Virus record (IMG/VR): IMGVR_UViG_3300031746_004145
Coordinates: 1-64,000 of that record
Direction: 5' to 3' (one strand)
Source of the DNA: a virus
DNA length: 64,000 bases
The translations under genes were made by a program, and so were the position numbers. Positions 1 to 64,000 of the stretch are shown piece by piece. Position 1 is the stretch's first letter; each line of letters opens with the position of its first letter. Under the pieces are notes generated by a model that ran no database searches, was not told the origin of the DNA, and saw only the letters and a list, made by a program, of their open reading frames with translations.

Positions 1-2
1 CC

Positions 3-3000
3 AGGCTGCCCAAGTTGACCAACCGCTACAGCTACATCGTCAACGGCAGCGAGTACCAGGTCGATCACCTGTTCCGCCTGAAGAGTGGCATCTACGCTCG
101 AGTGCAGGACAACGGCGAGCTCGAGTCGGAGTTCAATCTGGCGAAGGGTGGCCGCGGCTTCTCTCTCCACCTCGACCCAGTCAAGCGCAAGCTCTCGATG
201 AAGTACGGGGAGGCGAAGATCCCCCTGTACCCGATCATGAAGTCCCTCGGAGTGGCAGACGACGACATCGAGAAGAGCTGGGGCAAGGCGCTCTTCGAGG
301 CCAACAGACCGGCCACCGAGGACAAGTTCAAGAAGTCCCTGCTCAGCTTGGTGAAGCGCACTTCGGATGAGCCCGTGCCGGCAGACGTCTCGATGGACGA
401 CCTACACGGCCACGTGAACGCTCTCTTCAATCAGATGGCCGTGCGCCCCGACACCACCAAACTCACTCTCGGAGAGCCCCACACGGAGGTGACGGGGAAG
501 ACGCTGCTCCAGGCCGCTCACAAGCTTCTCGGCGTCTCCCGCGGCACGCACAAGCCGGATGATCGAGATAGCTTGGCCTTCAAGGAGACCGCCAGTATCG
601 AGGACTTCATTCCCGAGAAGATCATGCGAGCCGGGGCGCGCACCATTCGTGCCCGTCTTCGTCAGACGGTGGACTCGAAGCAGTCGGTCCGCGATGTGGT
701 CTCAACGGACCTCTTCAACCGCCCTGTGAACGAGTTCTTCACCAAGGGTGGCTCAGTGGCGGAGCGGTCTGACCAGACCAACCCGATCCAGATGCTCTCG
801 GCGCACCGTAAGACCACGCTGATGTCGAAGGACTTCGGCGGCATCAAGAGTGACAACTCACTCACTCAGGACATGCAGGCCATCAACCAGAGCCACTTCG
901 GCTTCCTGGATCCGATGCACACCCCTGAGTCGGAACGAACCGGTGTCACCCTGCATCTTGCCTCCCACGTTCGGAAGAACGGGAAGGACATCGAGATTCC
1001 CGTCTACGACATGCAGACCGGGAAGCCTGCCTGGGTGAACGCCAACGAGTTCCACGGCAGTGTGGCCGTCCTGCCGGACCAGGTGAGGTGGGAGGATGGG
1101 AAGCCAAAGCCCATTGCTGCTTCGGTTCGTATGAAGAACGCAGGTGGGGACATCGTTGATAAGCCCTTCAAGGATGCTCGCTACGTCATGCCCTCCACGA
1201 AGGGGATGTGGAACTACACCTCCAACCTCATTCCTTTCCTGTCCACCAACAACGGCAACCGCATCATGATGTCGGACAAGCAGATGGAACAGGCCATCGG
1301 CTTGAAGCATCGAGAGGCTCCCCTGGTTCAGTCGAAGACCGACCACCCAGGCGACCCAGAGCACACCTTCGAGAAGTTCCTGGGGCACTTCATCGCCTCT
1401 CGTGCCCCGGCGGCGGGTAAGGTCTCAGCCATCAAGGGCGACGTCATCCACATCCACGGAGACGACGGCAAGAAGCATGAGGTCCACCTCTACAACAACT
1501 TCCCGCTCAACGATTCGAAGGGGATGCTCCACTCCACCTCCACGATCAAGGTCGGAGACAAGGTCCGCAAGGGGCAAGTGGTGGCGGACAACAACTTCAC
1601 CAAGGATGGCAATCTGGCCGTTGGCACCAACCTTCGGGTGGGATACCTCCCGTACAAGGGCTACAACTTCGAGGACGGCATCGTCATCTCTGAGAGTGCA
1701 GCCGACAAGCTGACCTCCGAACACCTCTACAAGAAGATGGTCGAGATCGACCCAGACAACGACCACATCGGAAAGGCGAAGTACCAGGCGTGGGCTGTGA
1801 CCGAGTCGCAGGCGATGCCCAAGGAGTTCCTCGACGCCCTCGAAGACAACGGCGTCGTGAAGGTCGGTACCAAGGTGAAGCCTGGGCAGGTGCTGGTTGC
1901 CGCCATCGGGAAGAACGACACCAAGAAGGCATCGCTCATGGCGGCCTATGGCAACAAGCGTGCCTTCAAGCCGGTGAAGAACAAGTCACTGGTCTGGGAC
2001 GAAGACCACGAGGGTACCGTCACCAAGGTGGTGCACGACTCCCAGGGGCGTGGGGTTCGCGTCTACGTTCGCACGGAGGAGAAGGCCGTCGTTGGCGACA
2101 AGCTTGCCGGCCGTCATGGCAACAAGGGGATCATCACCCAGATCCTTCCCGACCACGAGATGCCCTTCACGAAGAATGAGAAGGGGGACAAGGACCCTCT
2201 CCACATCCTCCTCAACCCTTCTGGCGTCCCTACTCGTATCAACCCTGGGCAGATGCTGGAGACCGCAGCGGGGAAGATCGCCGAGAAGACCGGGAAGCCG
2301 TACATCGTCGACAACTTCGGAGATGCTCACTCCGACCACCGCACCAAGCTCGAGAACGAACTCAAGGCCCACGGCCTCTCCGACGAGGAGATGGTCTTCG
2401 ACCCCAACGATGTGCGCCGGCCCTTGGGCTCGGTCATGGTGGGTCCTCAGTACGTCCTGAAGTTGAAGCACCAGGTCGAGAAGAAGCTCACGGCCCGAGG
2501 CGGAGGAACCAGCGTCACCGGGAAGCCCTTGGCCGTTGACTCCGACCAGCAGCCCAGTCAGGGGTCAGGGCTTGGAGGTGGTGGGCAGGGGTTCGGAGCC
2601 CTCGAGCTCTACTCCCTCCTCGGGCACAATGCTCGACACAACATCCGGGAGATGTCGACCTACAAGAGCGACAACCAGGACATGCTCTTCTGGAACATGA
2701 TCCAGAACGGGCACGAGCCTCCTCCCCCGCAGGTTCCCTTCAGCTACAAGAAGTTCGAGGGGCTGCTGCGAGGGCTGGGCGTCAACGTGACCAAGGAGGG
2801 GACTTCCCTTCGCATCCATCCCATCACGAACAAGGAAGTGCTCCGCCTCACTGGCAACCGGGAACTCAAGGATGCGGCCAAGACTCTGCGCTCCAAGGAC
2901 CTGAAGCCGGTGCCGGGTGGTCTCTTCGATGAACAGCTCACTGGCGGCCTCGATGGGGACAAGTGGTCCCACATCAAGCTCGACGAGCCGGTGCCCAACC

Positions 3001-6000
3001 CCGTCTTCTGTGGTGGTGGCAACAAGCCAGGACCTGTCCCGGTTCTTCTCAACCTCAAGATGAAGGAGTTCGAAGAGGTGATGGCAGGGAAGCGGGAGAT
3101 CAATGGGCTCTCTGGTGGCAAGGCCATCGAGGCGGCCCTCAAGAAGGTCGACGTCAACAAGGAGGTCGACTCACTCAAGAGGGACCTTCCCAACCTGCGG
3201 GCTGATGAGCTCGACCGGGCCAACAAGCGGCTCAAGTACCTTCTCGCCCTGAAGGACTTGGGGCTGAAGCCACACGACGCCTACATGGTGCACTACGTTC
3301 CTGTGGTGCCGCCGAAGTTCCGTCCTGCCTCGGCGACCCCATCCGGTGACGTGAACTACTCTCCCCTCAACGGGCACTACAAGAACATCAGCCTCATCAA
3401 CGAGCACCTCCGCAACTTCGATGCTGCTCACTTCGATGAGAAGCACAAGCAGCCTCTACGCACCCAACTCTGGGACGCCATGAAGGCGCTCCAGGCAGTT
3501 GGCGTACACCGCGAAGTCTACGACACGGACCAGAGCGGCAACCGGGCGCTGAAGGGCATCCTCGACATCATCGGCGGCAAGCCAGGGGAAGAGCAGCCGA
3601 AGGAAGGCTACTTCCAGTCCAAGCTGGTGAAGCGCCGGCAGAACCTCTCCATCCGCTCGACCATCGTGCCCGAGCCCAAGCTGGGCATCGACGAGGTGGG
3701 CATCCCCAAGAGCGCGGCGATGGAGATGTACAAGCCCTACGTCGTGGCTCAGCTCCAGAAGTGGAACTACCACCCACTGGCTGCGCAGGATGAGATCAAG
3801 AAGATGTCGTCCATGGCATTCAAGGCTCTGGAGAAGGTGGTCGAGGATCGTCCCCTCCTTCTGAAGCGGGACCCTGCTCTGCACAAGTTCTCGGTTATGG
3901 CTTTCAAGCCGAAGCTTGTGGAGGGGAAGGCCATCCAGATCCACCCACTGGTCTGTGGTGGCTTCAACGCCGACTTCGACGGCGACACCATGGGAGGCAC
4001 CATCCCAATGTCCCGGGAGGCGGTGGAGGAGGCGAAGAAGCTCTTCCCTTCCAACAACCTCTTCAGCCCGACCAACTACGGGGCCATGTATCTGCCTGGC
4101 CACGAGGCTCTGCTCGGACTTCACCTGCTCTCGAAGTGGGGCAAGAAGTCGGGCAAGACCTACGACAGCGTGACTGCCTTGGAGAAGGCCGTAGGCGATG
4201 GGCATCTTGCTGTGACGGATGTGGTCTCTGTGAAGGGACTGAAGCAGCCAACCACTCTGGGGAGGATCCTTCTCGAGTCCCGGCTGCCGCGCGGCTTCGC
4301 GAAGAACCCAGAGGTGCTTCACGACCCGGCCTTCGAGTTCTCAAAGAAGTCTCTGCGTGGCATGGCTCCAGACATCGCCAACAAGCACCGGGAGCACTAC
4401 GCCAAGACAGTGGATGCCCTGAAGGACCTCGGCAACGAGTGGTCCTACAAGATGGGCTTCTCCATCGGGCTCAAGGACCTGAAGACCTTGCCCGAACGAG
4501 ATGCCATCATCCACAGGGCAGAGAAGAAGGTTCACGAGCTGAAGAGCACGGGGCAAGGGCACGACGACGATGTCGTGAAGATCTACCAGGGGGCCACGAC
4601 GGAGATCGAAGACGCACAGAAGAAGCTGCACGGCGGGCCTCACCAAGGTGAGCACCGCCTCGCCCAGATGGTCTACTCAGGGGCTCGGGGTGACGCGGCT
4701 CAGCTTCGGCAGATGATCGCCGCCCCGATGCTCGTGGAGGACTCTTCTGGCAAGGTAGTGCCCTACCCGCTCAAGAGGTCCTTCGCGGAGGGCCTCGACA
4801 TCGGGGACTTCTGGATGTACCAGCATGGCGCACGGAAGGGCATCATCCAGCGCAGCCGCGGCACTGCGGAGCCAGGAGCCATCACGAAGGACATCATCAA
4901 CGCCTCCATGTCGACCCTCATCGTCTCGCCAGACTGCAAGACGAAGGAGGGGGTCCACATGCTCGTGACAGACCCCGACATCCACGATCGTTACCTTGCG
5001 GCGCCCTACAAGCTGAAGGATGGTTCCTCCATCAAGGCAGGGGAGCTCATCACGCCGGCAGTCCTCTCGAGGCTCAAGAACTCGAAGGTTGAGACGATCT
5101 CTGTCCGCAGCCCATTGAAGTGCGCCCACGGAGATGGCCTGTGCTCGAAGTGCTTTGGTCTCAACGAGTCCGGGCACCTGCACGACAACGGCACCAACAT
5201 CGGCATCCTGGCCAGTCAGGCCATGGGAGAGCCGTCGGCCCAGCTCTCCATGAACGCCTTCCACACAGGCGGCGTGGCGAAGGGGGGTGGGGCGAAGTCC
5301 ATCGACGCCATCACTCGTCTTCGCAACCTCCTCGAGATGCCCAAGCGGTTGCGCGACGAAGCGACCGTCTCCTTGGCTACGGGCAAGGTCACCGCCATCC
5401 GGAAAGATCCCGCCGGCGGCGCAGACGTGATGGTCACGAGCTACCACAACGACCAGCCGACCGAGGTGAAGCACTACGTGGCTCGACACCTCATCAACGA
5501 TGACATCAAGGTCGGTACTCCGGTAAAGCGGGGCGACAAGCTCTCGAGCGGTTTCGTGAACCCCCACCGTCTCCTCGAGGCAACGAAGAGCATCCACGCC
5601 GTACAGAACTACTTGACCGACGAGCTCCACGACGGACTGTTCAAGGGCCTCGGGGTGCGGCGCAGGAACATCGAGGTGGCCGTCCGCAACATCACCAACC
5701 TGACGAAGGTGAAGGACCCAGGGCACTCCGAGTGGTTGCCGGGGGACATCCTGCCTCGCTCCCTCGTCGAAGAGCACAACCGAACCAGAGCCACAGGGGA
5801 CATGCCGGTTCTGCATGAGCCAGTGCTCAAGGGCGTCGGTGAGATCCCACACCGCATTACCTCGGACTGGATGGCGCGTCTCAACTACCAGCGGTTGCAC
5901 TCGACCGTTCAGAACGCGGCGGCCATGGCTCAGAAGTCCAACCTCCACGGGAGCCACCCCATCCCCGGCGTTGCCTACGGCGCGGAGTTCGGGAAGCCTC

Positions 6001-6038
6001 CTGCCGACGTCAAGTCCAAGAAGCCCCACGTGTACTAG
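3..6038 (+). CDS. Fused beta/beta-prime multisubunit-type RNA polymerase, 5'-partial
   Basis: DNA-directed RNA polymerase with beta-like and beta-prime-like regions in one chain. The frame is open to the window edge; residues are numbered from the TTG at 15 (2007 aa). Residues 5-85 already match the beta region around the 'VNGxE' segment, so roughly the first 120 beta residues probably lie outside. Beta landmarks: NFEDGIVISE near 551-560, KLAGRHGNKG near 696, and a beta C-terminal segment with GGQGFGALELY near 850-890. Beta-prime follows in bacterial rpoB-rpoC order: GLFDEQ near 965, the double-psi barrel with the catalytic NADFDGD (N1318, D1320, D1322, D1324), a four-Cys zinc site (C1641, C1703, C1710, C1713) and the trigger-loop region SQAMGEPSAQLSMNAFHTGG near 1734. 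The N-terminal beta-prime zinc finger was not seen. No alpha, omega or sigma gene is visible here. The spike gene starts 3 bases after the stop. Confidence 0.95.
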   Translation, partial: RLPKLTNRYSYIVNGSEYQVDHLFRLKSGIYARVQDNGELESEFNLAKGGRGFSLHLDPVKRKLSMKYGEAKIPLYPIMKSLGVADDDIEKSWGKALFEANRPATEDKFKKSLLSLVKRTSDEPVPADVSMDDLHGHVNALFNQMAVRPDTTKLTLGEPHTEVTGKTLLQAAHKLLGVSRGTHKPDDRDSLAFKETASIEDFIPEKIMRAGARTIRARLRQTVDSKQSVRDVVSTDLFNRPVNEFFTKGGSVAERSDQTNPIQMLSAHRKTTLMSKDFGGIKSDNSLTQDMQAINQSHFGFLDPMHTPESERTGVTLHLASHVRKNGKDIEIPVYDMQTGKPAWVNANEFHGSVAVLPDQVRWEDGKPKPIAASVRMKNAGGDIVDKPFKDARYVMPSTKGMWNYTSNLIPFLSTNNGNRIMMSDKQMEQAIGLKHREAPLVQSKTDHPGDPEHTFEKFLGHFIASRAPAAGKVSAIKGDVIHIHGDDGKKHEVHLYNNFPLNDSKGMLHSTSTIKVGDKVRKGQVVADNNFTKDGNLAVGTNLRVGYLPYKGYNFEDGIVISESAADKLTSEHLYKKMVEIDPDNDHIGKAKYQAWAVTESQAMPKEFLDALEDNGVVKVGTKVKPGQVLVAAIGKNDTKKASLMAAYGNKRAFKPVKNKSLVWDEDHEGTVTKVVHDSQGRGVRVYVRTEEKAVVGDKLAGRHGNKGIITQILPDHEMPFTKNEKGDKDPLHILLNPSGVPTRINPGQMLETAAGKIAEKTGKPYIVDNFGDAHSDHRTKLENELKAHGLSDEEMVFDPNDVRRPLGSVMVGPQYVLKLKHQVEKKLTARGGGTSVTGKPLAVDSDQQPSQGSGLGGGGQGFGALELYSLLGHNARHNIREMSTYKSDNQDMLFWNMIQNGHEPPPPQVPFSYKKFEGLLRGLGVNVTKEGTSLRIHPITNKEVLRLTGNRELKDAAKTLRSKDLKPVPGGLFDEQLTGGLDGDKWSHIKLDEPVPNPVFCGGGNKPGPVPVLLNLKMKEFEEVMAGKREINGLSGGKAIEAALKKVDVNKEVDSLKRDLPNLRADELDRANKRLKYLLALKDLGLKPHDAYMVHYVPVVPPKFRPASATPSGDVNYSPLNGHYKNISLINEHLRNFDAAHFDEKHKQPLRTQLWDAMKALQAVGVHREVYDTDQSGNRALKGILDIIGGKPGEEQPKEGYFQSKLVKRRQNLSIRSTIVPEPKLGIDEVGIPKSAAMEMYKPYVVAQLQKWNYHPLAAQDEIKKMSSMAFKALEKVVEDRPLLLKRDPALHKFSVMAFKPKLVEGKAIQIHPLVCGGFNADFDGDTMGGTIPMSREAVEEAKKLFPSNNLFSPTNYGAMYLPGHEALLGLHLLSKWGKKSGKTYDSVTALEKAVGDGHLAVTDVVSVKGLKQPTTLGRILLESRLPRGFAKNPEVLHDPAFEFSKKSLRGMAPDIANKHREHYAKTVDALKDLGNEWSYKMGFSIGLKDLKTLPERDAIIHRAEKKVHELKSTGQGHDDDVVKIYQGATTEIEDAQKKLHGGPHQGEHRLAQMVYSGARGDAAQLRQMIAAPMLVEDSSGKVVPYPLKRSFAEGLDIGDFWMYQHGARKGIIQRSRGTAEPGAITKDIINASMSTLIVSPDCKTKEGVHMLVTDPDIHDRYLAAPYKLKDGSSIKAGELITPAVLSRLKNSKVETISVRSPLKCAHGDGLCSKCFGLNESGHLHDNGTNIGILASQAMGEPSAQLSMNAFHTGGVAKGGGAKSIDAITRLRNLLEMPKRLRDEATVSLATGKVTAIRKDPAGGADVMVTSYHNDQPTEVKHYVARHLINDDIKVGTPVKRGDKLSSGFVNPHRLLEATKSIHAVQNYLTDELHDGLFKGLGVRRRNIEVAVRNITNLTKVKDPGHSEWLPGDILPRSLVEEHNRTRATGDMPVLHEPVLKGVGEIPHRITSDWMARLNYQRLHSTVQNAAAMAQKSNLHGSHPIPGVAYGAEFGKPPADVKSKKPHVY

Positions 6039-6041
6039 GCC

Positions 6042-7124
6042 ATGTCCCTCTTCCGACGGCAGCTCGAGGATGCGACCGTTCAACGGGCCAGAGTGCTCGA
6101 CGTGAACGTCAACAACTACACCCTCGTCGTGCAGACCGAGCTGACCCAGAAGACCCTTCCCTGGGTCTCTTGGTCTTCTCCTTACATGCACGCCCACAAC
6201 GGCGAGGGGATCTACTTCATGCCCGAGGTGGGGTCCATCTGCTGGCTCATGGAGCCGTCGGATGGAGGGATGCCCTTCGTGGTGGGGTGGGCATCCCTTC
6301 CCGACAAGAACCGGAGCCATCGCAACCGGCGACTCGACCTCAACCCAGGGGACATCTACTTGGGGACTCGGGACGAGAACCACATTCTCCTACGGCGCGG
6401 AGGGGTGGTGGAGATCGGTGCCACACCTCTCGCCCAGCGTCTCTTCCTCCCCATCGGCAACATGATCAAGGACCTCTGTGCCAACTACTCCCTCCAGACT
6501 TTGGGAGGGGCCCTGGAGTGGACCGTAGGTATCCCGGAAGACGCTACGGATGGCGACCGCCCCACCGTGTTCACCATCAACGCCAAAGAGAAGGCGAACG
6601 AAGCCGCACACGTAGCTACGGTCCAAATCGGTTCCCACGGGGACGGGGATCCTACTATCCTGAGTCTGGTTCTCCGCGCATCTGGTGAGACTGGCGCTAC
6701 CGCCAACCTCACGGTGACGGGGAAGAAGACCGGGGACTTGGACCTGGACTCCAAGGGAGCCATCACCTGGAAGGTGACGGGAGATGTGAAGGTGGATGCT
6801 CAGAACATCACGCTCACCGCCAAGGAGAAGGCGGCCCTCGTCGGCACGCAGGTTGCCGAGATGACGGGCGGGCTGGTGAACATCACTTCGAAGTCCGGAG
6901 CTGTTGCCGTCTCTGCCGCCGGCGGCATGGTGGTCTCGACCTCTGGCGCAGGCCCAGCCCTCACCGCGGGGAAGGGTGCTACAGAGAAGGTGCTGCTGGC
7001 GACTCCCGCCTTCTTGGAGTGGCTCAAGACGCACACGCACACGGCGCAGGGGCCGACATCTCCTACATCTCCGCCAATCCTTCCCCCGCCGACCAAGTCT
7101 GCCAACAACCTGAAGGCATCGTAG
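6042..7124 (+). CDS. Baseplate central spike protein (gpV/gp45-like)
   Basis: Probable membrane-piercing spike at the tip of the tail tube, 360 aa. The N-terminal half (about 1-130) looks like the OB-fold of Mu gp45/P2 gpV-type spikes, with a segment 'GEGIYFMPEVGSICWLM' typical of that fold. Residues 180-310 are strand-rich with repeated short hydrophilic turns, as in a spike beta-helix. The C-terminus carries HTHT (H331, H333) followed by a Pro/Ser-rich tail; in P2 gpV an HxH pair binds a metal ion at the spike apex. ATG is 3 bases after the RNA polymerase stop, so the two are probably co-transcribed. The family call rests on fold-like patterns and the HxH tip, not on a database match. Confidence 0.75.
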   Translation: MSLFRRQLEDATVQRARVLDVNVNNYTLVVQTELTQKTLPWVSWSSPYMHAHNGEGIYFMPEVGSICWLMEPSDGGMPFVVGWASLPDKNRSHRNRRLDLNPGDIYLGTRDENHILLRRGGVVEIGATPLAQRLFLPIGNMIKDLCANYSLQTLGGALEWTVGIPEDATDGDRPTVFTINAKEKANEAAHVATVQIGSHGDGDPTILSLVLRASGETGATANLTVTGKKTGDLDLDSKGAITWKVTGDVKVDAQNITLTAKEKAALVGTQVAEMTGGLVNITSKSGAVAVSAAGGMVVSTSGAGPALTAGKGATEKVLLATPAFLEWLKTHTHTAQGPTSPTSPPILPPPTKSANNLKAS

Positions 7125-7134
7125 AGAGGACGTC

Positions 7135-9303
7135 ATGGACCTGTACCTCGACCAGACCCCGGAGAAGAAGGAAGAGGGCCACGAGAAGACGTCGGCCTTC
7201 GCCGCCCGCCTCTCCGAGTCACCGGAGAACTGGCCGCAGGAGCTGACGAGTGAGCTCTTCAAGCAGCTCCCGTACCTCTCCGACTACGACCTGAACGTGA
7301 ACCTCGACCGCGCCGACTCCCAGCGCGGCTTCGCCTTCGGGTACGCCGATGTGACGAGCCGCACCGAGCGCCCCGACATCGAGCACGGCGACATGGGCAT
7401 CCCCCACCTGCGGATCCCGGTCATCGGGATCGAGCGCCAGGTGAAGCCCTTCTCGGTCTTCCTCGATGGCGACGCCGTCTACCCCCTGACCGAGGAGCGG
7501 GTCCGCGAGACCCTCTTCAACCCCTCGACCTTCGACCTCTCGGCGACGGTGCCCCGCGACCCCAGCCTCATCGAGCCGCTCATGCCGCCGCAGCGCGCCA
7601 GCATGGGCCAGGGCGGTGAGTACAAGATGGCGTCGGCCAGGTCCTTGCTGCACGCCATCGCTCCCACCATCTCCGAGCGGGACGCCAAGGCCTTCGTCGA
7701 GAAGGTCGCCACCGACGCCACCCTTCGCTCTGGCTTCAAGCGCGCCGGCGTGGTCGAGGACCTGGTCGAGATCTTCGACAAGACCAAGCGCGCCTCCGCC
7801 AACGACCGCTTCGCCTACATCGCGGAGCAGATCCAGCCAACGGTGGTCACCCTCCAGAAGCTCCCCGGCGGGGAGTTCCTGGTGAAGCACGCCAACTTCG
7901 GGGCGGTGAACCCGGTCACCCTGCGCGGTGAGGCCGTGCCAGGAGAGGAGGCCGCAGAGGCCATCGGACCCGAGGCCGCGCAGGCCATGGTGCCCGGTCA
8001 GACCGCCACCATGACCGCCGAGCCCATCGAGCTCGAGGAGCCCTTCCAGCAGGTGGCGAAGCCCATCGAGACCTTCGGCGAGTACAAGGTGATGGACACC
8101 ATGGAGAACCAGCTCATGGGCTGGGTCTTCCCCTACACCCTCGCCTGGGACGGCAACTTCACCAAGCAGCCGCTGGCCCTCTTCACCAACGGCTCTGCCT
8201 ACGCGCTCCAGGATTCCATCGTGGGCGACATGGTGGGCAAGAGCACCAACCTGCCGGCAGAGACCAAGCCGGTGGGCGAGGGCGTCCTCTTCACCACCCA
8301 GGGCGGCAACGCCATCTGCACCCAGCCCATCACCATCCGCTCGGCCATGTCTGGGCCGGACGGGTCTCCTTCGCTGGTCGCTCTCGACATGATGGGCCAG
8401 CACATCCAGATCTCCTTCACGGACGGCCTCTCCCAGCCACAGCGCATCAGTGATGTGGAGTACGCCTTCCCGAAGACCTGGAACTTCATGCGCCTGAACA
8501 ACCAGACCCAGCTCCAGGGCGGCGGACAGGACATGGGAGAAGACCCGGAGATGGTGGAGGGCCAGGGCGGTCAGAGCGATGGCGCTCCCAAGCCCCCGAA
8601 GAAGCCTGCCGCTGGCAAGCCTGGCGAGAAGAAGGACGCCAAGGGGGAGAAGAAGCCCGAGAAGAAGGAGGGCAAGCCAGCCGAGAAGAAGGAGAAGCCC
8701 ACGGTGCAGGTGAACGTGGGTGAGGCGGCCAAGAAGGAGAAGACCTCTGCCACGCTCTTCTTCAACGGTGCCTTCCAGTTGGTGGGCGGCTGTGGTCTCG
8801 AGAAGCTGGCCACCGAGTTCCGCTACGACCTCTCTCCCGTCGATGCCGAGTGCATGCTCGGACTCCTCGGAGTGGATGGCCTCGTGGCCAAGGCCAAGGT
8901 GGCCGAGGCTCGCCGCAATGGCTCGGTGAAGCTGGCTGGCCTGAAGACCATCACCACCCTCGGTGAGCGGTACCAGGGAGCCACCAAGACCGCGGCTGCC
9001 CTGATGGCCGACATGCCGAACCTCCGGGTCGATCTCATCAAGGAGGCCTCGGAGCTCCAGGACCAGAGCTCGGTCAACAACGTGCTGGCTCTGAACTTCA
9101 TCAACCCGGAGAACCTGTCGACCTTCATCGACTACATCCCGGAGCTCGAGCAGACCAGCGAGAAGCTCTCCGAGATGCTGCTCTTCTCCTACCTCGGCAT
9201 GAACGAGCTGCCCGAGGGACCGATGGAGCGCAGCATCAAGAACATCGAGAACGTCATCGCCGGTCTGAAGAGCGTGGCGGAGACGGGCCCACGCGAGGAC
9301 TGA
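7135..9303 (+). CDS. Large structural-type protein of unknown function (722 aa)
   Basis: Not recognised. The N-terminus is charged and includes HEKTSAF (residues 21-27), a variant of the K-T/L/I-A/S signature seen in the head-module proteins. Residues 30-450 look globular. Residues about 480-540 are a low-complexity linker of Lys, Glu, Pro and Gly (repeated PEKKEGK-type units), and a second globular segment follows to the end. It sits between the spike and a DELEKIA-containing small gene, starting 10 bases after the spike stop. Position suggests a tail, baseplate or virion-internal protein; a portal role was considered but no portal-like pattern was seen. Confidence 0.75.
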   Translation: MDLYLDQTPEKKEEGHEKTSAFAARLSESPENWPQELTSELFKQLPYLSDYDLNVNLDRADSQRGFAFGYADVTSRTERPDIEHGDMGIPHLRIPVIGIERQVKPFSVFLDGDAVYPLTEERVRETLFNPSTFDLSATVPRDPSLIEPLMPPQRASMGQGGEYKMASARSLLHAIAPTISERDAKAFVEKVATDATLRSGFKRAGVVEDLVEIFDKTKRASANDRFAYIAEQIQPTVVTLQKLPGGEFLVKHANFGAVNPVTLRGEAVPGEEAAEAIGPEAAQAMVPGQTATMTAEPIELEEPFQQVAKPIETFGEYKVMDTMENQLMGWVFPYTLAWDGNFTKQPLALFTNGSAYALQDSIVGDMVGKSTNLPAETKPVGEGVLFTTQGGNAICTQPITIRSAMSGPDGSPSLVALDMMGQHIQISFTDGLSQPQRISDVEYAFPKTWNFMRLNNQTQLQGGGQDMGEDPEMVEGQGGQSDGAPKPPKKPAAGKPGEKKDAKGEKKPEKKEGKPAEKKEKPTVQVNVGEAAKKEKTSATLFFNGAFQLVGGCGLEKLATEFRYDLSPVDAECMLGLLGVDGLVAKAKVAEARRNGSVKLAGLKTITTLGERYQGATKTAAALMADMPNLRVDLIKEASELQDQSSVNNVLALNFINPENLSTFIDYIPELEQTSEKLSEMLLFSYLGMNELPEGPMERSIKNIENVIAGLKSVAETGPRED

Positions 9304-9305
9304 CC

Positions 9306-9650
9306 ATGTACGCTTCGATGCGAGACGAGCTGGAGAAGATCGCCCTCTCCCCTGGGAAGATCAAGAGTGTCTACGAAGGTGCCGCAGCGGCCCTCAAGAA
9401 CACTGCCGCTGGGGCCGAGCGCGGCACCAAGGCCTTCAGGATGCGGGGGAAGCTCAACGGGTGGCAGGAGCGCAGGTCGGCAGGGGTCGCGCAGAAGAGG
9501 ATGAACCGTTCGACGGAGCTCACCAGGTCCCTGCCTCCCGAGCAGCGCAGCGCTCCGACCGGACCCGTCGGGGACCAGATCGCTCACCTGCAAGCGAAGA
9601 CGAAGGCGCAGCAGAGTGGTCGGGACCTTCTTCGGGTCGTGTCCAGGTAA
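9306..9650 (+). CDS. Small basic protein with N-terminal DELEKIA motif
   Basis: 114 aa, ATG 2 bases after the previous stop. Residues 5-12 read MRDELEKI followed by Ala, one of five copies of the F/M-x-D-E-L-x-K-I-A/S signature in this window. The rest is Lys/Arg/Ala-rich and probably helical. No family recognised. Its neighbours are structural candidates, so a minor virion or assembly protein is the best guess. Confidence 0.65.
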   Translation: MYASMRDELEKIALSPGKIKSVYEGAAAALKNTAAGAERGTKAFRMRGKLNGWQERRSAGVAQKRMNRSTELTRSLPPEQRSAPTGPVGDQIAHLQAKTKAQQSGRDLLRVVSR

Positions 9651-9656
9651 GGCCAC

Positions 9657-10514
9657 ATGCCCTCGAAACATCCCGCTGCGAACTTCATCAAGTACCTGAT
9701 CATTCAGAACCCCACTCTCGCAGACGCCATGATCCAGAGGCGGCTGGAGGAGTGGGCCTTCCTGTCCGCGGATCCCACCCTGCTTCCCATCATGAGGGCG
9801 GAGATCCCTGCCCCGCCGGCGGGGTTCAACCCAGCCGACCGCACGCACCGGCCCAGCGTGCGGTACCTGCGCGAGCAGCAGGTCTACGAGATGTTCCACC
9901 CCAACGACGCGCTCAACCAGGCGCTCGATCTGCTCAGCTTCCCTGACCAGCGGCTGGTGGCAGAGCAGCTGCTGCTCTCCAGGCTCGACCTCAAGCTCAC
10001 CTGCAAGCTGGTGAACGCCAAGCAGAACTGGCACCTGACGGAAGAGGGCCTCTCGATGTACCGGCACTACTTCTGGAACGTGCCGTCCATGACCTTCGAT
10101 GAGTGGGGGCGCTTCCTCTTCAGCCGCACTTCCTACTACGAGAGGTACATGAGCCTGCTCACGGCGCCGCCGAAGCTGGCCTTCTACCACCTCCGAATCG
10201 ACCAGCAGATCGACTCGAAGAAGATGATCGAAGACGTACAGCGCATCGCCCACGAGGCGCTCCTCGAGGTGAGGGAGAAGCCGGGCGTCCCCATCGACAA
10301 GGTGAAGAGCATCAACCTGCTGGGCAAGGTGGTCATCGAGGCACACAACGCCCTCGCCACCTCCGACATGGCCCTGAAGGACACCCTCAAGCAGTTCGAG
10401 CAGTGGCGCATGGAGCACCCGCAGATCACACCTCCCTCCTTGCTCAAGCTGGCGCCAGCAGGTAACTTCTCTGGCTCCGGACTTGAAGAGAAGAAGACAG
10501 ACCTCAAGAACTAG
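9657..10514 (+). CDS. Hypothetical helical protein (285 aa)
   Basis: Not recognised. It is mostly helical, with aromatic-rich stretches around 130-170 (a Tyr/Trp/Phe-rich segment) and a long amphipathic helix near 190-270. It starts 6 bases after the preceding gene and ends 8 bases before the next, so it lies in the same transcription unit as the spike. An assembly chaperone, connector or DNA-packaging partner is possible; the sequence alone does not decide. Confidence 0.7.
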   Translation: MPSKHPAANFIKYLIIQNPTLADAMIQRRLEEWAFLSADPTLLPIMRAEIPAPPAGFNPADRTHRPSVRYLREQQVYEMFHPNDALNQALDLLSFPDQRLVAEQLLLSRLDLKLTCKLVNAKQNWHLTEEGLSMYRHYFWNVPSMTFDEWGRFLFSRTSYYERYMSLLTAPPKLAFYHLRIDQQIDSKKMIEDVQRIAHEALLEVREKPGVPIDKVKSINLLGKVVIEAHNALATSDMALKDTLKQFEQWRMEHPQITPPSLLKLAPAGNFSGSGLEEKKTDLKN

Positions 10515-10522
10515 GAGGCGTC

Positions 10523-10987
10523 ATGGAGTGGATGGAGCGGAACGAAGCAACTGGGGCGACGGGCAAGAAGGACTCGAAGGACCTCGACGCGGAGAGGCTG
10601 GCGAGTCTTCCCATCATCACCAAGGAAGCGGACAAGGGGGCGATGCCCTTCGAGCCTGTGCGCTTCACTCCGGTGAGGAGCCCTGGCTGCTACGAGGCGC
10701 AGTTCGCCAAGAGGGACAGCGACGTCGTCCTTCACTTCTGGCCGCCGGGCTACAACCAGGCGAAGAGGGACGAGAAGCCGCTGCCACCCTTCAAGACGGG
10801 CTTCGAGCTGAAGCTGAAGTCGATCATGGTGGCGGAGTTCGGGATCGACAAGGTCGGCTTCCACAACGACCGCGACACCATGGGCGCCTGGTACGTCCAG
10901 GTGAAGGGCCTCGGCGAGAAGCAGTTCTACAGGGACCTCGTGAAGGTCGCCTGTGAGAAGCTGCACTACTCGCTCGGCGGGACCTGA
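10523..10987 (+). CDS. Hypothetical protein (154 aa)
   Basis: Not recognised. The start at 10523 has an AGGAGG Shine-Dalgarno 8 bases upstream. The first 35 residues are charged and low in complexity; the remainder alternates strand and helix with a conserved-looking core of aromatic residues (HFWPPGY, WYVQV). It is the last gene of the plus-strand block, directly followed by a strong hairpin. Confidence 0.7.
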   Translation: MEWMERNEATGATGKKDSKDLDAERLASLPIITKEADKGAMPFEPVRFTPVRSPGCYEAQFAKRDSDVVLHFWPPGYNQAKRDEKPLPPFKTGFELKLKSIMVAEFGIDKVGFHNDRDTMGAWYVQVKGLGEKQFYRDLVKVACEKLHYSLGGT

Positions 10988-10992
10988 CAGGT

Positions 10993-11030
10993 AAGAAGCA
11001 AGGGGCGACCAGCGCCGCCCCTTGCTTCTT
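10993..11030. terminator. Bidirectional intrinsic terminator
   Basis: A perfect 15-bp inverted repeat (left arm 10993-11007, right arm 11016-11030) with an 8-base loop separates the convergent genes ending at 10987 and 11046. The arms end in AAGAAG/CTTCTT, giving a modest U-containing tail in each direction. Confidence 0.85.
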
Positions 11031-11045
11031 GCTACGCCTGCACGA

Positions 11046-11666
11046 CTAGCAGCGCTTCTTCGTATCGGCGTCGACCGTTGGCGGAGCGATCCCGAACGAG
11101 ATGGTCTGCCTCATCGAGGTGCTCGCCACCGGCTGGGGGCCGAGGATGCCGACGAGGTGGATCTCGTCGGCCTCCCACTTCTTCGCCATGGCCACGACCG
11201 TCTCGATGAGCGCCCGGAGCTCGGTCGGAGCGGGGCGTGCGGCGACGGGGAAGTCCGGGCTCGCCAACCGGTGGTTGAGCCTCTCGAACCGGATGCTGGC
11301 CGTGTCCCCCATCTTGAAGCGCTTCACCTTCTCCTTGGTGCTCATGAGGCGAGCCTTCTTGGGAGCCCGCTTGTAGGACTTCTTGTTGACGTGCTTGTGG
11401 GTCTTGCCCTCGATGATGACGGACACGAGACGCGGGAGGTTCCGCGCCTCCTTGTCGATGGTCACCTGATCGAAGTTGCTCATCTTGACGCCTGCGGCAG
11501 CGAGCTTGCGCATGCGGGTGAGGTGGCCAGGGTCGAGGTCCTTGGCCTCCTTGATGTTCTCTCGGATGTAGGGAACGTCGAGGAGCTTCTCCTTCGGGAG
11601 CTCGCCGAGCTTCTCCAGGATGGCCTGGTTCCGCTTGTGAGCGTTCGAGCTGAGTTCGTGGTTCAT
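11046..11666 (-). CDS. Hypothetical basic protein (206 aa)
   Basis: Not recognised. The start has TAGGAGAACGAAG upstream, a good ribosome site. The centre (about 85-120) is very Lys/Arg-rich, suggesting nucleic-acid binding, and residues 120-190 look globular with a hydrophobic strand near 165-175. It lies 10 bases after the DUF5131 gene and is the last gene of this minus-strand module before the bidirectional terminator. Confidence 0.65.
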   Translation of the reverse strand: MNHELSSNAHKRNQAILEKLGELPKEKLLDVPYIRENIKEAKDLDPGHLTRMRKLAAAGVKMSNFDQVTIDKEARNLPRLVSVIIEGKTHKHVNKKSYKRAPKKARLMSTKEKVKRFKMGDTASIRFERLNHRLASPDFPVAARPAPTELRALIETVVAMAKKWEADEIHLVGILGPQPVASTSMRQTISFGIAPPTVDADTKKRC

Positions 11667-11676
11667 CTTCGTTCTC

Positions 11677-12423
11677 CTAGAGCGGGAAGCACTCGGTGAG
11701 GTGCGGGACCTTGGCCTGGCGCAGCTGGTACTGGAGCTGGACCACGTCGTTGGGGTTGAAGGGTCGGCTGAGCGGCCCGGCCTCGTTGCCCAACACGGCG
11801 TAGTGGATCTCCTTCGTCTCGAGGTACGGCGCGAGGTTCACCGGCCCGAGCAGGGGCTGGAAAGAGACGAACCGGTAGTTGGAAGGAACGGCCAGGAGGA
11901 TGGGCAGTCGCGCATCGGCCATCTTCTGGTTCTCGACGCTGGTGCCTTCCCATGTGTTGGGGGGCGGCCACTGGATGGAGTGACCGAGCTCCTTCTCGAT
12001 AGCCGCCTGAAGCGTGCCATCGGTGTAGAGCTTGAGCATGCGCTCCACCCGCTTGGTGAGGATCTGGTACTTGTTGCGCGGGTACCGGTAGAACGCGGCG
12101 TAGATCTTCGCGAGCTGAGCAAGCGAGACCGACGGGTGGAAGAGGTCGCTCATCGGCGCGACCCAGACCATCATGTTGACGATCTTGGCCAGCTCCTTGA
12201 GCCGCTCCTCTCGGAAGAGGATCTTCCCGGTGAACGTCGGGCCGTTCAGCTTGTGGAACCGCGTCAGGCCGACGTGCGCCTTCCCGCTCGGGCAGCGAGA
12301 GATCTTCCACGACGTGAGAGCGGCCCAGCAGAACCGGCAGCCTTCCGAGACGGCGGTGCAGCCAACGAGGACGTGGAGAGACAAGCTTCGCCACGATGAG
12401 TTGTTGTTGTTCTTATCTGCCAT
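11677..12423 (-). CDS. DUF5131 / phage Gp37-Gp68 family protein
   Basis: 248 aa. The N-terminal VGCTAVSEGCRFCW (C-x6-C-x2-C) and the later 'VWVAPMSDLFH' match the DUF5131 (phage Gp37/Gp68) family, which normally opens with a GC-rich Cys cluster and has a 'NSMSDLFH' motif. The family is related in outline to radical-SAM enzymes and is thought to be iron-sulfur dependent; its reaction is not established as far as I know. The segment 'NTWEGTSVENQ' is also family-typical. ACGGAGGC precedes the ATG. A separate hairpin-bearing leader lies upstream, so it may have its own promoter. Confidence 0.85.
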   Translation of the reverse strand: MADKNNNNSSWRSLSLHVLVGCTAVSEGCRFCWAALTSWKISRCPSGKAHVGLTRFHKLNGPTFTGKILFREERLKELAKIVNMMVWVAPMSDLFHPSVSLAQLAKIYAAFYRYPRNKYQILTKRVERMLKLYTDGTLQAAIEKELGHSIQWPPPNTWEGTSVENQKMADARLPILLAVPSNYRFVSFQPLLGPVNLAPYLETKEIHYAVLGNEAGPLSRPFNPNDVVQLQYQLRQAKVPHLTECFPL

Positions 12424-12453
12424 TCGATGCCTCCGTGAGGGTAGGGGTTGCAG

Positions 12454-12493
12454 GCAGGGAATGGTCCCTGCACAATCCCTTATCCCTACTACT
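12454..12493 (-). promoter_or_regulatory. Leader hairpin and GGGATAAG motif upstream of the DUF5131 gene
   Basis: Between the terminator at 12512 and the DUF5131 start at 12423 there is a 7-bp hairpin (12454-12460 with 12465-12471, loop ATGG). On the minus strand the sequence just upstream, near 12479-12490, reads TAGTAGGGATAAGG. GGGATAAG recurs upstream of other minus-strand starts. A promoter plus 5' leader is a reasonable reading, but it is inferred. Confidence 0.35.
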
Positions 12494-12511
12494 GGGGGTG
12501 AATGGCTAAGA

Positions 12512-12533
12512 GGGAGGGGCCGCTGCCCCTCCC
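12512..12533 (-). terminator. Intrinsic terminator after small Cys-rich genes
   Basis: A perfect 9-bp G/C stem, GGGAGGGGC with GCCCCTCCC and loop CGCT, lies 3 bases beyond the stop codon at 12536 of the minus-strand gene. There is no long U-tract. Confidence 0.6.
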
Positions 12534-12535
12534 GC

Positions 12536-12820
12536 CTACGCCGCCCGGCTCTTGCCGAGCAGCGCCTGCTCCATCTCCTGCTGGGTCTTCAAGATCTCCT
12601 TCAGATGGTTGTCCATCTTGTCGATGCGCTGGTAGAGCGCGCCAATCTGGCAACGCATCATGTAGATCATCTTCATGAGGGGCCAGTTCAAGAAACCAGC
12701 TCTCATGTAGGAGGCACAATCCTCACATAGAGCGAGGGGCGCTTCCTTCGAGACCCAGTCGGCCTGTCCCAGCTCTACTGGAGCGTCGCAGAGGAGACAG
12801 GGCTGCACGCAGTTGTTCAT
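12536..12820 (-). CDS. Small zinc-ribbon-like protein (94 aa)
   Basis: The ATG at 12820 (MNNCVQPC) is preferred over the upstream in-frame ATG at 12856: it has GGAAG upstream and overlaps the stop of the preceding 51-aa gene as ATGA. Cys residues C-x3-C-x2-C and a later CEDC suggest a small zinc ribbon; the C-terminal half is helical and probably coiled. Function unknown. Confidence 0.65.
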   Translation of the reverse strand: MNNCVQPCLLCDAPVELGQADWVSKEAPLALCEDCASYMRAGFLNWPLMKMIYMMRCQIGALYQRIDKMDNHLKEILKTQQEMEQALLGKSRAA

Positions 12821-12972
12821 GGCTTCCTTCCCATCACCTTCCGACAGTAGCGCCACCTGTGGAGGTACTTGTTAGGTTCTTCTTGTGAACAGGACAGGTG
12901 CCCTGGTTCCGATGCTCCCCCACACTCTGTGCAGAGCCCTTTCTTCTTACGTCTATCAAACGTCTTGTTCAT
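12817..12972 (-). CDS. Tiny Cys-rich basic protein (51 aa)
   Basis: A 51-residue frame starts at the ATG 12972, which overlaps the rnhB stop as ATGA, and ends in an ATGA overlap with the next gene. It contains CTEC, then further Cys residues (CSQ, YCRK) and many Lys/Arg residues, so it is probably a zinc-binding nucleic-acid-associated peptide. Translational coupling on both sides supports that it is real. Confidence 0.55.
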   Translation of the reverse strand: MNKTFDRRKKKGLCTECGGASEPGHLSCSQEEPNKYLHRWRYCRKVMGRKP

Positions 12973-13587
12973 GGAGACCTTCCCAGCCTAGACAGAACCT
13001 TTCGAACGTAGAGAAGCCTGTGGATCGAGCAGATGCCGTGTGTCTTGATCCCCTCCTCGTGCTCGTGAGTGCCGTACCCAAAGTTCCGAGCGAAGCCGTA
13101 CTCGGGGAACTGCTTGCCGTAGTCCACCATCATCGTGTCTCGCAGGTGCTTGGCGATCATGCTGGCCGCCGAGACCTCGATGTGGTTCACATCGGCCTTG
13201 GGTTCGACGATCTGCTTGCCCCCGTACCTGCCAACGTGGTTGCTGCCGTCGACGATGAGGGTAGACGGCGGCACTCGAAGCTCTGCGAGTGCTCGGGCAT
13301 AGCAGAGCTGGAGCGCCGGGCTGACCCCCAGGGAGTCGATCTCCCAGGGCCAGGCCCATCCCATTCCGATGTCCTCGCAGGCTGCGACGAGTAAGGGGTA
13401 GGCGGCGGAGCGTTGCTTCTCGGTGGTCTGCTTCGAGTCCTTGATCCCCGCAGGGAGCAGGCCTCGAGTGTTGTCGTTGAAGACGGCGACGACGGAGATG
13501 ATGGGACCAGCCCAGCTCCCATAGCCGACTTCATCGTAGAAGCCCCCCGACGAATCGGGGGGCTTCCTCCTCTCTACGGGGCGACAT
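12969..13587 (-). CDS. rnhB: RNase HII, frame interrupted near the start
   Basis: Endonuclease that cuts the RNA strand of RNA-DNA hybrids. Visible motifs: YDEVGYGSWAGP (the family's DExGRGxxAGP with Y for R), DSK, IVDGSN, ADVNHIEVSAASMIAK and NFGYGT followed by CSIHR. The frame carrying these has no ATG, GTG or TTG for about 40 codons before the first motif; the next in-frame ATG is at 13667, deep in the upstream gene. In another frame, an ATG at 13587 overlaps the end of the GIY-YIG gene and reads 14 codons into the hairpin at 13541-13564. Skipping one base of the C6 or G6 run joins the frames and gives about 205 aa, the usual RNase HII length. So it is either +1 recoding or a one-base error in the run. 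The stop overlaps the next gene's ATG. Confidence 0.85.
13541..13564. other. Perfect G/C hairpin at the 5' end of rnhB
   Basis: AGCCCCCCGA and TCGGGGGGCT form a perfect 10-bp stem with a CGAA loop. It lies just after the GIY-YIG stop (13574) and across the point where the RNase HII frame is broken. It could act as a terminator or attenuator, as a recoding stimulator, or be the site of a homopolymer sequencing error. Confidence 0.6.
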
Positions 13588-14245
13588 ACTTGAACACCTT
13601 TCCTTTGTACTGAGGTTTCTTCCCGTTGAGCACCATTCCCACCTTCACTTGGGTAGTACGTCGCCACCCGAAGAACTCTACGGCCTCCGTCTGAGACAGG
13701 AAGATCATCCCGGATCCGACCTCAACGAAGGGACGCCCTCCGTGCGCGGAGGACATGTTGCTCCTTGTCTTGTCTGTGTGCTTCCTACCCAGCTGAAGAC
13801 GACGAAGTTCTGCTCGAGTCTCTGGTGTGTGGTCTGTGGGATGCTTCTTCTGGTAGGCACTGACCTTGAGACTGATCTTTTTCCTCTCTTCTGTGGAGAG
13901 GATGTAGCCATGCCTGCCCGGCCCGCCATCGGTTGCGTTGGTCAGCCTGGTCCCAGCCTCTTTGGCCTGTTTGATCATGCGCTGCTCCGCCGCGTAGAGG
14001 TCGTCGGCAGAGGCGCACGCCAGCAAGACTCGGAAGATGGGCTCTAGACCTTCGGCCAACAACGACTTGATCCACTGGGCTCTGTGGTTGCGAGGCGAGC
14101 GATTCAAGTAGCAGGGTTTGAGGTGGCCCTCTCTACGTCTTTCTGGGTTGATGGTCTTGCCGATGTACCGAAGCTCGTTGGTGCGGGGATCGAAGAGCCC
14201 GTACACCACGAAGCGTGGCAGGGCTCCTGGTGAGGGTTCTGTCAT
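13574..14245 (-). CDS. GIY-YIG homing endonuclease with NUMOD domains
   Basis: 223 aa. N-terminal GIY-YIG nuclease: YGL at 15-17 and YIG at 27-29 with RRREGH following; the AAEQRMI segment near 85 supplies the likely catalytic Glu. The middle has a NUMOD3-like stretch (LSTEERKKIS, GRKHTDKTRSNMS) and the C-terminus a NUMOD1-like helix-turn-helix (FLSQTEAVEFFGW). This is the layout of free-standing phage homing endonucleases. TCTGGAGGACAC precedes the ATG. It sits directly upstream of rnhB and overlaps its probable start by 14 bases, suggesting insertion at the rnhB 5' end. No group I intron core was recognised. Confidence 0.9.
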   Translation of the reverse strand: MTEPSPGALPRFVVYGLFDPRTNELRYIGKTINPERRREGHLKPCYLNRSPRNHRAQWIKSLLAEGLEPIFRVLLACASADDLYAAEQRMIKQAKEAGTRLTNATDGGPGRHGYILSTEERKKISLKVSAYQKKHPTDHTPETRAELRRLQLGRKHTDKTRSNMSSAHGGRPFVEVGSGMIFLSQTEAVEFFGWRRTTQVKVGMVLNGKKPQYKGKVFKYVAP

Positions 14246-14267
14246 GTGTCCTCCAGACCTCTTATCC

Positions 14268-14534
14268 CTACGGCGCCGAGTTCCTTTCCTTGCCCAAACG
14301 CTGCTTCATCCCCACGTCGAAGCGCATGTCGAGCTCGGAGAAGGTGGGGCGGCCGACGATGATGCAGTCGTTCTTGGCTGCGTACATCATGGTGATGTTC
14401 CACGCCAACATCCTTGACTTCGGGGGCAGAGGAGACGCGAAGTGGATACGAATCGAGTACACGAGTGCGTTGACACTCTTGTGTGTCTCGAAGGATGCTG
14501 GCGTTCCAGAGGCTCTCCCAAGGGAGTCGGTCAC
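14268..14534 (-). CDS. Small protein of unknown function (88 aa)
   Basis: The minus frame from GTG 14534 has strongly G/C-ending codons, especially over its last 50 residues, which supports coding. The start is uncertain: GTG 14534 has a weak ribosome site, and the ATG at residue 42 is an alternative. No family is recognised. It ends 22 bases before the GIY-YIG gene and lies divergent to the terminase. Confidence 0.45.
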   Translation of the reverse strand: MTDSLGRASGTPASFETHKSVNALVYSIRIHFASPLPPKSRMLAWNITMMYAAKNDCIIVGRPTFSELDMRFDVGMKQRLGKERNSAP

Positions 14535-14591
14535 GTTGGGGATCCAAGACAGGGATGGCGGTAGCACGACGACAGGGTAGCAGGGAGAGTG

Positions 14592-16403
14592 ATGCAAGTC
14601 CTCAGTGCAGAAGAGTTCCTTAGAAACCACACCAGCAACGTGGTGATGGTCAACGGTGAGCCTGAGTACAAGGCCGAGTGGGACTTCGAGCCGGAGGTTC
14701 CTGAGGAGTACATAGACCAGGAGGAGCTCGCCAAGAGGCGAGCTGACCTCATCAACATCTCTCCCTCCCAGTTCACCGAGTTCGCCGTCCGCATTCCAGA
14801 CAAGGAGAGCCAGAAGCACGTCAACTTCAGCTTCGCGGGGCGCGAGTACCTCCGCCTCCCCTACGATACGCCGGCCAGGCGCACCCTCTTCAAGTGCGGC
14901 CGCCAGGTGGAGAAGAGCACGCTGCTGGGCAACCGCACGCTCTCTTACTGCTGCGTCATCAACGCCTTCAACGTCCTCTACGTCTCACCCACCAACCAGC
15001 AGACCAAGACCTTCTCCAGAGACCGGCTCAAGGAGCCGATGGAGACGAGCGAAGTCCTGAAGAGCTGGACTACTACCAAGCTCTCGGACAACGTCTTCGA
15101 GAAGCAGTTCATCAACCGCTCGAAGGTCACGCTCCGCTACGCCTACCATCACGCCGATCGAGTCCGAGGCATCCCAGCGGACATGATCGAGATCGACGAG
15201 ATCCAGGACATCAACACCGACAACATCCCCATCATCGAGGAGTGCGCGTCCCACTCGCCCTACAAGATCTTCACCTACTCAGGAACACCGAAGACCCTCG
15301 ACAACGCCATCGAGAAGTACTGGAATGACTTCAGCACTCAGAACGAATGGGTGGTTCCCTGTGAGCGCCATGGAACTCCCGGCAACCCTTCAAGCTGGCA
15401 CTGGAACATCCTTACGGAGGACAGCATCGGCAAGAAGGGTCTCGTCTGCGACAAGTGCAAAGAGATCATCAATCCGATGCACCCCATGTCGCAGTGGGCC
15501 TCGCTCTACCCGGAGATCCGCAGGCCAGCGCAGGACGGCGGCCTCGGTGATAAGGCCTTCGAGGGCTTCCGCATCCCGCAGCTGATGGTGCCTTGGCTGA
15601 AGTGGGATGACATTCTGGTGAAGTTCCAGACGTACCCGCGGGGTCGCTTCTACAACGAGGTGCTCGGTCTCTCCTACGACTCAGGCACTCGTCCCCTTAC
15701 CCAGCAGGACGTCATCGACAACTGCATCCAGGGCTTCTACATGACGCCCCAGGTGCTGGCGAAGGTGAAGCATGACGCCTCCGGGACCTCGCCCATCTTC
15801 TGCGGGATTGACTGGGGAACCGGCGAAGGCACATACACCGTCCTCTCTCTCGGCACATACATCAACGGCTTCTTCACCATCTTCTACATCCACCGCTTCG
15901 AGGGGCAGGAGCTAGAGCCGCCTATCCAGCTGGGCATCGTGGAGGAGCTGATCAAGAACTGGCAGGTCGAGGTGGTGGGGGTCGACTACGGTGGCGGCTT
16001 CGATCGCAACGACCACCTCACCCGCAAGTTCGGGCAGGGGCGCATCTGGAAGTACCAGTACAGCCAGCCGGGCCAGAAGGTGAAGTGGGAGGATCCCCTC
16101 AAGAGGTTCCTCGTCCACCGCACCGAGGTGATGAGTGATGTGTTCAACGCCATCAAGCGGAGGAACGTCATCCGCTTCCCGGATTGGAGCCACTTCAAGG
16201 AGCCCTTCGGATCTGACCTGCTGAACATCTTCAGCGAGTACAACGAGCAGACCCGGCAGATCGAGTACAAGCACGCGCCCGACAGGACGGACGACTCCTT
16301 CCACTCCATCATGCTCTGCCTCTTGGTATCGATGCTTCGAGTCCCCAGGCACGATGTACTGAACCCGTCTGCCCGTACTGGCGTCTCTACTGAGATCGAC
16401 TGA
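14592..16403 (+). CDS. terL: Terminase large subunit
   Basis: Packaging ATPase-nuclease, 603 aa from the ATG at 14592 with GGGAG upstream. ATPase: Walker A-like CGRQVEKST near 102-110, where Glu replaces the usual Gly before Lys; Walker B MIEIDEIQD near 198-206; and a coupling motif TYSGTP near 230. The segment around 305-320 holds a Cys pair (CDKC). Nuclease: GIDWGTGEG near 415, GVDYGGGFD near 465 and DRTDDSFHS near 575, giving the acidic residues of an RNase H-like fold. It stands alone on the plus strand, with minus genes upstream and a terminator downstream. A small subunit is not obvious; the HTH gene at 17021 is one candidate. Confidence 0.93.
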   Translation: MQVLSAEEFLRNHTSNVVMVNGEPEYKAEWDFEPEVPEEYIDQEELAKRRADLINISPSQFTEFAVRIPDKESQKHVNFSFAGREYLRLPYDTPARRTLFKCGRQVEKSTLLGNRTLSYCCVINAFNVLYVSPTNQQTKTFSRDRLKEPMETSEVLKSWTTTKLSDNVFEKQFINRSKVTLRYAYHHADRVRGIPADMIEIDEIQDINTDNIPIIEECASHSPYKIFTYSGTPKTLDNAIEKYWNDFSTQNEWVVPCERHGTPGNPSSWHWNILTEDSIGKKGLVCDKCKEIINPMHPMSQWASLYPEIRRPAQDGGLGDKAFEGFRIPQLMVPWLKWDDILVKFQTYPRGRFYNEVLGLSYDSGTRPLTQQDVIDNCIQGFYMTPQVLAKVKHDASGTSPIFCGIDWGTGEGTYTVLSLGTYINGFFTIFYIHRFEGQELEPPIQLGIVEELIKNWQVEVVGVDYGGGFDRNDHLTRKFGQGRIWKYQYSQPGQKVKWEDPLKRFLVHRTEVMSDVFNAIKRRNVIRFPDWSHFKEPFGSDLLNIFSEYNEQTRQIEYKHAPDRTDDSFHSIMLCLLVSMLRVPRHDVLNPSARTGVSTEID

Positions 16404-16411
16404 TAGGTAAA

Positions 16412-16452
16412 AAGCTGGACCCCCGGGACAGAACCTCCCGGGGGTCCAACTT
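16412..16452. terminator. Bidirectional intrinsic terminator
   Basis: A 17-bp inverted repeat with one G-U pair (16412-16428 with 16436-16452, loop CAGAACC) separates the terminase from the convergent gene at 16470. On the minus strand it is followed by five T residues, so it is best suited to end that gene, but it can serve both. Confidence 0.85.
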
Positions 16453-16469
16453 GCGTCGCAGCGTCGGAA

Positions 16470-16916
16470 CTACTTCCCGAGGAGGCGGACCTTCGGGGTG
16501 CCGAGCCAGTCGGCCACGTACTCGTTGTACACCTTCCCGGCGGCGAAGAGCCCGCCGGTGATGACGGGGAAGTGCCACACCTTGATGTTCATGCCCCCGA
16601 ACCGCCGGACGGCGTTGACGTAGGTGTCCTCGTGCTTGCCGGTCCGCATGATGTCGGCGCCCCGGACGTCACCGGCCCCGTAGAGGAGGTCGGCGACCGG
16701 CACGTAGGCCTCCTTGGGGAGCTCCCCGCGGAAGCGGGTGAAGAACGACTCGAGGGCCTTCTCCTCGGTGGCCGCCGCGCCGGCGGCTGGCGCGGCGGGC
16801 GGCTGGACGAGGTGCGGCTGGAACGGCGGGGTCGGGGTGGCGGTGGCGCCAGCGGCCTCCTCGGCGGTGGCGGCAGCGGCATCGAGCACGATGCCCTTCT
16901 TCGGGGTCTGCTTCAT
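16470..16916 (-). CDS. Hypothetical protein with Ala/Pro-rich N-terminus (148 aa)
   Basis: Not recognised. Residues 10-60 are low in complexity, rich in Ala, Pro and Thr, like a flexible linker; residues 62-148 look globular (FFTRFRGELPKEAYVPVADL, later GGMNIKVWHF). It is the only gene between a HTH gene and the terminator. The 104-base gap upstream contains GGGGCATAAGG on the minus strand, resembling a motif found upstream of other minus-strand genes. Confidence 0.7.
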   Translation of the reverse strand: MKQTPKKGIVLDAAAATAEEAAGATATPTPPFQPHLVQPPAAPAAGAAATEEKALESFFTRFRGELPKEAYVPVADLLYGAGDVRGADIMRTGKHEDTYVNAVRRFGGMNIKVWHFPVITGGLFAAGKVYNEYVADWLGTPKVRLLGK

Positions 16917-17020
16917 GTGGTTGTTCCTCTTCCGGAAGGAAGTGCACCCACGGGATTGTGGGCGACAGGGTATTTCTACCCAGCACTTTCCTTATGCCCC
17001 TGAGGGTGGGGGAATTGCTG

Positions 17021-17737
17021 TTACCGGGCGCTGAGGGCCCTACGGAGCTCGTCCTGGGGGGTATCCAGGGCTTGGAGAAGGGTCTGTGGGATGGTTCCCC
17101 TCCCCGACTCGATCCAGAAGAGGGAAGCAGTCCGTATCTTCTTTCTTCCCTGCTCCATCTTCGCAGCCAAGGACTGAAGAGATAGGTCGTCCTTCACCTT
17201 CTTGGGAGAGAGGGAACTCGACATCTTGTTCACGAGGTCAAAGAGAGGCTTCCAGGGCTGCGCGCTGCTCGTGACTGCTGCGAGTTGCTCGATGGTGGTT
17301 TCGTCCACCTGATTGAAGATGCCTGCCCAGGACTCCAGCTCCTTGAGCTGGTACTTCTGGAGTGCGAGGTAGTCAACCACCGCACGTTGGAGTCCTGCTG
17401 CTTCTTTTTCTCCCATCCGCAGAGGCTTCTCCTGAATGCCCATGGACTCCCACATGGCCTTCATCGTTCGCAGCTCTTCTTCGAGTTGCGTTACGCGCCT
17501 GTTCAGTTGGAAGATGGTGCGACGGTTCACAACCGGAAAGTCCGTTCCAAGTTCCTCAGCCAGCTGTTCCACATCTTCGGGACGTACGAGGATCTTCCGA
17601 TTACGAATTGCTTCCTTCTTGAGGAAGCCCTTCTTGAGGTAGTTATTGACCGAACGCTTCGAGCAGCCAAGACGACTGGCGACCTCGGGGATGGTCATGA
17701 GCTGGGTGAAAGTGCTTCCCAAGTGGCGACCCTCCAT
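17021..17737 (-). CDS. Excisionase/MerR-like HTH DNA-binding protein
   Basis: 238 aa. Residues 14-65 form a helix-turn-helix of the excisionase/MerR type (MTIPEVASRLGCSKRSVNNY, then KKGFLKKE and an Arg-rich wing). Residues 75-105 are a predicted coiled coil, and the remainder is helical. The ATG at 17737 is used, but ATG 17698 (MTIPEVAS) is possible. The gene is divergent from the gene at 17763 with only 25 bases between starts, so it may control that head operon. A terminase small-subunit role is an alternative, since those also carry an HTH plus coiled coil. Confidence 0.75.
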   Translation of the reverse strand: MEGRHLGSTFTQLMTIPEVASRLGCSKRSVNNYLKKGFLKKEAIRNRKILVRPEDVEQLAEELGTDFPVVNRRTIFQLNRRVTQLEEELRTMKAMWESMGIQEKPLRMGEKEAAGLQRAVVDYLALQKYQLKELESWAGIFNQVDETTIEQLAAVTSSAQPWKPLFDLVNKMSSSLSPKKVKDDLSLQSLAAKMEQGRKKIRTASLFWIESGRGTIPQTLLQALDTPQDELRRALSAR

Positions 17738-17762
17738 CTACGCTGAATCCGGAGCATACCTC

Positions 17763-18707
17763 ATGCGAGACGATCTGACGACGTACCTCATCAGCGACCG
17801 GAAGCATCGGCCGTCCCTCTCCCCCGAGGCTCTCGAGCTGATGGGGAAGCAGGCGGCCAACCGGTTCCTCGACGAGGGCCTCTCCCTGAACGAGGAGATC
17901 GCCAAGCTTGCGAGCGAGCACGGCGACATCAACCCGGACCAGGTGCGCCGGGTGGTGGAGTTCGCCAACAAGGCGACCTACCTCGGCCTGCACGAGAAGG
18001 CCAAGACTGCCGGCGCGAAGGAGAGCTACCCGCAGTTCGCTCTCGCCGACTCGAAGGTCATCCTCGGTACCCTGGAGGAGGAGGCCAGCCCACTCCGTAT
18101 CCCCGCGGTCAACACCGACTACAGCTCGAGCGTCGAGAAGCGGGCGTCCATCGAGGGCATCACCGCCGACAACCTCCTCTTCGACCTGTTCCGGGTGCAG
18201 AAGACCGCCGAGGTCGCCCACACTACCGAGTCGGTGGTGAACGACATCATCAGCGTCAAGGAAGACCTGACCTCCCTGCGTGACCACCTGACCCACACCG
18301 CGTCGACGCTCGACACGCTGTGGAAGGAGGCGCAGGAAGACTACTACGATCATGTGCGCCGCCACCTGCTGAACGGTGGCTCCTTCATGGACGTCGTGGC
18401 CTCTTCTCGCATCCCAGGGGTCGATCAGGAGAAGATCGCCTCTGCCCTCCAGCCCTTCGTGGTTCGGCTCCTTCAGGACAAGGTGGCCGAGGCTGCCACC
18501 ATGCGGGAGCAGGCGAAGGGCTTCGAGAAGGTGGCTCACCGCATCCTCAACGAGCAGCACCCACTCGTGACGACCTTCCGCGCCTACGTCTCGCTCGATC
18601 AGGAGATCCAGAAGGTGGCGACGGGTCTGAAGGACGTCGAGGTGGAACTCGGCAGGGTGAACGACTTCATCAAGGAGAAGTTCTGTGGCGGCGCAGCGGC
18701 TCGCTAA
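17763..18707 (+). CDS. Head-module protein of unknown function (314 aa)
   Basis: Not recognised. The start at 17763 (MRDDLTTYL) has CCGGAG upstream; an earlier in-frame codon would run through the divergent HTH gene. The protein is mainly helical and contains three K-x-A signatures (IAKLAS, VEKRAS, VQKTAE) like those in the scaffold-type proteins downstream. It heads the capsid block and overlaps the next gene by 23 bases. A virion-internal or connector protein is likely. Confidence 0.75.
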   Translation: MRDDLTTYLISDRKHRPSLSPEALELMGKQAANRFLDEGLSLNEEIAKLASEHGDINPDQVRRVVEFANKATYLGLHEKAKTAGAKESYPQFALADSKVILGTLEEEASPLRIPAVNTDYSSSVEKRASIEGITADNLLFDLFRVQKTAEVAHTTESVVNDIISVKEDLTSLRDHLTHTASTLDTLWKEAQEDYYDHVRRHLLNGGSFMDVVASSRIPGVDQEKIASALQPFVVRLLQDKVAEAATMREQAKGFEKVAHRILNEQHPLVTTFRAYVSLDQEIQKVATGLKDVEVELGRVNDFIKEKFCGGAAAR

Positions 18708-18972
18708 GCTGGCGGCCATCTCCCGCCAGATCACCTCTGGGGTGGAGAAGAAGGCGTTCGTCAGCGCGGCACTTCGGCTGGGTGGCAAGGCCGCCGGTCT
18801 TGGCCTGAAGATGCTCGACAAGTACCCAAAGGCATCTCTCAGCACTCTCGCCGCCACGGGCCTCGGCGCCGTTGCGACCAAGGGGGCCTACCGGCAAAAC
18901 AAGGCCGGCTTCGACCCTGAAGTTCAGAAGGCCATGCTTGGGAACACCCCTGTTCCCCCAGGAGTCTCGTGA
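18685..18972 (+). CDS. Small Ala/Lys-rich protein (95 aa)
   Basis: GTG start at 18685 with AAGGAG upstream, inside the end of the previous gene. It begins with RLAKLAA, has VEKKAF near 20-25 and a mildly hydrophobic Gly/Ala segment at 55-70. No family recognised. The K-x-A signature links it to the other head-module proteins. Confidence 0.65.
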   Translation: MAAQRLAKLAAISRQITSGVEKKAFVSAALRLGGKAAGLGLKMLDKYPKASLSTLAATGLGAVATKGAYRQNKAGFDPEVQKAMLGNTPVPPGVS

Positions 18973-19721
18973 TGCTGACCAAGGAAGCGCTCGTCAAGCA
19001 CGTCGGCGAAGTCGCCCCGGAGGTGATGCAGAAGATCGCCGCGGTGTTGGTTCAGATCGAGCAGGAGAACCCTGGAGACGAGTCCTGGGCGGCTCGCGAG
19101 CTGGATGAGATCGCACAGCACACCATCAACAAGGTGGCGGAGATCGGTGCCCTGGGAAGGTGGGGCATCGCCGTTGGAACAGGAGTGGCAGCCGGCATCG
19201 CCAACGACCTCGCTGGCGACCTCTACTCCTCGGTGAAGAGGGGCCTCTCGAAGAGCCGCAACCTCAAGGCCATCATCGCCGCCAACCCGGACCTGAAGAC
19301 CTTCGACAAGACCAGGCTCCAACAGTCCTTCGATGCCATCCACCGCTACGCTCCGGAGATGACGGCTGACCCCCTGGTGGGCGGTGCCCTCTTGAAGAGC
19401 GTGGCCGATGTCTCGGGCAACGAGGGCGTGGCCATCAAGAACATCATCGACATGCGGAAGAACGTGGTCACCCCGTTCCGCCCTGGCGAGGTCATGAAGT
19501 TCGACAGCCCCAAGCCGGAGAAGGTGAAGAGCCCGGAGGAGATGGGGCGTGAGTCCCGCCTTCGTGGGGTGAACGATCTCCTCAAGAGCCATCTCAACGA
19601 GATCGAGAACAGCAAGGACTCGACCAAGATGAAGCTCCGTCGTGAGCGCGCCGTCTACAAGACCTTCGACAAGAAGATCGACGACATCGTCACGTCCAAC
19701 AAGCTCGCCCCCAAGAAGTAG
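18972..19721 (+). CDS. Hypothetical head-module protein (249 aa)
   Basis: ATG at 18972 overlaps the previous stop as TGATG, with CAGGAG upstream; a GTG one codon earlier is also possible. The N-terminus is helical and acidic, residues 60-75 contain a Gly/Ala-rich hydrophobic stretch, and the C-terminal 60 residues are very charged. It abuts the protease gene without a gap. No family recognised. Confidence 0.7.
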   Translation: MLTKEALVKHVGEVAPEVMQKIAAVLVQIEQENPGDESWAARELDEIAQHTINKVAEIGALGRWGIAVGTGVAAGIANDLAGDLYSSVKRGLSKSRNLKAIIAANPDLKTFDKTRLQQSFDAIHRYAPEMTADPLVGGALLKSVADVSGNEGVAIKNIIDMRKNVVTPFRPGEVMKFDSPKPEKVKSPEEMGRESRLRGVNDLLKSHLNEIENSKDSTKMKLRRERAVYKTFDKKIDDIVTSNKLAPKK

Positions 19722-21440
19722 ATGATCAAGCAGTCCATGTTCCTCGGCAAGTCCGAGCAGGGCATCTTCGCCCAGGGCCTCTTCAGCGGGGCGATGGAGA
19801 AGACTGCCGGGGTTCCTGGGCCTGCATGGGAGACGGCACAGCCGATCAAGAAGCTCATCAAGAAGCTGACGCCTGAGGACAGGAAGAAGAACTGCTACGT
19901 CCTCGTGACAGCTCTCGGTGCCGGCGAGTACTACGGCTCCAACGTCAATGCCGACTTCTTCCCCTGGGATGCCCTGACGCACCCTGGGAAGGAGTATGGC
20001 TACGAGACCTTCCTCGACTCCCACGCCTTCGCACACCATGCGAACAAGGACCCCGAGCGAGCGTTCGGGGTCCCTGTCGTCTCGGCCCTCAACCCTCGCA
20101 TGAAGAAGGTCGAGCTGGTCATCAAGCTCGACCGCGAGAAGGCCAAGATGGAAGGCGCGGACCACATCATCCAGCGCATCGACTCGGGTGACTTCCCTGA
20201 CGTCTCGATGGGCTGCAAGGTCCCCTTCGACGTCTGCTCCATCTGTGGCAACCACTCGAAGACGCGAGTGGACTACTGCGAGCACATGCGCCCCGGCCCA
20301 GAGAAGAAGGGCATCTGGGGCCCCAACAAGATCCTCGAAGACGGACGGCAGATCTGCGTCTACAACACCCTCCCCAGGTTCTTCGACATCTCGTTCGTCT
20401 TCATCGGTGCCGACAAGATCGCCAAGGCCATGGCGAAGCTGGCGTCTCGGGGGAGCCATGTCTGTCTTGGTCAAGTGTGCGCGGTACCTGCTCGAGCAGG
20501 AGAAGCTGACGCCGGGCCTGACCTCTACTCAGCAACTGGCGATCGTCTCGACCTTGGACAGATTCGCAAGCAAGCTTCTGATGGGGAGACTGGGCGCCGT
20601 GGGCCGTGCGGACGATGCTGCAACTCCTGTGACGAGCAGTCTTCCTGCGAGCTCGACAAGCTGGCTTCCGCCTTTGGAGTGAAGGAGGCCGAGAAGAAGA
20701 TCTCCTCCATCGTGAAGAAGATCCCCTCGGACAACTTCACAGCGCGAAAGCTGCCGGAGATCGAGGCCAAGGAGAAGGACTTCCCCAAGGAGGTCTTGGA
20801 CGCTCTGGCGGAGTACCCACTCACCAACAGCACAGGGGCCACCACCGCGGCAGGCATCATCCTCAAGCCCCATGAGTTCCAGCGCATCGTCCTGGTCCGG
20901 ATGGGAGAGGTCCCGATGGCCGACGCGCTGGACGCCAAGAAGCAGGTGTTCAGGCCATCGGAAGAGTTCGATGACAGCGTCGACCCCGCCATGCCTGCCA
21001 TCAGGGAGGCTCTCTCGATCGTTCTTCCCTACCTCATGGACCGGAGTGCGTTCTCTCCGGCCCTCTCTCCTCGGCTGATGAAGCTGGCGAACTCGTCGGA
21101 AGAGCGAAAGAAACTCTTCCCACACAGGACGCCAATCGGCCATCCTATGCTCGACAAGGTCAGCGCGGCGTACAATGGCTACCGCCGCAACATCTTGATG
21201 AAGCTGTCGCAGGTGAGAGAGGCAGTACAGAGTGACTCGCAGTTGAGGTCGCACTTCTTCGGAGACGAACTGGTTACGATGTTCAGCAAGACTTCCAGCC
21301 CTTCCTCGATCATCGACCACGACACGGTCGCATACGTCATGAGCGCTCATCTCTCGAATCGCAGCCTGCTGACCACCACCCGGGGCAATGGTGCTTCCGC
21401 GGTGGCCGTACCGTGGCTCCCTGAGGAGCTGTCGGCCTAG
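19722..21440 (+). CDS. Putative prohead (head maturation) protease
   Basis: 572 aa. The N-terminal 190 residues resemble large-phage prohead serine proteases: NVNADFF at 75-81, SHAFAHHANKDP at 100-111 (candidate catalytic His), the segment about 125-150 with VELVIKL, and VSMGCKVPFD at 161-170 with S162 as the likely nucleophile. A Cys/His cluster follows (C172, C175, C186, H188), probably a zinc site. Residues 260-320 carry more Cys pairs. Residues 330-572 are helical. It contains EKTAG at 26-30, a candidate autocleavage site, and later KLAS and KLAN copies. The stop of the previous gene abuts the ATG. Codon use switches frame between about 20458 and 20600; see the overlapping frame. Confidence 0.75.
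   Translation: MIKQSMFLGKSEQGIFAQGLFSGAMEKTAGVPGPAWETAQPIKKLIKKLTPEDRKKNCYVLVTALGAGEYYGSNVNADFFPWDALTHPGKEYGYETFLDSHAFAHHANKDPERAFGVPVVSALNPRMKKVELVIKLDREKAKMEGADHIIQRIDSGDFPDVSMGCKVPFDVCSICGNHSKTRVDYCEHMRPGPEKKGIWGPNKILEDGRQICVYNTLPRFFDISFVFIGADKIAKAMAKLASRGSHVCLGQVCAVPARAGEADAGPDLYSATGDRLDLGQIRKQASDGETGRRGPCGRCCNSCDEQSSCELDKLASAFGVKEAEKKISSIVKKIPSDNFTARKLPEIEAKEKDFPKEVLDALAEYPLTNSTGATTAAGIILKPHEFQRIVLVRMGEVPMADALDAKKQVFRPSEEFDDSVDPAMPAIREALSIVLPYLMDRSAFSPALSPRLMKLANSSEERKKLFPHRTPIGHPMLDKVSAAYNGYRRNILMKLSQVREAVQSDSQLRSHFFGDELVTMFSKTSSPSSIIDHDTVAYVMSAHLSNRSLLTTTRGNGASAVAVPWLPEELSA
20458..20682 (+). CDS. Possible overlapping gene (74 aa) inside the protease gene
   Basis: An ATG in the +1 frame opens a 74-codon frame (MSVLVKCARYLLEQEKLTPG at the start) whose first 45 codons end mostly in G or C, as real genes here do, while the protease frame over the same bases has many A/T-ending codons. 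It predicts a small amphipathic helix-rich protein. It could be an internal overprinted gene, the product of a +1 frameshift at the CGGGGGA run just before it, or a sign of two compensating sequence errors. Not proven. Confidence 0.3.
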   Translation: MSVLVKCARYLLEQEKLTPGLTSTQQLAIVSTLDRFASKLLMGRLGAVGRADDAATPVTSSLPASSTSWLPPLE

Positions 21441-21511
21441 AGGCGCGCGAGCCCCTCGTAGACGGCCCACACTGATCGCCGAAGTTCAACGACTCGAAGG
21501 AGAAGAACAAC

Positions 21512-22369
21512 ATGGACAAGACGCTCGCAGAGATCTACGGGACCAATCAGTCGGACGACGACCAGGAGAAGCTCGCCGCGGCTGCCGCCGCCGAGGAGCT
21601 GACCGAGGACGGCGCCATCGACCTCGAGGGCATGACCGAGGAGGACCTGGAGGCCGTCGCCGCCGAGGTGCTCGAGGCCAGCTCGGACGAGGAGGAGACC
21701 GAGGAGGTCGAGGAGCCCGCCGAGGAGGCCGAGAAGACCGCCGAGGAGGCCACCGAGGAGGCCGACGAGGAGATGCAGGAGAAGGTCGCCGAGGCCGACC
21801 AGATGGGCCGCATCATGGCGCACGCCTACGTCCAGGAGCTGCGCGCGATCGAGAAGACCGCCAAGTTCGACCCGGCGGACCTCAAGAAGGTCCCCTTCAA
21901 GCACAAGATCACCGGCGCGGCCCGCGCGGCCGGCAAGTGGGTCGCCGGCAAGGCCGGCGAGGCGAAGAAGGGCGGCAAGCGGTACGGTGAGCTGATGGCC
22001 GGCGGGCAGAAGGAGCTGGTCAGCGGCAAGCGCCCGGGCAACGCCCTCAAGGTGCACGCCAAGGGCAGCGCCCACCGCTCCGAGCAGCTGAAGTCGCTCG
22101 GCGCTCGTGCCGGCACCGCGGCTGGCGCCGGCGCCGGCGCGGCCGGCGCGGTCGGCGCCAAGAAGGCCTTCGGCAAGAAGGAGAAGAAGGCCTCCGCCTT
22201 CGAGACCCTGGCCGAGCAGCGCGCCCAGGAGATCCTGGCCGCCAACGGGGTCACCGAGCAGCCGGAGACCGAGACCACGAAGTACGACGTCCTCGCCGAC
22301 GCCGTCGAGCAGCGCGCCACGGAGATGCTGACCGAGGCCGGCTACGAGTTCGAGGCCGCCGAGGAGTAA
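21512..22369 (+). CDS. Scaffold-like acidic protein (285 aa)
   Basis: Probable capsid scaffold or precursor. Residues 15-95 are extremely Glu/Ala-rich; 115-200 are basic and Gly/Ala-rich; the C-terminus is acidic again. Candidate cleavage motifs QEKLAA (18-23), EKTAEE, QEKVAE and IEKTAK flank these zones. Its position directly after the protease and before the capsid gene is that of scaffolds in tailed phages. GAAGGAGAAGAAC precedes the ATG. It is followed by a strong terminator, so it may be expressed at a different level from the genes downstream. Confidence 0.7.
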   Translation: MDKTLAEIYGTNQSDDDQEKLAAAAAAEELTEDGAIDLEGMTEEDLEAVAAEVLEASSDEEETEEVEEPAEEAEKTAEEATEEADEEMQEKVAEADQMGRIMAHAYVQELRAIEKTAKFDPADLKKVPFKHKITGAARAAGKWVAGKAGEAKKGGKRYGELMAGGQKELVSGKRPGNALKVHAKGSAHRSEQLKSLGARAGTAAGAGAGAAGAVGAKKAFGKKEKKASAFETLAEQRAQEILAANGVTEQPETETTKYDVLADAVEQRATEMLTEAGYEFEAAEE

Positions 22370-22382
22370 CACCTTCGCTCAG

Positions 22383-22406
22383 AGCGGGGGCCTCCGGGCC
22401 CCCGCT
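22383..22406 (+). terminator. Intrinsic terminator after scaffold-like gene
   Basis: AGCGGGGGCC and GGCCCCCGCT form a perfect 10-bp stem with a TCCG loop, 14 bases after the stop at 22369, followed by TCT. The next gene starts 20 bases later, so partial read-through is likely. Confidence 0.75.
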
Positions 22407-22425
22407 TCTGGGCAACTAGGTTCTC

Positions 22426-22857
22426 ATGCCAGCTTGGATCCACGACAGAGCGGATCACATCAGGCGGAAGAACCCAGGGATGCCGAAGAGTGAGTCCTTC
22501 GCCATCGCAACGCAGCAGGCTCACGCAGCAGGGAAGTCGCCGAAGGGGTACGGTACGGTGGCTGGACGTAGAGAGGCGAAGCAGAAGTACGACGAACCGA
22601 AGAGGGAGTACGTGCAGACAGCAAACCCCAGCCACAAGCCCAAGACAGCAAGCAGCTTGGTTTTGTGGAAGGGATTCGCCGACGAGCTCTCGAAGATCGC
22701 CATGACGACACCAGGACACATCACAGCCATGGCCCGACCCAAGCCCATAAAGATGGGGCGAACCTCCATGCCCCGTGACACGCCGCCGCCGACTCCGATG
22801 ACAGACGCACTCTCGAGCACCAAGATCACACCCCCGCCGCCCGTGACGGCAGGCTGA
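22426..22857 (+). CDS. Small protein with 'KNPGMPKS...ATQQA' domain and DELSKIA motif
   Basis: 143 aa. Residues 1-60 form a compact basic domain (RADHIRRKNPGMPKSESFAI, then GTVAGR) of a type I recall in other large-phage proteins, though I cannot name a family. Residues 82-92 carry GFADELSKIAM, one of the five DEL-x-KI-A/S copies. The C-terminus is Pro/Thr-rich and disordered. It lies within the head module. Confidence 0.7.
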   Translation: MPAWIHDRADHIRRKNPGMPKSESFAIATQQAHAAGKSPKGYGTVAGRREAKQKYDEPKREYVQTANPSHKPKTASSLVLWKGFADELSKIAMTTPGHITAMARPKPIKMGRTSMPRDTPPPTPMTDALSSTKITPPPPVTAG

Positions 22858-22868
22858 AGGAGAAGAAG

Positions 22869-23882
22869 ATGCACACCAAGCTGGCAGGCCGGCTTCCGCT
22901 CCAGGAGATGATCGCACAGCACATCGAGTCCGCTCGAGTGAAGCTGGCGGCTGCCGAGGGGAAGGAAGAGAAGAAGAAGGACGAGAAGGACGAGAAGAAG
23001 GTCGAGAAGCTCGTGAAGTACGAGAAGCGCGAGCACGGCGGCAAGATCCCGTCCGAGAAGGAAGAGGAGGCCGAGAAGTCTGCCTCCATCGACCCCTTCG
23101 ACCCCGACTCCATCGAGAAGCTGGCTTCTGCCCTGGACATCGTGGCGGAGAAGCTCGCCGGCGACTCCATCGAGCTCGGCGCCGAGAAGAAGCAGGGTGG
23201 CGAGGTCCTGCCGACCCAGACGCCGACCTCCGGCAAGCAGCCCTACACCGGGGCCAAGGCCAAGACCCAGATCCCGCAGAGCACCCCCGAGAAGAAGACC
23301 TCGGACGCAGGCCCTGCCGCCACCGCCGTCGAGACGAACGACAAGCGCGCCCCGGGCGGGACGGGTGCCAAGTACCCGGCCAAGGGCGTCCTCAAGACCG
23401 CCGGCCAGACGGTGCTCGAGATGATCCAGGCCAAGAGGGCCGAGGCTGCCGGCGAGGCCGTGCTGGTCCCGGAGAAGACCGCCGGCGCCATCGACTACGT
23501 CCTCGAGAAGATCAAGGCCGCCGAGTTCATCGGTGGCGGCACGACCCTCGACAGCGCCGCGGAGAAGGGCCCGAAGCCGCCCTCGAATCCCGGCCGCCAG
23601 CTCATCGCCACCAACGCTTCGCCGGCCAAGGCCACGAAGCGCGAGGCCAAGGCTCCCCGCAAGCCGGAGCTGGCCCAGGTGCTGAAGGAGCCGGCCCTCA
23701 CCTCTTCGACCGACAACACGGTCAACCAGAACCTGCGGAACGCCTCCAAGGGTGGCGTGAAGATCGCAGCGGCGAAGGCCTACCTGCGGAAGATCGCAGA
23801 GGAGGGCTGCAAGTGTGACGGTGGGGGTTCCTGCCGGCACTGCAAGCTCGCCATGGCCGTCGAGGCCAAGAAGGCCTCGTAG
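22869..23882 (+). CDS. Lys/Glu-rich head-module protein with C-terminal Cys cluster (337 aa)
   Basis: Residues 30-75 are a highly charged Lys/Glu stretch; the middle is Pro/Ala/Thr-rich and probably disordered. Motifs VKLAA, EKSAS, IEKLAS, AEKLAG and PEKTAG occur about every 20-100 residues, the densest use of the K-x-A signature in this window. The C-terminus has C-x-C-x5-C-x2-C (EEGCKCDGGGSCRHC), a likely zinc knuckle. A scaffold, internal virion protein or DNA-binding packaged protein is plausible. GAAGGAGAAGAAG precedes the ATG. Confidence 0.65.
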   Translation: MHTKLAGRLPLQEMIAQHIESARVKLAAAEGKEEKKKDEKDEKKVEKLVKYEKREHGGKIPSEKEEEAEKSASIDPFDPDSIEKLASALDIVAEKLAGDSIELGAEKKQGGEVLPTQTPTSGKQPYTGAKAKTQIPQSTPEKKTSDAGPAATAVETNDKRAPGGTGAKYPAKGVLKTAGQTVLEMIQAKRAEAAGEAVLVPEKTAGAIDYVLEKIKAAEFIGGGTTLDSAAEKGPKPPSNPGRQLIATNASPAKATKREAKAPRKPELAQVLKEPALTSSTDNTVNQNLRNASKGGVKIAAAKAYLRKIAEEGCKCDGGGSCRHCKLAMAVEAKKAS

Positions 23883-23909
23883 TACCTCGAGCGGAGCAAG
23901 GAGAACGTC

Positions 23910-24284
23910 ATGCGGAAGCTGAGCAACGTCGATGTCGGTCAGATGATGAAGCTGGCCGCCACCAACCTCCGGGCCCTCTCGGAGGAGAACCAGGGGCTTC
24001 GTGAGAAGGTCGCGGAGTTCGAGAAGAAGGAGCAGGCCGAGACCATCGCTCACCTGATGGAGGAAAAGGGCCTCGAGCCCGAAGCCTCCTTCCAGGAGAA
24101 GGTGGCTGGTCTGCTCAAGCGGGACGACCTCGAGGTCGTCAAGCAGGCCGTTGGCCTGTCGGCACCCCAGATGAAGCTCGCCTCGGTCCATGATGATGGG
24201 ACCATCGAGGTCGAGGGTGGGGCGCATGACGAGGACGGCGGTTCCGCGGCGGCAGGCTTCGCCGCGGCCCTGGCCTCCGCCTAG
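23910..24284 (+). CDS. Small helical scaffold-like protein (124 aa)
   Basis: Coiled-coil-like residues 12-60 (LRALSEENQGLREKVAEFEK) and an acidic Gly-rich tail. It has MMKLAA, EKVAGL and MKLASV signatures. AAGGAGAACGTC precedes the ATG. Size, coiled coil and position upstream of the capsid gene suggest a second scaffold or an assembly chaperone. No named family. Confidence 0.65.
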   Translation: MRKLSNVDVGQMMKLAATNLRALSEENQGLREKVAEFEKKEQAETIAHLMEEKGLEPEASFQEKVAGLLKRDDLEVVKQAVGLSAPQMKLASVHDDGTIEVEGGAHDEDGGSAAAGFAAALASA

Positions 24285-24335
24285 CAGTTCAACCAGTACT
24301 CAACGCCACCCTTCAAGGAATAGGAGACGACAACC

Positions 24336-24818
24336 ATGGCCGGACCGAACTTCGAGCTCATCACCGAGCTCCAGACCCTGACCCGCCGCGACTTCACCGT
24401 CGCGGATTCCACCATCCTCAGCCCAGTGGCACCCCTCCCTCTCGTCGACGGCGAGTGGCTCGAGCTGAACTCGAGCTACCAGCTGGCGCGCGGAGCCACG
24501 GGCGTCGCCACCAGCATGCTCACCTTCCCGGTGCACACCGAGCGCGGTCGGTACGACACGCAGGCCATCGGCAAGGTCAACGTGCTGATGCTCGGCATGT
24601 ACGAGGCCGAGACCCAGGTCATGCTGTCGTCGGGCATCGTGCTCGGCGAGGGCCTGATCGTGAACAACCTCAGCTCGGGGGCTCACATCGGCCGCCGCGG
24701 CATCGTCGAGCAGGGCTCCTCCACCGGAGGTCAGCTGGTCGTGGGGTACGCGACCAAGCTGCCTTCCACCAACGGCGGGAAGCTCCGCTTCGTCCACTTC
24801 GGGAACGCGCTCGTGTAG
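24336..24818 (+). CDS. Probable capsid decoration/stabilisation protein (160 aa)
   Basis: A compact, strand-rich protein with few charged runs and no disordered region. It lies directly upstream of the major capsid gene with a similar strong ribosome site (ATAGGAGACGACAACC), where many phages encode head decoration or accessory capsid proteins. Unlike its neighbours it has no K-x-A cleavage signature. The function is inferred from context only. Confidence 0.6.
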   Translation: MAGPNFELITELQTLTRRDFTVADSTILSPVAPLPLVDGEWLELNSSYQLARGATGVATSMLTFPVHTERGRYDTQAIGKVNVLMLGMYEAETQVMLSSGIVLGEGLIVNNLSSGAHIGRRGIVEQGSSTGGQLVVGYATKLPSTNGGKLRFVHFGNALV

Positions 24819-24851
24819 TAGGGCGCCCTACAAGGAAAAGGAGACAAGACC

Positions 24852-25985
24852 ATGAGCGCCACTGCCGTCCCAGCCAAGGTCCTCAACGACCTCTTCTTCG
24901 AGAAGATCGGGTCCACCGAGGGCAAGGACAAGATCGCCGAGTTCGGAGGCACGTACATCCGCGACCGCCTCCGTGAGGTCAGCTTCGCCCGCAAGATCAT
25001 CCCGCCGACCCCCGTCCAGCGCAGCGAGCTCCAGCGCTCGGTGAACCACGACACGCTCGTCAAGATCGTGGACATCGAGCCGAACTCGAAGGCGATGAGC
25101 CTGACCTTCCGCGGTCAGCCCACCGCCCGCTTCATCCGCGCCCCGCGCTTCGAGATCCCCTTCTTCACCATCTCCTCGGAGAAGTTCGAGAAGACGGAGC
25201 AGGAGCTCCTGGCGTACGAGATGCCCATCACCAAGATCATCGAGGAGAACTCGGTGAAGGACATCCAGGCCATCGAGGACCGCCAGTTCCTCATCTACGT
25301 CGAGGCCTGCGTCCAGGCGGCGCAGCTCGCCATCAACGGCGGCTCCGCCGTCGGCTTCCGCACCGGTTCCGGCGCGGCGACCTACAACGCCCTGCTCAAG
25401 GCGTCGGTGATCAAGGGTGCCGGCGCCGTCACCGAGAACGCCGTGACCTTCACCACGACCGCTCTCCAGAAGAACGACTTCGTCAAGCTGAAGCAGCTCC
25501 TGCACCGGAAGTTCCTCCGGGCGGAGCGGCTCCTGATGACGGAGCCGGAGTACGACACCCTCTCGACCTGGACCATGACCGAGGTCTGGAACATCGCTGC
25601 CGAGACGGCGACCGAGGGCTGGAAGAGCAACACCGTGGTGGGCCTGAAGATCATCCGGACCATCAAGACCAACATCCTCCGCGAGGGCAACGTCTACTGC
25701 TTCACCGCCCCCGAGTTCTTCGGCCGGTTCTACATCCTGAACCAGACGAAGTTCTACATCGACAAGATCGCCAACCTCATCACCTGGCAGTCGTGGGAGG
25801 ACATCGGCATGGGCTTCGGCAACGTGGCCGCCGTCGTCAAGCTCGAGCTGTACGGCGGGTCGGTGACCCCCGGCCAGACGGACTCCAACTACGCCAACGT
25901 CCTGCCGATGGACGAGGACCAGCTGAACCCGGTCAACAACCTGGCCGACGCCGGGACGACGTATCCCCAGGTCGACCAATTTTGA
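24852..25985 (+). CDS. Major capsid protein
   Basis: 377 aa, HK97-fold candidate. The N-terminal arm (1-45) is helical; residues 60-130 hold an extended-loop-like region (PRFEIPFFTI), then a long charged helix (FEKTEQELLAYEMPITK) that could be the spine helix, and the rest is mixed with strands near the C-terminus (FGRFYILNQTKFYID). Length, position after protease and scaffolds, and very strong codon bias fit a major capsid protein. AAGGAGACAAGACC precedes the ATG. Its TGA lies inside a TTGACA promoter box. The call rests on context more than a recognised motif. Confidence 0.75.
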   Translation: MSATAVPAKVLNDLFFEKIGSTEGKDKIAEFGGTYIRDRLREVSFARKIIPPTPVQRSELQRSVNHDTLVKIVDIEPNSKAMSLTFRGQPTARFIRAPRFEIPFFTISSEKFEKTEQELLAYEMPITKIIEENSVKDIQAIEDRQFLIYVEACVQAAQLAINGGSAVGFRTGSGAATYNALLKASVIKGAGAVTENAVTFTTTALQKNDFVKLKQLLHRKFLRAERLLMTEPEYDTLSTWTMTEVWNIAAETATEGWKSNTVVGLKIIRTIKTNILREGNVYCFTAPEFFGRFYILNQTKFYIDKIANLITWQSWEDIGMGFGNVAAVVKLELYGGSVTPGQTDSNYANVLPMDEDQLNPVNNLADAGTTYPQVDQF

Positions 25986-26010
25986 CAGGCGGCTAGCTCT
26001 CTGCTAGATT
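25982..26010 (+). promoter_or_regulatory. Sigma-70-like promoter overlapping capsid stop
   Basis: TTGACA at 25982-25987, a 17-base spacer and TAGATT at 26005-26010. The -35 box is perfect and the -10 box matches 4 of 6, with ideal spacing. It would start transcription inside the downstream hairpin and drive the HNH gene. Confidence 0.55.
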
Positions 26011-26040
26011 AGAAGCTCCTGGGTCCGCCCAGGAGCTTCT
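26011..26040 (+). terminator. Intrinsic terminator after major capsid gene
   Basis: AGAAGCTCCTGGG and CCCAGGAGCTTCT form a perfect 13-bp stem with a TCCG loop, followed by TCTCTTT. It lies 25 bases after the capsid stop and separates it from the HNH gene. Confidence 0.85.
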
Positions 26041-26059
26041 TCTCTTTCAGGGAGCCCGC

Positions 26060-26659
26060 ATGAAGTGCAACGGTAGGACCTGCAACAACGAAGCTCTTTC
26101 CGGAGCGAAGGCATGTCAGCGATGCCGCGACTGGCGTCGAAAGTGGAAGAAGAAGTACCGAGAAGAGCGGCCCGCATCTTCCACTAAGAAGAGGGGTGAG
26201 AAGAAGTGCAGCAGGTCCGACTGCCAGAATGTTGCAGATGAGGGCTATCGTAGATGCAAGCGGTGCCGTGACCAGCAGAAGGAGTACGAGGACAGTGTTC
26301 GCCCTCAGTTGCGGGAGAGACACAACAAGCACTACCAGCAGGTGAAGGGGGAGACCTTCGCGCACTACGGCGGCCCGAAGTGCAAGTGCTGTGGGGAAGA
26401 GCACATCGAGTTCCTCAGCATCGACCACATCGAGGGAGATGGTGCTTCGCACCGAGCCACCACCAACGGGAGCGCCAGGAATGGGAAGAACCTCTACTAC
26501 TGGCTCAAGAAGAACGGCTTCCCTCCCGGCTTCAGAGTTCTCTGCATGAACTGCAACTTCTCCCTTGGTCATCACGGATACTGCCCGCACGGAGACCTGA
26601 AACAGGTCTGCCGAGCTGGCCGTCCAAGAACGGTTCCCACACCCGCCGCTGTGGGGTAG
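26060..26659 (+). CDS. HNH homing endonuclease with N-terminal Cys clusters
   Basis: 199 aa. The C-terminal HNH nuclease has a C108-x-C110/C111 group, SIDHIEGDG with D122-H123, CMNCN at 162-166 (N164 or N166) and HH at 171-172. The N-terminus has two repeated Cys modules (C-x4-C, C-x2-C near 3-22 and 50-69), probably zinc-binding DNA-recognition units. Codon use has more A/T-ending codons than the flanking capsid genes, which fits recent insertion. It has its own promoter-like sequence and lies after a terminator. CAGGGAGCCCGC precedes the ATG. Confidence 0.88.
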   Translation: MKCNGRTCNNEALSGAKACQRCRDWRRKWKKKYREERPASSTKKRGEKKCSRSDCQNVADEGYRRCKRCRDQQKEYEDSVRPQLRERHNKHYQQVKGETFAHYGGPKCKCCGEEHIEFLSIDHIEGDGASHRATTNGSARNGKNLYYWLKKNGFPPGFRVLCMNCNFSLGHHGYCPHGDLKQVCRAGRPRTVPTPAAVG

Positions 26660-26693
26660 CGTAGATTCGACCTTCCAGACACAAGGAGCCCTC

Positions 26694-27146
26694 ATGGCCT
26701 ACATCATTCGCCCTGCCTACGTCAGTGGTCCCCCGAGCGACGCCCAGCGCACCCACTCGAAGTTCACGGAGGAGCCCGTCATCGGCGCCTTCCACGTGAG
26801 GCGCGGCTCCTTCCTCACGCTGGAGGACGACCAGTACGAGTCCTCCATCCAGGAGATCAAGACCCTCCTCGAGGCCGAAGCCATCACCGTGGAGAGGGTG
26901 GGCGAGCCGGCTCCCATCGACATCGAGGCCGAGAACAAGAAGATCGCTGAGCAGCACAAGGCTGACGCCAAGCGTGAGGCTGCCGCCAGGGCTGAGGCCG
27001 CCAAGCAGAAGGAGAAGGACGAGGCCTTCGCTGCCCAGGCCCCCGAGGCCGAGCCGGCTCAGGAAGAGACCTTCCAGGAGTCCGGGGCCGCCCCACAGGA
27101 GTTCGACGCCCCGACCCCCGCCAGCAAGAGGAAGGGTCGGAAGTAG
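26694..27146 (+). CDS. Hypothetical protein with Ala/Glu-rich tail (150 aa)
   Basis: Residues 1-70 look globular with strands (AFHVRRGSFLTLEDDQYE); residues 75-150 are a charged Ala/Glu/Lys helix and a disordered tail ending KRKGRK. AAGGAG lies upstream of the ATG. It opens the post-capsid operon. Possibly a minor head protein; not recognised. Confidence 0.65.
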   Translation: MAYIIRPAYVSGPPSDAQRTHSKFTEEPVIGAFHVRRGSFLTLEDDQYESSIQEIKTLLEAEAITVERVGEPAPIDIEAENKKIAEQHKADAKREAAARAEAAKQKEKDEAFAAQAPEAEPAQEETFQESGAAPQEFDAPTPASKRKGRK

Positions 27147-27148
27147 CC

Positions 27149-27490
27149 ATGAGGGTCTACAACCTCACGAGTGATCCACTCGCCTTCCGCAGCAAGGTCA
27201 TCCCGGCCAATGGCGGGAGCGTCGAGGTCCTAGAGCTCGACCTCTTTATCCCGGCCCGGGAGAAGGCCCTGTCACAGGCTGGCGTCATCTCCTTCGGATC
27301 TCTGCCCAGCACCTGGCGCCCGAAGGTCGTCCCACCTCCCAAGATGACAAAGGCGGCTCCCAAGCCGGCGGCCAAGCCGGTCGAGGAGAAGGTCTTCGCC
27401 GAGCCGGCAGTGGCGGCGGTCACGGAAGAGGAGAAGAAGCCGGAGCCGCAGTACCAGTCCACCGCGGAGAAGTTCAAGAGGCGGGGGTAG
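27149..27490 (+). CDS. Hypothetical small protein (113 aa)
   Basis: It starts 2 bases after the previous stop. The first 55 residues form strands (LAFRSKVIPANGGSVEVLEL); the rest is a Pro/Ala/Lys-rich tail. Its layout, a small beta domain followed by a charged tail, parallels the preceding gene and suggests the two work together. No family recognised. Confidence 0.6.
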   Translation: MRVYNLTSDPLAFRSKVIPANGGSVEVLELDLFIPAREKALSQAGVISFGSLPSTWRPKVVPPPKMTKAAPKPAAKPVEEKVFAEPAVAAVTEEEKKPEPQYQSTAEKFKRRG

Positions 27491-27493
27491 TCC

Positions 27494-28027
27494 GTGGCGA
27501 TCACTGACGGGATTGACCCAGCACGACGCCCAGCAGAAGCCTCGACTGAGTTCGCGGATCTTCCTGCCGCGCAGATCAACCTCGAGAACTTCATCCAGCT
27601 GGTGCGGTCCTACATGCGGGACTACCCGGAGCTCAACCGGCTCATCGCCGGCGAGGAGAGCTCCAACCGTCAGATCGCCTGGGCCATCCTTGATGCCCTC
27701 GACGACTTCAACACCACCCCTCCCTTCACCCGCTTCGGTCTGAACGACTACCCCTCTCGGTCCCTCCTGCTGAGAGGCGTGGTCTGCACTCTGCTTGAGT
27801 CCATCGGACTCCTCCAGACGCGCAACCACCTCCAGTTCTCCGACGGCGGCATCACCGTCGGCGTGAACGACAAGACGCCATTCCTCCAAGCCTGGATCCA
27901 GCTCTTCCGGAACAGCTACGAGGACAAGAAGATGAAGATCAAGGTCGCCTACAACATCGAGTCGGCCTGGGGTGGCGGCATCCATTCCGAGTACCGCTTC
28001 ATCAACAACTTCTACGGGGACTGGTGA
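27494..28027 (+). CDS. Probable neck or head-completion protein (177 aa)
   Basis: GTG start at 27494. It is compact, with helices at 28-75 and 85-105 and a strand-rich C-terminus ending FINNFYGDW. Location in the block after the capsid gene is where connector and head-completion genes occur, but the sequence matches no family I can name. Its TGA overlaps the next gene's ATG. Confidence 0.55.
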   Translation: MAITDGIDPARRPAEASTEFADLPAAQINLENFIQLVRSYMRDYPELNRLIAGEESSNRQIAWAILDALDDFNTTPPFTRFGLNDYPSRSLLLRGVVCTLLESIGLLQTRNHLQFSDGGITVGVNDKTPFLQAWIQLFRNSYEDKKMKIKVAYNIESAWGGGIHSEYRFINNFYGDW

Positions 28028-28470
28028 TGGCCAAGATCGCATCGGAGCAGCTCATGCACGGTGGGAAGGGCGACAAGAAGAAGCCCAGCGACTTCCCGTC
28101 CAAGTCCCTGAAGCAGGGCCGCAAGGTGGAGCGAGAGCACACCGACAACCCCCGTCTCGCCACCGAGATCGCCACGGACCACCTCACGGAGGACCCGATG
28201 TACTACAACAAGCTGAAGCTCATCGAGAAGAAGGCGTTCATCGACGAGCTCATGAAGATCGCCGCGGCGTTCAGGGGGTCATATCTGAAGAACCCGTTGG
28301 CCAGGGGCATCGCCAACGCGCATGGTGCCGGCATCGACGCCCTGGGCGGTATCAAGAACCTCCGCAAGGCACAAGCTGGTGCCAAGGCCGGAGCCGGTCT
28401 GACTCAGGCCGCCGCCGCTGCCTCCACGCCCATCCAGCCCGTCGCTCGGGCCGTCGCTCGTCCCCAGTAG
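28027..28470 (+). CDS. DUF5661-like protein with DELMKIA motif
   Basis: 147 aa. Residues 27-65 contain QGRKVEREHTDN, then ATEIATDHLTEDPMYYNKL, matching the DUF5661 pattern (an EHT, an IAxDHLxExPxYY core) found in phage proteins; function unknown. Residues 70-80 read AFIDELMKIAA, a copy of the shared signature. The C-terminal half is Ala/Gly-rich. TGATG overlap with the previous gene. Confidence 0.7.
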   Translation: MAKIASEQLMHGGKGDKKKPSDFPSKSLKQGRKVEREHTDNPRLATEIATDHLTEDPMYYNKLKLIEKKAFIDELMKIAAAFRGSYLKNPLARGIANAHGAGIDALGGIKNLRKAQAGAKAGAGLTQAAAAASTPIQPVARAVARPQ

Positions 28471-28479
28471 GAGAACCAC

Positions 28480-28614
28480 ATGATCGTCAAGTCCTTTGCC
28501 AACCTGAACGACCTCGCGCTCTACATCACCGCGCAGGCGATCACCGTCGCCAAGACCGCCGCCATCTACTTCGATGCGGCCAGCGGCCATCACGTCATCG
28601 TCCACGCTCCGTAG
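28480..28614 (+). CDS. Tiny protein (44 aa)
   Basis: ATG at 28480 with TAGGAGAACC upstream, 9 bases after the previous stop. The peptide (MIVKSFANLNDLALYITAQA and onward) has G/C-ending codons and an even mix of hydrophobic residues, and no cysteine. Short but well placed. Confidence 0.5.
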   Translation: MIVKSFANLNDLALYITAQAITVAKTAAIYFDAASGHHVIVHAP

Positions 28615-28650
28615 TTCCCACACCTCTTCCTACCCAGTAGGCTGGGAGCC

Positions 28651-29046
28651 ATGAACGCTGTGATGATGCGCGCCTTCAGGGATGAGCTCAGCAAGATCGC
28701 CGCCGTCGGTGGTCTTGCTGGAATGGATCCTGTTCGAGCTGGGGCCGGCATCGGAGCTCTGGCTGCCTTCGGCCTCCAGTACATGGCCAACAAGGCCCCC
28801 AAGGGCGGCAAGTCGGTGCAGCAAAAGATCTTCGAGAAGAAGGAGCAGGAGATCAACTACGACGCGAAGGTCTCCAAGAAGGAAGGGAAGAAGCCCTCCT
28901 TCTACGGCAAGGTGCAGAAGATCACCGCCAAGCCGATGTCGCAGCTCGCCACACTCGCCACCAAGCACCCAGTCCAGGCCGCCATTCCAGCAGCCATTCT
29001 CGGCGCCAATGCCGGCGCCATCGTCGCCAAGCACCTGTTCAAGTAG
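28651..29046 (+). CDS. Small Gly/Ala-rich protein with DELSKIA motif (131 aa)
   Basis: Residues 8-18 read RAFRDELSKIAAV. A hydrophobic Gly/Ala segment at 27-45 and another at 108-128 could span or associate with membrane, separated by a basic Lys-rich linker. GGGAG precedes the ATG. Similar in plan to the 110-aa protein at 41442 (DEL-KI motif, then two hydrophobic stretches), suggesting a family of small membrane-active or ejected virion proteins. Confidence 0.65.
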   Translation: MNAVMMRAFRDELSKIAAVGGLAGMDPVRAGAGIGALAAFGLQYMANKAPKGGKSVQQKIFEKKEQEINYDAKVSKKEGKKPSFYGKVQKITAKPMSQLATLATKHPVQAAIPAAILGANAGAIVAKHLFK

Positions 29047-29055
29047 GAGAAGACC

Positions 29056-29880
29056 ATGACCCCAGAGATGCAGCTGGCCCAGGCCCTCGGTGGCGCTCCC
29101 GACTCGACGAAGGAGAAGCTCGCCGAGGCCTTCGATGAGATGTCCGTCGAGGGTCTCGAGGGCATCCTGAAGACCGCGCTCTCCGCCAAGACCATCGGCA
29201 CTGCCTTCGGGAAGCGGGTGAAGCAGGTCGCGGAGGCGCAGAGCCCCGCCACCAAGAGCGCGCTGAGGAGCGGTGGTCTGAAGGAGTGGAAGGCAGGCAA
29301 GGACGTCGGCAAGCAGGTAGCAAACGCCCATCCTCAGTACGCTTCCTGGGGAGATCGCAACCCGGTCCGCAGACTTGCGGCATCGTTCCATGCGGGAGGC
29401 GAGATAGCGAAGGGTGCTTCCGTCTCCAACACCGCCGCGCTCGTCGCCGACGGCGTCGGCCGGCTGATGGCCAAGCAGGCCACTCTTCTCGGCGCCGGCC
29501 TTCGCATGGCCACTCGTACTCCGATGGCGACTCGCGCCATGGTGGGTGCGGGTGTGGGCGCTGCCGGCGGTGCGGTGAAGCACATGACCTCCAACAACCC
29601 CAACTCCACGCTCGGTGGCAGCATGCTCGGTGGTGCGGCTCTCGGTGCCGGCGCCGGAGCGGCCGCCAAGGCTGGCGCCAAGGCGCTCCTCGGCAGCGGT
29701 CGCAAGATGGTGAACGGGGTGGCCGCGACGGGAGCGGGTCGTTTCCAGACCACCGGCGCCGGGGCCTATGCCCGCAAGGCGCTGGGCGAGGCCAACAAGT
29801 CGGCCACCACGGCCGCCACCAAGGCCGGCACCACCGGCCGGCAACTCGCCCTGAAGCCGCCGGTCGCGGCCACTCCCTAG
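29056..29880 (+). CDS. Gly/Ala-rich possible ejection protein (274 aa)
   Basis: N-terminal 60 residues are acidic to neutral helices with ILKTALSAKT; residues 140-220 form a long Gly/Ala glycine-zipper-like stretch (AGVGAAGGAV, LGGAALGAGAGAAAKAG) that could insert in membranes. The C-terminus is basic. AGGAGAAGACC precedes the ATG. A virion protein ejected with the DNA is possible; no homology recognised. Confidence 0.6.
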   Translation: MTPEMQLAQALGGAPDSTKEKLAEAFDEMSVEGLEGILKTALSAKTIGTAFGKRVKQVAEAQSPATKSALRSGGLKEWKAGKDVGKQVANAHPQYASWGDRNPVRRLAASFHAGGEIAKGASVSNTAALVADGVGRLMAKQATLLGAGLRMATRTPMATRAMVGAGVGAAGGAVKHMTSNNPNSTLGGSMLGGAALGAGAGAAAKAGAKALLGSGRKMVNGVAATGAGRFQTTGAGAYARKALGEANKSATTAATKAGTTGRQLALKPPVAATP

Positions 29881-29905
29881 CCGAGGCTGTCATGAGAGGT
29901 AGCAC

Positions 29906-31714
29906 GTGGCCACTCGCCTCCCTCTCGACGCCAACGTCGTAGGCTACTGGGGCTTCGACGAGGCAAACGAGACCGACTACGGCATCGATGAGAGCAGCTA
30001 CGGTCGGAACCTGACGATCGTATCTGCCCCCTCTGTTCTCCCTTCTCGCGTCAACAACGGTCGGCAGTTCAACGGCTCCAGCACCAATGCGTACCCAGAC
30101 TCCCCCGCGCCCTTCCGGCTGGTGGGGGACATGACCATTGTCGTCTGGCCCATCCTCGACCAGGTGAACAGCTCGGGCTCCCTCCTGCGCTGTCTGCTCG
30201 AGTGCTCGAGCGCCACGGACAACATCCTCTACTCGCTCTACGTCTCGAGCGGCGGCGAGATCATCTATCGGCACGAGTACGGCGCCAAGCTTGTGGTGGA
30301 GTTCAAGACGGCAGCAGGAACGGTGAGAGCCGGTCGCTACTATTCGGTTGCTCTACAAAGGGCAGCCAACATCCTCTGCCTCTTCCTCGACAACAAGCTC
30401 TGTGCCTGGGCTTCTTGCACGGTGAACGGCGTTTCGCAGTCTCCGCTGCTGGCCGTGCAGGCCCCGGACGGCGGGCCGACGGCGCTCTTGAAGGTGGGCA
30501 AGAGCGACCGCCTCGTCGACAACGGCTGGTGGCAGGGGATGGTGGATGAGCTCTCCATTCACGACGTGGCGAGGTCGTACAACCCCTACCTCCGCTCCAT
30601 CTACTTCCGCCTCACCCTCTACTCGAACTTCTTCCGCCTCACTGCCTACAACAACGTGAAGAGCGTGGGCGCCGCGGAGATGGGTGGCGGCTCGAGGTGG
30701 TGGACCTACGAGCGTGATGGCTCTCTCTACGCGGTGCGAGAGAATACTCTTGGCCTCTTCAGCCCGGAGGTGCAGATCACCTCGGGTGGTCCGGCCGCCA
30801 CTGGAGCGATCAACCCAGGTGGGACGGAGAAGCCAGAGCTTATCTACGACGCGGCGACAGACAGTTTGGTCGTGGCCTTCCTCTCGTCTGGTAAGGTCTA
30901 CAAGATGACCGCCGGCGTTGGAGACGTACCAACCACTCAGACAATGCCCTACCTTGCCGAGTCTTCGACGGTGGTGAAGGTCCATCCTCGTCAGACGAGT
31001 GAAGGTGTTCGTCTTGGGGTTGGGGGAGGGCTGAAGGGCCTCGAGGATTCGGGCTACATCACTCGCACCCCACTCAAGGGCTCCTACGCAGATTCGGCGC
31101 AAGCAGCAGTCGGAGGCGAGCCCTCCTTGAGATCTTACGAGAAGGGCAACCCAGACTCACTGAGCGATGCGTACACTGCTCCGGTGATTGCCTTCACGGG
31201 CAGCCCCAGCTTCGGCATCCGCATCAGTGGCACCAACGCCTATGGCTACGCCGTCTACTCCCTTACTTCTGGGGTCGTCGCGTATCTTGGGGTCTCGACC
31301 TACGTCATCGAGAACCTGACGTCTCGTCACTTCTTCGCCATCTCGAGTCGACTCAACTACCGCAGCTACTTCGTACGCCCAATCACCGCTCTCGGTGCTC
31401 CTGCTATCACGGCGCGCTCCAACATCATCAGGGATATCCTCGGTGGGGTCGATAACTACTACCTCACCTATCCCGACTCCCTCGTCCTCAACAAGGACGG
31501 GGATCTCCCAGAGACTGTGATCGAGGGTGTCGGCAGTACGCCATCTCCCTTGGTGCCGGTTGTGACCATCAACCGAACCCCAGTGAAGGGCGCCTTCGGG
31601 GAGGCTGGGTTCAATGAGGGAGTCGGGCTCGGCCTCCACCTTCAGGTGACTTCCACCAACGCGGGCAACTTTGCCGTGTACACTCGCTCTCCTCCGCGAT
31701 GGAGATACACGTGA
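29906..31714 (+). CDS. LamG-like adhesin/tail protein (602 aa)
   Basis: GTG start with GAGAGGTAGCAC upstream. Residues 10-215 resemble a concanavalin/LamG jelly-roll: VVGYWGFDE at the start, GRQFNGS, TIVVWPI, then a Val/Leu strand series ending GMVDELSIHD, the usual closing motif of this fold. The remainder is strand-rich with propeller-like spacing. It is the first of three large receptor-binding-type proteins in a row and overlaps the next gene by 16 bases. Glycan binding is inferred from the fold. Confidence 0.7.
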   Translation: MATRLPLDANVVGYWGFDEANETDYGIDESSYGRNLTIVSAPSVLPSRVNNGRQFNGSSTNAYPDSPAPFRLVGDMTIVVWPILDQVNSSGSLLRCLLECSSATDNILYSLYVSSGGEIIYRHEYGAKLVVEFKTAAGTVRAGRYYSVALQRAANILCLFLDNKLCAWASCTVNGVSQSPLLAVQAPDGGPTALLKVGKSDRLVDNGWWQGMVDELSIHDVARSYNPYLRSIYFRLTLYSNFFRLTAYNNVKSVGAAEMGGGSRWWTYERDGSLYAVRENTLGLFSPEVQITSGGPAATGAINPGGTEKPELIYDAATDSLVVAFLSSGKVYKMTAGVGDVPTTQTMPYLAESSTVVKVHPRQTSEGVRLGVGGGLKGLEDSGYITRTPLKGSYADSAQAAVGGEPSLRSYEKGNPDSLSDAYTAPVIAFTGSPSFGIRISGTNAYGYAVYSLTSGVVAYLGVSTYVIENLTSRHFFAISSRLNYRSYFVRPITALGAPAITARSNIIRDILGGVDNYYLTYPDSLVLNKDGDLPETVIEGVGSTPSPLVPVVTINRTPVKGAFGEAGFNEGVGLGLHLQVTSTNAGNFAVYTRSPPRWRYT

Positions 31715-32256
31715 TCGAGATCCAAGAGCTCTCTCCAGAAGAGTCGGCATTCATCCTTGCGACCATGCGCAGGGCGTCCGATGGGGCGTCCTTCGGGTGC
31801 GCCATCAAGGGATTCTTCGACGTCGTCTGTCGCAACCCGGACGGGGATGTCGCCTGGGAGATCCATCAACCAAATCTCCAGACCGACTTCGGACGACGCG
31901 TGTGGGCGGAACGTCAGTACTCCTCCGGCCTTGGTATATTCACCAGCCCTGTAGGCGAAGTGGCGCTTTCGTCCAGGTACTGTCTGCTCGACCACTCTGG
32001 GCAGACTCAGATATCTACTGGCGTCGCGCCTACGATCGACAGCAACGCCATCACCAAGACTGTCAGCAACACCTTCGCGACTCCGGCGGCCAACAGGCAG
32101 CTGGCCGTTGTTGGGCTGGCTTCTACCACTTATGCTGTGGCCACCTTCGGAGCGACCGCCATCATGTGCTACTCCCTCATCAACCCGGTCAAGACGCAGA
32201 CGACGATCCAGACGCTTGAGGTCTCGTACCGGCTCACCCTTCAGGCGGCGGTGTAG
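31699..32256 (+). CDS. Tail-associated structural protein (185 aa)
   Basis: It begins inside the end of the adhesin gene and ends 2 bases before the next one. Strand-rich; the central segment (EVALSSRYCLLDHSGQTQ, then KTVSNTF) and the C-terminal LEVSYRLTLQAAV look like a fibre-adaptor or tip domain. No named family. Confidence 0.6.
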   Translation: MEIHVIEIQELSPEESAFILATMRRASDGASFGCAIKGFFDVVCRNPDGDVAWEIHQPNLQTDFGRRVWAERQYSSGLGIFTSPVGEVALSSRYCLLDHSGQTQISTGVAPTIDSNAITKTVSNTFATPAANRQLAVVGLASTTYAVATFGATAIMCYSLINPVKTQTTIQTLEVSYRLTLQAAV

Positions 32257-32258
32257 GC

Positions 32259-35200
32259 ATGCGCGAGATCTTTGGGCAGGTCCGAATCGAACGCACCAGT
32301 CTCGGCGGTATCCGTGAACTCTTGGAGAAGGCCAACACCGTATTCAAGGCAGAGCTTTCGGAGTTGACTACTGGGTGGTGGAACGCGAACGTTGGTTCCC
32401 CCTACCTGTACCCCTTCGCCTGGCCGTGGAGGGCGCACCCCTCTATCGCCGCAGGGGCTGTCCTCGCTTCACCAGTCAGACACAGCTTCCTGGGGGCGGA
32501 CACTGCCTACGGGTACCCTGGGTACAACTTGCAGACAAACATCGCGGTCAACACGGATCTCGGCCGGATGCGCGTCGCCAGCACCGTCGCGGTATCTCTT
32601 GTGCAAGCGACTGCGTCGTTCGTGTTCTCTGGCATTGGTATTGCGCACAACCAGGGACGCTCCGCCGGCTTCAACAGTTGGTGGTGCCACAACAACATGG
32701 TGTCGTTGACAGACCTGGGTATTCAGCAGATCGGCGTTCCGTACTTGCACCCGGTGGCTGGGTGCACCGTCACCACGTCGGTGGGGCTGTCCTATGTTAC
32801 ACTGCCAACGCAGGTGCTCACCACTATCAGCACCGCGGGCATGTATACCCACCCGCACCTCCTCACGATCCTCCGCATCGAGACTGGAGCGGACCGCGGG
32901 CAGTACTATGTCCAGCACTTCGACAGGCCCAACAACCGGCTCTACCTCCAGACGATGACGGGCCAGAAGTTCGTGGCGCAGGCCAGCAACACTGGCCTCG
33001 CGGGCAACATGTCTCAGCGGCCCGCTTTCTTCAACGAGACCAGCGTCCTCTGGGCGTCTGCTGGCCGCATCGACCTCGATGGCGTCTTCGACCCGGGCGA
33101 GTCACGCAACTCGTACGTGTTCAAGGTCCAGTTCGAGAAGAGCGGCTCCCCGTCTCCGAACAGCGAGGAGCAGCGAGGTAGCTACTGGTTCTCTTTGCGG
33201 CCTTGGCTGTGGGGGACTGGTAACTACGAGTCATCTACCAACTACGGGGCGGAGGACAACGGTACCGCGTCTCATCGCCTGGTCTACGGGTCGATCGTCA
33301 CAGAAGGTGGTTTCCATTTCAACGTGAGCGGCGGCGTTACCACGGCCTCCATCTCCACCGGAATCGGGCTCGACAAGACAACTCAGCGCCTCTGGCTCGC
33401 ACACGGAGACAAGACGAACACCGGATCTCCTGCGAGCATCGGCTACTGGAATTACAAGAGCCCCGAGACGTTGAGGGAGGTGGCCACCAACGTCGGCACC
33501 CCGAACGATCCTCTTCCCACTCCCTTCGCCATCCCCGTCGACTCTGTGCCTTGCGGGTGCGAGATCGGTAGCGATGGGACGGCCTACTTCCCGCTCTACC
33601 ATGTCACGGACAACACGAAGAACGGCGTGCTGGCCATCAAGCGCGACCTGTCTTACGTGTTCCTCACGGGTGCCACGATGGGGACGACTGGCGGGTACGC
33701 TCCCACCGGCCTGGTGATCGACAAGACCCGCTTCCGCTCCGGCACCGCCGGCGACGCGACCTCGACGGCCGTGGGCCACATCACTTCGGCCACAGGCACC
33801 TTCGCCGCACAGGACGTCGGGCGCTGCGTCAAGCTCGTCGGCAACACCCAGGACAACGGAACTTACCTCATCTCGGTGATCAACGGCGCCACCGACGTCA
33901 CGGTCACGACTCTCGCCGGCGCTGCCGTCTCCTTCACGGGAGGGAGTGGAGGCACCTACTCCGTCGGCGACCGGGTCTATATGTTCACGTCGACCGACAC
34001 GGCGTGGAACGCCAACAAGATGTCGTTCCTGGACTCGCTCTCGCTCACGCAGCGGTTTACCAAGACCGTGACGATGACGAATGGGACAACCATCGCGCCA
34101 TACTACCTCGGCAGCACGCCCTCTGCCTGTGTGGATCCTCTCAACGGCAACGTCTTCTGGTACTCCACCGACGTGGCTGGCCGTCTCAACAAGTTCGTGG
34201 TCGCCACGGGCCTTGTGGAACAGAGGCCTCTCACCGACTTCGCCGTGCAGGTTCCCGGGTCCAACGCCAACCCGACGGCGCCGACTATCGCGTACTCGGT
34301 GGCGGTCAACACCAACACCTACTTCCGTGAGCTCTGGGTCGGTACAGACCAGGGGCAGTTCAAGTTCAACCCCGACACCTTCTCGGCGCAGCTCTACCGA
34401 TACTTCGGGCAGGGCGGTACGGGCACCTACGCCAAGGCGGACGGCAAGCTCGCCCTCGACGGATCCGATCCGTGGGCTGGGTATACCACCGTCCCGAAGA
34501 TCAGGCAGTTCATGTTTGCCCCTGATGGGCAAGTCTACTGTTCGATGCAGTCTATCGCCCAGTCGGTGTACTCGCATCTCATCCACCTCAACAGGGAAAT
34601 GGACTGCTTCGAGATCGGCGGCTTCCATACTGCCGAGTATCCGACGTACTGGAGCGGGACGTATCCCAACCTCCCTACCATGTTGTACTTCATGGACGGG
34701 TATGGCGGCTTCGTCTGGTACAACCCGGCTCGCAACCTGGGCGCAGGTTCGCCGGGGCTGGTCGTTACGCACGTCGGTGCCGTGCATTACCAGTGGACGG
34801 GCAGCGCCTGGGTTCCTCGTGAAGTAATCCGTGGCTCCGTCCCAGACTCGACCAGCTCTCCTGGGTGCCTCACCAAGCCTCTGCACACCGGTCTTGAAGA
34901 TCTCCTCTACGGCGTGAAGATCAAGTTCACTCGCCAGGCCGGTGTGGGCGGAGAGAACACGGACTTCATTGGGCGCATCGGACAGCTCGGTACGGCCAAG
35001 AATGACGGAGCCACTATCCTCGGCGCTGGGAGCTTCGGTGGTTCTGGGTTCTCGTCGCTCAGCTTCATCACCTCCGACAAGGGTCGGTACTACCTCCGAA
35101 TCGAGAGCGGTGCGGATCAGGGTGTCTACGTCATCTCCGCGGTGACGAACGACACTCTCCTCACTCTCCAGAACTTCAATGGGGTGGCGCTCACAGCCAA

Positions 35201-37670
35201 TGCCTCCGCCGGTACCCTCCAGTACACGATCTGGGACATCGGCGCCGGTTCGACTGTCGGTCCGGAGAATTGCACCTTCACTGCCTGCACTGGGTATGCG
35301 AAGGACAACACTCAGGACATCACAGGTCTCATGTACGAGGCCTACATGGCGAAGACTCTTCTCTCAGAGCAGGAGGAGCCGATCAAGTTCGCCATGGATG
35401 TCGTTCCCCACACCGGGTCCGGCACCGCTCAAGTCTTCACGGAGTCGTACGCTGCTGCGAACCCCAACTTCTCTGCCGCCAAGCCGGCGCATCTGGCGCT
35501 TCCTGGCTCTCCGGCCACTGATGGGAATCACCTGCTCGATGGCTGCATCGCTCGGGCTCTCGACGGCGTTGGCAACCATGCCAGTATCGCCGTCCCTGGT
35601 GCGATGATCGGAGGTACCGTCGTCAACTCTGCCGCTTGGGCTGGTACGGTGGATGTCGGTGTCGATGTGGAGGTTGGGTCGATCATCATTCGAGCCCGCT
35701 CCAATGTCGCCAACAACGTTTCTAACTGGGTGTACCCGGTCTCGGGAGCGACGGCGGGGGGCGGGCTGCTGGGGCTTCTCCTCAGCGCCGCCAGCGCTGG
35801 TGGTACTCCTGCGGCGTCGACCTCGGTTCGCACCAGTGGTATCTCCAACATCACTGCTACGTCCGGCAGCTCTACCGTCTCGGTGAGTTCAGGGGACTTC
35901 CTCGGCAGCTCTGTGGCTTCTGCCTCTGATGGAGAGACGAATTCTGGCTCCTACGGCGTCAATGTCTTCGTCTCTGCGGCCGGGCGCTTCACCGGGCACG
36001 CGGGGAAGGCACTCAAGATCACCTCGGGGGGAGATGCTGGGTCCTATCGCATCGTCTCCGTCAACGGCGACGGGTCTCAAGCGACGATCCGCAACCTCGA
36101 CCAGACGGCGAAGACCTTCTCCTCGGCGGCCACCGGCCTCTCCTTCGCGGTGCATGACAGTGTCACCGAGGAGGATCTGATCTGCATCCCGAGCTTGGCG
36201 GTGCCAACGTACCAATACGTCGTGGAGCGGCTGCTCACCACGACTACGGCGCAGATCCGTCACGTCCCTGGTACCACTTCTACCAGCCAGAACTGGCAGT
36301 GCGTGAAGCCGACCTGGAACGTGGTGAAGCGCCTGTCCTATTCCGGAACGGCTACCCCTCCTGACGTTGCCAACAACGGCACGTTCGTCAGTCTGGATGG
36401 CAAGGAGAACTTCGGCCAGCGCACCCTCTTCATCAACCAGCACTACTGGCAAAGTGATGTGAAGGTGGTGTTTGACCTGTCCGATCTCCCTTCTGCGGCA
36501 CGGACGGCTCGTTGGTGGAAGTTCGCAGTGACCGGTAGATCCACCAACCTCGGCGGGGCGAACCCCATCACCTCGGTCGACTCCGTCGAGATGTTCGACA
36601 CGAACGGGAAGCGGTTGTTCATGACCGACTACAATCGGTTGGACGCCGTCACGGCCCAGCCGAACTTCCTCAGTGCCAACATCAACCGGGTGGACTTCAT
36701 CCAGGCGAAGCAGGACGCCTCTCCCCAGTATGCCTGGGCGAACGGGACGGCCATTCTCGGAGGTACCTACGGCGATACCGTCACCCTCACCGGGGCCAAC
36801 AAGTTCCTTGGCTTCCAGGTCCGGCCGAAGGGGACCAACGGGACCTCCAACGGGACGAGCACCTTCACGGCAGGCGGAGGGGATCCTCCCTTCCTGACTT
36901 CCGACGTCGGACGTTTCCTCGTTATCGCCAGTGGTGTGAACAACAACGCCGTCTTCCGCATCGCTTCGTGGGTCTCTGGGACGCAGGTGACGGTGACTTC
37001 TCCTGCCGGCAATGCCGCTACCGTCGGGGCGGACACGGCGGTCTCCTTCTCGGTGCACGATGGCATCAACGCAGGCGGCACTGTCCCGGACTACCTTGTA
37101 ATCATGTCGGGAGGAAACCAGGCTGGTCTCTTCGAGATGAGCATCCTCACCATCTCGGATGACATGAAGACGATCACGGTCAGCGAGAAGCAGTGGCGCA
37201 GCGCCTCTGGTCAGAACTGGGAGATCCGCCGTCGCTGCGTCGAGAACCGAACCACCACTACCGGCCTTGACGCCACCAACGTCGCTCGCCTGCTCTTCTC
37301 GGAGCACATGTACCCGCAGCAGTCCGGAGATGTGTGCCAGGACATCAAGGGCTTCGTGAAGTTCTGGCCTGCGGACGTCGGTGGAACGAACCTCACGGCG
37401 GGAGTGGCCGTCGCCGCCGGCAACCACTTCCAGGCGGCGGCGGCGATCTTCACTGCCGACGACGTGGGTCGCGTCCTCACCATCACAGGAGGCACCGCCA
37501 ACAAGGGCGCCTACAAGATCGCTTCCATCGTCACGGGCACGGAGGTGACCCTTGTGAACGTATTCACGGGAGCGACTCCGACGTTCTCGAGTGAGTCCTC
37601 GCTCACCTACACAATCAAGGGAGAGCGTCGCCACCGCTTCAGCCGTTACACGACCGCCCTGAGGCAGTAG
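32259..37670 (+). CDS. Giant modular adhesin-like virion protein (1803 aa)
   Basis: Probable tail fibre or surface adhesin. The first 480 residues are strand-rich with Gly/Trp/Tyr patches. At least five diverged copies of a ~75-residue module occur, at about 495-570, 920-1000, 1230-1305, 1525-1602 and 1708-1788. Each has a core like F-x3-D-V-G-R-x-L-x-I-x2-G, then G-x-Y-x-I-x-S-V and T-x-V-T. Between the first two copies a propeller-like stretch contains FNPDTF and GGTGTYAKADG. Its end shares a base with the next gene's GTG. It is one of the largest proteins in the window, with strongly G/C-ending codons. Confidence 0.75.
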   Translation: MREIFGQVRIERTSLGGIRELLEKANTVFKAELSELTTGWWNANVGSPYLYPFAWPWRAHPSIAAGAVLASPVRHSFLGADTAYGYPGYNLQTNIAVNTDLGRMRVASTVAVSLVQATASFVFSGIGIAHNQGRSAGFNSWWCHNNMVSLTDLGIQQIGVPYLHPVAGCTVTTSVGLSYVTLPTQVLTTISTAGMYTHPHLLTILRIETGADRGQYYVQHFDRPNNRLYLQTMTGQKFVAQASNTGLAGNMSQRPAFFNETSVLWASAGRIDLDGVFDPGESRNSYVFKVQFEKSGSPSPNSEEQRGSYWFSLRPWLWGTGNYESSTNYGAEDNGTASHRLVYGSIVTEGGFHFNVSGGVTTASISTGIGLDKTTQRLWLAHGDKTNTGSPASIGYWNYKSPETLREVATNVGTPNDPLPTPFAIPVDSVPCGCEIGSDGTAYFPLYHVTDNTKNGVLAIKRDLSYVFLTGATMGTTGGYAPTGLVIDKTRFRSGTAGDATSTAVGHITSATGTFAAQDVGRCVKLVGNTQDNGTYLISVINGATDVTVTTLAGAAVSFTGGSGGTYSVGDRVYMFTSTDTAWNANKMSFLDSLSLTQRFTKTVTMTNGTTIAPYYLGSTPSACVDPLNGNVFWYSTDVAGRLNKFVVATGLVEQRPLTDFAVQVPGSNANPTAPTIAYSVAVNTNTYFRELWVGTDQGQFKFNPDTFSAQLYRYFGQGGTGTYAKADGKLALDGSDPWAGYTTVPKIRQFMFAPDGQVYCSMQSIAQSVYSHLIHLNREMDCFEIGGFHTAEYPTYWSGTYPNLPTMLYFMDGYGGFVWYNPARNLGAGSPGLVVTHVGAVHYQWTGSAWVPREVIRGSVPDSTSSPGCLTKPLHTGLEDLLYGVKIKFTRQAGVGGENTDFIGRIGQLGTAKNDGATILGAGSFGGSGFSSLSFITSDKGRYYLRIESGADQGVYVISAVTNDTLLTLQNFNGVALTANASAGTLQYTIWDIGAGSTVGPENCTFTACTGYAKDNTQDITGLMYEAYMAKTLLSEQEEPIKFAMDVVPHTGSGTAQVFTESYAAANPNFSAAKPAHLALPGSPATDGNHLLDGCIARALDGVGNHASIAVPGAMIGGTVVNSAAWAGTVDVGVDVEVGSIIIRARSNVANNVSNWVYPVSGATAGGGLLGLLLSAASAGGTPAASTSVRTSGISNITATSGSSTVSVSSGDFLGSSVASASDGETNSGSYGVNVFVSAAGRFTGHAGKALKITSGGDAGSYRIVSVNGDGSQATIRNLDQTAKTFSSAATGLSFAVHDSVTEEDLICIPSLAVPTYQYVVERLLTTTTAQIRHVPGTTSTSQNWQCVKPTWNVVKRLSYSGTATPPDVANNGTFVSLDGKENFGQRTLFINQHYWQSDVKVVFDLSDLPSAARTARWWKFAVTGRSTNLGGANPITSVDSVEMFDTNGKRLFMTDYNRLDAVTAQPNFLSANINRVDFIQAKQDASPQYAWANGTAILGGTYGDTVTLTGANKFLGFQVRPKGTNGTSNGTSTFTAGGGDPPFLTSDVGRFLVIASGVNNNAVFRIASWVSGTQVTVTSPAGNAATVGADTAVSFSVHDGINAGGTVPDYLVIMSGGNQAGLFEMSILTISDDMKTITVSEKQWRSASGQNWEIRRRCVENRTTTTGLDATNVARLLFSEHMYPQQSGDVCQDIKGFVKFWPADVGGTNLTAGVAVAAGNHFQAAAAIFTADDVGRVLTITGGTANKGAYKIASIVTGTEVTLVNVFTGATPTFSSESSLTYTIKGERRHRFSRYTTALRQ

Positions 37671-39391
37671 TGACCGTTTCGTCCATCAGCCAGGTGACGC
37701 AAGAGGGGTATGCTGAGTACCTCTCTTCGTTCGCCAAGAGCGGGGTTCTGTACCTCGCCTGGACCACTCAAGGTTCTGGGGTGAACAGAATCCTTCAGTG
37801 GAAGCCCCATACCAGCGGGGACTTCACCGAAGTGGCCGGCGCAACTCAGGCAGCCTTTCACGATGTTGCGACGATCTACGTGCCGGCCACCGACGCCGTC
37901 GTAGCTCTCTTCGACGTCGGCGGCACCGACCTCTATGTGGCCCGGTTCAACGCGACAACAGGAGTTACCCTCTCCTCGCCTACCCGTCTCGGCCCAGGCA
38001 TAAAGCCTTCGATGCTCTACCGTGGTGGGGTGTCGGGGTCCATTCTCGAGGTGGTGTACGGCAACGCGCGGCTGCCGCAGGTTTACTTGAGAGAGAGCTT
38101 GGATGGCGGCGTGACCTGGAGTGGCGAGCGCCCTGTGCTGTCCAACTACGTTCGCAACACTGTGGATGTCGCGGCGGTGCACTTCGACGACACGCATGTC
38201 TCTATCCTCCAGCTGGGTAACGATGCAAGACCGATGCTGGAAACGGGGGCATACACGCGCACCAGGCCTGTGGCGGGAATTCTGAAACACCCAACCCTGC
38301 CCAGTCAGTTCTACGTCGTGGAAGGGAGCAACCGTGGTACCAGACTCGCTGACTATGTACGTGGATCCGTTCTGGGGGGTGGTCTCAAGTACCTCGACGG
38401 TGACCGGTATGGTGCGGATGACGGTCTCGGTCCCATCAGCTTGTTCAGTGGTGCTGGCCTCACTCCCAGCATTGTCACCGCGCAAGTGGCGGGCTCAGCT
38501 CTTGGAGACGTCGTTGGGACGGCGCAAGCCGCGGACTTGGCACTTGGGCCGACCTACCTCTACGCGGCGCTCTACTCCGATGCAGTCGCCGATCAGGGCA
38601 CGCTCTACGTTGCGCCCATCGCCGGGGGATCATCGGGGACTCCCCTCACAGGCCTCGCGGCAGTACACGCGGTCTCGGTGAGCAACGGTGCCCTCTTTGT
38701 CGCCACGCTAGAAGGCACGCAAGAGAAGCTCCGCATCTATACGGAGAATGGCCTCACCCCCAGCTTGCAGGCAACACACAAGCTACCTGCTCGAGCTAAC
38801 AAGCTCCTGGCGGTGATGTCCTCTCCGTCGGTCGGGTACGTCTACGTCTCGATGGTGGACCGCTTCAACGTCTATCGGGTGGACGGACTCACTAACCCGA
38901 TCCGCATGGTGATGACGACCATAGCATTGAGCCACGGCTCCTTCTTCGAGGCCAAGGTACTCTCCACAGGAAACATTCTCGTGGCGATGGGGGATGGGGG
39001 CATCCTCGCACTGACCCCCGACGGAGGCGTCATCTCCGAGACGGTGCTCACCGGAAAGATGGCTCCACCCTGGGTGGCGGGCAAAGTCTATGCGCTCAAC
39101 GACATCGTGGCTCCCACAACAGGCTCTCCCTACGCACAGTACCGGAAGTATTTCCGCTGCTCAGTGGGCGGCACGAGCTACGTAACCGAGCCGCCCTGGG
39201 CCCCAAGTGGAAACGTCGTGGACAACACCGTTACTTGGGTCGAGGTAGGGCCGGTCTCTGCCATCATCACCGGAATCGAGGTGGATGAGACCTCTGGAAA
39301 GATCTTCGCAGTAGGGGTGGTTGGAGGCCCCACAGGTACGGCTGGACGGATCTACTGCATCAGCGCCGTCGGCGTTGTTCCCTCCGCTTGA
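37670..39391 (+). CDS. Propeller-like adhesin with possible carbohydrate-binding module (573 aa)
   Basis: GTG at 37670 overlaps the preceding stop. Residues 20-440 hold repeated strand pairs with SxDGGxTW-like segments (RESLDGGVTW near 145), reminiscent of sialidase/BNR-type propellers but too diverged to assign catalysis. Residues 465-530 (PPWVAGKVYALNDIV, then RKYFRCSVGGTS, PPWAP) resemble a CBM5/12-type chitin-binding module. Third large surface-binding protein in this row. Confidence 0.65.
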   Translation: MTVSSISQVTQEGYAEYLSSFAKSGVLYLAWTTQGSGVNRILQWKPHTSGDFTEVAGATQAAFHDVATIYVPATDAVVALFDVGGTDLYVARFNATTGVTLSSPTRLGPGIKPSMLYRGGVSGSILEVVYGNARLPQVYLRESLDGGVTWSGERPVLSNYVRNTVDVAAVHFDDTHVSILQLGNDARPMLETGAYTRTRPVAGILKHPTLPSQFYVVEGSNRGTRLADYVRGSVLGGGLKYLDGDRYGADDGLGPISLFSGAGLTPSIVTAQVAGSALGDVVGTAQAADLALGPTYLYAALYSDAVADQGTLYVAPIAGGSSGTPLTGLAAVHAVSVSNGALFVATLEGTQEKLRIYTENGLTPSLQATHKLPARANKLLAVMSSPSVGYVYVSMVDRFNVYRVDGLTNPIRMVMTTIALSHGSFFEAKVLSTGNILVAMGDGGILALTPDGGVISETVLTGKMAPPWVAGKVYALNDIVAPTTGSPYAQYRKYFRCSVGGTSYVTEPPWAPSGNVVDNTVTWVEVGPVSAIITGIEVDETSGKIFAVGVVGGPTGTAGRIYCISAVGVVPSA

Positions 39392-39436
39392 GCTCCTCCT
39401 ATGCTCAGCTCCTTTCGCCCCCTATCATGGTGCTGC

Positions 39437-39604
39437 ATGGCAGACGCCTACGTCACCCTTGCCGCAATCCAGCCTTCGGGCTCAACCCAGGTCGAGACCC
39501 CCCAGGAGTCGAAGACGCAGGGCGGCCGCACCATGAAGCAGGGCATCTTCGCTGAGAGGCGCAAGAACGCCGTCGACAGCACGTCCACGAAGCTCCCGGA
39601 GTAA
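39437..39604 (+). CDS. Small hypothetical protein (55 aa)
   Basis: ATG 39437 gives MADAYVTLAAIQPSG; the sequence upstream lacks a clear Shine-Dalgarno. The rest is Lys/Thr/Gln-rich and likely disordered. It ends 3 bases before the next gene. An upstream in-frame ATG at 39401 is possible but less coding-like. Confidence 0.45.
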   Translation: MADAYVTLAAIQPSGSTQVETPQESKTQGGRTMKQGIFAERRKNAVDSTSTKLPE

Positions 39605-39607
39605 GAG

Positions 39608-40537
39608 ATGGCCATCGTCTACCCGTTCACCGCGCGCTACTTCGTCCGCTTCCGGCATTCGGATACGGCCCTCACTCCGACCTTCGCCTACTTCAAGAGG
39701 GCAGATACGCTCGTCGGAGTGACGTCTCCCACCATTCTCGAGGTGGGTGGCGGAACGTACTACTTCGACTACGTATTCACGGTCTCGACTGCCCCCGACA
39801 TCGTCTTCGAGATCGATGGCGGTTCCTCCATTCCTACGGAGGAGGTGCGCTACGTCTCCGACACCATCTCCATCAAGGACCACTTCATCGACGAGCCCAT
39901 CTCCCAGGTCGTCAACGACATCTGGGATGACGCCACGAACCGTGGGGCCGGGACGAAGGGTGAGTTCGTCGAGAGCATCGGCTTGCCCACGGACGCCTCC
40001 TCCGTCGCCTCGGTCTTCGGCAGGATGCTTCTCTCTCGAGAGGCCATCATGGGCCCGAGTGCGAACACCCTCACCCAGGTCTACTCACGCATCGGGGCAC
40101 CCATCGGGGTCTCCATCTCTGCGGATCTTCAGACGGTGGACGGTCACATCACGTCGTCTACCAGCTCGACCGACGCCGCCATCACTGCTGCTCGGGTCAG
40201 CATCAAGGGCGCCGGCGATCGAGACATCACGCAGATCTACACCTTCGTCAGTCACTTCGACACGCAGATCGATGCGATGCAGGCCACCTTGGACCGTTCC
40301 ATCGGGATGCTCCATGAGAACGCAGTTCTCGACAACTGCGTCTATGACCTGACGACCAACAACCTGCGCTCGGCCCGACTCCGCATCTACAACTCCGCTG
40401 CCAACGCGGTAGCCGCCAAGGCCCTGGGCACGGGCACTACCTACGACACCGGGAAGATCGGCCAACACTCCATCGTCGCAGAGTACTCTGGCGGCAGCAT
40501 GACTCAGTACCTGGTGGTGCGAGAGGTCCCGGCGTAA
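39608..40537 (+). CDS. Tail or neck structural protein (309 aa)
   Basis: Residues 1-90 are a beta domain (TARYFVRFRHSD, then YYFDYVFTV), followed by a helical middle (PISQVVNDIWDDATN at about 98-112) and a strand-rich C-terminus. The helix-in-middle with a short Val-Val-Asn-Asp-Ile-Trp motif is common in fibre-attachment or baseplate proteins. Located between adhesins and connector candidates. Function by context. Confidence 0.6.
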   Translation: MAIVYPFTARYFVRFRHSDTALTPTFAYFKRADTLVGVTSPTILEVGGGTYYFDYVFTVSTAPDIVFEIDGGSSIPTEEVRYVSDTISIKDHFIDEPISQVVNDIWDDATNRGAGTKGEFVESIGLPTDASSVASVFGRMLLSREAIMGPSANTLTQVYSRIGAPIGVSISADLQTVDGHITSSTSSTDAAITAARVSIKGAGDRDITQIYTFVSHFDTQIDAMQATLDRSIGMLHENAVLDNCVYDLTTNNLRSARLRIYNSAANAVAAKALGTGTTYDTGKIGQHSIVAEYSGGSMTQYLVVREVPA

Positions 40538-40546
40538 GGGAGTCAG

Positions 40547-41458
40547 ATGCTGGAAGTCACCAAGTTCTGGACTCGGTCCTTCGACCTCGATCGGATCGAT
40601 CTCTTCTGGGAGATCGCCAACGTTCCCGGTCCACGCTCCGACGCAGACCAGCACGAGGTCTTGGCACACGAGGTGTTCGTTCTTCGGGCCGGGGACAGCC
40701 CAGGGGGTCCGTACGAGGTTCTTGGCGGACCGCTTGTGGACCAGTACTACTTCCGCGATGTGAAGGTGAACCTCCTTCACAAGTGGAGGCAGTACTTCTA
40801 CAAGCTGCGGGTCGTGGATCGCCGGACGGGTGAGGTCAAGGAGTTCGGCCCCACTTCGTCCGGCGAGGATGCCCCAGACCTCATCGCCTCCGAGATCCAG
40901 CGCCAGGAGGACGTTCTCTTCAGAGAGTTCGTGGGGAGGAAGGGCTATCTCTTCATCGCTCGCACCTTCGGGCCTCGATGTTCTTGCTTCGACTCCACCA
41001 TGGGCCGCGTCACCAGGTCGAACCACCGTCCTTGCTTCGGGACGGGCTGGTTGGGTGGTTACATGAGGCCCATCGAGGTCTTCGTGCAGCTCGACCCGAA
41101 CCCGAAGAACGTTGCTGCCACCTCACTTCAACCGCAACAACAAAGCGATACCTCCGGACGGATGATCTCCTTCCCACCTGTCAACCCCAGGGACATACTG
41201 GTGGAGTCCGACAACCGGCGTTGGCGAGTCATCTCGGTTCGTCAGACACAGAGGTTGCGAGCCGTGGTGAGGCAGGAGCTTCAGCTCCACGAGATCCCTC
41301 GAGGAGATGTCGAGTACGACCTTCCAGTGAATGTGGACGAGAGGGTGGTCTCTTCTGGAGCTGACCGCAACTACACGAACCCTCAGAACGTCGAGAGCGG
41401 CAAGAGCTACGAAGACCTCCTCGCCGCATACGGACACCCCATTGGAACCCTCCGGTAA
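40547..41458 (+). CDS. Probable neck/head-tail connector protein with Cys cluster (303 aa)
   Basis: Residues 1-100 are beta-rich. Around 143-170 there is a Cys-containing segment (GPRCSCFDSTMGRVT, then CFGTGWLGGY) with C-x-C and C-x-G-T-G, similar in outline to a zinc-stabilised connector region I associate with phage neck proteins. A strand-rich C-terminus follows. It lies upstream of the adaptor and sheath genes, as neck proteins do. Assignment is tentative. Confidence 0.6.
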   Translation: MLEVTKFWTRSFDLDRIDLFWEIANVPGPRSDADQHEVLAHEVFVLRAGDSPGGPYEVLGGPLVDQYYFRDVKVNLLHKWRQYFYKLRVVDRRTGEVKEFGPTSSGEDAPDLIASEIQRQEDVLFREFVGRKGYLFIARTFGPRCSCFDSTMGRVTRSNHRPCFGTGWLGGYMRPIEVFVQLDPNPKNVAATSLQPQQQSDTSGRMISFPPVNPRDILVESDNRRWRVISVRQTQRLRAVVRQELQLHEIPRGDVEYDLPVNVDERVVSSGADRNYTNPQNVESGKSYEDLLAAYGHPIGTLR

Positions 41459-41774
41459 CCTGCACCCCATCACGAAGCTCGCCTTCATCGACGAGCTCGA
41501 GAAGATCTCGCAAGAGGTCAAGCCTCAGGGACAGGGGAAGATCAAGAAGTTCGTCAAGAGCACCCTGGCCATCACGGCAGGGTCGACGGCTGCTGTAGGA
41601 GCCTTCATGGTTGGGGACATGCTGGCGAAGAAGCTCTTCGGAGCCAGCTGGAACAGTCTTCCGAAAGACGCCCGACACATGATCCTCACCGCCGCGGCGG
41701 GAGCCGCTGCGGTTGGTTCTGCCCACTACGTGAAGCGTCTCGCCGAGGAGCGAGAGAAGTATATGCGCGCATGA
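41442..41774 (+). CDS. Small membrane-like protein with DELEKIS motif (110 aa)
   Basis: TTG start at 41442, inside the end of the previous gene. The coding-like part reads LAFIDELEKISQE near residues 12-24, then a basic linker, then two Gly/Ala/Met-rich hydrophobic stretches (about 38-62 and 78-92). The start is uncertain. Its plan matches the 131-aa protein at 28651. It overlaps the next gene as ATGA. Confidence 0.55.
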   Translation: MEPSGNLHPITKLAFIDELEKISQEVKPQGQGKIKKFVKSTLAITAGSTAAVGAFMVGDMLAKKLFGASWNSLPKDARHMILTAAAGAAAVGSAHYVKRLAEEREKYMRA

Positions 41775-42547
41775 GCGTTCGAGTTCCATCCGGGCTTCCA
41801 CAGCCCCAGGGCGTCAGCGAGGATCCTCTCTCGCAGTACACTCGTGTCTTCACGAAGTTCCTTCAGCTCGTCTTCGCGAGCTTCGCTAAGGGGAACTACC
41901 AGTGGTCCTCGGACTCCGAGACCTCCGACATCATCATCCAGGGCGAAGGCACGATGGCCCTCGAGGTGGTGGAGAAACGCCCCTCCATCATAGTTTCCAG
42001 AGGGCCTGTCGCCTTCACCAACGTTGCCATCGACCAATTCGCTGGCCCTCTCCTGGACGCCAAGACAGGGCGCATCACCCTGAACTACGACCCGGCCACC
42101 GGCAGTCGTCGGCACACAGACCTTCTCGCATCCACGATGACCTACAACTGCCTCTCTTCTGAGGGTCTCGAGGCCCAGCGCCTTGCCTGGATCTGTGCCT
42201 ACGCGACGAGGGCCTTGAAGCGCTCTCTCATGCAGGTTGGTATCCACCGTGTGGGCGAAGATATCCAGGTGGGGGCGGAGAGCGCACCTGGCGCCATCGT
42301 GCAGCCGGATACGACCGAGATCATCATGGTCTCTGTCTCCGTTCCGTTCTTCTTCCAGCAGACCTGGACGGTCGAGCCTGAAGACAAAACGCTTCTCAAT
42401 CAGGTGTCCATCGCTCTAAGGTCCGAGGTGGGCCTCCCGGAGTCACCACAGCCGGTCATCCGCGGGCCAGGGATGAATGGACAACTCCTGATGGGCGCGC
42501 AGTCTGTCCGCATTGATGAAATCCCAGGCCCAGTAGTGGGGCCGTAG
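41771..42547 (+). CDS. Tail terminator/head-tail adaptor candidate (258 aa)
   Basis: ATG overlaps the previous stop. A strand-rich protein with a central helix (SEGLEAQRLAWICAYATRAL near 135-155), ending in a Pro/Gly tail. Position between the neck candidate and the sheath, and size, fit a tail-terminator or sheath-terminator like T4 gp15/gp3, but no diagnostic motif is seen. Confidence 0.55.
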   Translation: MSVRVPSGLPQPQGVSEDPLSQYTRVFTKFLQLVFASFAKGNYQWSSDSETSDIIIQGEGTMALEVVEKRPSIIVSRGPVAFTNVAIDQFAGPLLDAKTGRITLNYDPATGSRRHTDLLASTMTYNCLSSEGLEAQRLAWICAYATRALKRSLMQVGIHRVGEDIQVGAESAPGAIVQPDTTEIIMVSVSVPFFFQQTWTVEPEDKTLLNQVSIALRSEVGLPESPQPVIRGPGMNGQLLMGAQSVRIDEIPGPVVGP

Positions 42548-42572
42548 AAAGCAGTAGGAGAAGGAGCCTGAC

Positions 42573-45500
42573 ATGGCGACTGGTGAGCTTCTGAGGCCCG
42601 GAGTCGAGGTCATCCAGCAGATTCGGAAGACCTCTCCGACCGTGCTTCGCCCGACGCTCGTCCCCTGTATCGTGGGACCTGCGTTCGAGGTCGTGAACGT
42701 CCTCAACACCGACGGCACGATCAACTCGAAGGCCAAGTACGGCGTCTACTCGCAGATCGGAAAGGCGATCTCCGAGAGCGCTTTCCCCGACCCGCGCGGC
42801 AACATCGCCGAGCTCGACTTCCTCGAGGACACCATCCGTCCTTACATGCTGCATGGTGGCTCTCTGAGCTACCTGCCCATGGTGAACGGGTCGGCCTTCC
42901 TGGCCACCCTTCACAAGTCCAGCAAGGCGGCCATTCGGACCGACATCTTCTCTGGGGTGTCGGGCAAGGACCTCAACGGCCTGGTGCTCACCCTCGCCTT
43001 CGACCTTCCTGCGATGTCCGACCACACCAACGACATCGCCATCACCTTCGTTGGTTCCGGTGGTGGCGGAACGGGTGTGCTCACTTCTCAGCAGTGTGCA
43101 GACCAGATCAACACCGCGGTGCGTGCAACGGTGGCCACCGTGGTCGGCGCCGCTCCCAATGACCGAGTGCAGATCGCGTCGCCCACCTACGGGGCGCTCT
43201 CCTCGGTCACCATCCGCCCAGGCACCGCCAACGTCCCGCTCCAGGTCGCCTACCTCGTCGCCGACGGCAACTACACCGAGCGCGTCGAGGGCTACGGCCT
43301 CCGTGGCCAGGACGACGTCAACAACGACACCATCACGCCGTGGATCGAGTTCTTCCGAGGCGAGTACTACGTTGGCCCGGCGGGGGCGGCCATCGCGGCC
43401 GCGTACCGTGCTCAGGCCGGCTCCATCGACCTCGAGACCGCCTCGTTCATCTCCGCCAAGGCTGCGGCTGTCACCTTCGCCGGTGGCAGTCCGACGGTGC
43501 CTCTCCTGGTCGGCGACTACGTCATTGCCGACGGCGTCCGCGTCGGCAGCGGCGAGGTGATGAAGGTCGAGACCAGCCGGTTCAAGATCGGCACCATCAA
43601 CACCCTTCTCTCCACTGCCGACTCCGACGGCAACTACACCACCAAGGTGTACGACATGGTCCAGGTTGGGACCATCTACGACCAGACCCCGTTCGCCCCG
43701 ACCTACACCTTCTTCATGGCGAACGACCTCGACTGGCGCCTCGCCACGGGTGCGCTGGCCGCCACGGTGACCGGTTCGGCCGTCTCCCCGACCGCTCCGA
43801 CCGCAGCCGCCGTCGCCACCGTCGCCACTCCTGCCGGCCCGTACTCGCTCCAGGGCCTGGGGCTCCACTACACCGTCACCGTCAACGGCGTGGAGACCGA
43901 GGGGACCTTCACCTTCACGGCCGCCTCCTACGCTGACATGGATGCCGTGGTGGCTGCTCTCGGGTCCAACATCCCGGGCATCCTTCCCTCGAACGCCGCC
44001 GGTCAGCTCACGCTGACCACGCTGCTGACCGGGCAGCTCCAGGCCATCAAGGTCTGGGGCAACAGCACCTGCCGCTCGGTGCTGCTCTTCGCCTCCGACG
44101 TCACCGACGCGGGTACCGACACCCTCTACGCCGGCGGCACCGGCCTCTCGGGCAAGTACCTCACCTTCCAGTTCGACCAGAACCCGCACACCTACGAGGT
44201 GCTGGCCACCAGCAACTCGCTGGAAGAGCTCATCGCCGACATCAACCAGACGGTGGGTGCGACGGTGGCCGAGAAGTCGGGCAACTTCCTCAAGCTCACC
44301 TCGCCTCTCAAGGGCGTGGCAAGCCGGATCACCATCGTCGACACCGGTTCCGGCATGGCCGAGGACATCCTCGGGCTGACCGCCGGCTCGACCGACGGCT
44401 CGGGGCGCCCCTACCCCGACGCCTACTTGGACGACGCGCTGGTCCTCCACATCGGCTCGGAGGTCCTGCGTGACTCGGTCAAGGGCTACCCCCTCGACCA
44501 GGCCTACGACACCGGCACTCTCTACATCCAGTACAAGGCGCTCCGCAAGGACGTCTCGGCTGCGGCGGCGGACCCCAGCGTCATCCGCGTCTCCGACACC
44601 GACACCCTGCTGGCGGTGCTGGACCCCATCACCGAGGAGAACCCTCTCGCCCTCGGCATGTACCTCGCCATCCTGAACGCCCCCACCTTCGAGGTGAAGG
44701 GTCTCGGCATCGACGAGGTGACCGCCGCGGCGCCGGAAGGCACCTCGGTGGCCTGGTCCCGGGCCGCTGCCCTCCTCGAGGCCGAGGAGGTCTACGCCAT
44801 CGCTCCTCTGACCCAGGACGAGACCGTCCAGAGCATGTGGATGACCCACTGCTCGGTCATGAGCGCGCCAGAGCAGGGTGGTGAGCGCATCGTCTTCCCC
44901 AACAAGAAGATGCCGACCAACAAGAACTCCTCGATCGCAGCTTCAGGGTCGGCAGCGAACAGCACCGCTTCGCCGAACCAGCTGCTCATCGACATGAACC
45001 CGTCCTCGGGTCTCGTGGCGCTGGGCCTCAACCCTGCCCAGCCCTTCACCGTGGCGCAGGGCGTCTACATCGAGGTCACGGTCTCGAGCGAGCTTCGCCG
45101 GTACAACGTCTCCAGCGTCTCCGGCTCGCTCATCAACCTGCGGACCACATTCACCACGGGGGAGAACACCGACGCCTTCTACTCGGATGTCTTCCTGAAC
45201 GTCCCGGTGGTGAACAGCAGCTACTCGCTGAAGGTGCGCGGGGCCTCTCTCGTCATCCCGGGGTCCAGCCCGGAGATGTACGACTACTCGCTCATGAGCG
45301 AGACGGTCGCCGAGGCGAACGCCCTCTACGCCAACCGCCGCGTCTACGAGGTCTTCCCCGACACCGTGAAGCTCCAGGTCAGCGGCGTCGAGAAGTCCCT
45401 GCCGGGCTACTACGCCTCGGCAGCCATCGTCGGCATGGTGGCGGCGCAGCCCCCGCAGCAGGGCTTCACGAACTTCCCCATCACCGGCATGACCGGCGTG

Positions 45501-45920
45501 GTGGGAACCGAGAAGTTCACCAAGCGCCAGCTGAACGTGATGGCGGGTGGCGGCACCTACATCCTGATGCAGGAGGTTCCTGGCGGGTCCGTCTTCTGCC
45601 GGCACCAGGTCTCGACGGACCTCACCAGCGTCGAGACGCGGGAGCTCTCCATCACCAAGGTGGTCGACTTCTGCGCCAAGATCCTGCGCAACGGCGTCCG
45701 CCGGTTCATCGGGACCAGCAACGTGAACCCCCAGCTGCTCGACATGCTGGGTGCCACGGTGCACGCCATCCTGAAGTTCCTCGAGGAGACCGGCGTCATC
45801 AACGGCTCGAACATCAACAACCTGGTCCAGGACACGGCGAACCCGGACACCATCCTCGTCGATGTCACCCTGGACGTTCCGTACCCCTGCAACTACATCC
45901 GACTCACGCTGATGGTGTGA
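42573..45920 (+). CDS. Tail sheath protein (1115 aa, enlarged)
   Basis: The N-terminus RPGVEVIQQIRKTSP with VPCIVGPA is the classic sheath start (PGVyieE followed by a GxA strand). The C-terminal 250 residues (FTNFPITGMTG, then KRQLNVMAGGGTYILMQE and NGVRRFIGTSN) match the sheath core that carries the subunit-interlocking arm. Typical sheaths are 400-700 aa. The extra length lies mostly between about 150 and 800, where three related alpha/beta modules recur, e.g. 'CADQIN', 'YADMDAVVAALG' and 'LEELIADIN' followed by L-x-L/I-x-S-x2-G strands. GTAGGAGAAGGAGCC precedes the ATG. Confidence 0.88.
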   Translation: MATGELLRPGVEVIQQIRKTSPTVLRPTLVPCIVGPAFEVVNVLNTDGTINSKAKYGVYSQIGKAISESAFPDPRGNIAELDFLEDTIRPYMLHGGSLSYLPMVNGSAFLATLHKSSKAAIRTDIFSGVSGKDLNGLVLTLAFDLPAMSDHTNDIAITFVGSGGGGTGVLTSQQCADQINTAVRATVATVVGAAPNDRVQIASPTYGALSSVTIRPGTANVPLQVAYLVADGNYTERVEGYGLRGQDDVNNDTITPWIEFFRGEYYVGPAGAAIAAAYRAQAGSIDLETASFISAKAAAVTFAGGSPTVPLLVGDYVIADGVRVGSGEVMKVETSRFKIGTINTLLSTADSDGNYTTKVYDMVQVGTIYDQTPFAPTYTFFMANDLDWRLATGALAATVTGSAVSPTAPTAAAVATVATPAGPYSLQGLGLHYTVTVNGVETEGTFTFTAASYADMDAVVAALGSNIPGILPSNAAGQLTLTTLLTGQLQAIKVWGNSTCRSVLLFASDVTDAGTDTLYAGGTGLSGKYLTFQFDQNPHTYEVLATSNSLEELIADINQTVGATVAEKSGNFLKLTSPLKGVASRITIVDTGSGMAEDILGLTAGSTDGSGRPYPDAYLDDALVLHIGSEVLRDSVKGYPLDQAYDTGTLYIQYKALRKDVSAAAADPSVIRVSDTDTLLAVLDPITEENPLALGMYLAILNAPTFEVKGLGIDEVTAAAPEGTSVAWSRAAALLEAEEVYAIAPLTQDETVQSMWMTHCSVMSAPEQGGERIVFPNKKMPTNKNSSIAASGSAANSTASPNQLLIDMNPSSGLVALGLNPAQPFTVAQGVYIEVTVSSELRRYNVSSVSGSLINLRTTFTTGENTDAFYSDVFLNVPVVNSSYSLKVRGASLVIPGSSPEMYDYSLMSETVAEANALYANRRVYEVFPDTVKLQVSGVEKSLPGYYASAAIVGMVAAQPPQQGFTNFPITGMTGVVGTEKFTKRQLNVMAGGGTYILMQEVPGGSVFCRHQVSTDLTSVETRELSITKVVDFCAKILRNGVRRFIGTSNVNPQLLDMLGATVHAILKFLEETGVINGSNINNLVQDTANPDTILVDVTLDVPYPCNYIRLTLMV

Positions 45921-45954
45921 GCGGTCGAACGTCCACTGCAACTGAGGAGTTCAC

Positions 45955-46689
45955 ATGTCCAGCCTCACGTCTTGGAACCCCTACTCCCAGAAGGTCGACA
46001 ATGCGTCGGCCCTCGGAGAGGGCAGGTTCGCCTCCGGCGCCTTCACCATGATCGCTGCCGGTCCTCCGCGTCTCGCCTCCATCGGCGGCAGCGCGGCGGC
46101 GGGCCTCGACCTCTCGAGTGGCACGTCGAACTGGGCCCTGCCCATCGGCGTGGTGCAGAACTTCAACCTGGCCCACAACAAGAGCTTCGCCCGCTTCTGG
46201 GAGCTCGGCAGTGAGCGGTCGTACTTCATCGCCGGCCGCACGCAGGCGCAGGCCGGGTTCAGCCGGGTGCTCTACAACGGGCCCTCGCTGCTCCGGATGA
46301 TGTACGCCTTCTACCAGGACCTCCTGGCGCCGACGACCATCACCTCCTTCGGAGTGGACGCCAAGGTCCCGCTGTCGGTGGCGAACCAGCACAACGTGAA
46401 GATCCCGCCAGGGTTCGAGAACATCTACCTGAACCTGGCCTCGGACCTCTTCTCGCAGCCGTGCGGGCTCCTCTGCTACATGAAGGACTCGAACGAGACC
46501 ACCCTCGGGGCCATCTACCTCGAGGAGACCTACCTGCCATCGCACAGCATCGCGACGGACGCCCAGGGCGTGGTCATCCAGGAGCAGGTCTCGCTCCAGC
46601 CCGAGCGGGCGGTCCCCATCGCTCTCAACAGCCTGGCCCTGGTCGACTCGACCCTGACCCAGGTCCTCAACGCCGTCACCGGCGTCTAG
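45955..46689 (+). CDS. Tail tube protein
   Basis: 244 aa, directly after the sheath, 34 bases downstream with GAGGAG upstream of ATG. A strand-rich single-domain protein; the C-terminal part (LLCYMKDSNETTLGAIYLEE, then a Val/Ala-rich strand) fits a tube monomer. Gene order sheath-tube is near universal in myoviruses. Followed by a terminator. Confidence 0.8.
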   Translation: MSSLTSWNPYSQKVDNASALGEGRFASGAFTMIAAGPPRLASIGGSAAAGLDLSSGTSNWALPIGVVQNFNLAHNKSFARFWELGSERSYFIAGRTQAQAGFSRVLYNGPSLLRMMYAFYQDLLAPTTITSFGVDAKVPLSVANQHNVKIPPGFENIYLNLASDLFSQPCGLLCYMKDSNETTLGAIYLEETYLPSHSIATDAQGVVIQEQVSLQPERAVPIALNSLALVDSTLTQVLNAVTGV

Positions 46690-46719
46690 CGCACGCCCCA
46701 AAAGGGGTGAGGGCTAAGA

Positions 46720-46753
46720 AGAAGGGCTGGTTCCTCCGGGAGCTGGCCCTTCT
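46720..46753 (+). terminator. Intrinsic terminator after tail tube gene
   Basis: AGAAGGGC and GCCCTTCT form a stem with an 18-base loop that can itself pair partly, followed by GCTTTT. The rest of the 141-base gap (46690-46830) holds CCCCAAAAGGGG and a GC-rich palindromic run around 46796-46815; no gene seen. Confidence 0.6.
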
Positions 46754-46830
46754 GCTTTTGGGTGCCAGACGCGCCAGGGCTCGATTCTAGAGGGGCCGCG
46801 GCCGCCGGCGGCCGGGGAGGGAGCCTGGGG

Positions 46831-47082
46831 CTACTTCTCGTCGCCTGGGGGCCTTGGCTTGCGCGCCTTGGCCGTCTTGGTGAGGGACCGGACGCGGCCT
46901 GCCTGCTGCCGGCCCTTCTCGTCCTTCACCAGGTCGAACTCCACCGTGTCGCCCTGCGTCAAGGTCCGGTAGCCCTCCATCTCGATGTTCGAGTGGTGGA
47001 CGAAGAGGTCCTTGTCATCCCCATCTGGGACGACGAAGCCGAAGCCCTTGATGCTGGAGAACCACTTGACCTTGCCGCGCAC
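46831..47082 (-). CDS. Cold-shock domain protein
   Basis: 83 aa from GTG 47082 with CGGAG upstream. KVKWFSSIKGFGFV contains RNP1 (KGFGFV) and DLFVHH is RNP2; both are the RNA/ssDNA-binding strands of CspA-type OB folds. The basic tail (KTAKARKPRPPG) is an addition. An earlier start would run through the upstream gene. Probably an RNA chaperone that melts structure in phage or host mRNA. It ends the minus-strand accessory block. Confidence 0.93.
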   Translation of the reverse strand: MRGKVKWFSSIKGFGFVVPDGDDKDLFVHHSNIEMEGYRTLTQGDTVEFDLVKDEKGRQQAGRVRSLTKTAKARKPRPPGDEK

Positions 47083-47126
47083 GAGGCCATTCTCCGTGCG
47101 CGGCAGGTCTGTGGGTAGGGGAAAGG

Positions 47127-47759
47127 CTAGGAGGGACGCTGCGCTGCCACCGGCATGAAGACCGGGGGAGACACCGGGCCGGTACCCGGTAGGGGGATGG
47201 GGTTCGGGATCTGGAGGGTGGCGGGCTCTGCGGCGGTCTTGGGAGGCTTGGGCAGCTCGGTGCTCCGCCGGCGGGCCACCTCCGCGGCGATGCGCTCCTT
47301 CTCCCCGGTCTGGAGGTCCGAGAGGGAGACCTTGATCTCCACCTTGTCGGCCCCCGGCTGGCGAAGGCCGTGGGGCAGGAGCCGGCGAAGAACGGCAAGG
47401 TGCTCGACGCACTCCGTGGCCTCCTGCTCGAGCCGGCCCAGGAGGCCAACGTTGCCGCAGTCGCCCAGGGTCAGGCGGTTGGTGGCGAGGTTGGTGAGAA
47501 GTGTGGCGACCCGGTCCATCTCGTTGCGGAGGTCGTGCAGGTCCTCCTTCATCTCGTACTTCTTCTCGACCCTCTCGACGTTGAGCGGAGCAGCGTCCTT
47601 CCACTCCGTCTTCAGCGGCGAGGGCTCCGCCTTCGCCTTCACGGCGACAGGAGAGGTAACGGCAGGGGCCGACTTCTTGGCCCCCTTGCCGGCCGCCGTC
47701 TTCTTCTCGGCGGCGCGCTGCTCCTTCGTCTTGGTCCGGTCGTACTGTCCACGAGGCAT
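47127..47759 (-). CDS. Coiled-coil accessory protein (210 aa)
   Basis: ATG 47759 (MPRGQYDRTKTKEQR) with CAGGAGCC upstream; an in-frame ATG at 47804 is possible. The N-terminus is very basic; residues 65-125 are helical (EKKYEMKEDLHDLRNEMDRV) and the C-terminus is Pro-rich. No family recognised. Basic N-terminus plus coiled coil suggest nucleic-acid binding. Confidence 0.65.
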   Translation of the reverse strand: MPRGQYDRTKTKEQRAAEKKTAAGKGAKKSAPAVTSPVAVKAKAEPSPLKTEWKDAAPLNVERVEKKYEMKEDLHDLRNEMDRVATLLTNLATNRLTLGDCGNVGLLGRLEQEATECVEHLAVLRRLLPHGLRQPGADKVEIKVSLSDLQTGEKERIAAEVARRRSTELPKPPKTAAEPATLQIPNPIPLPGTGPVSPPVFMPVAAQRPS

Positions 47760-47805
47760 GTGGTTGGCTCCTGTGTGTGGGTAAAGCAACCACAGGTCTA
47801 CCACG

Positions 47806-47973
47806 TCAGTCCGACACCCGCTTCAAGAACTGCTCGATGATGTAGCGGAGGACCTCGGACTTCGTGACCCGTCTCCCCATGCTCTTGGCGAGGCCCTTCC
47901 GGAGAGACTCGACCTTGATCGAGAGCTCTCGCGGAAGACGCAGGTCGTAGCGGTACCCGTCTCCTTGCTTCAC
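47806..47973 (-). CDS. Ribbon-helix-helix DNA-binding protein (55 aa)
   Basis: GTG 47973 overlaps the upstream stop as GTGA. YRYDLRLPRELSIKVESL is a beta strand plus helix and RRVTKSEVLRYIIEQFL the second helix of an Arc/MetJ-type fold. Such proteins bind DNA as dimers and often repress their own operon. An earlier start is in frame but runs through the upstream gene. Confidence 0.75.
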   Translation of the reverse strand: MKQGDGYRYDLRLPRELSIKVESLRKGLAKSMGRRVTKSEVLRYIIEQFLKRVSD

Positions 47974-48260
47974 TTCACGGGCTCCACGTTGTCCTGGCGC
48001 AGCTCTTCGATGGTGTGCTCCCCGAGCATCCAGAGGATGCCCTGGAGGAAGCCGAACCACATGAGGACGAGATCCGGCGCCCCCACCTCGACGAAGTGGA
48101 GGATCTGGTCGCAGACCCAGAGAGCGTGCTTCTTCACCAAGACGTGGTGCATCTCGACGTCGATGACAGCATCCGGCTCGAGCTTCTCCGCGACGAAGCC
48201 TTCTCGAGTGAGCTCCTCCTTGTACTTCTTCACGTCCCGGATGATCAGCTCCTCGGTCAC
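47970..48260 (-). CDS. Hypothetical protein (96 aa)
   Basis: GTG 48260 overlaps the upstream stop as GTGA. N-terminal half charged and helical; the C-terminal part has a hydrophobic stretch (VLMWFGFLQGILWML near 64-79) that might be a membrane helix or a buried core. Not recognised. Confidence 0.55.
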   Translation of the reverse strand: MTEELIIRDVKKYKEELTREGFVAEKLEPDAVIDVEMHHVLVKKHALWVCDQILHFVEVGAPDLVLMWFGFLQGILWMLGEHTIEELRQDNVEPVK

Positions 48261-48421
48261 TTCCGCTTCTCCGTCTTCGCGGGCTGCTTCTGCGTCCGCG
48301 CCTTGGGGGCCGCGTCGCTGGACCGCCCCTGGGAGGTGCTCGTGTTGCCGGCGTACCGCCTCGGCTTCATGCGCCACGCCTTCTTGATCTTGCGTCCGAC
48401 TCCATCGAATCCAGGGGGCAT
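48257..48421 (-). CDS. Tiny basic protein (54 aa)
   Basis: ATG 48421 overlaps the upstream stop as TAATG and its stop overlaps the next start as GTGA. MPPGFDGVGRKIKKAWRMKP and a Lys/Arg/Gln tail, over 25% basic; no Cys. Probably binds nucleic acid or is disordered. Coupling on both sides supports it. Confidence 0.5.
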   Translation of the reverse strand: MPPGFDGVGRKIKKAWRMKPRRYAGNTSTSQGRSSDAAPKARTQKQPAKTEKRK

Positions 48422-48705
48422 TACGAACTCCTTAACTTCCTCAAAAGATCACTCGCCTTGATGGCGAACTCGTCGGGCCCAATGCCCAAGTCTCTTCCGT
48501 CTTCGCTGATGTGGTGGCCCCAGCGAAGAACGCCAGGAGCCTCTGCATCCTCGCGGACGAACTGTCCCACGAGCTTGATGATGCTCTTCATGTTGCGGAC
48601 CTCGGCTCCGAGCTTCTTCACGCACTCGTACAGCCAGCCGTCTGCTTGGCCCTTCCTTCCCGCTGGGTGCTTCATCCCGCAGTGGGGACAGGCTGGTTGG
48701 GCCAT
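48421..48705 (-). CDS. Small zinc-finger-like protein (94 aa)
   Basis: ATG 48705 (MAQPACPHCGMKHPAGRKGQ) shares a base with the upstream stop. N-terminal C-x2-C-x4-H with a later Cys suggests a zinc site; residues 30-90 are helical. Function unknown. Confidence 0.6.
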   Translation of the reverse strand: MAQPACPHCGMKHPAGRKGQADGWLYECVKKLGAEVRNMKSIIKLVGQFVREDAEAPGVLRWGHHISEDGRDLGIGPDEFAIKASDLLRKLRSS

Positions 48706-49079
48706 CAGCGCTCCGTCGACGCCGGCATCGTGTCGCCGTAGCAGTAGGTACAGGCGCCATCCCCCTTGCGCGCCCAGGTGGTCATGTCGCGGCCACAGGT
48801 CTTGCAGACCATGATGACCTCCGGAGACGCTCGATGCTCTGCGATGGCCTCGGGCTCGTTCCACGGATGCTTGATCGGCTTGGGACGGCCGCAGAGGGGA
48901 CAGGCCTTGTAGACCTTATCGTCCAGCCCCCAAGTCATGTCGCGCTTCTTCAGGACGTTATAGGCGACGAGGGTGGTGACGATGCGGTCCCACCCGTAGA
49001 TGGTGATGGCTTCCATCATGTGGCCACCCTCGTAGATGTCCTTGATCTCCTTTTCAGAGAGGGGTGTTGGGATCGACAT
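48705..49079 (-). CDS. Zinc-ribbon protein (124 aa)
   Basis: ATG 49079 (MSIPTPLSEKEIKDIYEGGH). Three Cys pairs, CPLC, CKTC and CTYC, the last two 13-18 residues apart, form one or two zinc ribbons in the C-terminal half. The N-terminal half is helical. It starts within the end of the upstream gene. Confidence 0.65.
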   Translation of the reverse strand: MSIPTPLSEKEIKDIYEGGHMMEAITIYGWDRIVTTLVAYNVLKKRDMTWGLDDKVYKACPLCGRPKPIKHPWNEPEAIAEHRASPEVIMVCKTCGRDMTTWARKGDGACTYCYGDTMPASTER

Positions 49080-49239
49080 GCGTCTTCTCCTTGGCGTGCT
49101 TGATGAAGCGGAAGAAAGCGTCCAGCACTTCGGGCTCGAGGAAGATCTCGTTGGTCGTCTCGATGCCGTTCTCGGTGGTGAGGATGACGTGGTAGGGCCG
49201 GATCTCGACGTACACTCCATCTCCCAGGTAATCCTTCAT
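49054..49239 (-). CDS. Small beta-rich protein (61 aa)
   Basis: ATG 49239 with AAGGAGG upstream and an ATGA overlap with the preceding gene. Strand-rich start (YVEIRPYHVILTTENG) and helical end. Overlaps the next gene by 26 bases. Not recognised. Confidence 0.55.
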   Translation of the reverse strand: MKDYLGDGVYVEIRPYHVILTTENGIETTNEIFLEPEVLDAFFRFIKHAKEKTHVDPNTPL

Positions 49240-49997
49240 GGCTTGGCCTCCTTGAGTGAGGGCGACGTGGCGCACTTCGGGCACGGCTTGAAGCCTGCCA
49301 CCATCTCCTCCCCGGCGCTGTAGACCGGGCGCTTCCGCGTCCCGTTGCACTCCGGGCACCCCTGCTCTGCGGCGGGCTTGTGCCTAGCCGCGTCGGACAG
49401 CAGGGCCGACATTTGATTCCAGATGACCGCCCGGGTATCGGAGTCGGCGTCCTCGTCACCTACCAGCGGATCGTCGCCGTTCATCTTGAGGTAGGCCAGC
49501 GCCTTGTCGGCGTGCCTGTTGAGGAGGTCGATGGTCGCGCCGGGATCGTCCAGCAGTGAGCGCCAGGGCTCTGCGGGAGGGGCGGCGAGGAGCAGGTCTC
49601 GGAGCATGACCAACTCGGCCGCTTCGTTAGCGTTGCCTTGCGGGCCGTCATCCCAATACGAACGCAGCCGTTCGATAGTCGCCTCCACGCCCTCGTTCCA
49701 CCCCGCGTCCTTGGCGTCGAGCAGTTCCCGCTGGCGGTCCACCTCATGCTTTAGCAGCCGCAGCGCCCCCACGGCCTCGGCCAGAGAGGACTCGGCGGCG
49801 AGGGCGCGGGCCTCTAGTCTATCAATCTCCTCGGTACGGATCTCCATCAGGGCCTTCACCTCGGCCTCCAGGCCTTCGCCGCCGACTGTGACAGGTGTTC
49901 CGCAGGTATCGCACCGTTCGTCGTTTGTTACGCGGGAAGGAGACAGACCCACCTTGCACTCAGGGCACCACCAGTCACCTCGTTTGCTGTCACTCAC
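49236..49997 (-). CDS. Two-zinc-ribbon coiled-coil protein (253 aa)
   Basis: N-terminal CPEC and CDTC (11-32) make a zinc ribbon; residues 43-110 are a long coiled coil; residues 213-240 carry CPECNGT and CPKC, like half of a DnaJ-type Cys-rich domain. It may bridge nucleic acid or protein partners. Its stop overlaps the next ATG. No family assigned. Confidence 0.65.
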   Translation of the reverse strand: MSDSKRGDWWCPECKVGLSPSRVTNDERCDTCGTPVTVGGEGLEAEVKALMEIRTEEIDRLEARALAAESSLAEAVGALRLLKHEVDRQRELLDAKDAGWNEGVEATIERLRSYWDDGPQGNANEAAELVMLRDLLLAAPPAEPWRSLLDDPGATIDLLNRHADKALAYLKMNGDDPLVGDEDADSDTRAVIWNQMSALLSDAARHKPAAEQGCPECNGTRKRPVYSAGEEMVAGFKPCPKCATSPSLKEAKP

Positions 49998-50278
49998 GGT
50001 AGGATCTCCTCAGGGTCTTCTTGGTCAGGCATCAGCAGTGCGTGAAGATCGTGGTCTCGCATGAAGAACAGGCACCGTCGAATCGCATCGTCCTCGTCGC
50101 CCGGGGAGTAGTCGCAGGAGTCTACCCACTCGATGTCGTGCATTGCGGCCGACACACACTCAAGCAGACTCTTGAAGGCCAGCCGCAGCGGGGTCTCCCC
50201 CTTTGGGCCGCGCCCGTGCATGTCTTCCATGAACTGGTTGACTCGTTGGTATGCGTAGTCGTAGCTGGATCCGCTCAT
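49994..50278 (-). CDS. Hypothetical acidic protein (94 aa)
   Basis: Small acidic helical protein beginning MSGSSYDYAYQRVNQFMEDM, with two Cys residues and a D/E-rich C-terminus. Its start and stop overlap neighbours by 4 bases. Not recognised; an anti-host inhibitor would fit the size and charge, but that is speculation. Confidence 0.55.
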   Translation of the reverse strand: MSGSSYDYAYQRVNQFMEDMHGRGPKGETPLRLAFKSLLECVSAAMHDIEWVDSCDYSPGDEDDAIRRCLFFMRDHDLHALLMPDQEDPEEILP

Positions 50279-50541
50279 GGCGTTCCTTTGTTCCTCTTCA
50301 TGAGCTTCGGCTGCTTCGGCTTGGGGGGCTTCTTCGGCAGCCGAAGCTCGTAGAAGAGCGACGAGATGATGTTCACGATGGCAAGCTGGTCGGGCCGCAC
50401 TTGCGGTAGGCAGGCGCAGATGAAGCAGAGGGTCTGTGCCTTCTCCCCCACGGGGTAGTCGATGACGAGCACCTCTGCCTTGCAGCTGCCGCAGATCCCT
50501 TCGTAGGACCCCTTGCCAGCCCAGATGTCGAAGCGCCTCAC
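50275..50541 (-). CDS. Zinc-binding small protein (88 aa)
   Basis: GTG 50541 overlaps the upstream stop as GTGA. CGSC and CFIC pairs 22 residues apart suggest one zinc site, followed by a helix and a Lys/Pro-rich tail. Function unknown. Confidence 0.6.
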   Translation of the reverse strand: MRRFDIWAGKGSYEGICGSCKAEVLVIDYPVGEKAQTLCFICACLPQVRPDQLAIVNIISSLFYELRLPKKPPKPKQPKLMKRNKGTP

Positions 50542-50879
50542 AGGGCGAGCTCCGTCTGCATGGTCTTGGGCTTTCTCTTCAGGCACTGCTTGCAGTCCAC
50601 CCGAGCCCAGTTCTCCGTGAGTCGGGTGGAGGGCACCATCTTGTCGGAGCAGATGGGGCAGTTCATGATTCCCCAGTGGATCCTGCGAGGCATGAGGCGC
50701 ATCGCCTCTTCCTTCGTGGGCTTGGTGTAGCCGTCCTCCTTGCCCAGTGTCCTGAACCCGAAGACGCGCAACCCCTTCTCCGACATCGCCAACAGCTCCT
50801 TCGACACCTGCTGTAGCTTCCCCTCTGCCTTCTCGTCGTCGGCCTCGACGAGAAGGCGCAGCGTGATGATGTGCTTCAT
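50538..50879 (-). CDS. Zinc-ribbon small protein (113 aa)
   Basis: ATG 50879 with GAAGGGAGAGACCC upstream. N-terminal alpha/beta half (ITLRLLVEADDEKAEGKL), then CPIC and CKQC 20 residues apart as a zinc ribbon with Lys/Arg-rich ends. Function unknown. Confidence 0.6.
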   Translation of the reverse strand: MKHIITLRLLVEADDEKAEGKLQQVSKELLAMSEKGLRVFGFRTLGKEDGYTKPTKEEAMRLMPRRIHWGIMNCPICSDKMVPSTRLTENWARVDCKQCLKRKPKTMQTELAL

Positions 50880-51376
50880 GGGTCTCTCCCTTCGAGGGCG
50901 GCCAGTAGGCTAGTGGCTCGGAGATACGGTCCGCATGCCTTTGGGCCCAGCATGCATCGCAGTCCTATGTGGTGGGCAGCGAGTTCCTCCAGCGAACCGT
51001 AGGCCTCGGCCACTCGAAGATCTGCATCAGCGCATGCCTTCTCGACTCCGTGCTTCAGCATGTAATGCCCACCGTCGCGGTGGATGCGAGCCAGTAGGTT
51101 GTTGCGCTGCGCTTCAGCAGCCTTCATGGCGGAGAGGTTGGCTCCCCCCTTGTCCACGGTGGCCCACAGGAGATCCTTCTCCTGCTCCAGCCTCTCGGCC
51201 CTTACCTCTGCCGCGTGCATCTTTGTCGCGACCTCCTGGAAGTCGGCGGAGGCTTCAGCTCTGTCAGCTTCGGCCTCGGCGAGGCGCTGGTGGAGGGAGG
51301 CGATCTCGGCGTCCCGCTCGCAGATCTCGCACTTCCGACGCAGTCCTCCGTGCTCGCATTCGTCTCGACCGCTCAC
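50876..51376 (-). CDS. Coiled-coil protein with Cys-rich start (166 aa)
   Basis: GTG 51376 overlaps the upstream stop. The start has C, C-x2-C (CEHGGLRRKCEIC), then a coiled coil to about residue 95, then a helical C-terminus with two further Cys. Not recognised. Confidence 0.55.
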   Translation of the reverse strand: MSGRDECEHGGLRRKCEICERDAEIASLHQRLAEAEADRAEASADFQEVATKMHAAEVRAERLEQEKDLLWATVDKGGANLSAMKAAEAQRNNLLARIHRDGGHYMLKHGVEKACADADLRVAEAYGSLEELAAHHIGLRCMLGPKACGPYLRATSLLAALEGRDP

Positions 51377-51597
51377 ATGAACCCCTTGGGCCAGGCAGTG
51401 CCTGAGTGGACTTCCATCATCTTGAGGAACTTCGTCGACTCCTCTTCGGACATCCGCATCTCCTTCGCCGCGGCATAGACGGCGAGGTGGAGGGCATCCG
51501 AGTTGGTGTGCTGGATCAGCTGCTTGAGGACGAGGAGGAGGAACGCAGCCTGACGAGGATCGTGTGCCGTGCCTCGTTGAACAGAGTGCTGCTGCAC
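51373..51597 (-). CDS. Small helical protein, start uncertain (74 aa)
   Basis: The end (SDALHLAVYAAAKEMRMSEE, then KFLKMM) is coding-like, but the start is unclear: GTG 51597 lies inside the upstream gene and a later Met is possible. Not recognised. Confidence 0.4.
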   Translation of the reverse strand: MQQHSVQRGTAHDPRQAAFLLLVLKQLIQHTNSDALHLAVYAAAKEMRMSEEESTKFLKMMEVHSGTAWPKGFM

Positions 51598-51818
51598 CCC
51601 GCTCCGATCGCCAAGAAGTGGATGATTTCCTGCTTCTTCCAGTCGTCCGGCTCGGACAACACCAGCCCGCACCAGTAGCGACCGTCCTTCTCCAAGAGAC
51701 TTGGGCATCCTCCTCTACCGTCCTTCCAGTGCTCAAAGGTTTGGTACTTGGCGCTGGCGAGAGGGCACGGTGCCCTCTTGCAGCAGTAGCCGCAGCCAAC
51801 GCACGCTCCGGGTTTCAT
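51516..51818 (-). CDS. YkgJ-like Cys-cluster protein (100 aa)
   Basis: MKPGACVGCGYCCKRAPCPL holds C-x2-C-x2-CC, the signature of YkgJ-type zinc/iron-chelating proteins, with further Cys near 38, 50 and 75. AAGGAG lies upstream of the ATG. The C-terminus is an odd run of eight Ser after Arg, produced where the frame overlaps the next gene. Metal binding is likely; a reaction is not known. Confidence 0.65.
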   Translation of the reverse strand: MKPGACVGCGYCCKRAPCPLASAKYQTFEHWKDGRGGCPSLLEKDGRYWCGLVLSEPDDWKKQEIIHFLAIGAGCSSTLFNEARHTILVRLRSSSSSSSS

Positions 51819-51821
51819 GTC

Positions 51822-52052
51822 TCACTCCTTGATCGGTGTGATGCGAACGCGGATGGCCTTGTAGCCCAGCTTCCTGTAGGCGCGCAGGGTCTCGGGCCAC
51901 TTCTTCCAGTACTTCTTCCGGAAGTCGTCATCCATGGCGTTGTCGAAGAGCTTCTGCTGAGACTCCGCCTTCGAGAAGGAGAGGGTGGAGTGCATGAGGT
52001 AGCCTCTGCTCTGCTGCATGCACCACATGGCAGGGGGCTTACGGGCGGTCAT
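51822..52052 (-). CDS. Small basic protein (76 aa)
   Basis: ATG 52052 overlaps the upstream stop as ATGA. MTARKPPAMWCMQQSRGYLM start, then basic helices and a strand (AIRVRITPIKE). No motif recognised. Confidence 0.55.
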   Translation of the reverse strand: MTARKPPAMWCMQQSRGYLMHSTLSFSKAESQQKLFDNAMDDDFRKKYWKKWPETLRAYRKLGYKAIRVRITPIKE

Positions 52053-52423
52053 GTTTCGCTCTCGTCGGCCACGTCGTTGAGGCTGTTGATCTCCGACTCC
52101 ACACTGATCATGGTGTCGCAGATCATAGGAACCTCCACAGTGAGGTCCTGGTTGAAGCGCATCTTCAGCTCGTCCCCCACCTTCTTGAAGTACTCGACCT
52201 TCTTCTCGTACTCGAAGGCGGGGACGGCGTAGATGCCGCACAGGTTCCCGTTGGGCTCGGTCACACGGATGATTCGGACGTCCCTCAGCTTGCGAAGGAT
52301 GTTGCAGCGTGCCTTGAGCCGCTCGACCTCCTCGCCCAAGACCCCCACCGCGGTTGCGGCTCGGAGTCCTGCATCCTTCCGCAGCTTCTCGGTGAGCGTC
52401 TTCTTGGGCTTCCTCTTGACCAT
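52049..52423 (-). CDS. Coiled-coil and beta domain protein (124 aa)
   Basis: ATG 52423 (MVKRKPKKTLTEKLRKDAGL) in a TGATG overlap. Basic N-terminus and helix, then strands (RIIRVTEPNG, CGIYAVPAFEYEK). Not recognised. Confidence 0.55.
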   Translation of the reverse strand: MVKRKPKKTLTEKLRKDAGLRAATAVGVLGEEVERLKARCNILRKLRDVRIIRVTEPNGNLCGIYAVPAFEYEKKVEYFKKVGDELKMRFNQDLTVEVPMICDTMISVESEINSLNDVADESET

Positions 52424-52716
52424 CAGCTCCACCACCCGTCGGGCAGGGTGACCTCGAAGGCAGCGAAGAGATTCTTCCTGGCCTCCTCGATGGTGGGGCA
52501 GCTCGAGCTGATCTCGAAGGCCTGGTACTTCCCGGTCGGATCGGCCTGGCACAACGCGACGTAGCTCCAGTCGTGGTCGACCTTGTCCTGGATGATGAGG
52601 CCGATCCGCTTGTTCCCCTTCCACCACTCCTTCTCCTCGTGGAGCATCGGGTGGGAGCCGACCTGGTCGTTGTCGAAGATGAGGTGGAACTCTTCCTTCG
52701 TGATGCTGGTAGCCAT
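52423..52716 (-). CDS. Hypothetical acidic protein (97 aa)
   Basis: Compact alpha/beta protein (FHLIFDNDQVGSHPML at 10-25, IGLIIQDKV near 38, AFEVTLPDGWWS at the end). It starts 1 base after the VWA gene's stop. Not recognised. Confidence 0.55.
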   Translation of the reverse strand: MATSITKEEFHLIFDNDQVGSHPMLHEEKEWWKGNKRIGLIIQDKVDHDWSYVALCQADPTGKYQAFEISSSCPTIEEARKNLFAAFEVTLPDGWWS

Positions 52717-52717
52717 G

Positions 52718-54448
52718 TCACATCCTCAGGTAGTTCGTGAAGGAGGTCCTCACGAGATCGGTCATCTCGTAGAAAAGGTCCTCCGGGTTGTCTCCGACGC
52801 GCACCCAGCGCTTCGGGCCCAACATGCGATCTGCCTCTGACGACGGCAGGGTGTTGCCCAGCAGCACCGTGCTCACCTTGATGCGCCGGCGAGAGGCGTC
52901 GACCACGTCCTGCCTCACCTGCTCTCGCAGCGCGAGATTCGACTGAACACCCATGCTCTGCGGGTTTCCATCCGAGACGATGAGTAGGTGCTTCATCCTT
53001 CCAGGCATCTGACCCAGCTTGCGTGTGGCAACTGGGACGGCGATGTGGAGTGGAGTGAGCCCCCAGGTTTCCGGGATGTGCTTCTTTGGAAGGTAGCCCT
53101 TGGTGGCATCCTCAAAGTCGAGGATCGCAGTCCCTCCGGTGGTGTCCCCCGAGAAGGCCCACACCTTGACGTTCGAGAAGGGGAACTTGGTGGCCACCGC
53201 GGCCACCTTCGCTGCCCTCGAGACCGTCATCCAGAGCTGCTGCATGGAGCCGCTCATGTCCAGCAGGATGATGAGGTCGAATCCCCTGGATGGCAGATCC
53301 TCGAGGAAGAACTCCATGTCCCCCTGGCCGTGGAGGAACTCGATGTACCTCTCGGGGTCGAGATGGGAACCTTCCTCGGACCTGGCGCGGGTGCGTTGGT
53401 CGATGAGCTTGATGAAGATGCGACGCAGCTCCGAGACGAGTTGAGAGTCCCGCTCTGACAGCTTGAACTCCTCCGCGTCGTGGGCAGGGATATGGATGAG
53501 CTTCGTCCGGTGCATCCCCTTCAGGAGATCCTGGTCAGGTGGGATCTCTCGCAAGGTGGAGGAGAGGCGCAGCACGATGCTCTGCACCTCTTCCGTAGTG
53601 GCCTGTAGGAGTTGTGAAAGGGTGTTCTGAGACTCCAGGCCCATCGCAGTACGGGCGATGTGACGAGTTCGTTCTGTGTCCCTATCGAGCGTGAGAGGGG
53701 GCGACTCTGTATCGAACAGCACAGCAGCACCACGTGACTGGAGCGCAACCTTCTCCATTACGCCCGCTGCCTTCTGTTGGTCGTATGGCTTCTTCTTGGT
53801 TAGTCTCTTCGTCGCCCCGACAGACGGCACTCCTGGCTCTGGAGCTACTTCCTCGTCTACGACGAAACCGATGACTTCATCGAGAATGAGCCGTGTGGCT
53901 ACAAGCACGCTGGGATAGCCGGCCCGCTGCACCAGAGTTACCGCTCGCTCGATGGCTGGGTCGAACCGTTCCCAGTTGATGCCTGGCGGCTCCGGCATTT
54001 CGATACCGAGGCCGATGACCCGCATGGTGAGGTTCCCCTTCGTTCCTGAGAGGAGAAGCCTCTTCCACCGATTGCGCAGCCGCTCAGCGCTGCCCGGGTA
54101 GACCGTCTCTTGGAGAGACAGCACTCGAACGTCATCCAGCGCGTTTGCCAGGATGTCGATGAAGTCTTCCTGGACATTCGTGGCAGTGAGCCCCTTCAAC
54201 TTCCGCTCCTCGAGATAGAGATCCACGAAGTGAGCTCGGGCATGGAGGTCCGTACCGAAGAGGATGTGCGTCCACTCGTGCCGGTGGATGACGTCCACCT
54301 CTGGGTCCTCGATGGGGACGGAGAGGTAGGTCGCGGTGTCCGTCCTGCCGGGAGGATCCGCAGAGAACAGAGCAATGTCCTTCCCGGTGAGGCCACAGAA
54401 GATCTTGTGGACCTTCCGCGTGATGTCGACTCGCTCTTTGTGGTTCAT
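52718..54448 (-). CDS. HEXXH and VWA protein (CobT/NorD-like)
   Basis: 576 aa. N-terminal metallo-motif HEWTH at 57-61 followed by NALDDVR at 102-108, which parallels the HExxH plus N-x-LED-x-R pattern of CobT/NorD-type proteins. The C-terminal VWA domain has a complete MIDAS: DMSGS (D397, S399, S401), T465 in WGLTPL and D493 in VSDGNP. The middle is helical with a Lys-rich linker near 215-225. It overlaps the MoxR-like gene by 4 bases. Such pairs form AAA+ ATPase-VWA machines that insert metal or remodel protein complexes. A proteolytic activity cannot be excluded. Confidence 0.85.
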   Translation of the reverse strand: MNHKERVDITRKVHKIFCGLTGKDIALFSADPPGRTDTATYLSVPIEDPEVDVIHRHEWTHILFGTDLHARAHFVDLYLEERKLKGLTATNVQEDFIDILANALDDVRVLSLQETVYPGSAERLRNRWKRLLLSGTKGNLTMRVIGLGIEMPEPPGINWERFDPAIERAVTLVQRAGYPSVLVATRLILDEVIGFVVDEEVAPEPGVPSVGATKRLTKKKPYDQQKAAGVMEKVALQSRGAAVLFDTESPPLTLDRDTERTRHIARTAMGLESQNTLSQLLQATTEEVQSIVLRLSSTLREIPPDQDLLKGMHRTKLIHIPAHDAEEFKLSERDSQLVSELRRIFIKLIDQRTRARSEEGSHLDPERYIEFLHGQGDMEFFLEDLPSRGFDLIILLDMSGSMQQLWMTVSRAAKVAAVATKFPFSNVKVWAFSGDTTGGTAILDFEDATKGYLPKKHIPETWGLTPLHIAVPVATRKLGQMPGRMKHLLIVSDGNPQSMGVQSNLALREQVRQDVVDASRRRIKVSTVLLGNTLPSSEADRMLGPKRWVRVGDNPEDLFYEMTDLVRTSFTNYLRM

Positions 54449-55401
54449 CTCAGTCCCACTCTCGTAGGTAGGTCAGGGTGAGTCCCGTTCTTGGTGATGT
54501 CCTGGATGCGCTCGATGACGAGCTTCCGATCCTCGTCTCCAAACTTCTGACAGAGGAGGAACATCACATCGAACCAACCGACTCTGGGAATCAGGTAGAT
54601 GAGCTCCACCAGGTCGCGGGTGGAGAGGGAGTAGCTGGTGGCTCCCTGCCTGGTCTGGTTGGCGATGCTCACCAACCAGTCCAGTCCCTGCTGCTGAACA
54701 GGATCTGCCTGCGTGCCCGTCCTCCCGTACCCGGTCATCTCCATGAGGATCTCCTTCTCGGCCTCTGGTGGCGGGTAGGGGATGTCGATGCAGGTGAAGC
54801 GTGAGCGCAGGTCATCGTTCAGCTCGTTGGTCCCTCCGTACACGGTAGGGTTCTGTGTGGCGATGACCCAGAGCTTGCAGTTCGGCTCCAGCTCCAACCG
54901 AGTGGAGAGCTCCGGGATCTCCAGCTTTCGGCGAAAGTCGGTGAAGCTGTTCACCAGCTTCTGCTGTTGGTTGGGGAGGGAGTTCAATTCCTCGAGCACC
55001 AGCATGGCGAAGCCGCTCTCGTTGGCGACCTGGATGGCGTTGGCCACGGTGCCAAGGATGAAGGGAGTTTCCCCACTCTTCGCGACGAAGCCTCCCTTGA
55101 AGTGTCTCTCCCTGGTCTCCTCCGAGCAGTCCAGGGAGAGGTACGGGATGCCGAACCGCTCGGCCAGAAAGGCTGCCAGCAGGGTCTTTCCAGTCCCCTT
55201 CGGTCCGTTGAGGAGGATGTTCGGCGGGTCCCAGGTGCTGGAGCCGGTGGGTACCTGACTCATCTTGGTGATGAAGGGGATGAGCTCGAAGATGTCGACG
55301 TACTTCAAGCTCTTCCTCAAGAGCAAAGAGGCGGGTACCATGTACCGGACCTCGATGCCGTTCACGTGGAGGATGCCCTCTCCGCCTGATTCGAGACTCA
55401 T
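54445..55401 (-). CDS. MoxR/CobS-like AAA+ ATPase
   Basis: 318 aa. Walker A NGPKGTGKT at 65-73, Walker B MLVLEELN at 133-140 (Glu-Glu where Asp-Glu is usual), sensor 1 N184 in ATQNPT and the arginine segment DDLRSRF at 196-202. Spacing and the TNELNDDLRSRF stretch fit the MoxR/CobS group. It likely hydrolyses ATP to act on the VWA partner encoded next, within the phage's takeover block. ATG 55401; a divergent promoter region lies upstream with GGGATAAGAC on the minus strand. Confidence 0.88.
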   Translation of the reverse strand: MSLESGGEGILHVNGIEVRYMVPASLLLRKSLKYVDIFELIPFITKMSQVPTGSSTWDPPNILLNGPKGTGKTLLAAFLAERFGIPYLSLDCSEETRERHFKGGFVAKSGETPFILGTVANAIQVANESGFAMLVLEELNSLPNQQQKLVNSFTDFRRKLEIPELSTRLELEPNCKLWVIATQNPTVYGGTNELNDDLRSRFTCIDIPYPPPEAEKEILMEMTGYGRTGTQADPVQQQGLDWLVSIANQTRQGATSYSLSTRDLVELIYLIPRVGWFDVMFLLCQKFGDEDRKLVIERIQDITKNGTHPDLPTRVGLR

Positions 55402-55467
55402 GGCGCTCCATGGTGTAGGTTGTTGGCCTTCAATGTCTTATCCCCTCAACCAGGACCCTTTGGACGA
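55402..55467. promoter_or_regulatory. Divergent intergenic region
   Basis: 66 bases between the MoxR-like gene and the plus gene at 55468. On the minus strand it reads GAGGGGATAAGACATTG near 55430-55446, sharing GGGATAAG with two other minus-strand upstream regions. No convincing -35/-10 pair on the plus strand. Confidence 0.35.
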
Positions 55468-55815
55468 ATGCCCCAAGACCAAGAACTGACCCTCGACAAG
55501 CTCTCCGCCGGGGATCGCCCGTCGATCCTCGCGCTCGGTGTGGCGGCCGCAGAGTCCCTGAAGCAGGCCAGCCTCGCCGTCTTCATGGTTGACGTCCTCG
55601 GTAGAGTCCAGATCCTTCCTCCGACCTCGGTGACCGTGAAAGTCCCTGCTCGCGTGAAAGACGCTGAGCTCGACGAACTCACCGAAGACTCGGCCATTCA
55701 CATCATGACGGCGCAGGGAGATGGGGACGACTCCATCATGGAGTACCTCCATCGACGCGCAGAGGGGGGCGGATGGCGACGCGAATCTGTGACACGGAAC
55801 CCTGTGACCGAATGA
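55468..55815 (+). CDS. Hypothetical protein (115 aa)
   Basis: ATG 55468 (MPQDQELTLDKLSAGDRPSI); TTG 55420 is in frame upstream. Alpha/beta with a strand pair (VDVLGRVQILP, VTVKVPARV) and an acidic C-terminus. Overlaps the next gene by 43 bases. Not recognised. Confidence 0.55.
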   Translation: MPQDQELTLDKLSAGDRPSILALGVAAAESLKQASLAVFMVDVLGRVQILPPTSVTVKVPARVKDAELDELTEDSAIHIMTAQGDGDDSIMEYLHRRAEGGGWRRESVTRNPVTE

Positions 55816-56030
55816 AGATGGCGCTGAGCATCTTCTTCAAGACCGAGCCCCTGGAGAGCTACAATCCCGAGGACGGTCTACTCGTTGCCTGCCTTCAGAA
55901 GAAGAAGGGGCAGGCCCCGGTAGAGCTCCACTTCAAGTACTGCCCCTTCTGCGGAACCAGGGCAGCCCTCGGACTGGTGGACGGGCTCGAAGAGGAGTAC
56001 GAGCTGCGATCCTCGAGGCGCACGGCCTAG
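55773..56030 (+). CDS. Small zinc-binding protein (85 aa)
   Basis: ATG 55773 after GGGGGCGG. Cys at 6 and 11, later CPFC at 57-60, giving a possible four-Cys zinc site. It resembles the minus-strand zinc-ribbon proteins in size. Function unknown. Confidence 0.55.
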   Translation: MATRICDTEPCDRMKMALSIFFKTEPLESYNPEDGLLVACLQKKKGQAPVELHFKYCPFCGTRAALGLVDGLEEEYELRSSRRTA

Positions 56031-56033
56031 CCG

Positions 56034-56705
56034 ATGCCGATTCCTGTACCGATCCCGTCTGGCGCGTATGTCATGGACGACGCCACCTCTGCGGCAGCAG
56101 AGGCCTTCGTCGCGACCATCGCGCAGATCTTCAGGTCTGGGACGACCGGCGCTACCATCAACACGCCGCCAACTCTCTTTCCTGACGGTACCAACCCAGC
56201 CATCGATCCAGGTACGGGACAGCCCTACCTCGTCCCTCTCGTCATCGATACGGCAGAGGAGCAGCTCTTCTACAGGCAGTTGGCCATCGCTGTGGCGACT
56301 GCCGCAGGCAGCATCGTCGTTCCTCCTACGCCTACCCCCCAGCTCGTGCTGTTCGATGCTACCTGCCCCTCAGGTGTGGTCGTGGGAGATTTGGTCAGAA
56401 TCTCCAGCGCCGGTCACGTAGCCTTGACTGACATCACCAGTGTCACGCTCATGCCTGCTGTCGGAGTCGTCAAGGCCAAGGCATCCAGCACCGAGTGCAC
56501 AGTACAGACGCACGGCTACGTGCAAGGGATCTTCTCTGGGCTCACCGCAGGGCTGTCGTATTACGTGAGCCGCGCCAGCAAGGTCGGTCCTCTCCCCATC
56601 CCCACCGCGGGCGAAACCCTCTACTGGCAGGCCGTGGGGGTTGCTCTCGATGCGACCACCCTCATCCTCATTCCAAGCATGTCCACGTCGCGCATTACGG
56701 GGTAA
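56034..56705 (+). CDS. Strand-rich virion or fibre-associated protein (223 aa)
   Basis: Pro/Val-rich start (MPIPVPIPSGAYV), then helical 15-40 and repeated strands with ATGxT-like turns. The C-terminal region (VGDLVRISSAGHVALTDIT, then YYVSRASKVGPLP) resembles tail-tip or fibre shaft domains. It opens the fibre operon. Not assigned to a family. Confidence 0.6.
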   Translation: MPIPVPIPSGAYVMDDATSAAAEAFVATIAQIFRSGTTGATINTPPTLFPDGTNPAIDPGTGQPYLVPLVIDTAEEQLFYRQLAIAVATAAGSIVVPPTPTPQLVLFDATCPSGVVVGDLVRISSAGHVALTDITSVTLMPAVGVVKAKASSTECTVQTHGYVQGIFSGLTAGLSYYVSRASKVGPLPIPTAGETLYWQAVGVALDATTLILIPSMSTSRITG

Positions 56706-56770
56706 CATCCGCGTTCCCACCCTTGCGGAGTGGGTGCTAACTTCAAACCACCAACGAGGAGCCAAGCACT

Positions 56771-57184
56771 ATGGCACGTAGAAACCTGAAGCCCGTCGAG
56801 ACCGACTCAGCCGCGAACTCCATCATCCCCAACCTCGCCAAGAACGGGAAGGTGGACCAGCTGAAGATCGACGAGCTGCGCCTGCTCAAGATCACCCGGC
56901 TGATGGAGAAGGAGCGGGCCGCGCGGTACGAGTCGATGGCGGCCGTCAACGCCCTCAACGCGCTCTTCCAGGACTTCCTGACCAAGGAGCCGAGAGGCAA
57001 GGAGCTGAACGACCGGGTCAACGTCCTCCAGGCCGAGGCGCAGAAGGCGGCCAAGGAGTGCAACGAGCTCGTTGCCCAGGTGGGCAAGGACCTCGACGTC
57101 AACATGCAGGAGTACTCCTTCGACGACGAGACGGGCATCCTCCACAAGCTCCCGCCGCCATCGGCGGCAGAGACCAAGAAGTAG
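56771..57184 (+). CDS. Helical protein, possible fibre assembly factor (137 aa)
   Basis: ACGAGGAGCC precedes the ATG. Two helices with heptads (LMEKERAARYESMAAVNAL; LNDRVNVLQAEAQKAAKE) and an acidic, Pro-ended C-terminus. Located between fibre-module genes; a small coiled-coil trimerisation or chaperone role is possible. No family. Confidence 0.6.
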   Translation: MARRNLKPVETDSAANSIIPNLAKNGKVDQLKIDELRLLKITRLMEKERAARYESMAAVNALNALFQDFLTKEPRGKELNDRVNVLQAEAQKAAKECNELVAQVGKDLDVNMQEYSFDDETGILHKLPPPSAAETKK

Positions 57185-57199
57185 TCTCCAGGAGAGGGC

Positions 57200-60100
57200 A
57201 TGGCCCTTCGCAGGTTCCTGTTCCAGAATCTCGGTTCTGGTTCGAGCTTCTTCGACGAGAACCAGGACTCGGACGAGGTACGGGTCGCGAAGGTCACGAT
57301 CGTCGGCGGAGTAGCCGGCGTCGGGCTTGACCTCGACGATACCGACATCGTCGGCGCTCGAGATGTCTCAGCGAGGTTCGTGGCAATCGCCACGGGCGTC
57401 TCTGGGGCTGCTCTCGACGCCGGCGGTCTCCGTATCACCAACATCGCTCCTACGCCCACCGGCCCCAACGAGGCCGCCTCGAGGCTGTTCGTCGAGAACG
57501 CCATCGCAGGCATGACGGGGGTTGGGGCGACTGGCGCCACCGGTCCGGCAGGCCCTCAAGGTCCGACTGGGCCATACGGGGAAGCGGCCGGACGCACCTA
57601 CTACCCGGCGCCGAGTCAGTCCTCCGACATCGGTGGGTACTTCAAGGCTCTCGCTTCCCCCTCCCCCGGAGGGGAGCAGACGATCACCACAGCGGTCTCT
57701 GCGCTCACTCCCGTCTTGGTGGCGTCCTTCGCCACGGAGCCAGGAGACCCCGGCGTCTTGGCGGTGCCGGCAGGCCGCGGGATCCGGCGGATGTTCGCCT
57801 ACACGTCGCAGAACAATGGCTATGCCACCATCACCATCGAGTTCTACTCGCGCACGGTCGGAGGGGTCGAGACGCTGATCCGTACCGACACGTCGGCACA
57901 GTTCAACAACAACACCGTCGTCCCCATCGTCTGGGACAGCTACAGCGGGAACTCTTACGCTCTCGATGCAACCGACCGCCTCGTCGCCAAGGTTTACGTC
58001 ACCAAGCAGTCAGGTCCGAACTTCGATGTGGTCCTCTACTTCGAGGGAACCACTCACGCCTCGCATGTCCAGTCGACCATCAGTGCTGGAGCGGTGGGCC
58101 CCACTGGAGCGATCGGCCCCACAGGCCCCATGGGCCCAACTGGGCGGCAAGGAGCTACCGGCGTCGTAGGCCCTACTGGTGCGATGGGTGTGACGGGCGC
58201 CTTGGGACCAACAGGTGCCGGCAGCTTCCCTGGAGGGGTCACAGGCTCCATCCAGTTCAACGACGGTGGGGTCTTCGGTGGCTCTACCGGTGCGCTGTAC
58301 AACAAAGACACCCAGGTCATCAGCTCCAACGGCGGCTTCAGCACAGACGGGCAGCTGCGGTCTCTCACCATCGTTCCGGCCAACTCCGGCTACCCCATCC
58401 AGCTGTACTCCAACAGGGGCGATGGCGCGTCATCTGTCGCGGTGGTCATCGATTCCGTTACGGGCATGGCCGTCGTTGGGGCGAAGCTTCTCTCGATCCG
58501 CAACACGGGAGTCGAAAAGGCGTTCTTCGACCTGTATGGCGCCCTGACCGTTCCAGATCTCACCGTCACGGGGAAGTTCAAGTCCGGCGTCAACGGAACG
58601 AACTATGCGACTGCGTACCTCCAGGCCGGTGGGGCGAACGAGTATGCACTCCTGCTGAACTCTGCGGGTGCCGCTGCCCGTATGGTGATGCAGACCTCCA
58701 ACGGTAACTGGCTCTTCAGCGTCAATTCTGAATACTGGATAGACGACCCCACATCACTTACCAGATTCCGCATCGTTCGCACTGGCCCAGTTTCTATGTG
58801 GGGCAACCCGGCAGATGGTGCCGCTTCTGTCGGTACCATCATCGATACCGGCACTGTCCTGAGTACTACTGGGGCGAAGCTACTCTCTCTTCGCAACATT
58901 GGTGTTGAGAAGGCATCTTTCGACAAGGACGGCTACCTCGCCATCGCGACGTCTGGTGTTACCGCAGGGATGGCTCTCGACGTCAACGGCCCCATCTTGA
59001 CGCGCACGGACCTCCGAGTTGGGGGCACGAGCGGCAACATCATGTGGGTCAACTCTTACGGGGCCTACCTTTCGATCCTTAGCTCTCGAACCGATACGGA
59101 CTCACTGTCCCTCAATGGACGAGCGGCAGACGGCGCTACTTCTGTTGGGGTCATCATCAACAACACCAACACGTTCGCCAACCCTACAGCCAAGATCGCC
59201 AGCTTCAGGAACAACGGCGCAGAAGTAGCCTACATCCGCATGAACGGTTCGGGTGCTTTCACGAACCCGGTTTATGCCGATGCACACAACTCCTACTCGG
59301 GCAACACTGTCTCCATCAACGGCGGTGCCGCCGATGGGGCGAGCGCAGTCGGTGTCAGCATCAACAGTCAGTTGCTCTCTACGGCTGGCGCCAAGCTTCT
59401 CTCGATCCGCAACGCGGGAGTCGAGAAGGCGTACTTCGACAAGGACGGCGCTCTTGTCACCGCGGGAGCCATCACCGCCGTCACGGGAACCCTCACCGGG
59501 CAGGCTACCTCCGATCAGCCCACCTTCGGTGCGGAGCTTCTCAGTGGCTCTGGCTGGACCAGCACAGGATGGACTGGGAGCTGGGCTGCGGGGTGGGCCC
59601 ACACGGTGGGCAACACCAGTGTCTTGAGCAACACCACCGCGGCCGTCGTCTCCACCAAGTACCACATCGTCTTGACTGTGACTGGGCGTACCGCAGGAAC
59701 CTTCGACCTTCAGTTCGGGGGCTGCACCTTCACTGGCCTTATTAGTGGAGGGTACTCGGGTGGGTACAACGATCCCATGGGGTTCTCCTCCGTGGATCCG
59801 ACCGCGCTCACTACGGCGGGCCTGACCATCACCCCAACCACGGACTTCGACGGCACCATCGTTGCGTCCATCAAGGCGATCACCGGAGTATCTACTCCAG
59901 TGTTTACCCTGGACTCCCCGGTCTGGGGAACGCAGGTGGCGGTTCGCATCAACACCCAGGGCGTTGGTACGGACTTCCAGAGCATGTACTTCGGTCAAGA
60001 CTCTGGTTCCTATGTCACGTCGGGCTACAACAATACGGGGCTTGGCAACCAGGCTCTCATGCTTCTCACGTCGGGCCACGACAACACGGCGATGGGCACC

Positions 60101-63049
60101 ATCGCCCTCAAGGCGGTCACTACTGGTATTCACAACACAGCCCTCGGGTCCTACGCACTCCGGAACACTACATCCGGCAGCCACAACACTGCCTTCGGTT
60201 CGGGCTCTCTGCGCTTCAATACCACCGGTTCGCTGAATGCGGCCTTGGGCCACAGTGCCCTCTACAACATCACCACCGGGACCAAGAACGTCGGCATCGG
60301 GCAGTGGGCTGGCGCATTCATCGCAGATGGCATCACTGCCTCCACCACTGCCATCAGCTCTCTCTACATTGGGTGGTACACCCGAGCCTCTGCGCTGGGG
60401 CAGACCAATGAGATCGTCATCGGAGACTCCGTCATCGGTATGGGCAGCAACACGGTGGTGCTTGGCAGCGACAGCATCACCAAGACCTACTTGAAGGGCG
60501 TCCTGACGAGTACGGTGGGCGACGGTGTGTCTTCGTTTGCTCATATCTTCAACACCGATACGACCTACTACCAGGGCTATCTCTTCGCGATCAGGAACAA
60601 CGGAGCAAACAAGCTTTCCCTAAATGCGGAAGGGACACTCTCCTGCACCAACCTCGGCGTCGGTACCGGAGCGACCCGTGTTGGTATTGGATCAGTCGCT
60701 CCGTTGAGCAGCGTGGCAGTAGGGGAATTTGCCCTGTCAACGAACACTGGGGGATACAACGTTGCCGTAGGCGAACTGGCCATGATCAACACCTATGGCG
60801 CAGCTAGCTCGGTAGGCATTGGCCGGTATGCCCTGAATCGCTGCCAGGGCAGCAACAACGTAGCGATCGGCAATGGCACGATGCAGGGCAACGAGGGCAC
60901 TGCCAGTTACAACGTGGTGGTGGGCGCTGGTGCCTTGCCCATGTCCTACACGAACGACAATACCGTCATCGGGGCAGGTGCCTCTACTGCCAGCTCGAAC
61001 TCTTCCGGCAGCGTGGTGATTGGTGGCTCTGCTCAGCCGACAGCGGGCTCATCCAACGAGATCGTCATCGGAGTCTCTGCTACAGGATACGGGTCCAATA
61101 CGGTTACTCTCGGTAATGCTTCGATCGCCAAGACGTACCTGAGAGGAGTTCTGACGAGCGTGGTTGCTGACGGTGCCTCTGCCGTGGCCCACGCCCTCGA
61201 CTCTCCATCGTACGCGACGACAGGAGCGAAGCTCTTGTCGATCCGCAACAACACTGCGGAGAAGGCCTACTTCGACAAGGACGGCTACCTCAGGTGGCCT
61301 GGCGTCGCGGGTATGCAGTCCGACGCCAGTGTGATGGTCTTCAACTCCAACTACAGCTACAACGGGAACTACTTCGCGTTCACCAACCAAGCCTCTGTCA
61401 AGCTCCTCATCGCCAATGGTGGAGTGGCCATCACTTCGCCCCTCTACGTTGAGTATGACTCATCTGTTGGAGACTACACAGGCGGCGGCACGATCTATTG
61501 TCAAAGAGTACAGGCAGGTAGCCGCACGGGAGTTCTTGCGTTGTCGGGCGGTAACGCACATGTCAGCATTGGACAAAGCACCGCACTGGAGAATCAGTGG
61601 CATGTCCTGTTCCAGCAGGGTGCGACTACGTCTGTTGCAGGAGTGACTGGCACAGGTTCGTTCTGTGCCCCGAGGTTCATGGCCTACGCCGCCGGCGTTC
61701 CCGCCCTCATCGCCACGAACATGCTGGAAGGGGCTGGAGCGGTTGCCGTAGCCATCGACACCCTCAACGATGCTCAAGTCTGGGCGACTGGCAAGCTGCT
61801 CTCGATCCGAACGCATGGAGTCGAGCAGGCCTACTTCGATCATGACGGGTCGTTGAAGCCTGCGGGCAACGGCACCTCCTCGCTCGGTGGCTTTGGGAAT
61901 GCATGGTCCTCCATCCATCTGGGGACGAACGGCATCGGTGACACGGCCGACAACTCACGTTGGTACTACACGAGTAATGGGCCAACCACCAATCAGGGGG
62001 CTGCGACCGATGGCGCTGCTGCCGTCGCCACCGTGCTAGACAACACCTTCTCCCTAACGGTGTCCGGAGCCAAACTCCTCTCCGTCAGAAACGCCACTGT
62101 CGAGAAGGCATACATCGACAAGGACGGCGGGGCCTACTTCGCAAGCAACGTGGGGATTGGTACGGCGCCCATCTCTGGGGTCCCGCTCTCCATCTACCAG
62201 TCCAACAGCAACACCGCATTCACCACGATGCAGAAGATGCAGGTCTCCGATACCGGAGGGTCTGGGCAGGTGGACGCGTTCACCTTCTACGTCGGGGCCA
62301 CCAGCCAGCGTGGTGGGAAGATCGCCTTCGGTGAGACTGGTGGAGGGTTCAACGCCGAGCAAGAGTGGATCAGCTGCGCACTGAACGCTTTCGAGTTCGG
62401 GCAGGCTGGCAACTATCCGATCACTTTCAAGACCAACTCTTCTACCCGGATGACCGTCTCGGGCACCGGAGAAGTGGGCGTCGGCATCACTCCTACGGCA
62501 GGCTTCCACGTCAAGTCGGTGACCGCAGATGGCGGCTCAGCCGTTGCTGCCATCCTCGACACGGCTGCGACCTACTCCACGACTGGCGCGAAGCTGTTGT
62601 CAGTACGTAACAACACGACTGAAAAGTTCTACATCGACAAGGATGGCGGTTTCTCCACGACGGGGACCGCAGCTACGGGTGCCCTCACCGTCACTGGTGC
62701 CATTACCGCCACCGGCAACATCACGGCCTACTACTCAGACGCCAGGCTGAAGATGGGCATCCACGCCATCAAGAGCCCCATCGAGAAGCTGATGAAGCTT
62801 CGGGGCGTCTCGTGGGTCTGGGACAGGGACGAGTGCCTCAGGGCCGGCTTCTATCCTGACTCGCTCGAGGACACTGGCGTCATCGCCCAGGAGGTCCAAG
62901 AGGTACTGCCACAGGCTGTCGGGCACGGGGCTAACAAGGACTACTTGTCCATGAAGACCAGCAACCACGGCCTCGTCGCCTTGCTCATCGAAGCCGTGAA
63001 GGAGTTGAAGGCTGAGATCGACCTGCTGAAGAGCAAGGTGCCGGCATGA
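57200..63049 (+). CDS. Giant tail fibre with collagen-like, repeat and S74 domains (1949 aa)
   Basis: N-terminal 100 residues are an attachment-type domain. Collagen-like G-x-y triplets occur at about 108-128 and 297-342. Residues 380 onward contain nine diverged copies of a unit with [21 protein letters not shown]. Two zones (about 945-1040 and 1165-1270) have TSGxxNTAxGxxAL-type repeats like YadA/Hia head repeats. The C-terminus (about 1845-1949) is a peptidase S74 intramolecular chaperone with SDARLK (Ser-Lys), then [12 protein letters not shown]; by analogy with endosialidase fibres it should trimerise the fibre and then cut itself off. It most likely binds the host receptor. Confidence 0.92.
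57522..57585 (+). repeat. Collagen-like G-x-y tract 1
   Basis: Encodes about seven Gly-x-Thr/Pro/Ala triplets ending GPTGPYG, residues about 108-128 of the fibre. A matching longer tract lies at 58090-58225. Confidence 0.8.
58090..58225 (+). repeat. Collagen-like G-x-y tract 2
   Basis: Encodes about fifteen triplets ([16 protein letters not shown] and onward), residues about 297-342 of the fibre, likely a flexible triple-helical spacer. Confidence 0.85.
58476..62660 (+). repeat. Nine dispersed KLLSIRN-type repeats in the fibre
   Basis: Units near 58476, 58870, 59185, 59385, 60570, 61218, 61780, 62068 and 62583. Most share the GAKLLSIRN and EKAYFDKDG cores, and several are almost identical in DNA, making them recombination substrates. 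Each follows an A-D-G-A-x-S-V-like segment. Confidence 0.8.
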
Positions 63050-63594
63050 TGCCCACCACGGGCGCCCTTTCCTTCGACCAGCTCCGCACAGAGTGGGGGA
63101 AGGGGCAGTCGAACGTAGGGATCGCTTCGTACTATCAGGGCCCCTCTGGCAGCTCAGTATTCATCGTACGCCCACCGGATGTGTGTACATCCGTCCCTAC
63201 CGGAGGAGCCTTCGCCCTCAACGTCTTCTACGGCGCGGCTCGTGTGACTGGGGGTAGTGGGGGAGCTGGTCTGGGCGCGTCGAAGAGTGGTGATGCGTAT
63301 GGCTACGAGACAGGGGATGTTTCTGAAGTGACGGTGTATTCCAACACCGTCACCATCACCCCTTCTGGAGGCACCGCTCCATACTCCTACCTTTGGTCCT
63401 TCGTATCGGGGGTAGGGTCCACGATGTACATGTCAACCACCGGTGCTTCGATGTATTGGGGAACTTACTTCTCCAACGGCACAGCGAATGACTGGTCCGA
63501 GCTCAGCACCTACAAGTGTCGTGTTACCGACAACGTCTCAAACTTCTTCGACGTAGAAGTTGCAGTTCTTCTTGAGGCTTACATCTACGGGTAG
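63046..63594 (+). CDS. Fibre-associated structural protein (182 aa)
   Basis: ATG overlaps the fibre stop. Strand-rich and Gly/Ser/Thr-rich ([20 protein letters not shown] near 68-88), then a possible PKD-like segment ([15 protein letters not shown] at about 103-117). Likely part of the fibre or its tip. Not recognised. Confidence 0.6.
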
Positions 63595-63614
63595 TCCCAA
63601 AAAGGAGATTCGTC

Positions 63615-63902
63615 ATGGCCATCCAGATCGCACTCGCAGAGGCAGACTCGGGCATCGGTGCAACAATCGCAGCTGCCTACGTCCGCATCGTCATCTACAC
63701 CCACGACATCAAGAACGACACCATCATGTTCGCGGTGGAGTACCACTACAACGCCCAGGCGAAGAACCAGGGACGTCAGCCCATCAGGGGAGCGAGCTAC
63801 ACCGTCACGGGGGCACAGCTGTCCGGCACCGGCGGCACTCGTTCTCAGCTGTACGCGTACCTCATGACGCTCCCCGAGTTCGCCACCGCCGTTGAGGTGT
63901 AG
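63615..63902 (+). CDS. Small protein near fibre operon (95 aa)
   Basis: ATG 63615 with AAAGGAG upstream. It starts MAIQIALAEADSGIGATIAA, then strand-rich with TVTGAQLSG. Size and place suggest a minor structural or adaptor protein. Not recognised. Confidence 0.6.
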   Translation: MAIQIALAEADSGIGATIAAAYVRIVIYTHDIKNDTIMFAVEYHYNAQAKNQGRQPIRGASYTVTGAQLSGTGGTRSQLYAYLMTLPEFATAVEV

Positions 63903-63904
63903 GC

Positions 63905-64000
63905 GTGAGCGACAACCTTCGAGGCCTGGTTGGTCTGGTGGGCTTGCTGCTCGTCATTGGAGGAGTTCTTGTCTTCGTGCTGTGGCGCAAGCACAAGAAC
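63905..64000 (+). CDS. Small membrane protein, 3'-partial
   Basis: GTG 63905 with GAGGTG upstream, open to the window end (32 codons). After MSDNLRG comes an uninterrupted 18-20-residue hydrophobic helix, then WRKHKN. This plan fits a small holin or spanin-type lysis protein, but the rest is outside the window. Confidence 0.55.
   Translation, partial: MSDNLRGLVGLVGLLLVIGGVLVFVLWRKHKN

Follow-up and report, generated by a model that had tools for sequence, protein, structure and literature searches.

A single-chain beta-beta' RNA polymerase in a family of tailed bacterial viruses, with a candidate sigma factor and a promoter-like signal

Positions 3–6038 (+) of the window, the 64,000-nucleotide stretch of viral DNA analysed here, encode a bacterial-type RNA polymerase whose beta and beta' subunits form one chain. 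This chain belongs to a large, apparently undescribed family of tailed bacterial viruses, with no description of a full beta-beta' single-chain phage polymerase found in the open-licence literature. We consider it likely that the chain is the core of a virion-packaged, sigma-directed and probably rifampicin-resistant single-chain holoenzyme that fires the early genes of the phage.

Results

The reading frame comprises 2011 codons with zero internal stops, and its 5' end is the edge of the 68,008-base viral contig, since the window begins at contig base 1. The encoded chain of 2011 amino acids is cut at this end, with 92–93 N-terminal residues absent as judged by three relatives (L003, L004, and L005), whose uninterrupted chains of 2103–2104 residues start at a TTG codon and are 86–87% identical to that of the window. 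Pfam domains are colinear in one frame, with Rpb2 domains 2, 3, 6, and 7 followed by Rpb1 domains 1, 2, 3, and 5 (best E-value of 4e-61, with four of nine hits at or above the curated cut-offs), and a phmmer search of the PDB returns bacterial beta' chains (E-value of 1e-112 for M. smegmatis beta'). The rpoB-rpoC order in one frame of more than 2000 residues, read in the initial annotation from the sequence of the window, is thus borne out, with the homolog searches proposed there yielding the N-terminal residues in relatives, beta and beta' domains, and single-chain homologs. The window is also colinear with a 198-kb relative, G001.

Alignment of the chain to E. coli RpoB and RpoC provides the residue equivalences given here. 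The beta moiety, carrying the four Rpb2 domains, spans residues 1–933 (3–2801, +), with residues 246–276 aligning to the rifampicin region, in which most contact residues are changed (H526A, Q513E, F514R, and S531T), suggesting that the polymerase is probably rifampicin-resistant. The catalytic lysines of the beta barrel are retained as K700 and K708 (2100–2126, +), equivalent to E. coli K1065 and K1073, as are the positions of beta E813 and D814. The junction of the two moieties, at about residues 928–940 (2784–2822, +), is near-seamless in both the alignment and a comparison of loci, with the end of beta passing into the start of beta' near residue 930 with almost zero linker. In the beta' moiety, the N-terminal zinc finger, Cys70-88 in E. 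coli, has been lost at 2934–2966 (+), as had been suspected, and the NADFDGD catalytic Mg motif, recognised by both Pfam and alignment, is intact at N1322–D1328 (3966–3986, +). The bridge helix region is followed by C1645, the first cysteine of the C-terminal zinc site (together 4797–4940, +), with the other three provided by C1707, C1714, and C1717 (5121–5153, +). The trigger loop (5208–5291, +) lacks SI3, conserves H1754, and carries N1751 at the position of E. coli R933, and the clamp helices and flap region are also recognisable. The catalytic motif, four-cysteine zinc site, and trigger-loop region named in the initial annotation are all present, and the single chain is predicted to synthesise RNA.

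An AF2 model of residues 440–1400, built with 57 sequences (pLDDT of 87.4 and pTM of 0.77), predicts a two-barrel core, with both barrels folding together within one chain. Foldseek searches with this model match PDB beta chains (E-value of 1e-33) and also the cyanobacterial beta' N-terminal chain 8gzh_D (TMt of 0.67).

Joining of the two subunits is general in the family. A scan of 80 loci found the whole enzyme in one open reading frame in 75 of them, with a median of 2117 codons from stop to stop; of the remaining five, three run off the end of their contig, and the only interruptions in the other two are in-frame TGA codons, several of which align with conserved tryptophans. As this first scan was biased to full-length matches, a beta-only scan was added, with the single chain recovered in 72/72 untruncated loci and the junction intact in the other eight, which are truncated. 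A stop or split between beta and beta', the result named beforehand as counting against a fusion, was thus seen in none of the untruncated loci. PHROG 25354 and 24349 (lengths of 1216 and 1191, 'unknown function') were considered as closer phage families and rejected, as their sizes fit bacterial rpoC and rpoB; the most likely source of their members is host genes within predicted prophages.

The polymerase gene lies among structural genes. An ATG at 6042, 3 bases past the polymerase stop, opens a gene for a gpV-like central spike/baseplate OB protein (6042–7124, +), identified by Phage_base_V and synteny; the spacing reported in the initial annotation stands, however the product is of the gpV/central spike type and not a receptor tailspike. 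Homology and synteny assign the 722-residue protein that follows (7135–9303, +) to the family of gp218 of Salmonella phage Arash, a protein detected in virions (PMC10585845). Further downstream are the large terminase (14589–16403, +; PF05876 and phrog_675), the major capsid protein (24852–25985, +; phrog_2522), which is a homolog of Arash gp226, and a tail sheath (42573–45920, +; phrog_279), the last marking a contractile-tailed phage. Of 76 single-chain loci, 63 have a portal homolog upstream of the polymerase and 70 have a gpV-like homolog next to it, all on the polymerase strand, with the loci lacking either neighbour including contig-end cases. This gene order supports placing the polymerase in the late, structural programme.

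No sigma gene was seen in the window, in agreement with the initial annotation for this fragment; in the family the same claim does not hold, as relatives encode a sigma elsewhere in the genome, with a homolog present in 25 of 31 large contigs. Direct Pfam sigma searches of G001 gave nothing convincing, and its candidate, P0005 (287 residues), surfaced through homology to Arash gp10. Profile comparisons identify P0005 as a divergent sigma70-family factor with regions 2–4: its family profile matches PDB sigma factors across these regions (E-value of 1e-15), P0005 matches the PHROG sigma family phrog_351 (3.4e-7), and its AF2 model, of moderate quality (pLDDT of 66.5), returns mostly sigma factors among the top PDB matches in Foldseek. 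In G001, G025, and G010 the gene lies within the baseplate/tail operon, and association of its product with the single-chain core appears plausible. Region 4 is shortened in the Arash-type sigmas. A weak Sigma70_r4-like hit in the window (17618–17707, −) was rejected, the protein in fact being HTH_17/excisionase-like. Arash carries a second sigma, gp196, which the two-polypeptide holoenzyme model proposed below does not need. As the initial annotation had noted for alpha, no alpha-like domain was found in the 14 records searched, in which controls were positive, and each of the 14 contains one PF00562 hit (the beta barrel gene), indicating a single polymerase in each.

A conserved promoter-like signal accompanies the enzyme. 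The sequence GGCATAAG occurs 10 times in G001, always on the strand opposite the polymerase, and the strand bias recurs in G004, G025, and G010. Motif discovery rested on this bias and on the spacing of an upstream CAA, with no 6- to 8-mer standing out by count against shuffles in G001 alone. In single-chain phages the signal takes the form CAA-N16-GG[C/G]ATAAG, with the CAA at −19 to −17 of the aligned sites, 34 of 35 of which have A at −17, and with T/A at +12/+13; this placement would put 17 bp between the −35-like and −10-like hexamers and point to a plausible start site. Across G001, G025, G010, and the window, the GG-N-ATAAG core is found 55 times on the non-structural strand and twice on the structural strand, with a CAA 19 nt upstream of the core forming a sharp peak (28/55). 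Of 37 family records, most contain more copies of the pattern than of its reversed control, usually with the excess on the non-structural strand. An independent de novo search of Arash returned GGTATAAG, with 30 minus-strand sites and one plus-strand site, 23 of the 30 lying no more than 60 nt upstream of an annotated gene start, compared with 7% of random positions. A motif search for a late-strand promoter gave none.

The window itself holds four GGSATAAG cores, all on the minus strand, a count reached by 6 of 100 shuffles and thus modestly unusual. These comprise CAA-N16-GGCATAAG at 16991–17017 (−), 75 nt upstream of the minus-strand gene at 16470–16916; AAA-N16-GGGATAAG at 14261–14287 (−), 16 nt upstream of that at 13574–14245; and two GGGATAAG cores at 12479–12486 (−) and 55437–55444 (−), which lie 56 nt and 36 nt upstream of minus-strand genes at 11677–12423 and 54445–55401 respectively. 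Allowing two mismatches, CAA-N16-GGCATAAG is not enriched in the window, and with enrichment this weak the motif is not provable from the window alone.

The initial annotation had looked to phiKZ-like phages for comparison; the closest isolates are instead Salmonella phage Arash and Vibrio phages D69, D181, and D148, with gp206 of Arash 33% identical to the single chain. Arash resembles the single-chain phages in its homologous core, in the portal gene just upstream, in the joining of beta to N-terminal beta', in its homologous sigma within the baseplate cluster, and in the GG[N]ATAAG signal carried by its non-structural strand. In contrast to the one chain of the window phage, Arash and 27 related loci, which form a second branch, have beta' divided after the catalytic barrel, with the remainder in a second gene (gp206 and gp216 in Arash); some loci are cut further near P0001 residue 1125, and beta in D181 is interrupted as well by a homing endonuclease gene. 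The Arash signal GGTATAAG also lacks the clear upstream CAA of the single-chain phages, with the shortened region 4 of the Arash-type sigmas a suggestive match to these CAA-less sites. The paper describing Arash reports neither the fusion nor promoters (PMC10585845). The two branches separate cleanly in a quick tree, in which a quick model, few outgroups, and long branches leave the single/split order and the root tentative. As the beta-beta' fusion is kept in both branches, parsimony suggests that it predates their split and that the cuts in beta' came later, with the root uncertain.

Discussion

Together, these observations suggest a model in which the phage core chain and a phage sigma70-type factor would form a two-polypeptide holoenzyme, with neither alpha nor a second polymerase. 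Core and sigma would be made late, from the head and tail morphogenesis operons, and then packaged in the virion; following entry, the holoenzyme would recognise −10-like GG[C/G/T]ATAAG promoters on the non-structural strand, with recognition in single-chain phages also using the CAA about 16 bp upstream. A virion-borne holoenzyme acting on early promoters would permit early transcription without the host polymerase, probably in a rifampicin-resistant manner. The broader proposition, that an unnamed deep clade of contractile-tailed phages possesses such a packaged two-polypeptide holoenzyme, an ancient fusion older than the split from Arash, and its own early GG[N]ATAAG promoters, we regard as evenly balanced.

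The initial annotation had left promoter recognition open, and whilst a conserved promoter-like signal has now been found, its use by the predicted phage holoenzyme is what we infer. GG[N]ATAAG may instead be read by the RNA polymerase of the host together with one of its own sigmas, with the phage enzyme acting later on other promoters. The layout of the motif is of the ordinary sigma70 type, with a −10-like element, and many phages rely on the host polymerase early in infection. However, the GG-N-ATAAG core is common to metagenomic phages of differing G+C content and a Salmonella phage, whose polymerases are only about 33% identical, and its retention across such phages is more readily explained by a phage-encoded factor than by host factors that are unrelated. 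The host −10 consensus is TATAAT, from which the last G of the phage motif also departs. We therefore consider reading by the host enzyme unlikely, albeit a serious competitor to recognition by the phage holoenzyme.

Doubtful to a similar degree, and if anything slightly more so, is a non-virion enzyme for middle or late genes, similar to the phiKZ nvRNAP, with detection in Arash particles reflecting carry-over. The gene does lie within a late structural cassette, and the Arash authors themselves raise the possibility that abundant enzymes in particles are carried over (PMC10585845). In mass spectrometry of purified Arash virions, however, gp206 is the most-detected protein, with 3516 spectra, and gp216 (1210 spectra) and the sigma gp10 (467 spectra) are also abundant (PMC10585845). 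Furthermore, each genome has one polymerase, and the sole strong promoter-like motif sits on the non-structural strand, both of which argue against an enzyme restricted to later genes. The suggestion in the initial annotation of a late or packaged enzyme is accordingly plausible, and by analogy with Arash the polymerase is probably packaged in the virion of the window phage.

Two further readings carry far less weight. A QDE-1-like single chain with two minimal barrels, of the crAss/YonO/P23-45 type, would likewise be phage-encoded, in one chain, and probably virion-borne, and is highly improbable given the near-full-length alignment to bacterial beta and beta' (through Pfam and the M. smegmatis beta' match) and the presence of the clamp helices, flap region, bridge helix, and zinc site. 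An assembly or frameshift artefact fusing two genes, conceivable for a metagenomic contig with the 5' end of the gene at its edge, can be set aside, as the junction is unbroken in all untruncated loci examined, from many separate metagenomes and phage isolates.

If the packaged, sigma-directed holoenzyme is correct, no simpler sigma-dependent polymerase of the bacterial type would be known, as it would have one core chain, one sigma, and no alpha. This bears on how much of RNA polymerase can be dispensed with, on the delivery of an initiating polymerase with the genome, and on whether phages have used sigma-directed initiation ever since an ancient acquisition of the enzyme. Arash can be cultured and so offers a way in, the promoter-like signal makes promoter recognition directly testable in vitro, and a core encoded by one gene could serve as a practical tool enzyme.

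Amongst known systems, the mReC phages, multi-subunit RNAP-encoding Caudovirales that are mainly metagenomic and reach about 200 kb (PMC7481178), resemble the window family as tailed phages that encode beta and beta' of a cellular-like type. Their description covers beta and beta' subunits, a gp23-type capsid (PF07068), and a PF03237 terminase, with fusion of the beta and beta' genes not mentioned in the text of that paper (PMC7481178). The PF07068 capsid was found in none of 31 family contigs, nor in Arash or D69, with the controls Carin-5, YerA41, and RHph_TM21B above cut-off, and the window terminase is of the PF05876/phrog_675 type, scoring below the cut-off of PF03237. Some mReC contigs may be of the same kind, with the present family set apart by description and markers.

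The two-barrel RNAPs of phiKZ and AR9 are also phage-encoded and comprise virion and non-virion forms, the former for early transcription; these are built from at least four or five polypeptides, with two enzymes per phage and no sequence-level homolog of bacterial sigma (PMC7598289). In contrast, the window family has one gene, one enzyme, and a sigma. The RNAPs of crAss (gp66) and YonO, and that of P23-45, which is fused to the tape measure protein, each carry both barrels in one polypeptide and are in part packaged, and are distant from cellular beta and beta' (PMC10770324), with no COG0085/COG0086 similarity detectable for the crAss enzyme (PMC7481178). Unlike those of crAss and YonO, the window chain has full bacterial domains and matches cellular beta/beta' profiles. 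Natural rpoB-rpoC fusions in the same order exist in Helicobacter and Wolbachia; these are cellular enzymes that work with alpha and omega, and their fusion is independent of that in phages. What appears to be new here is a one-chain phage beta-beta' core with its own sigma and a matching promoter-like signal, a combination that suggests a self-sufficient packaged machine.

The single-chain beta-beta′ polymerase frame of one low-GC relative (L102:7710-13784) contains 11 in-frame TGA codons and zero TAA or TAG, with the corresponding frame at L101:9945, from the second member of this 35–38% G+C pair, containing one in-frame TGA and likewise zero TAA or TAG. Because several of these TGAs coincide with conserved Trp positions in the alignment, TGA is probably decoded as Trp in both phages.

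Interruptions are also seen in the polymerase genes of other relatives. A 341-aa intein-like insert in L089 follows window residue 708, exactly in the catalytic-lysine loop, and a 407-aa intein-like insert in L057 follows window residue 1754, exactly at the trigger-loop His; both begin with Cys, end in GN or HN, and are followed by Ser or Thr. In Vibrio phage D181 (L008, 4695-10209), a homing endonuclease gene splits the beta part into two ORFs. Within the trigger loop of the window polymerase, Asn1751 (nt 5253-5255) occupies the position of E. coli beta′ R933, which is Arg in close relatives and varies across the family. Four unannotated “phage” records (H4, H5, H7, and H15) align with full-length beta/beta′ at 27% identity and resemble contaminating bacterial contigs.

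The minus strand of the window encodes an AAA_5 (MoxR-like) ATPase adjoining a CoxE-type VWA protein (52718-55401), the pair being preceded at 36 nt by a promoter-like site, as well as a putative GIY-YIG endonuclease-like protein (13574-14245) and a putative RNase HII-like protein (12969-13667), both assigned by eye. In the colinear 198-kb relative G001, a short hairpin lies at most about 20 nt downstream of many GGCATAAG sites, with downstream 50-nt folds giving a mean z of -1.4; early mRNAs may carry these hairpins in their 5′ leaders.

Further sigma-like genes are present in Salmonella phage Arash (gp196, L027:21156-22193) and Vibrio phage D69 (L010), and in each of them region 2 is more clearly recognisable than in gp10, the virion-detected sigma of Arash.
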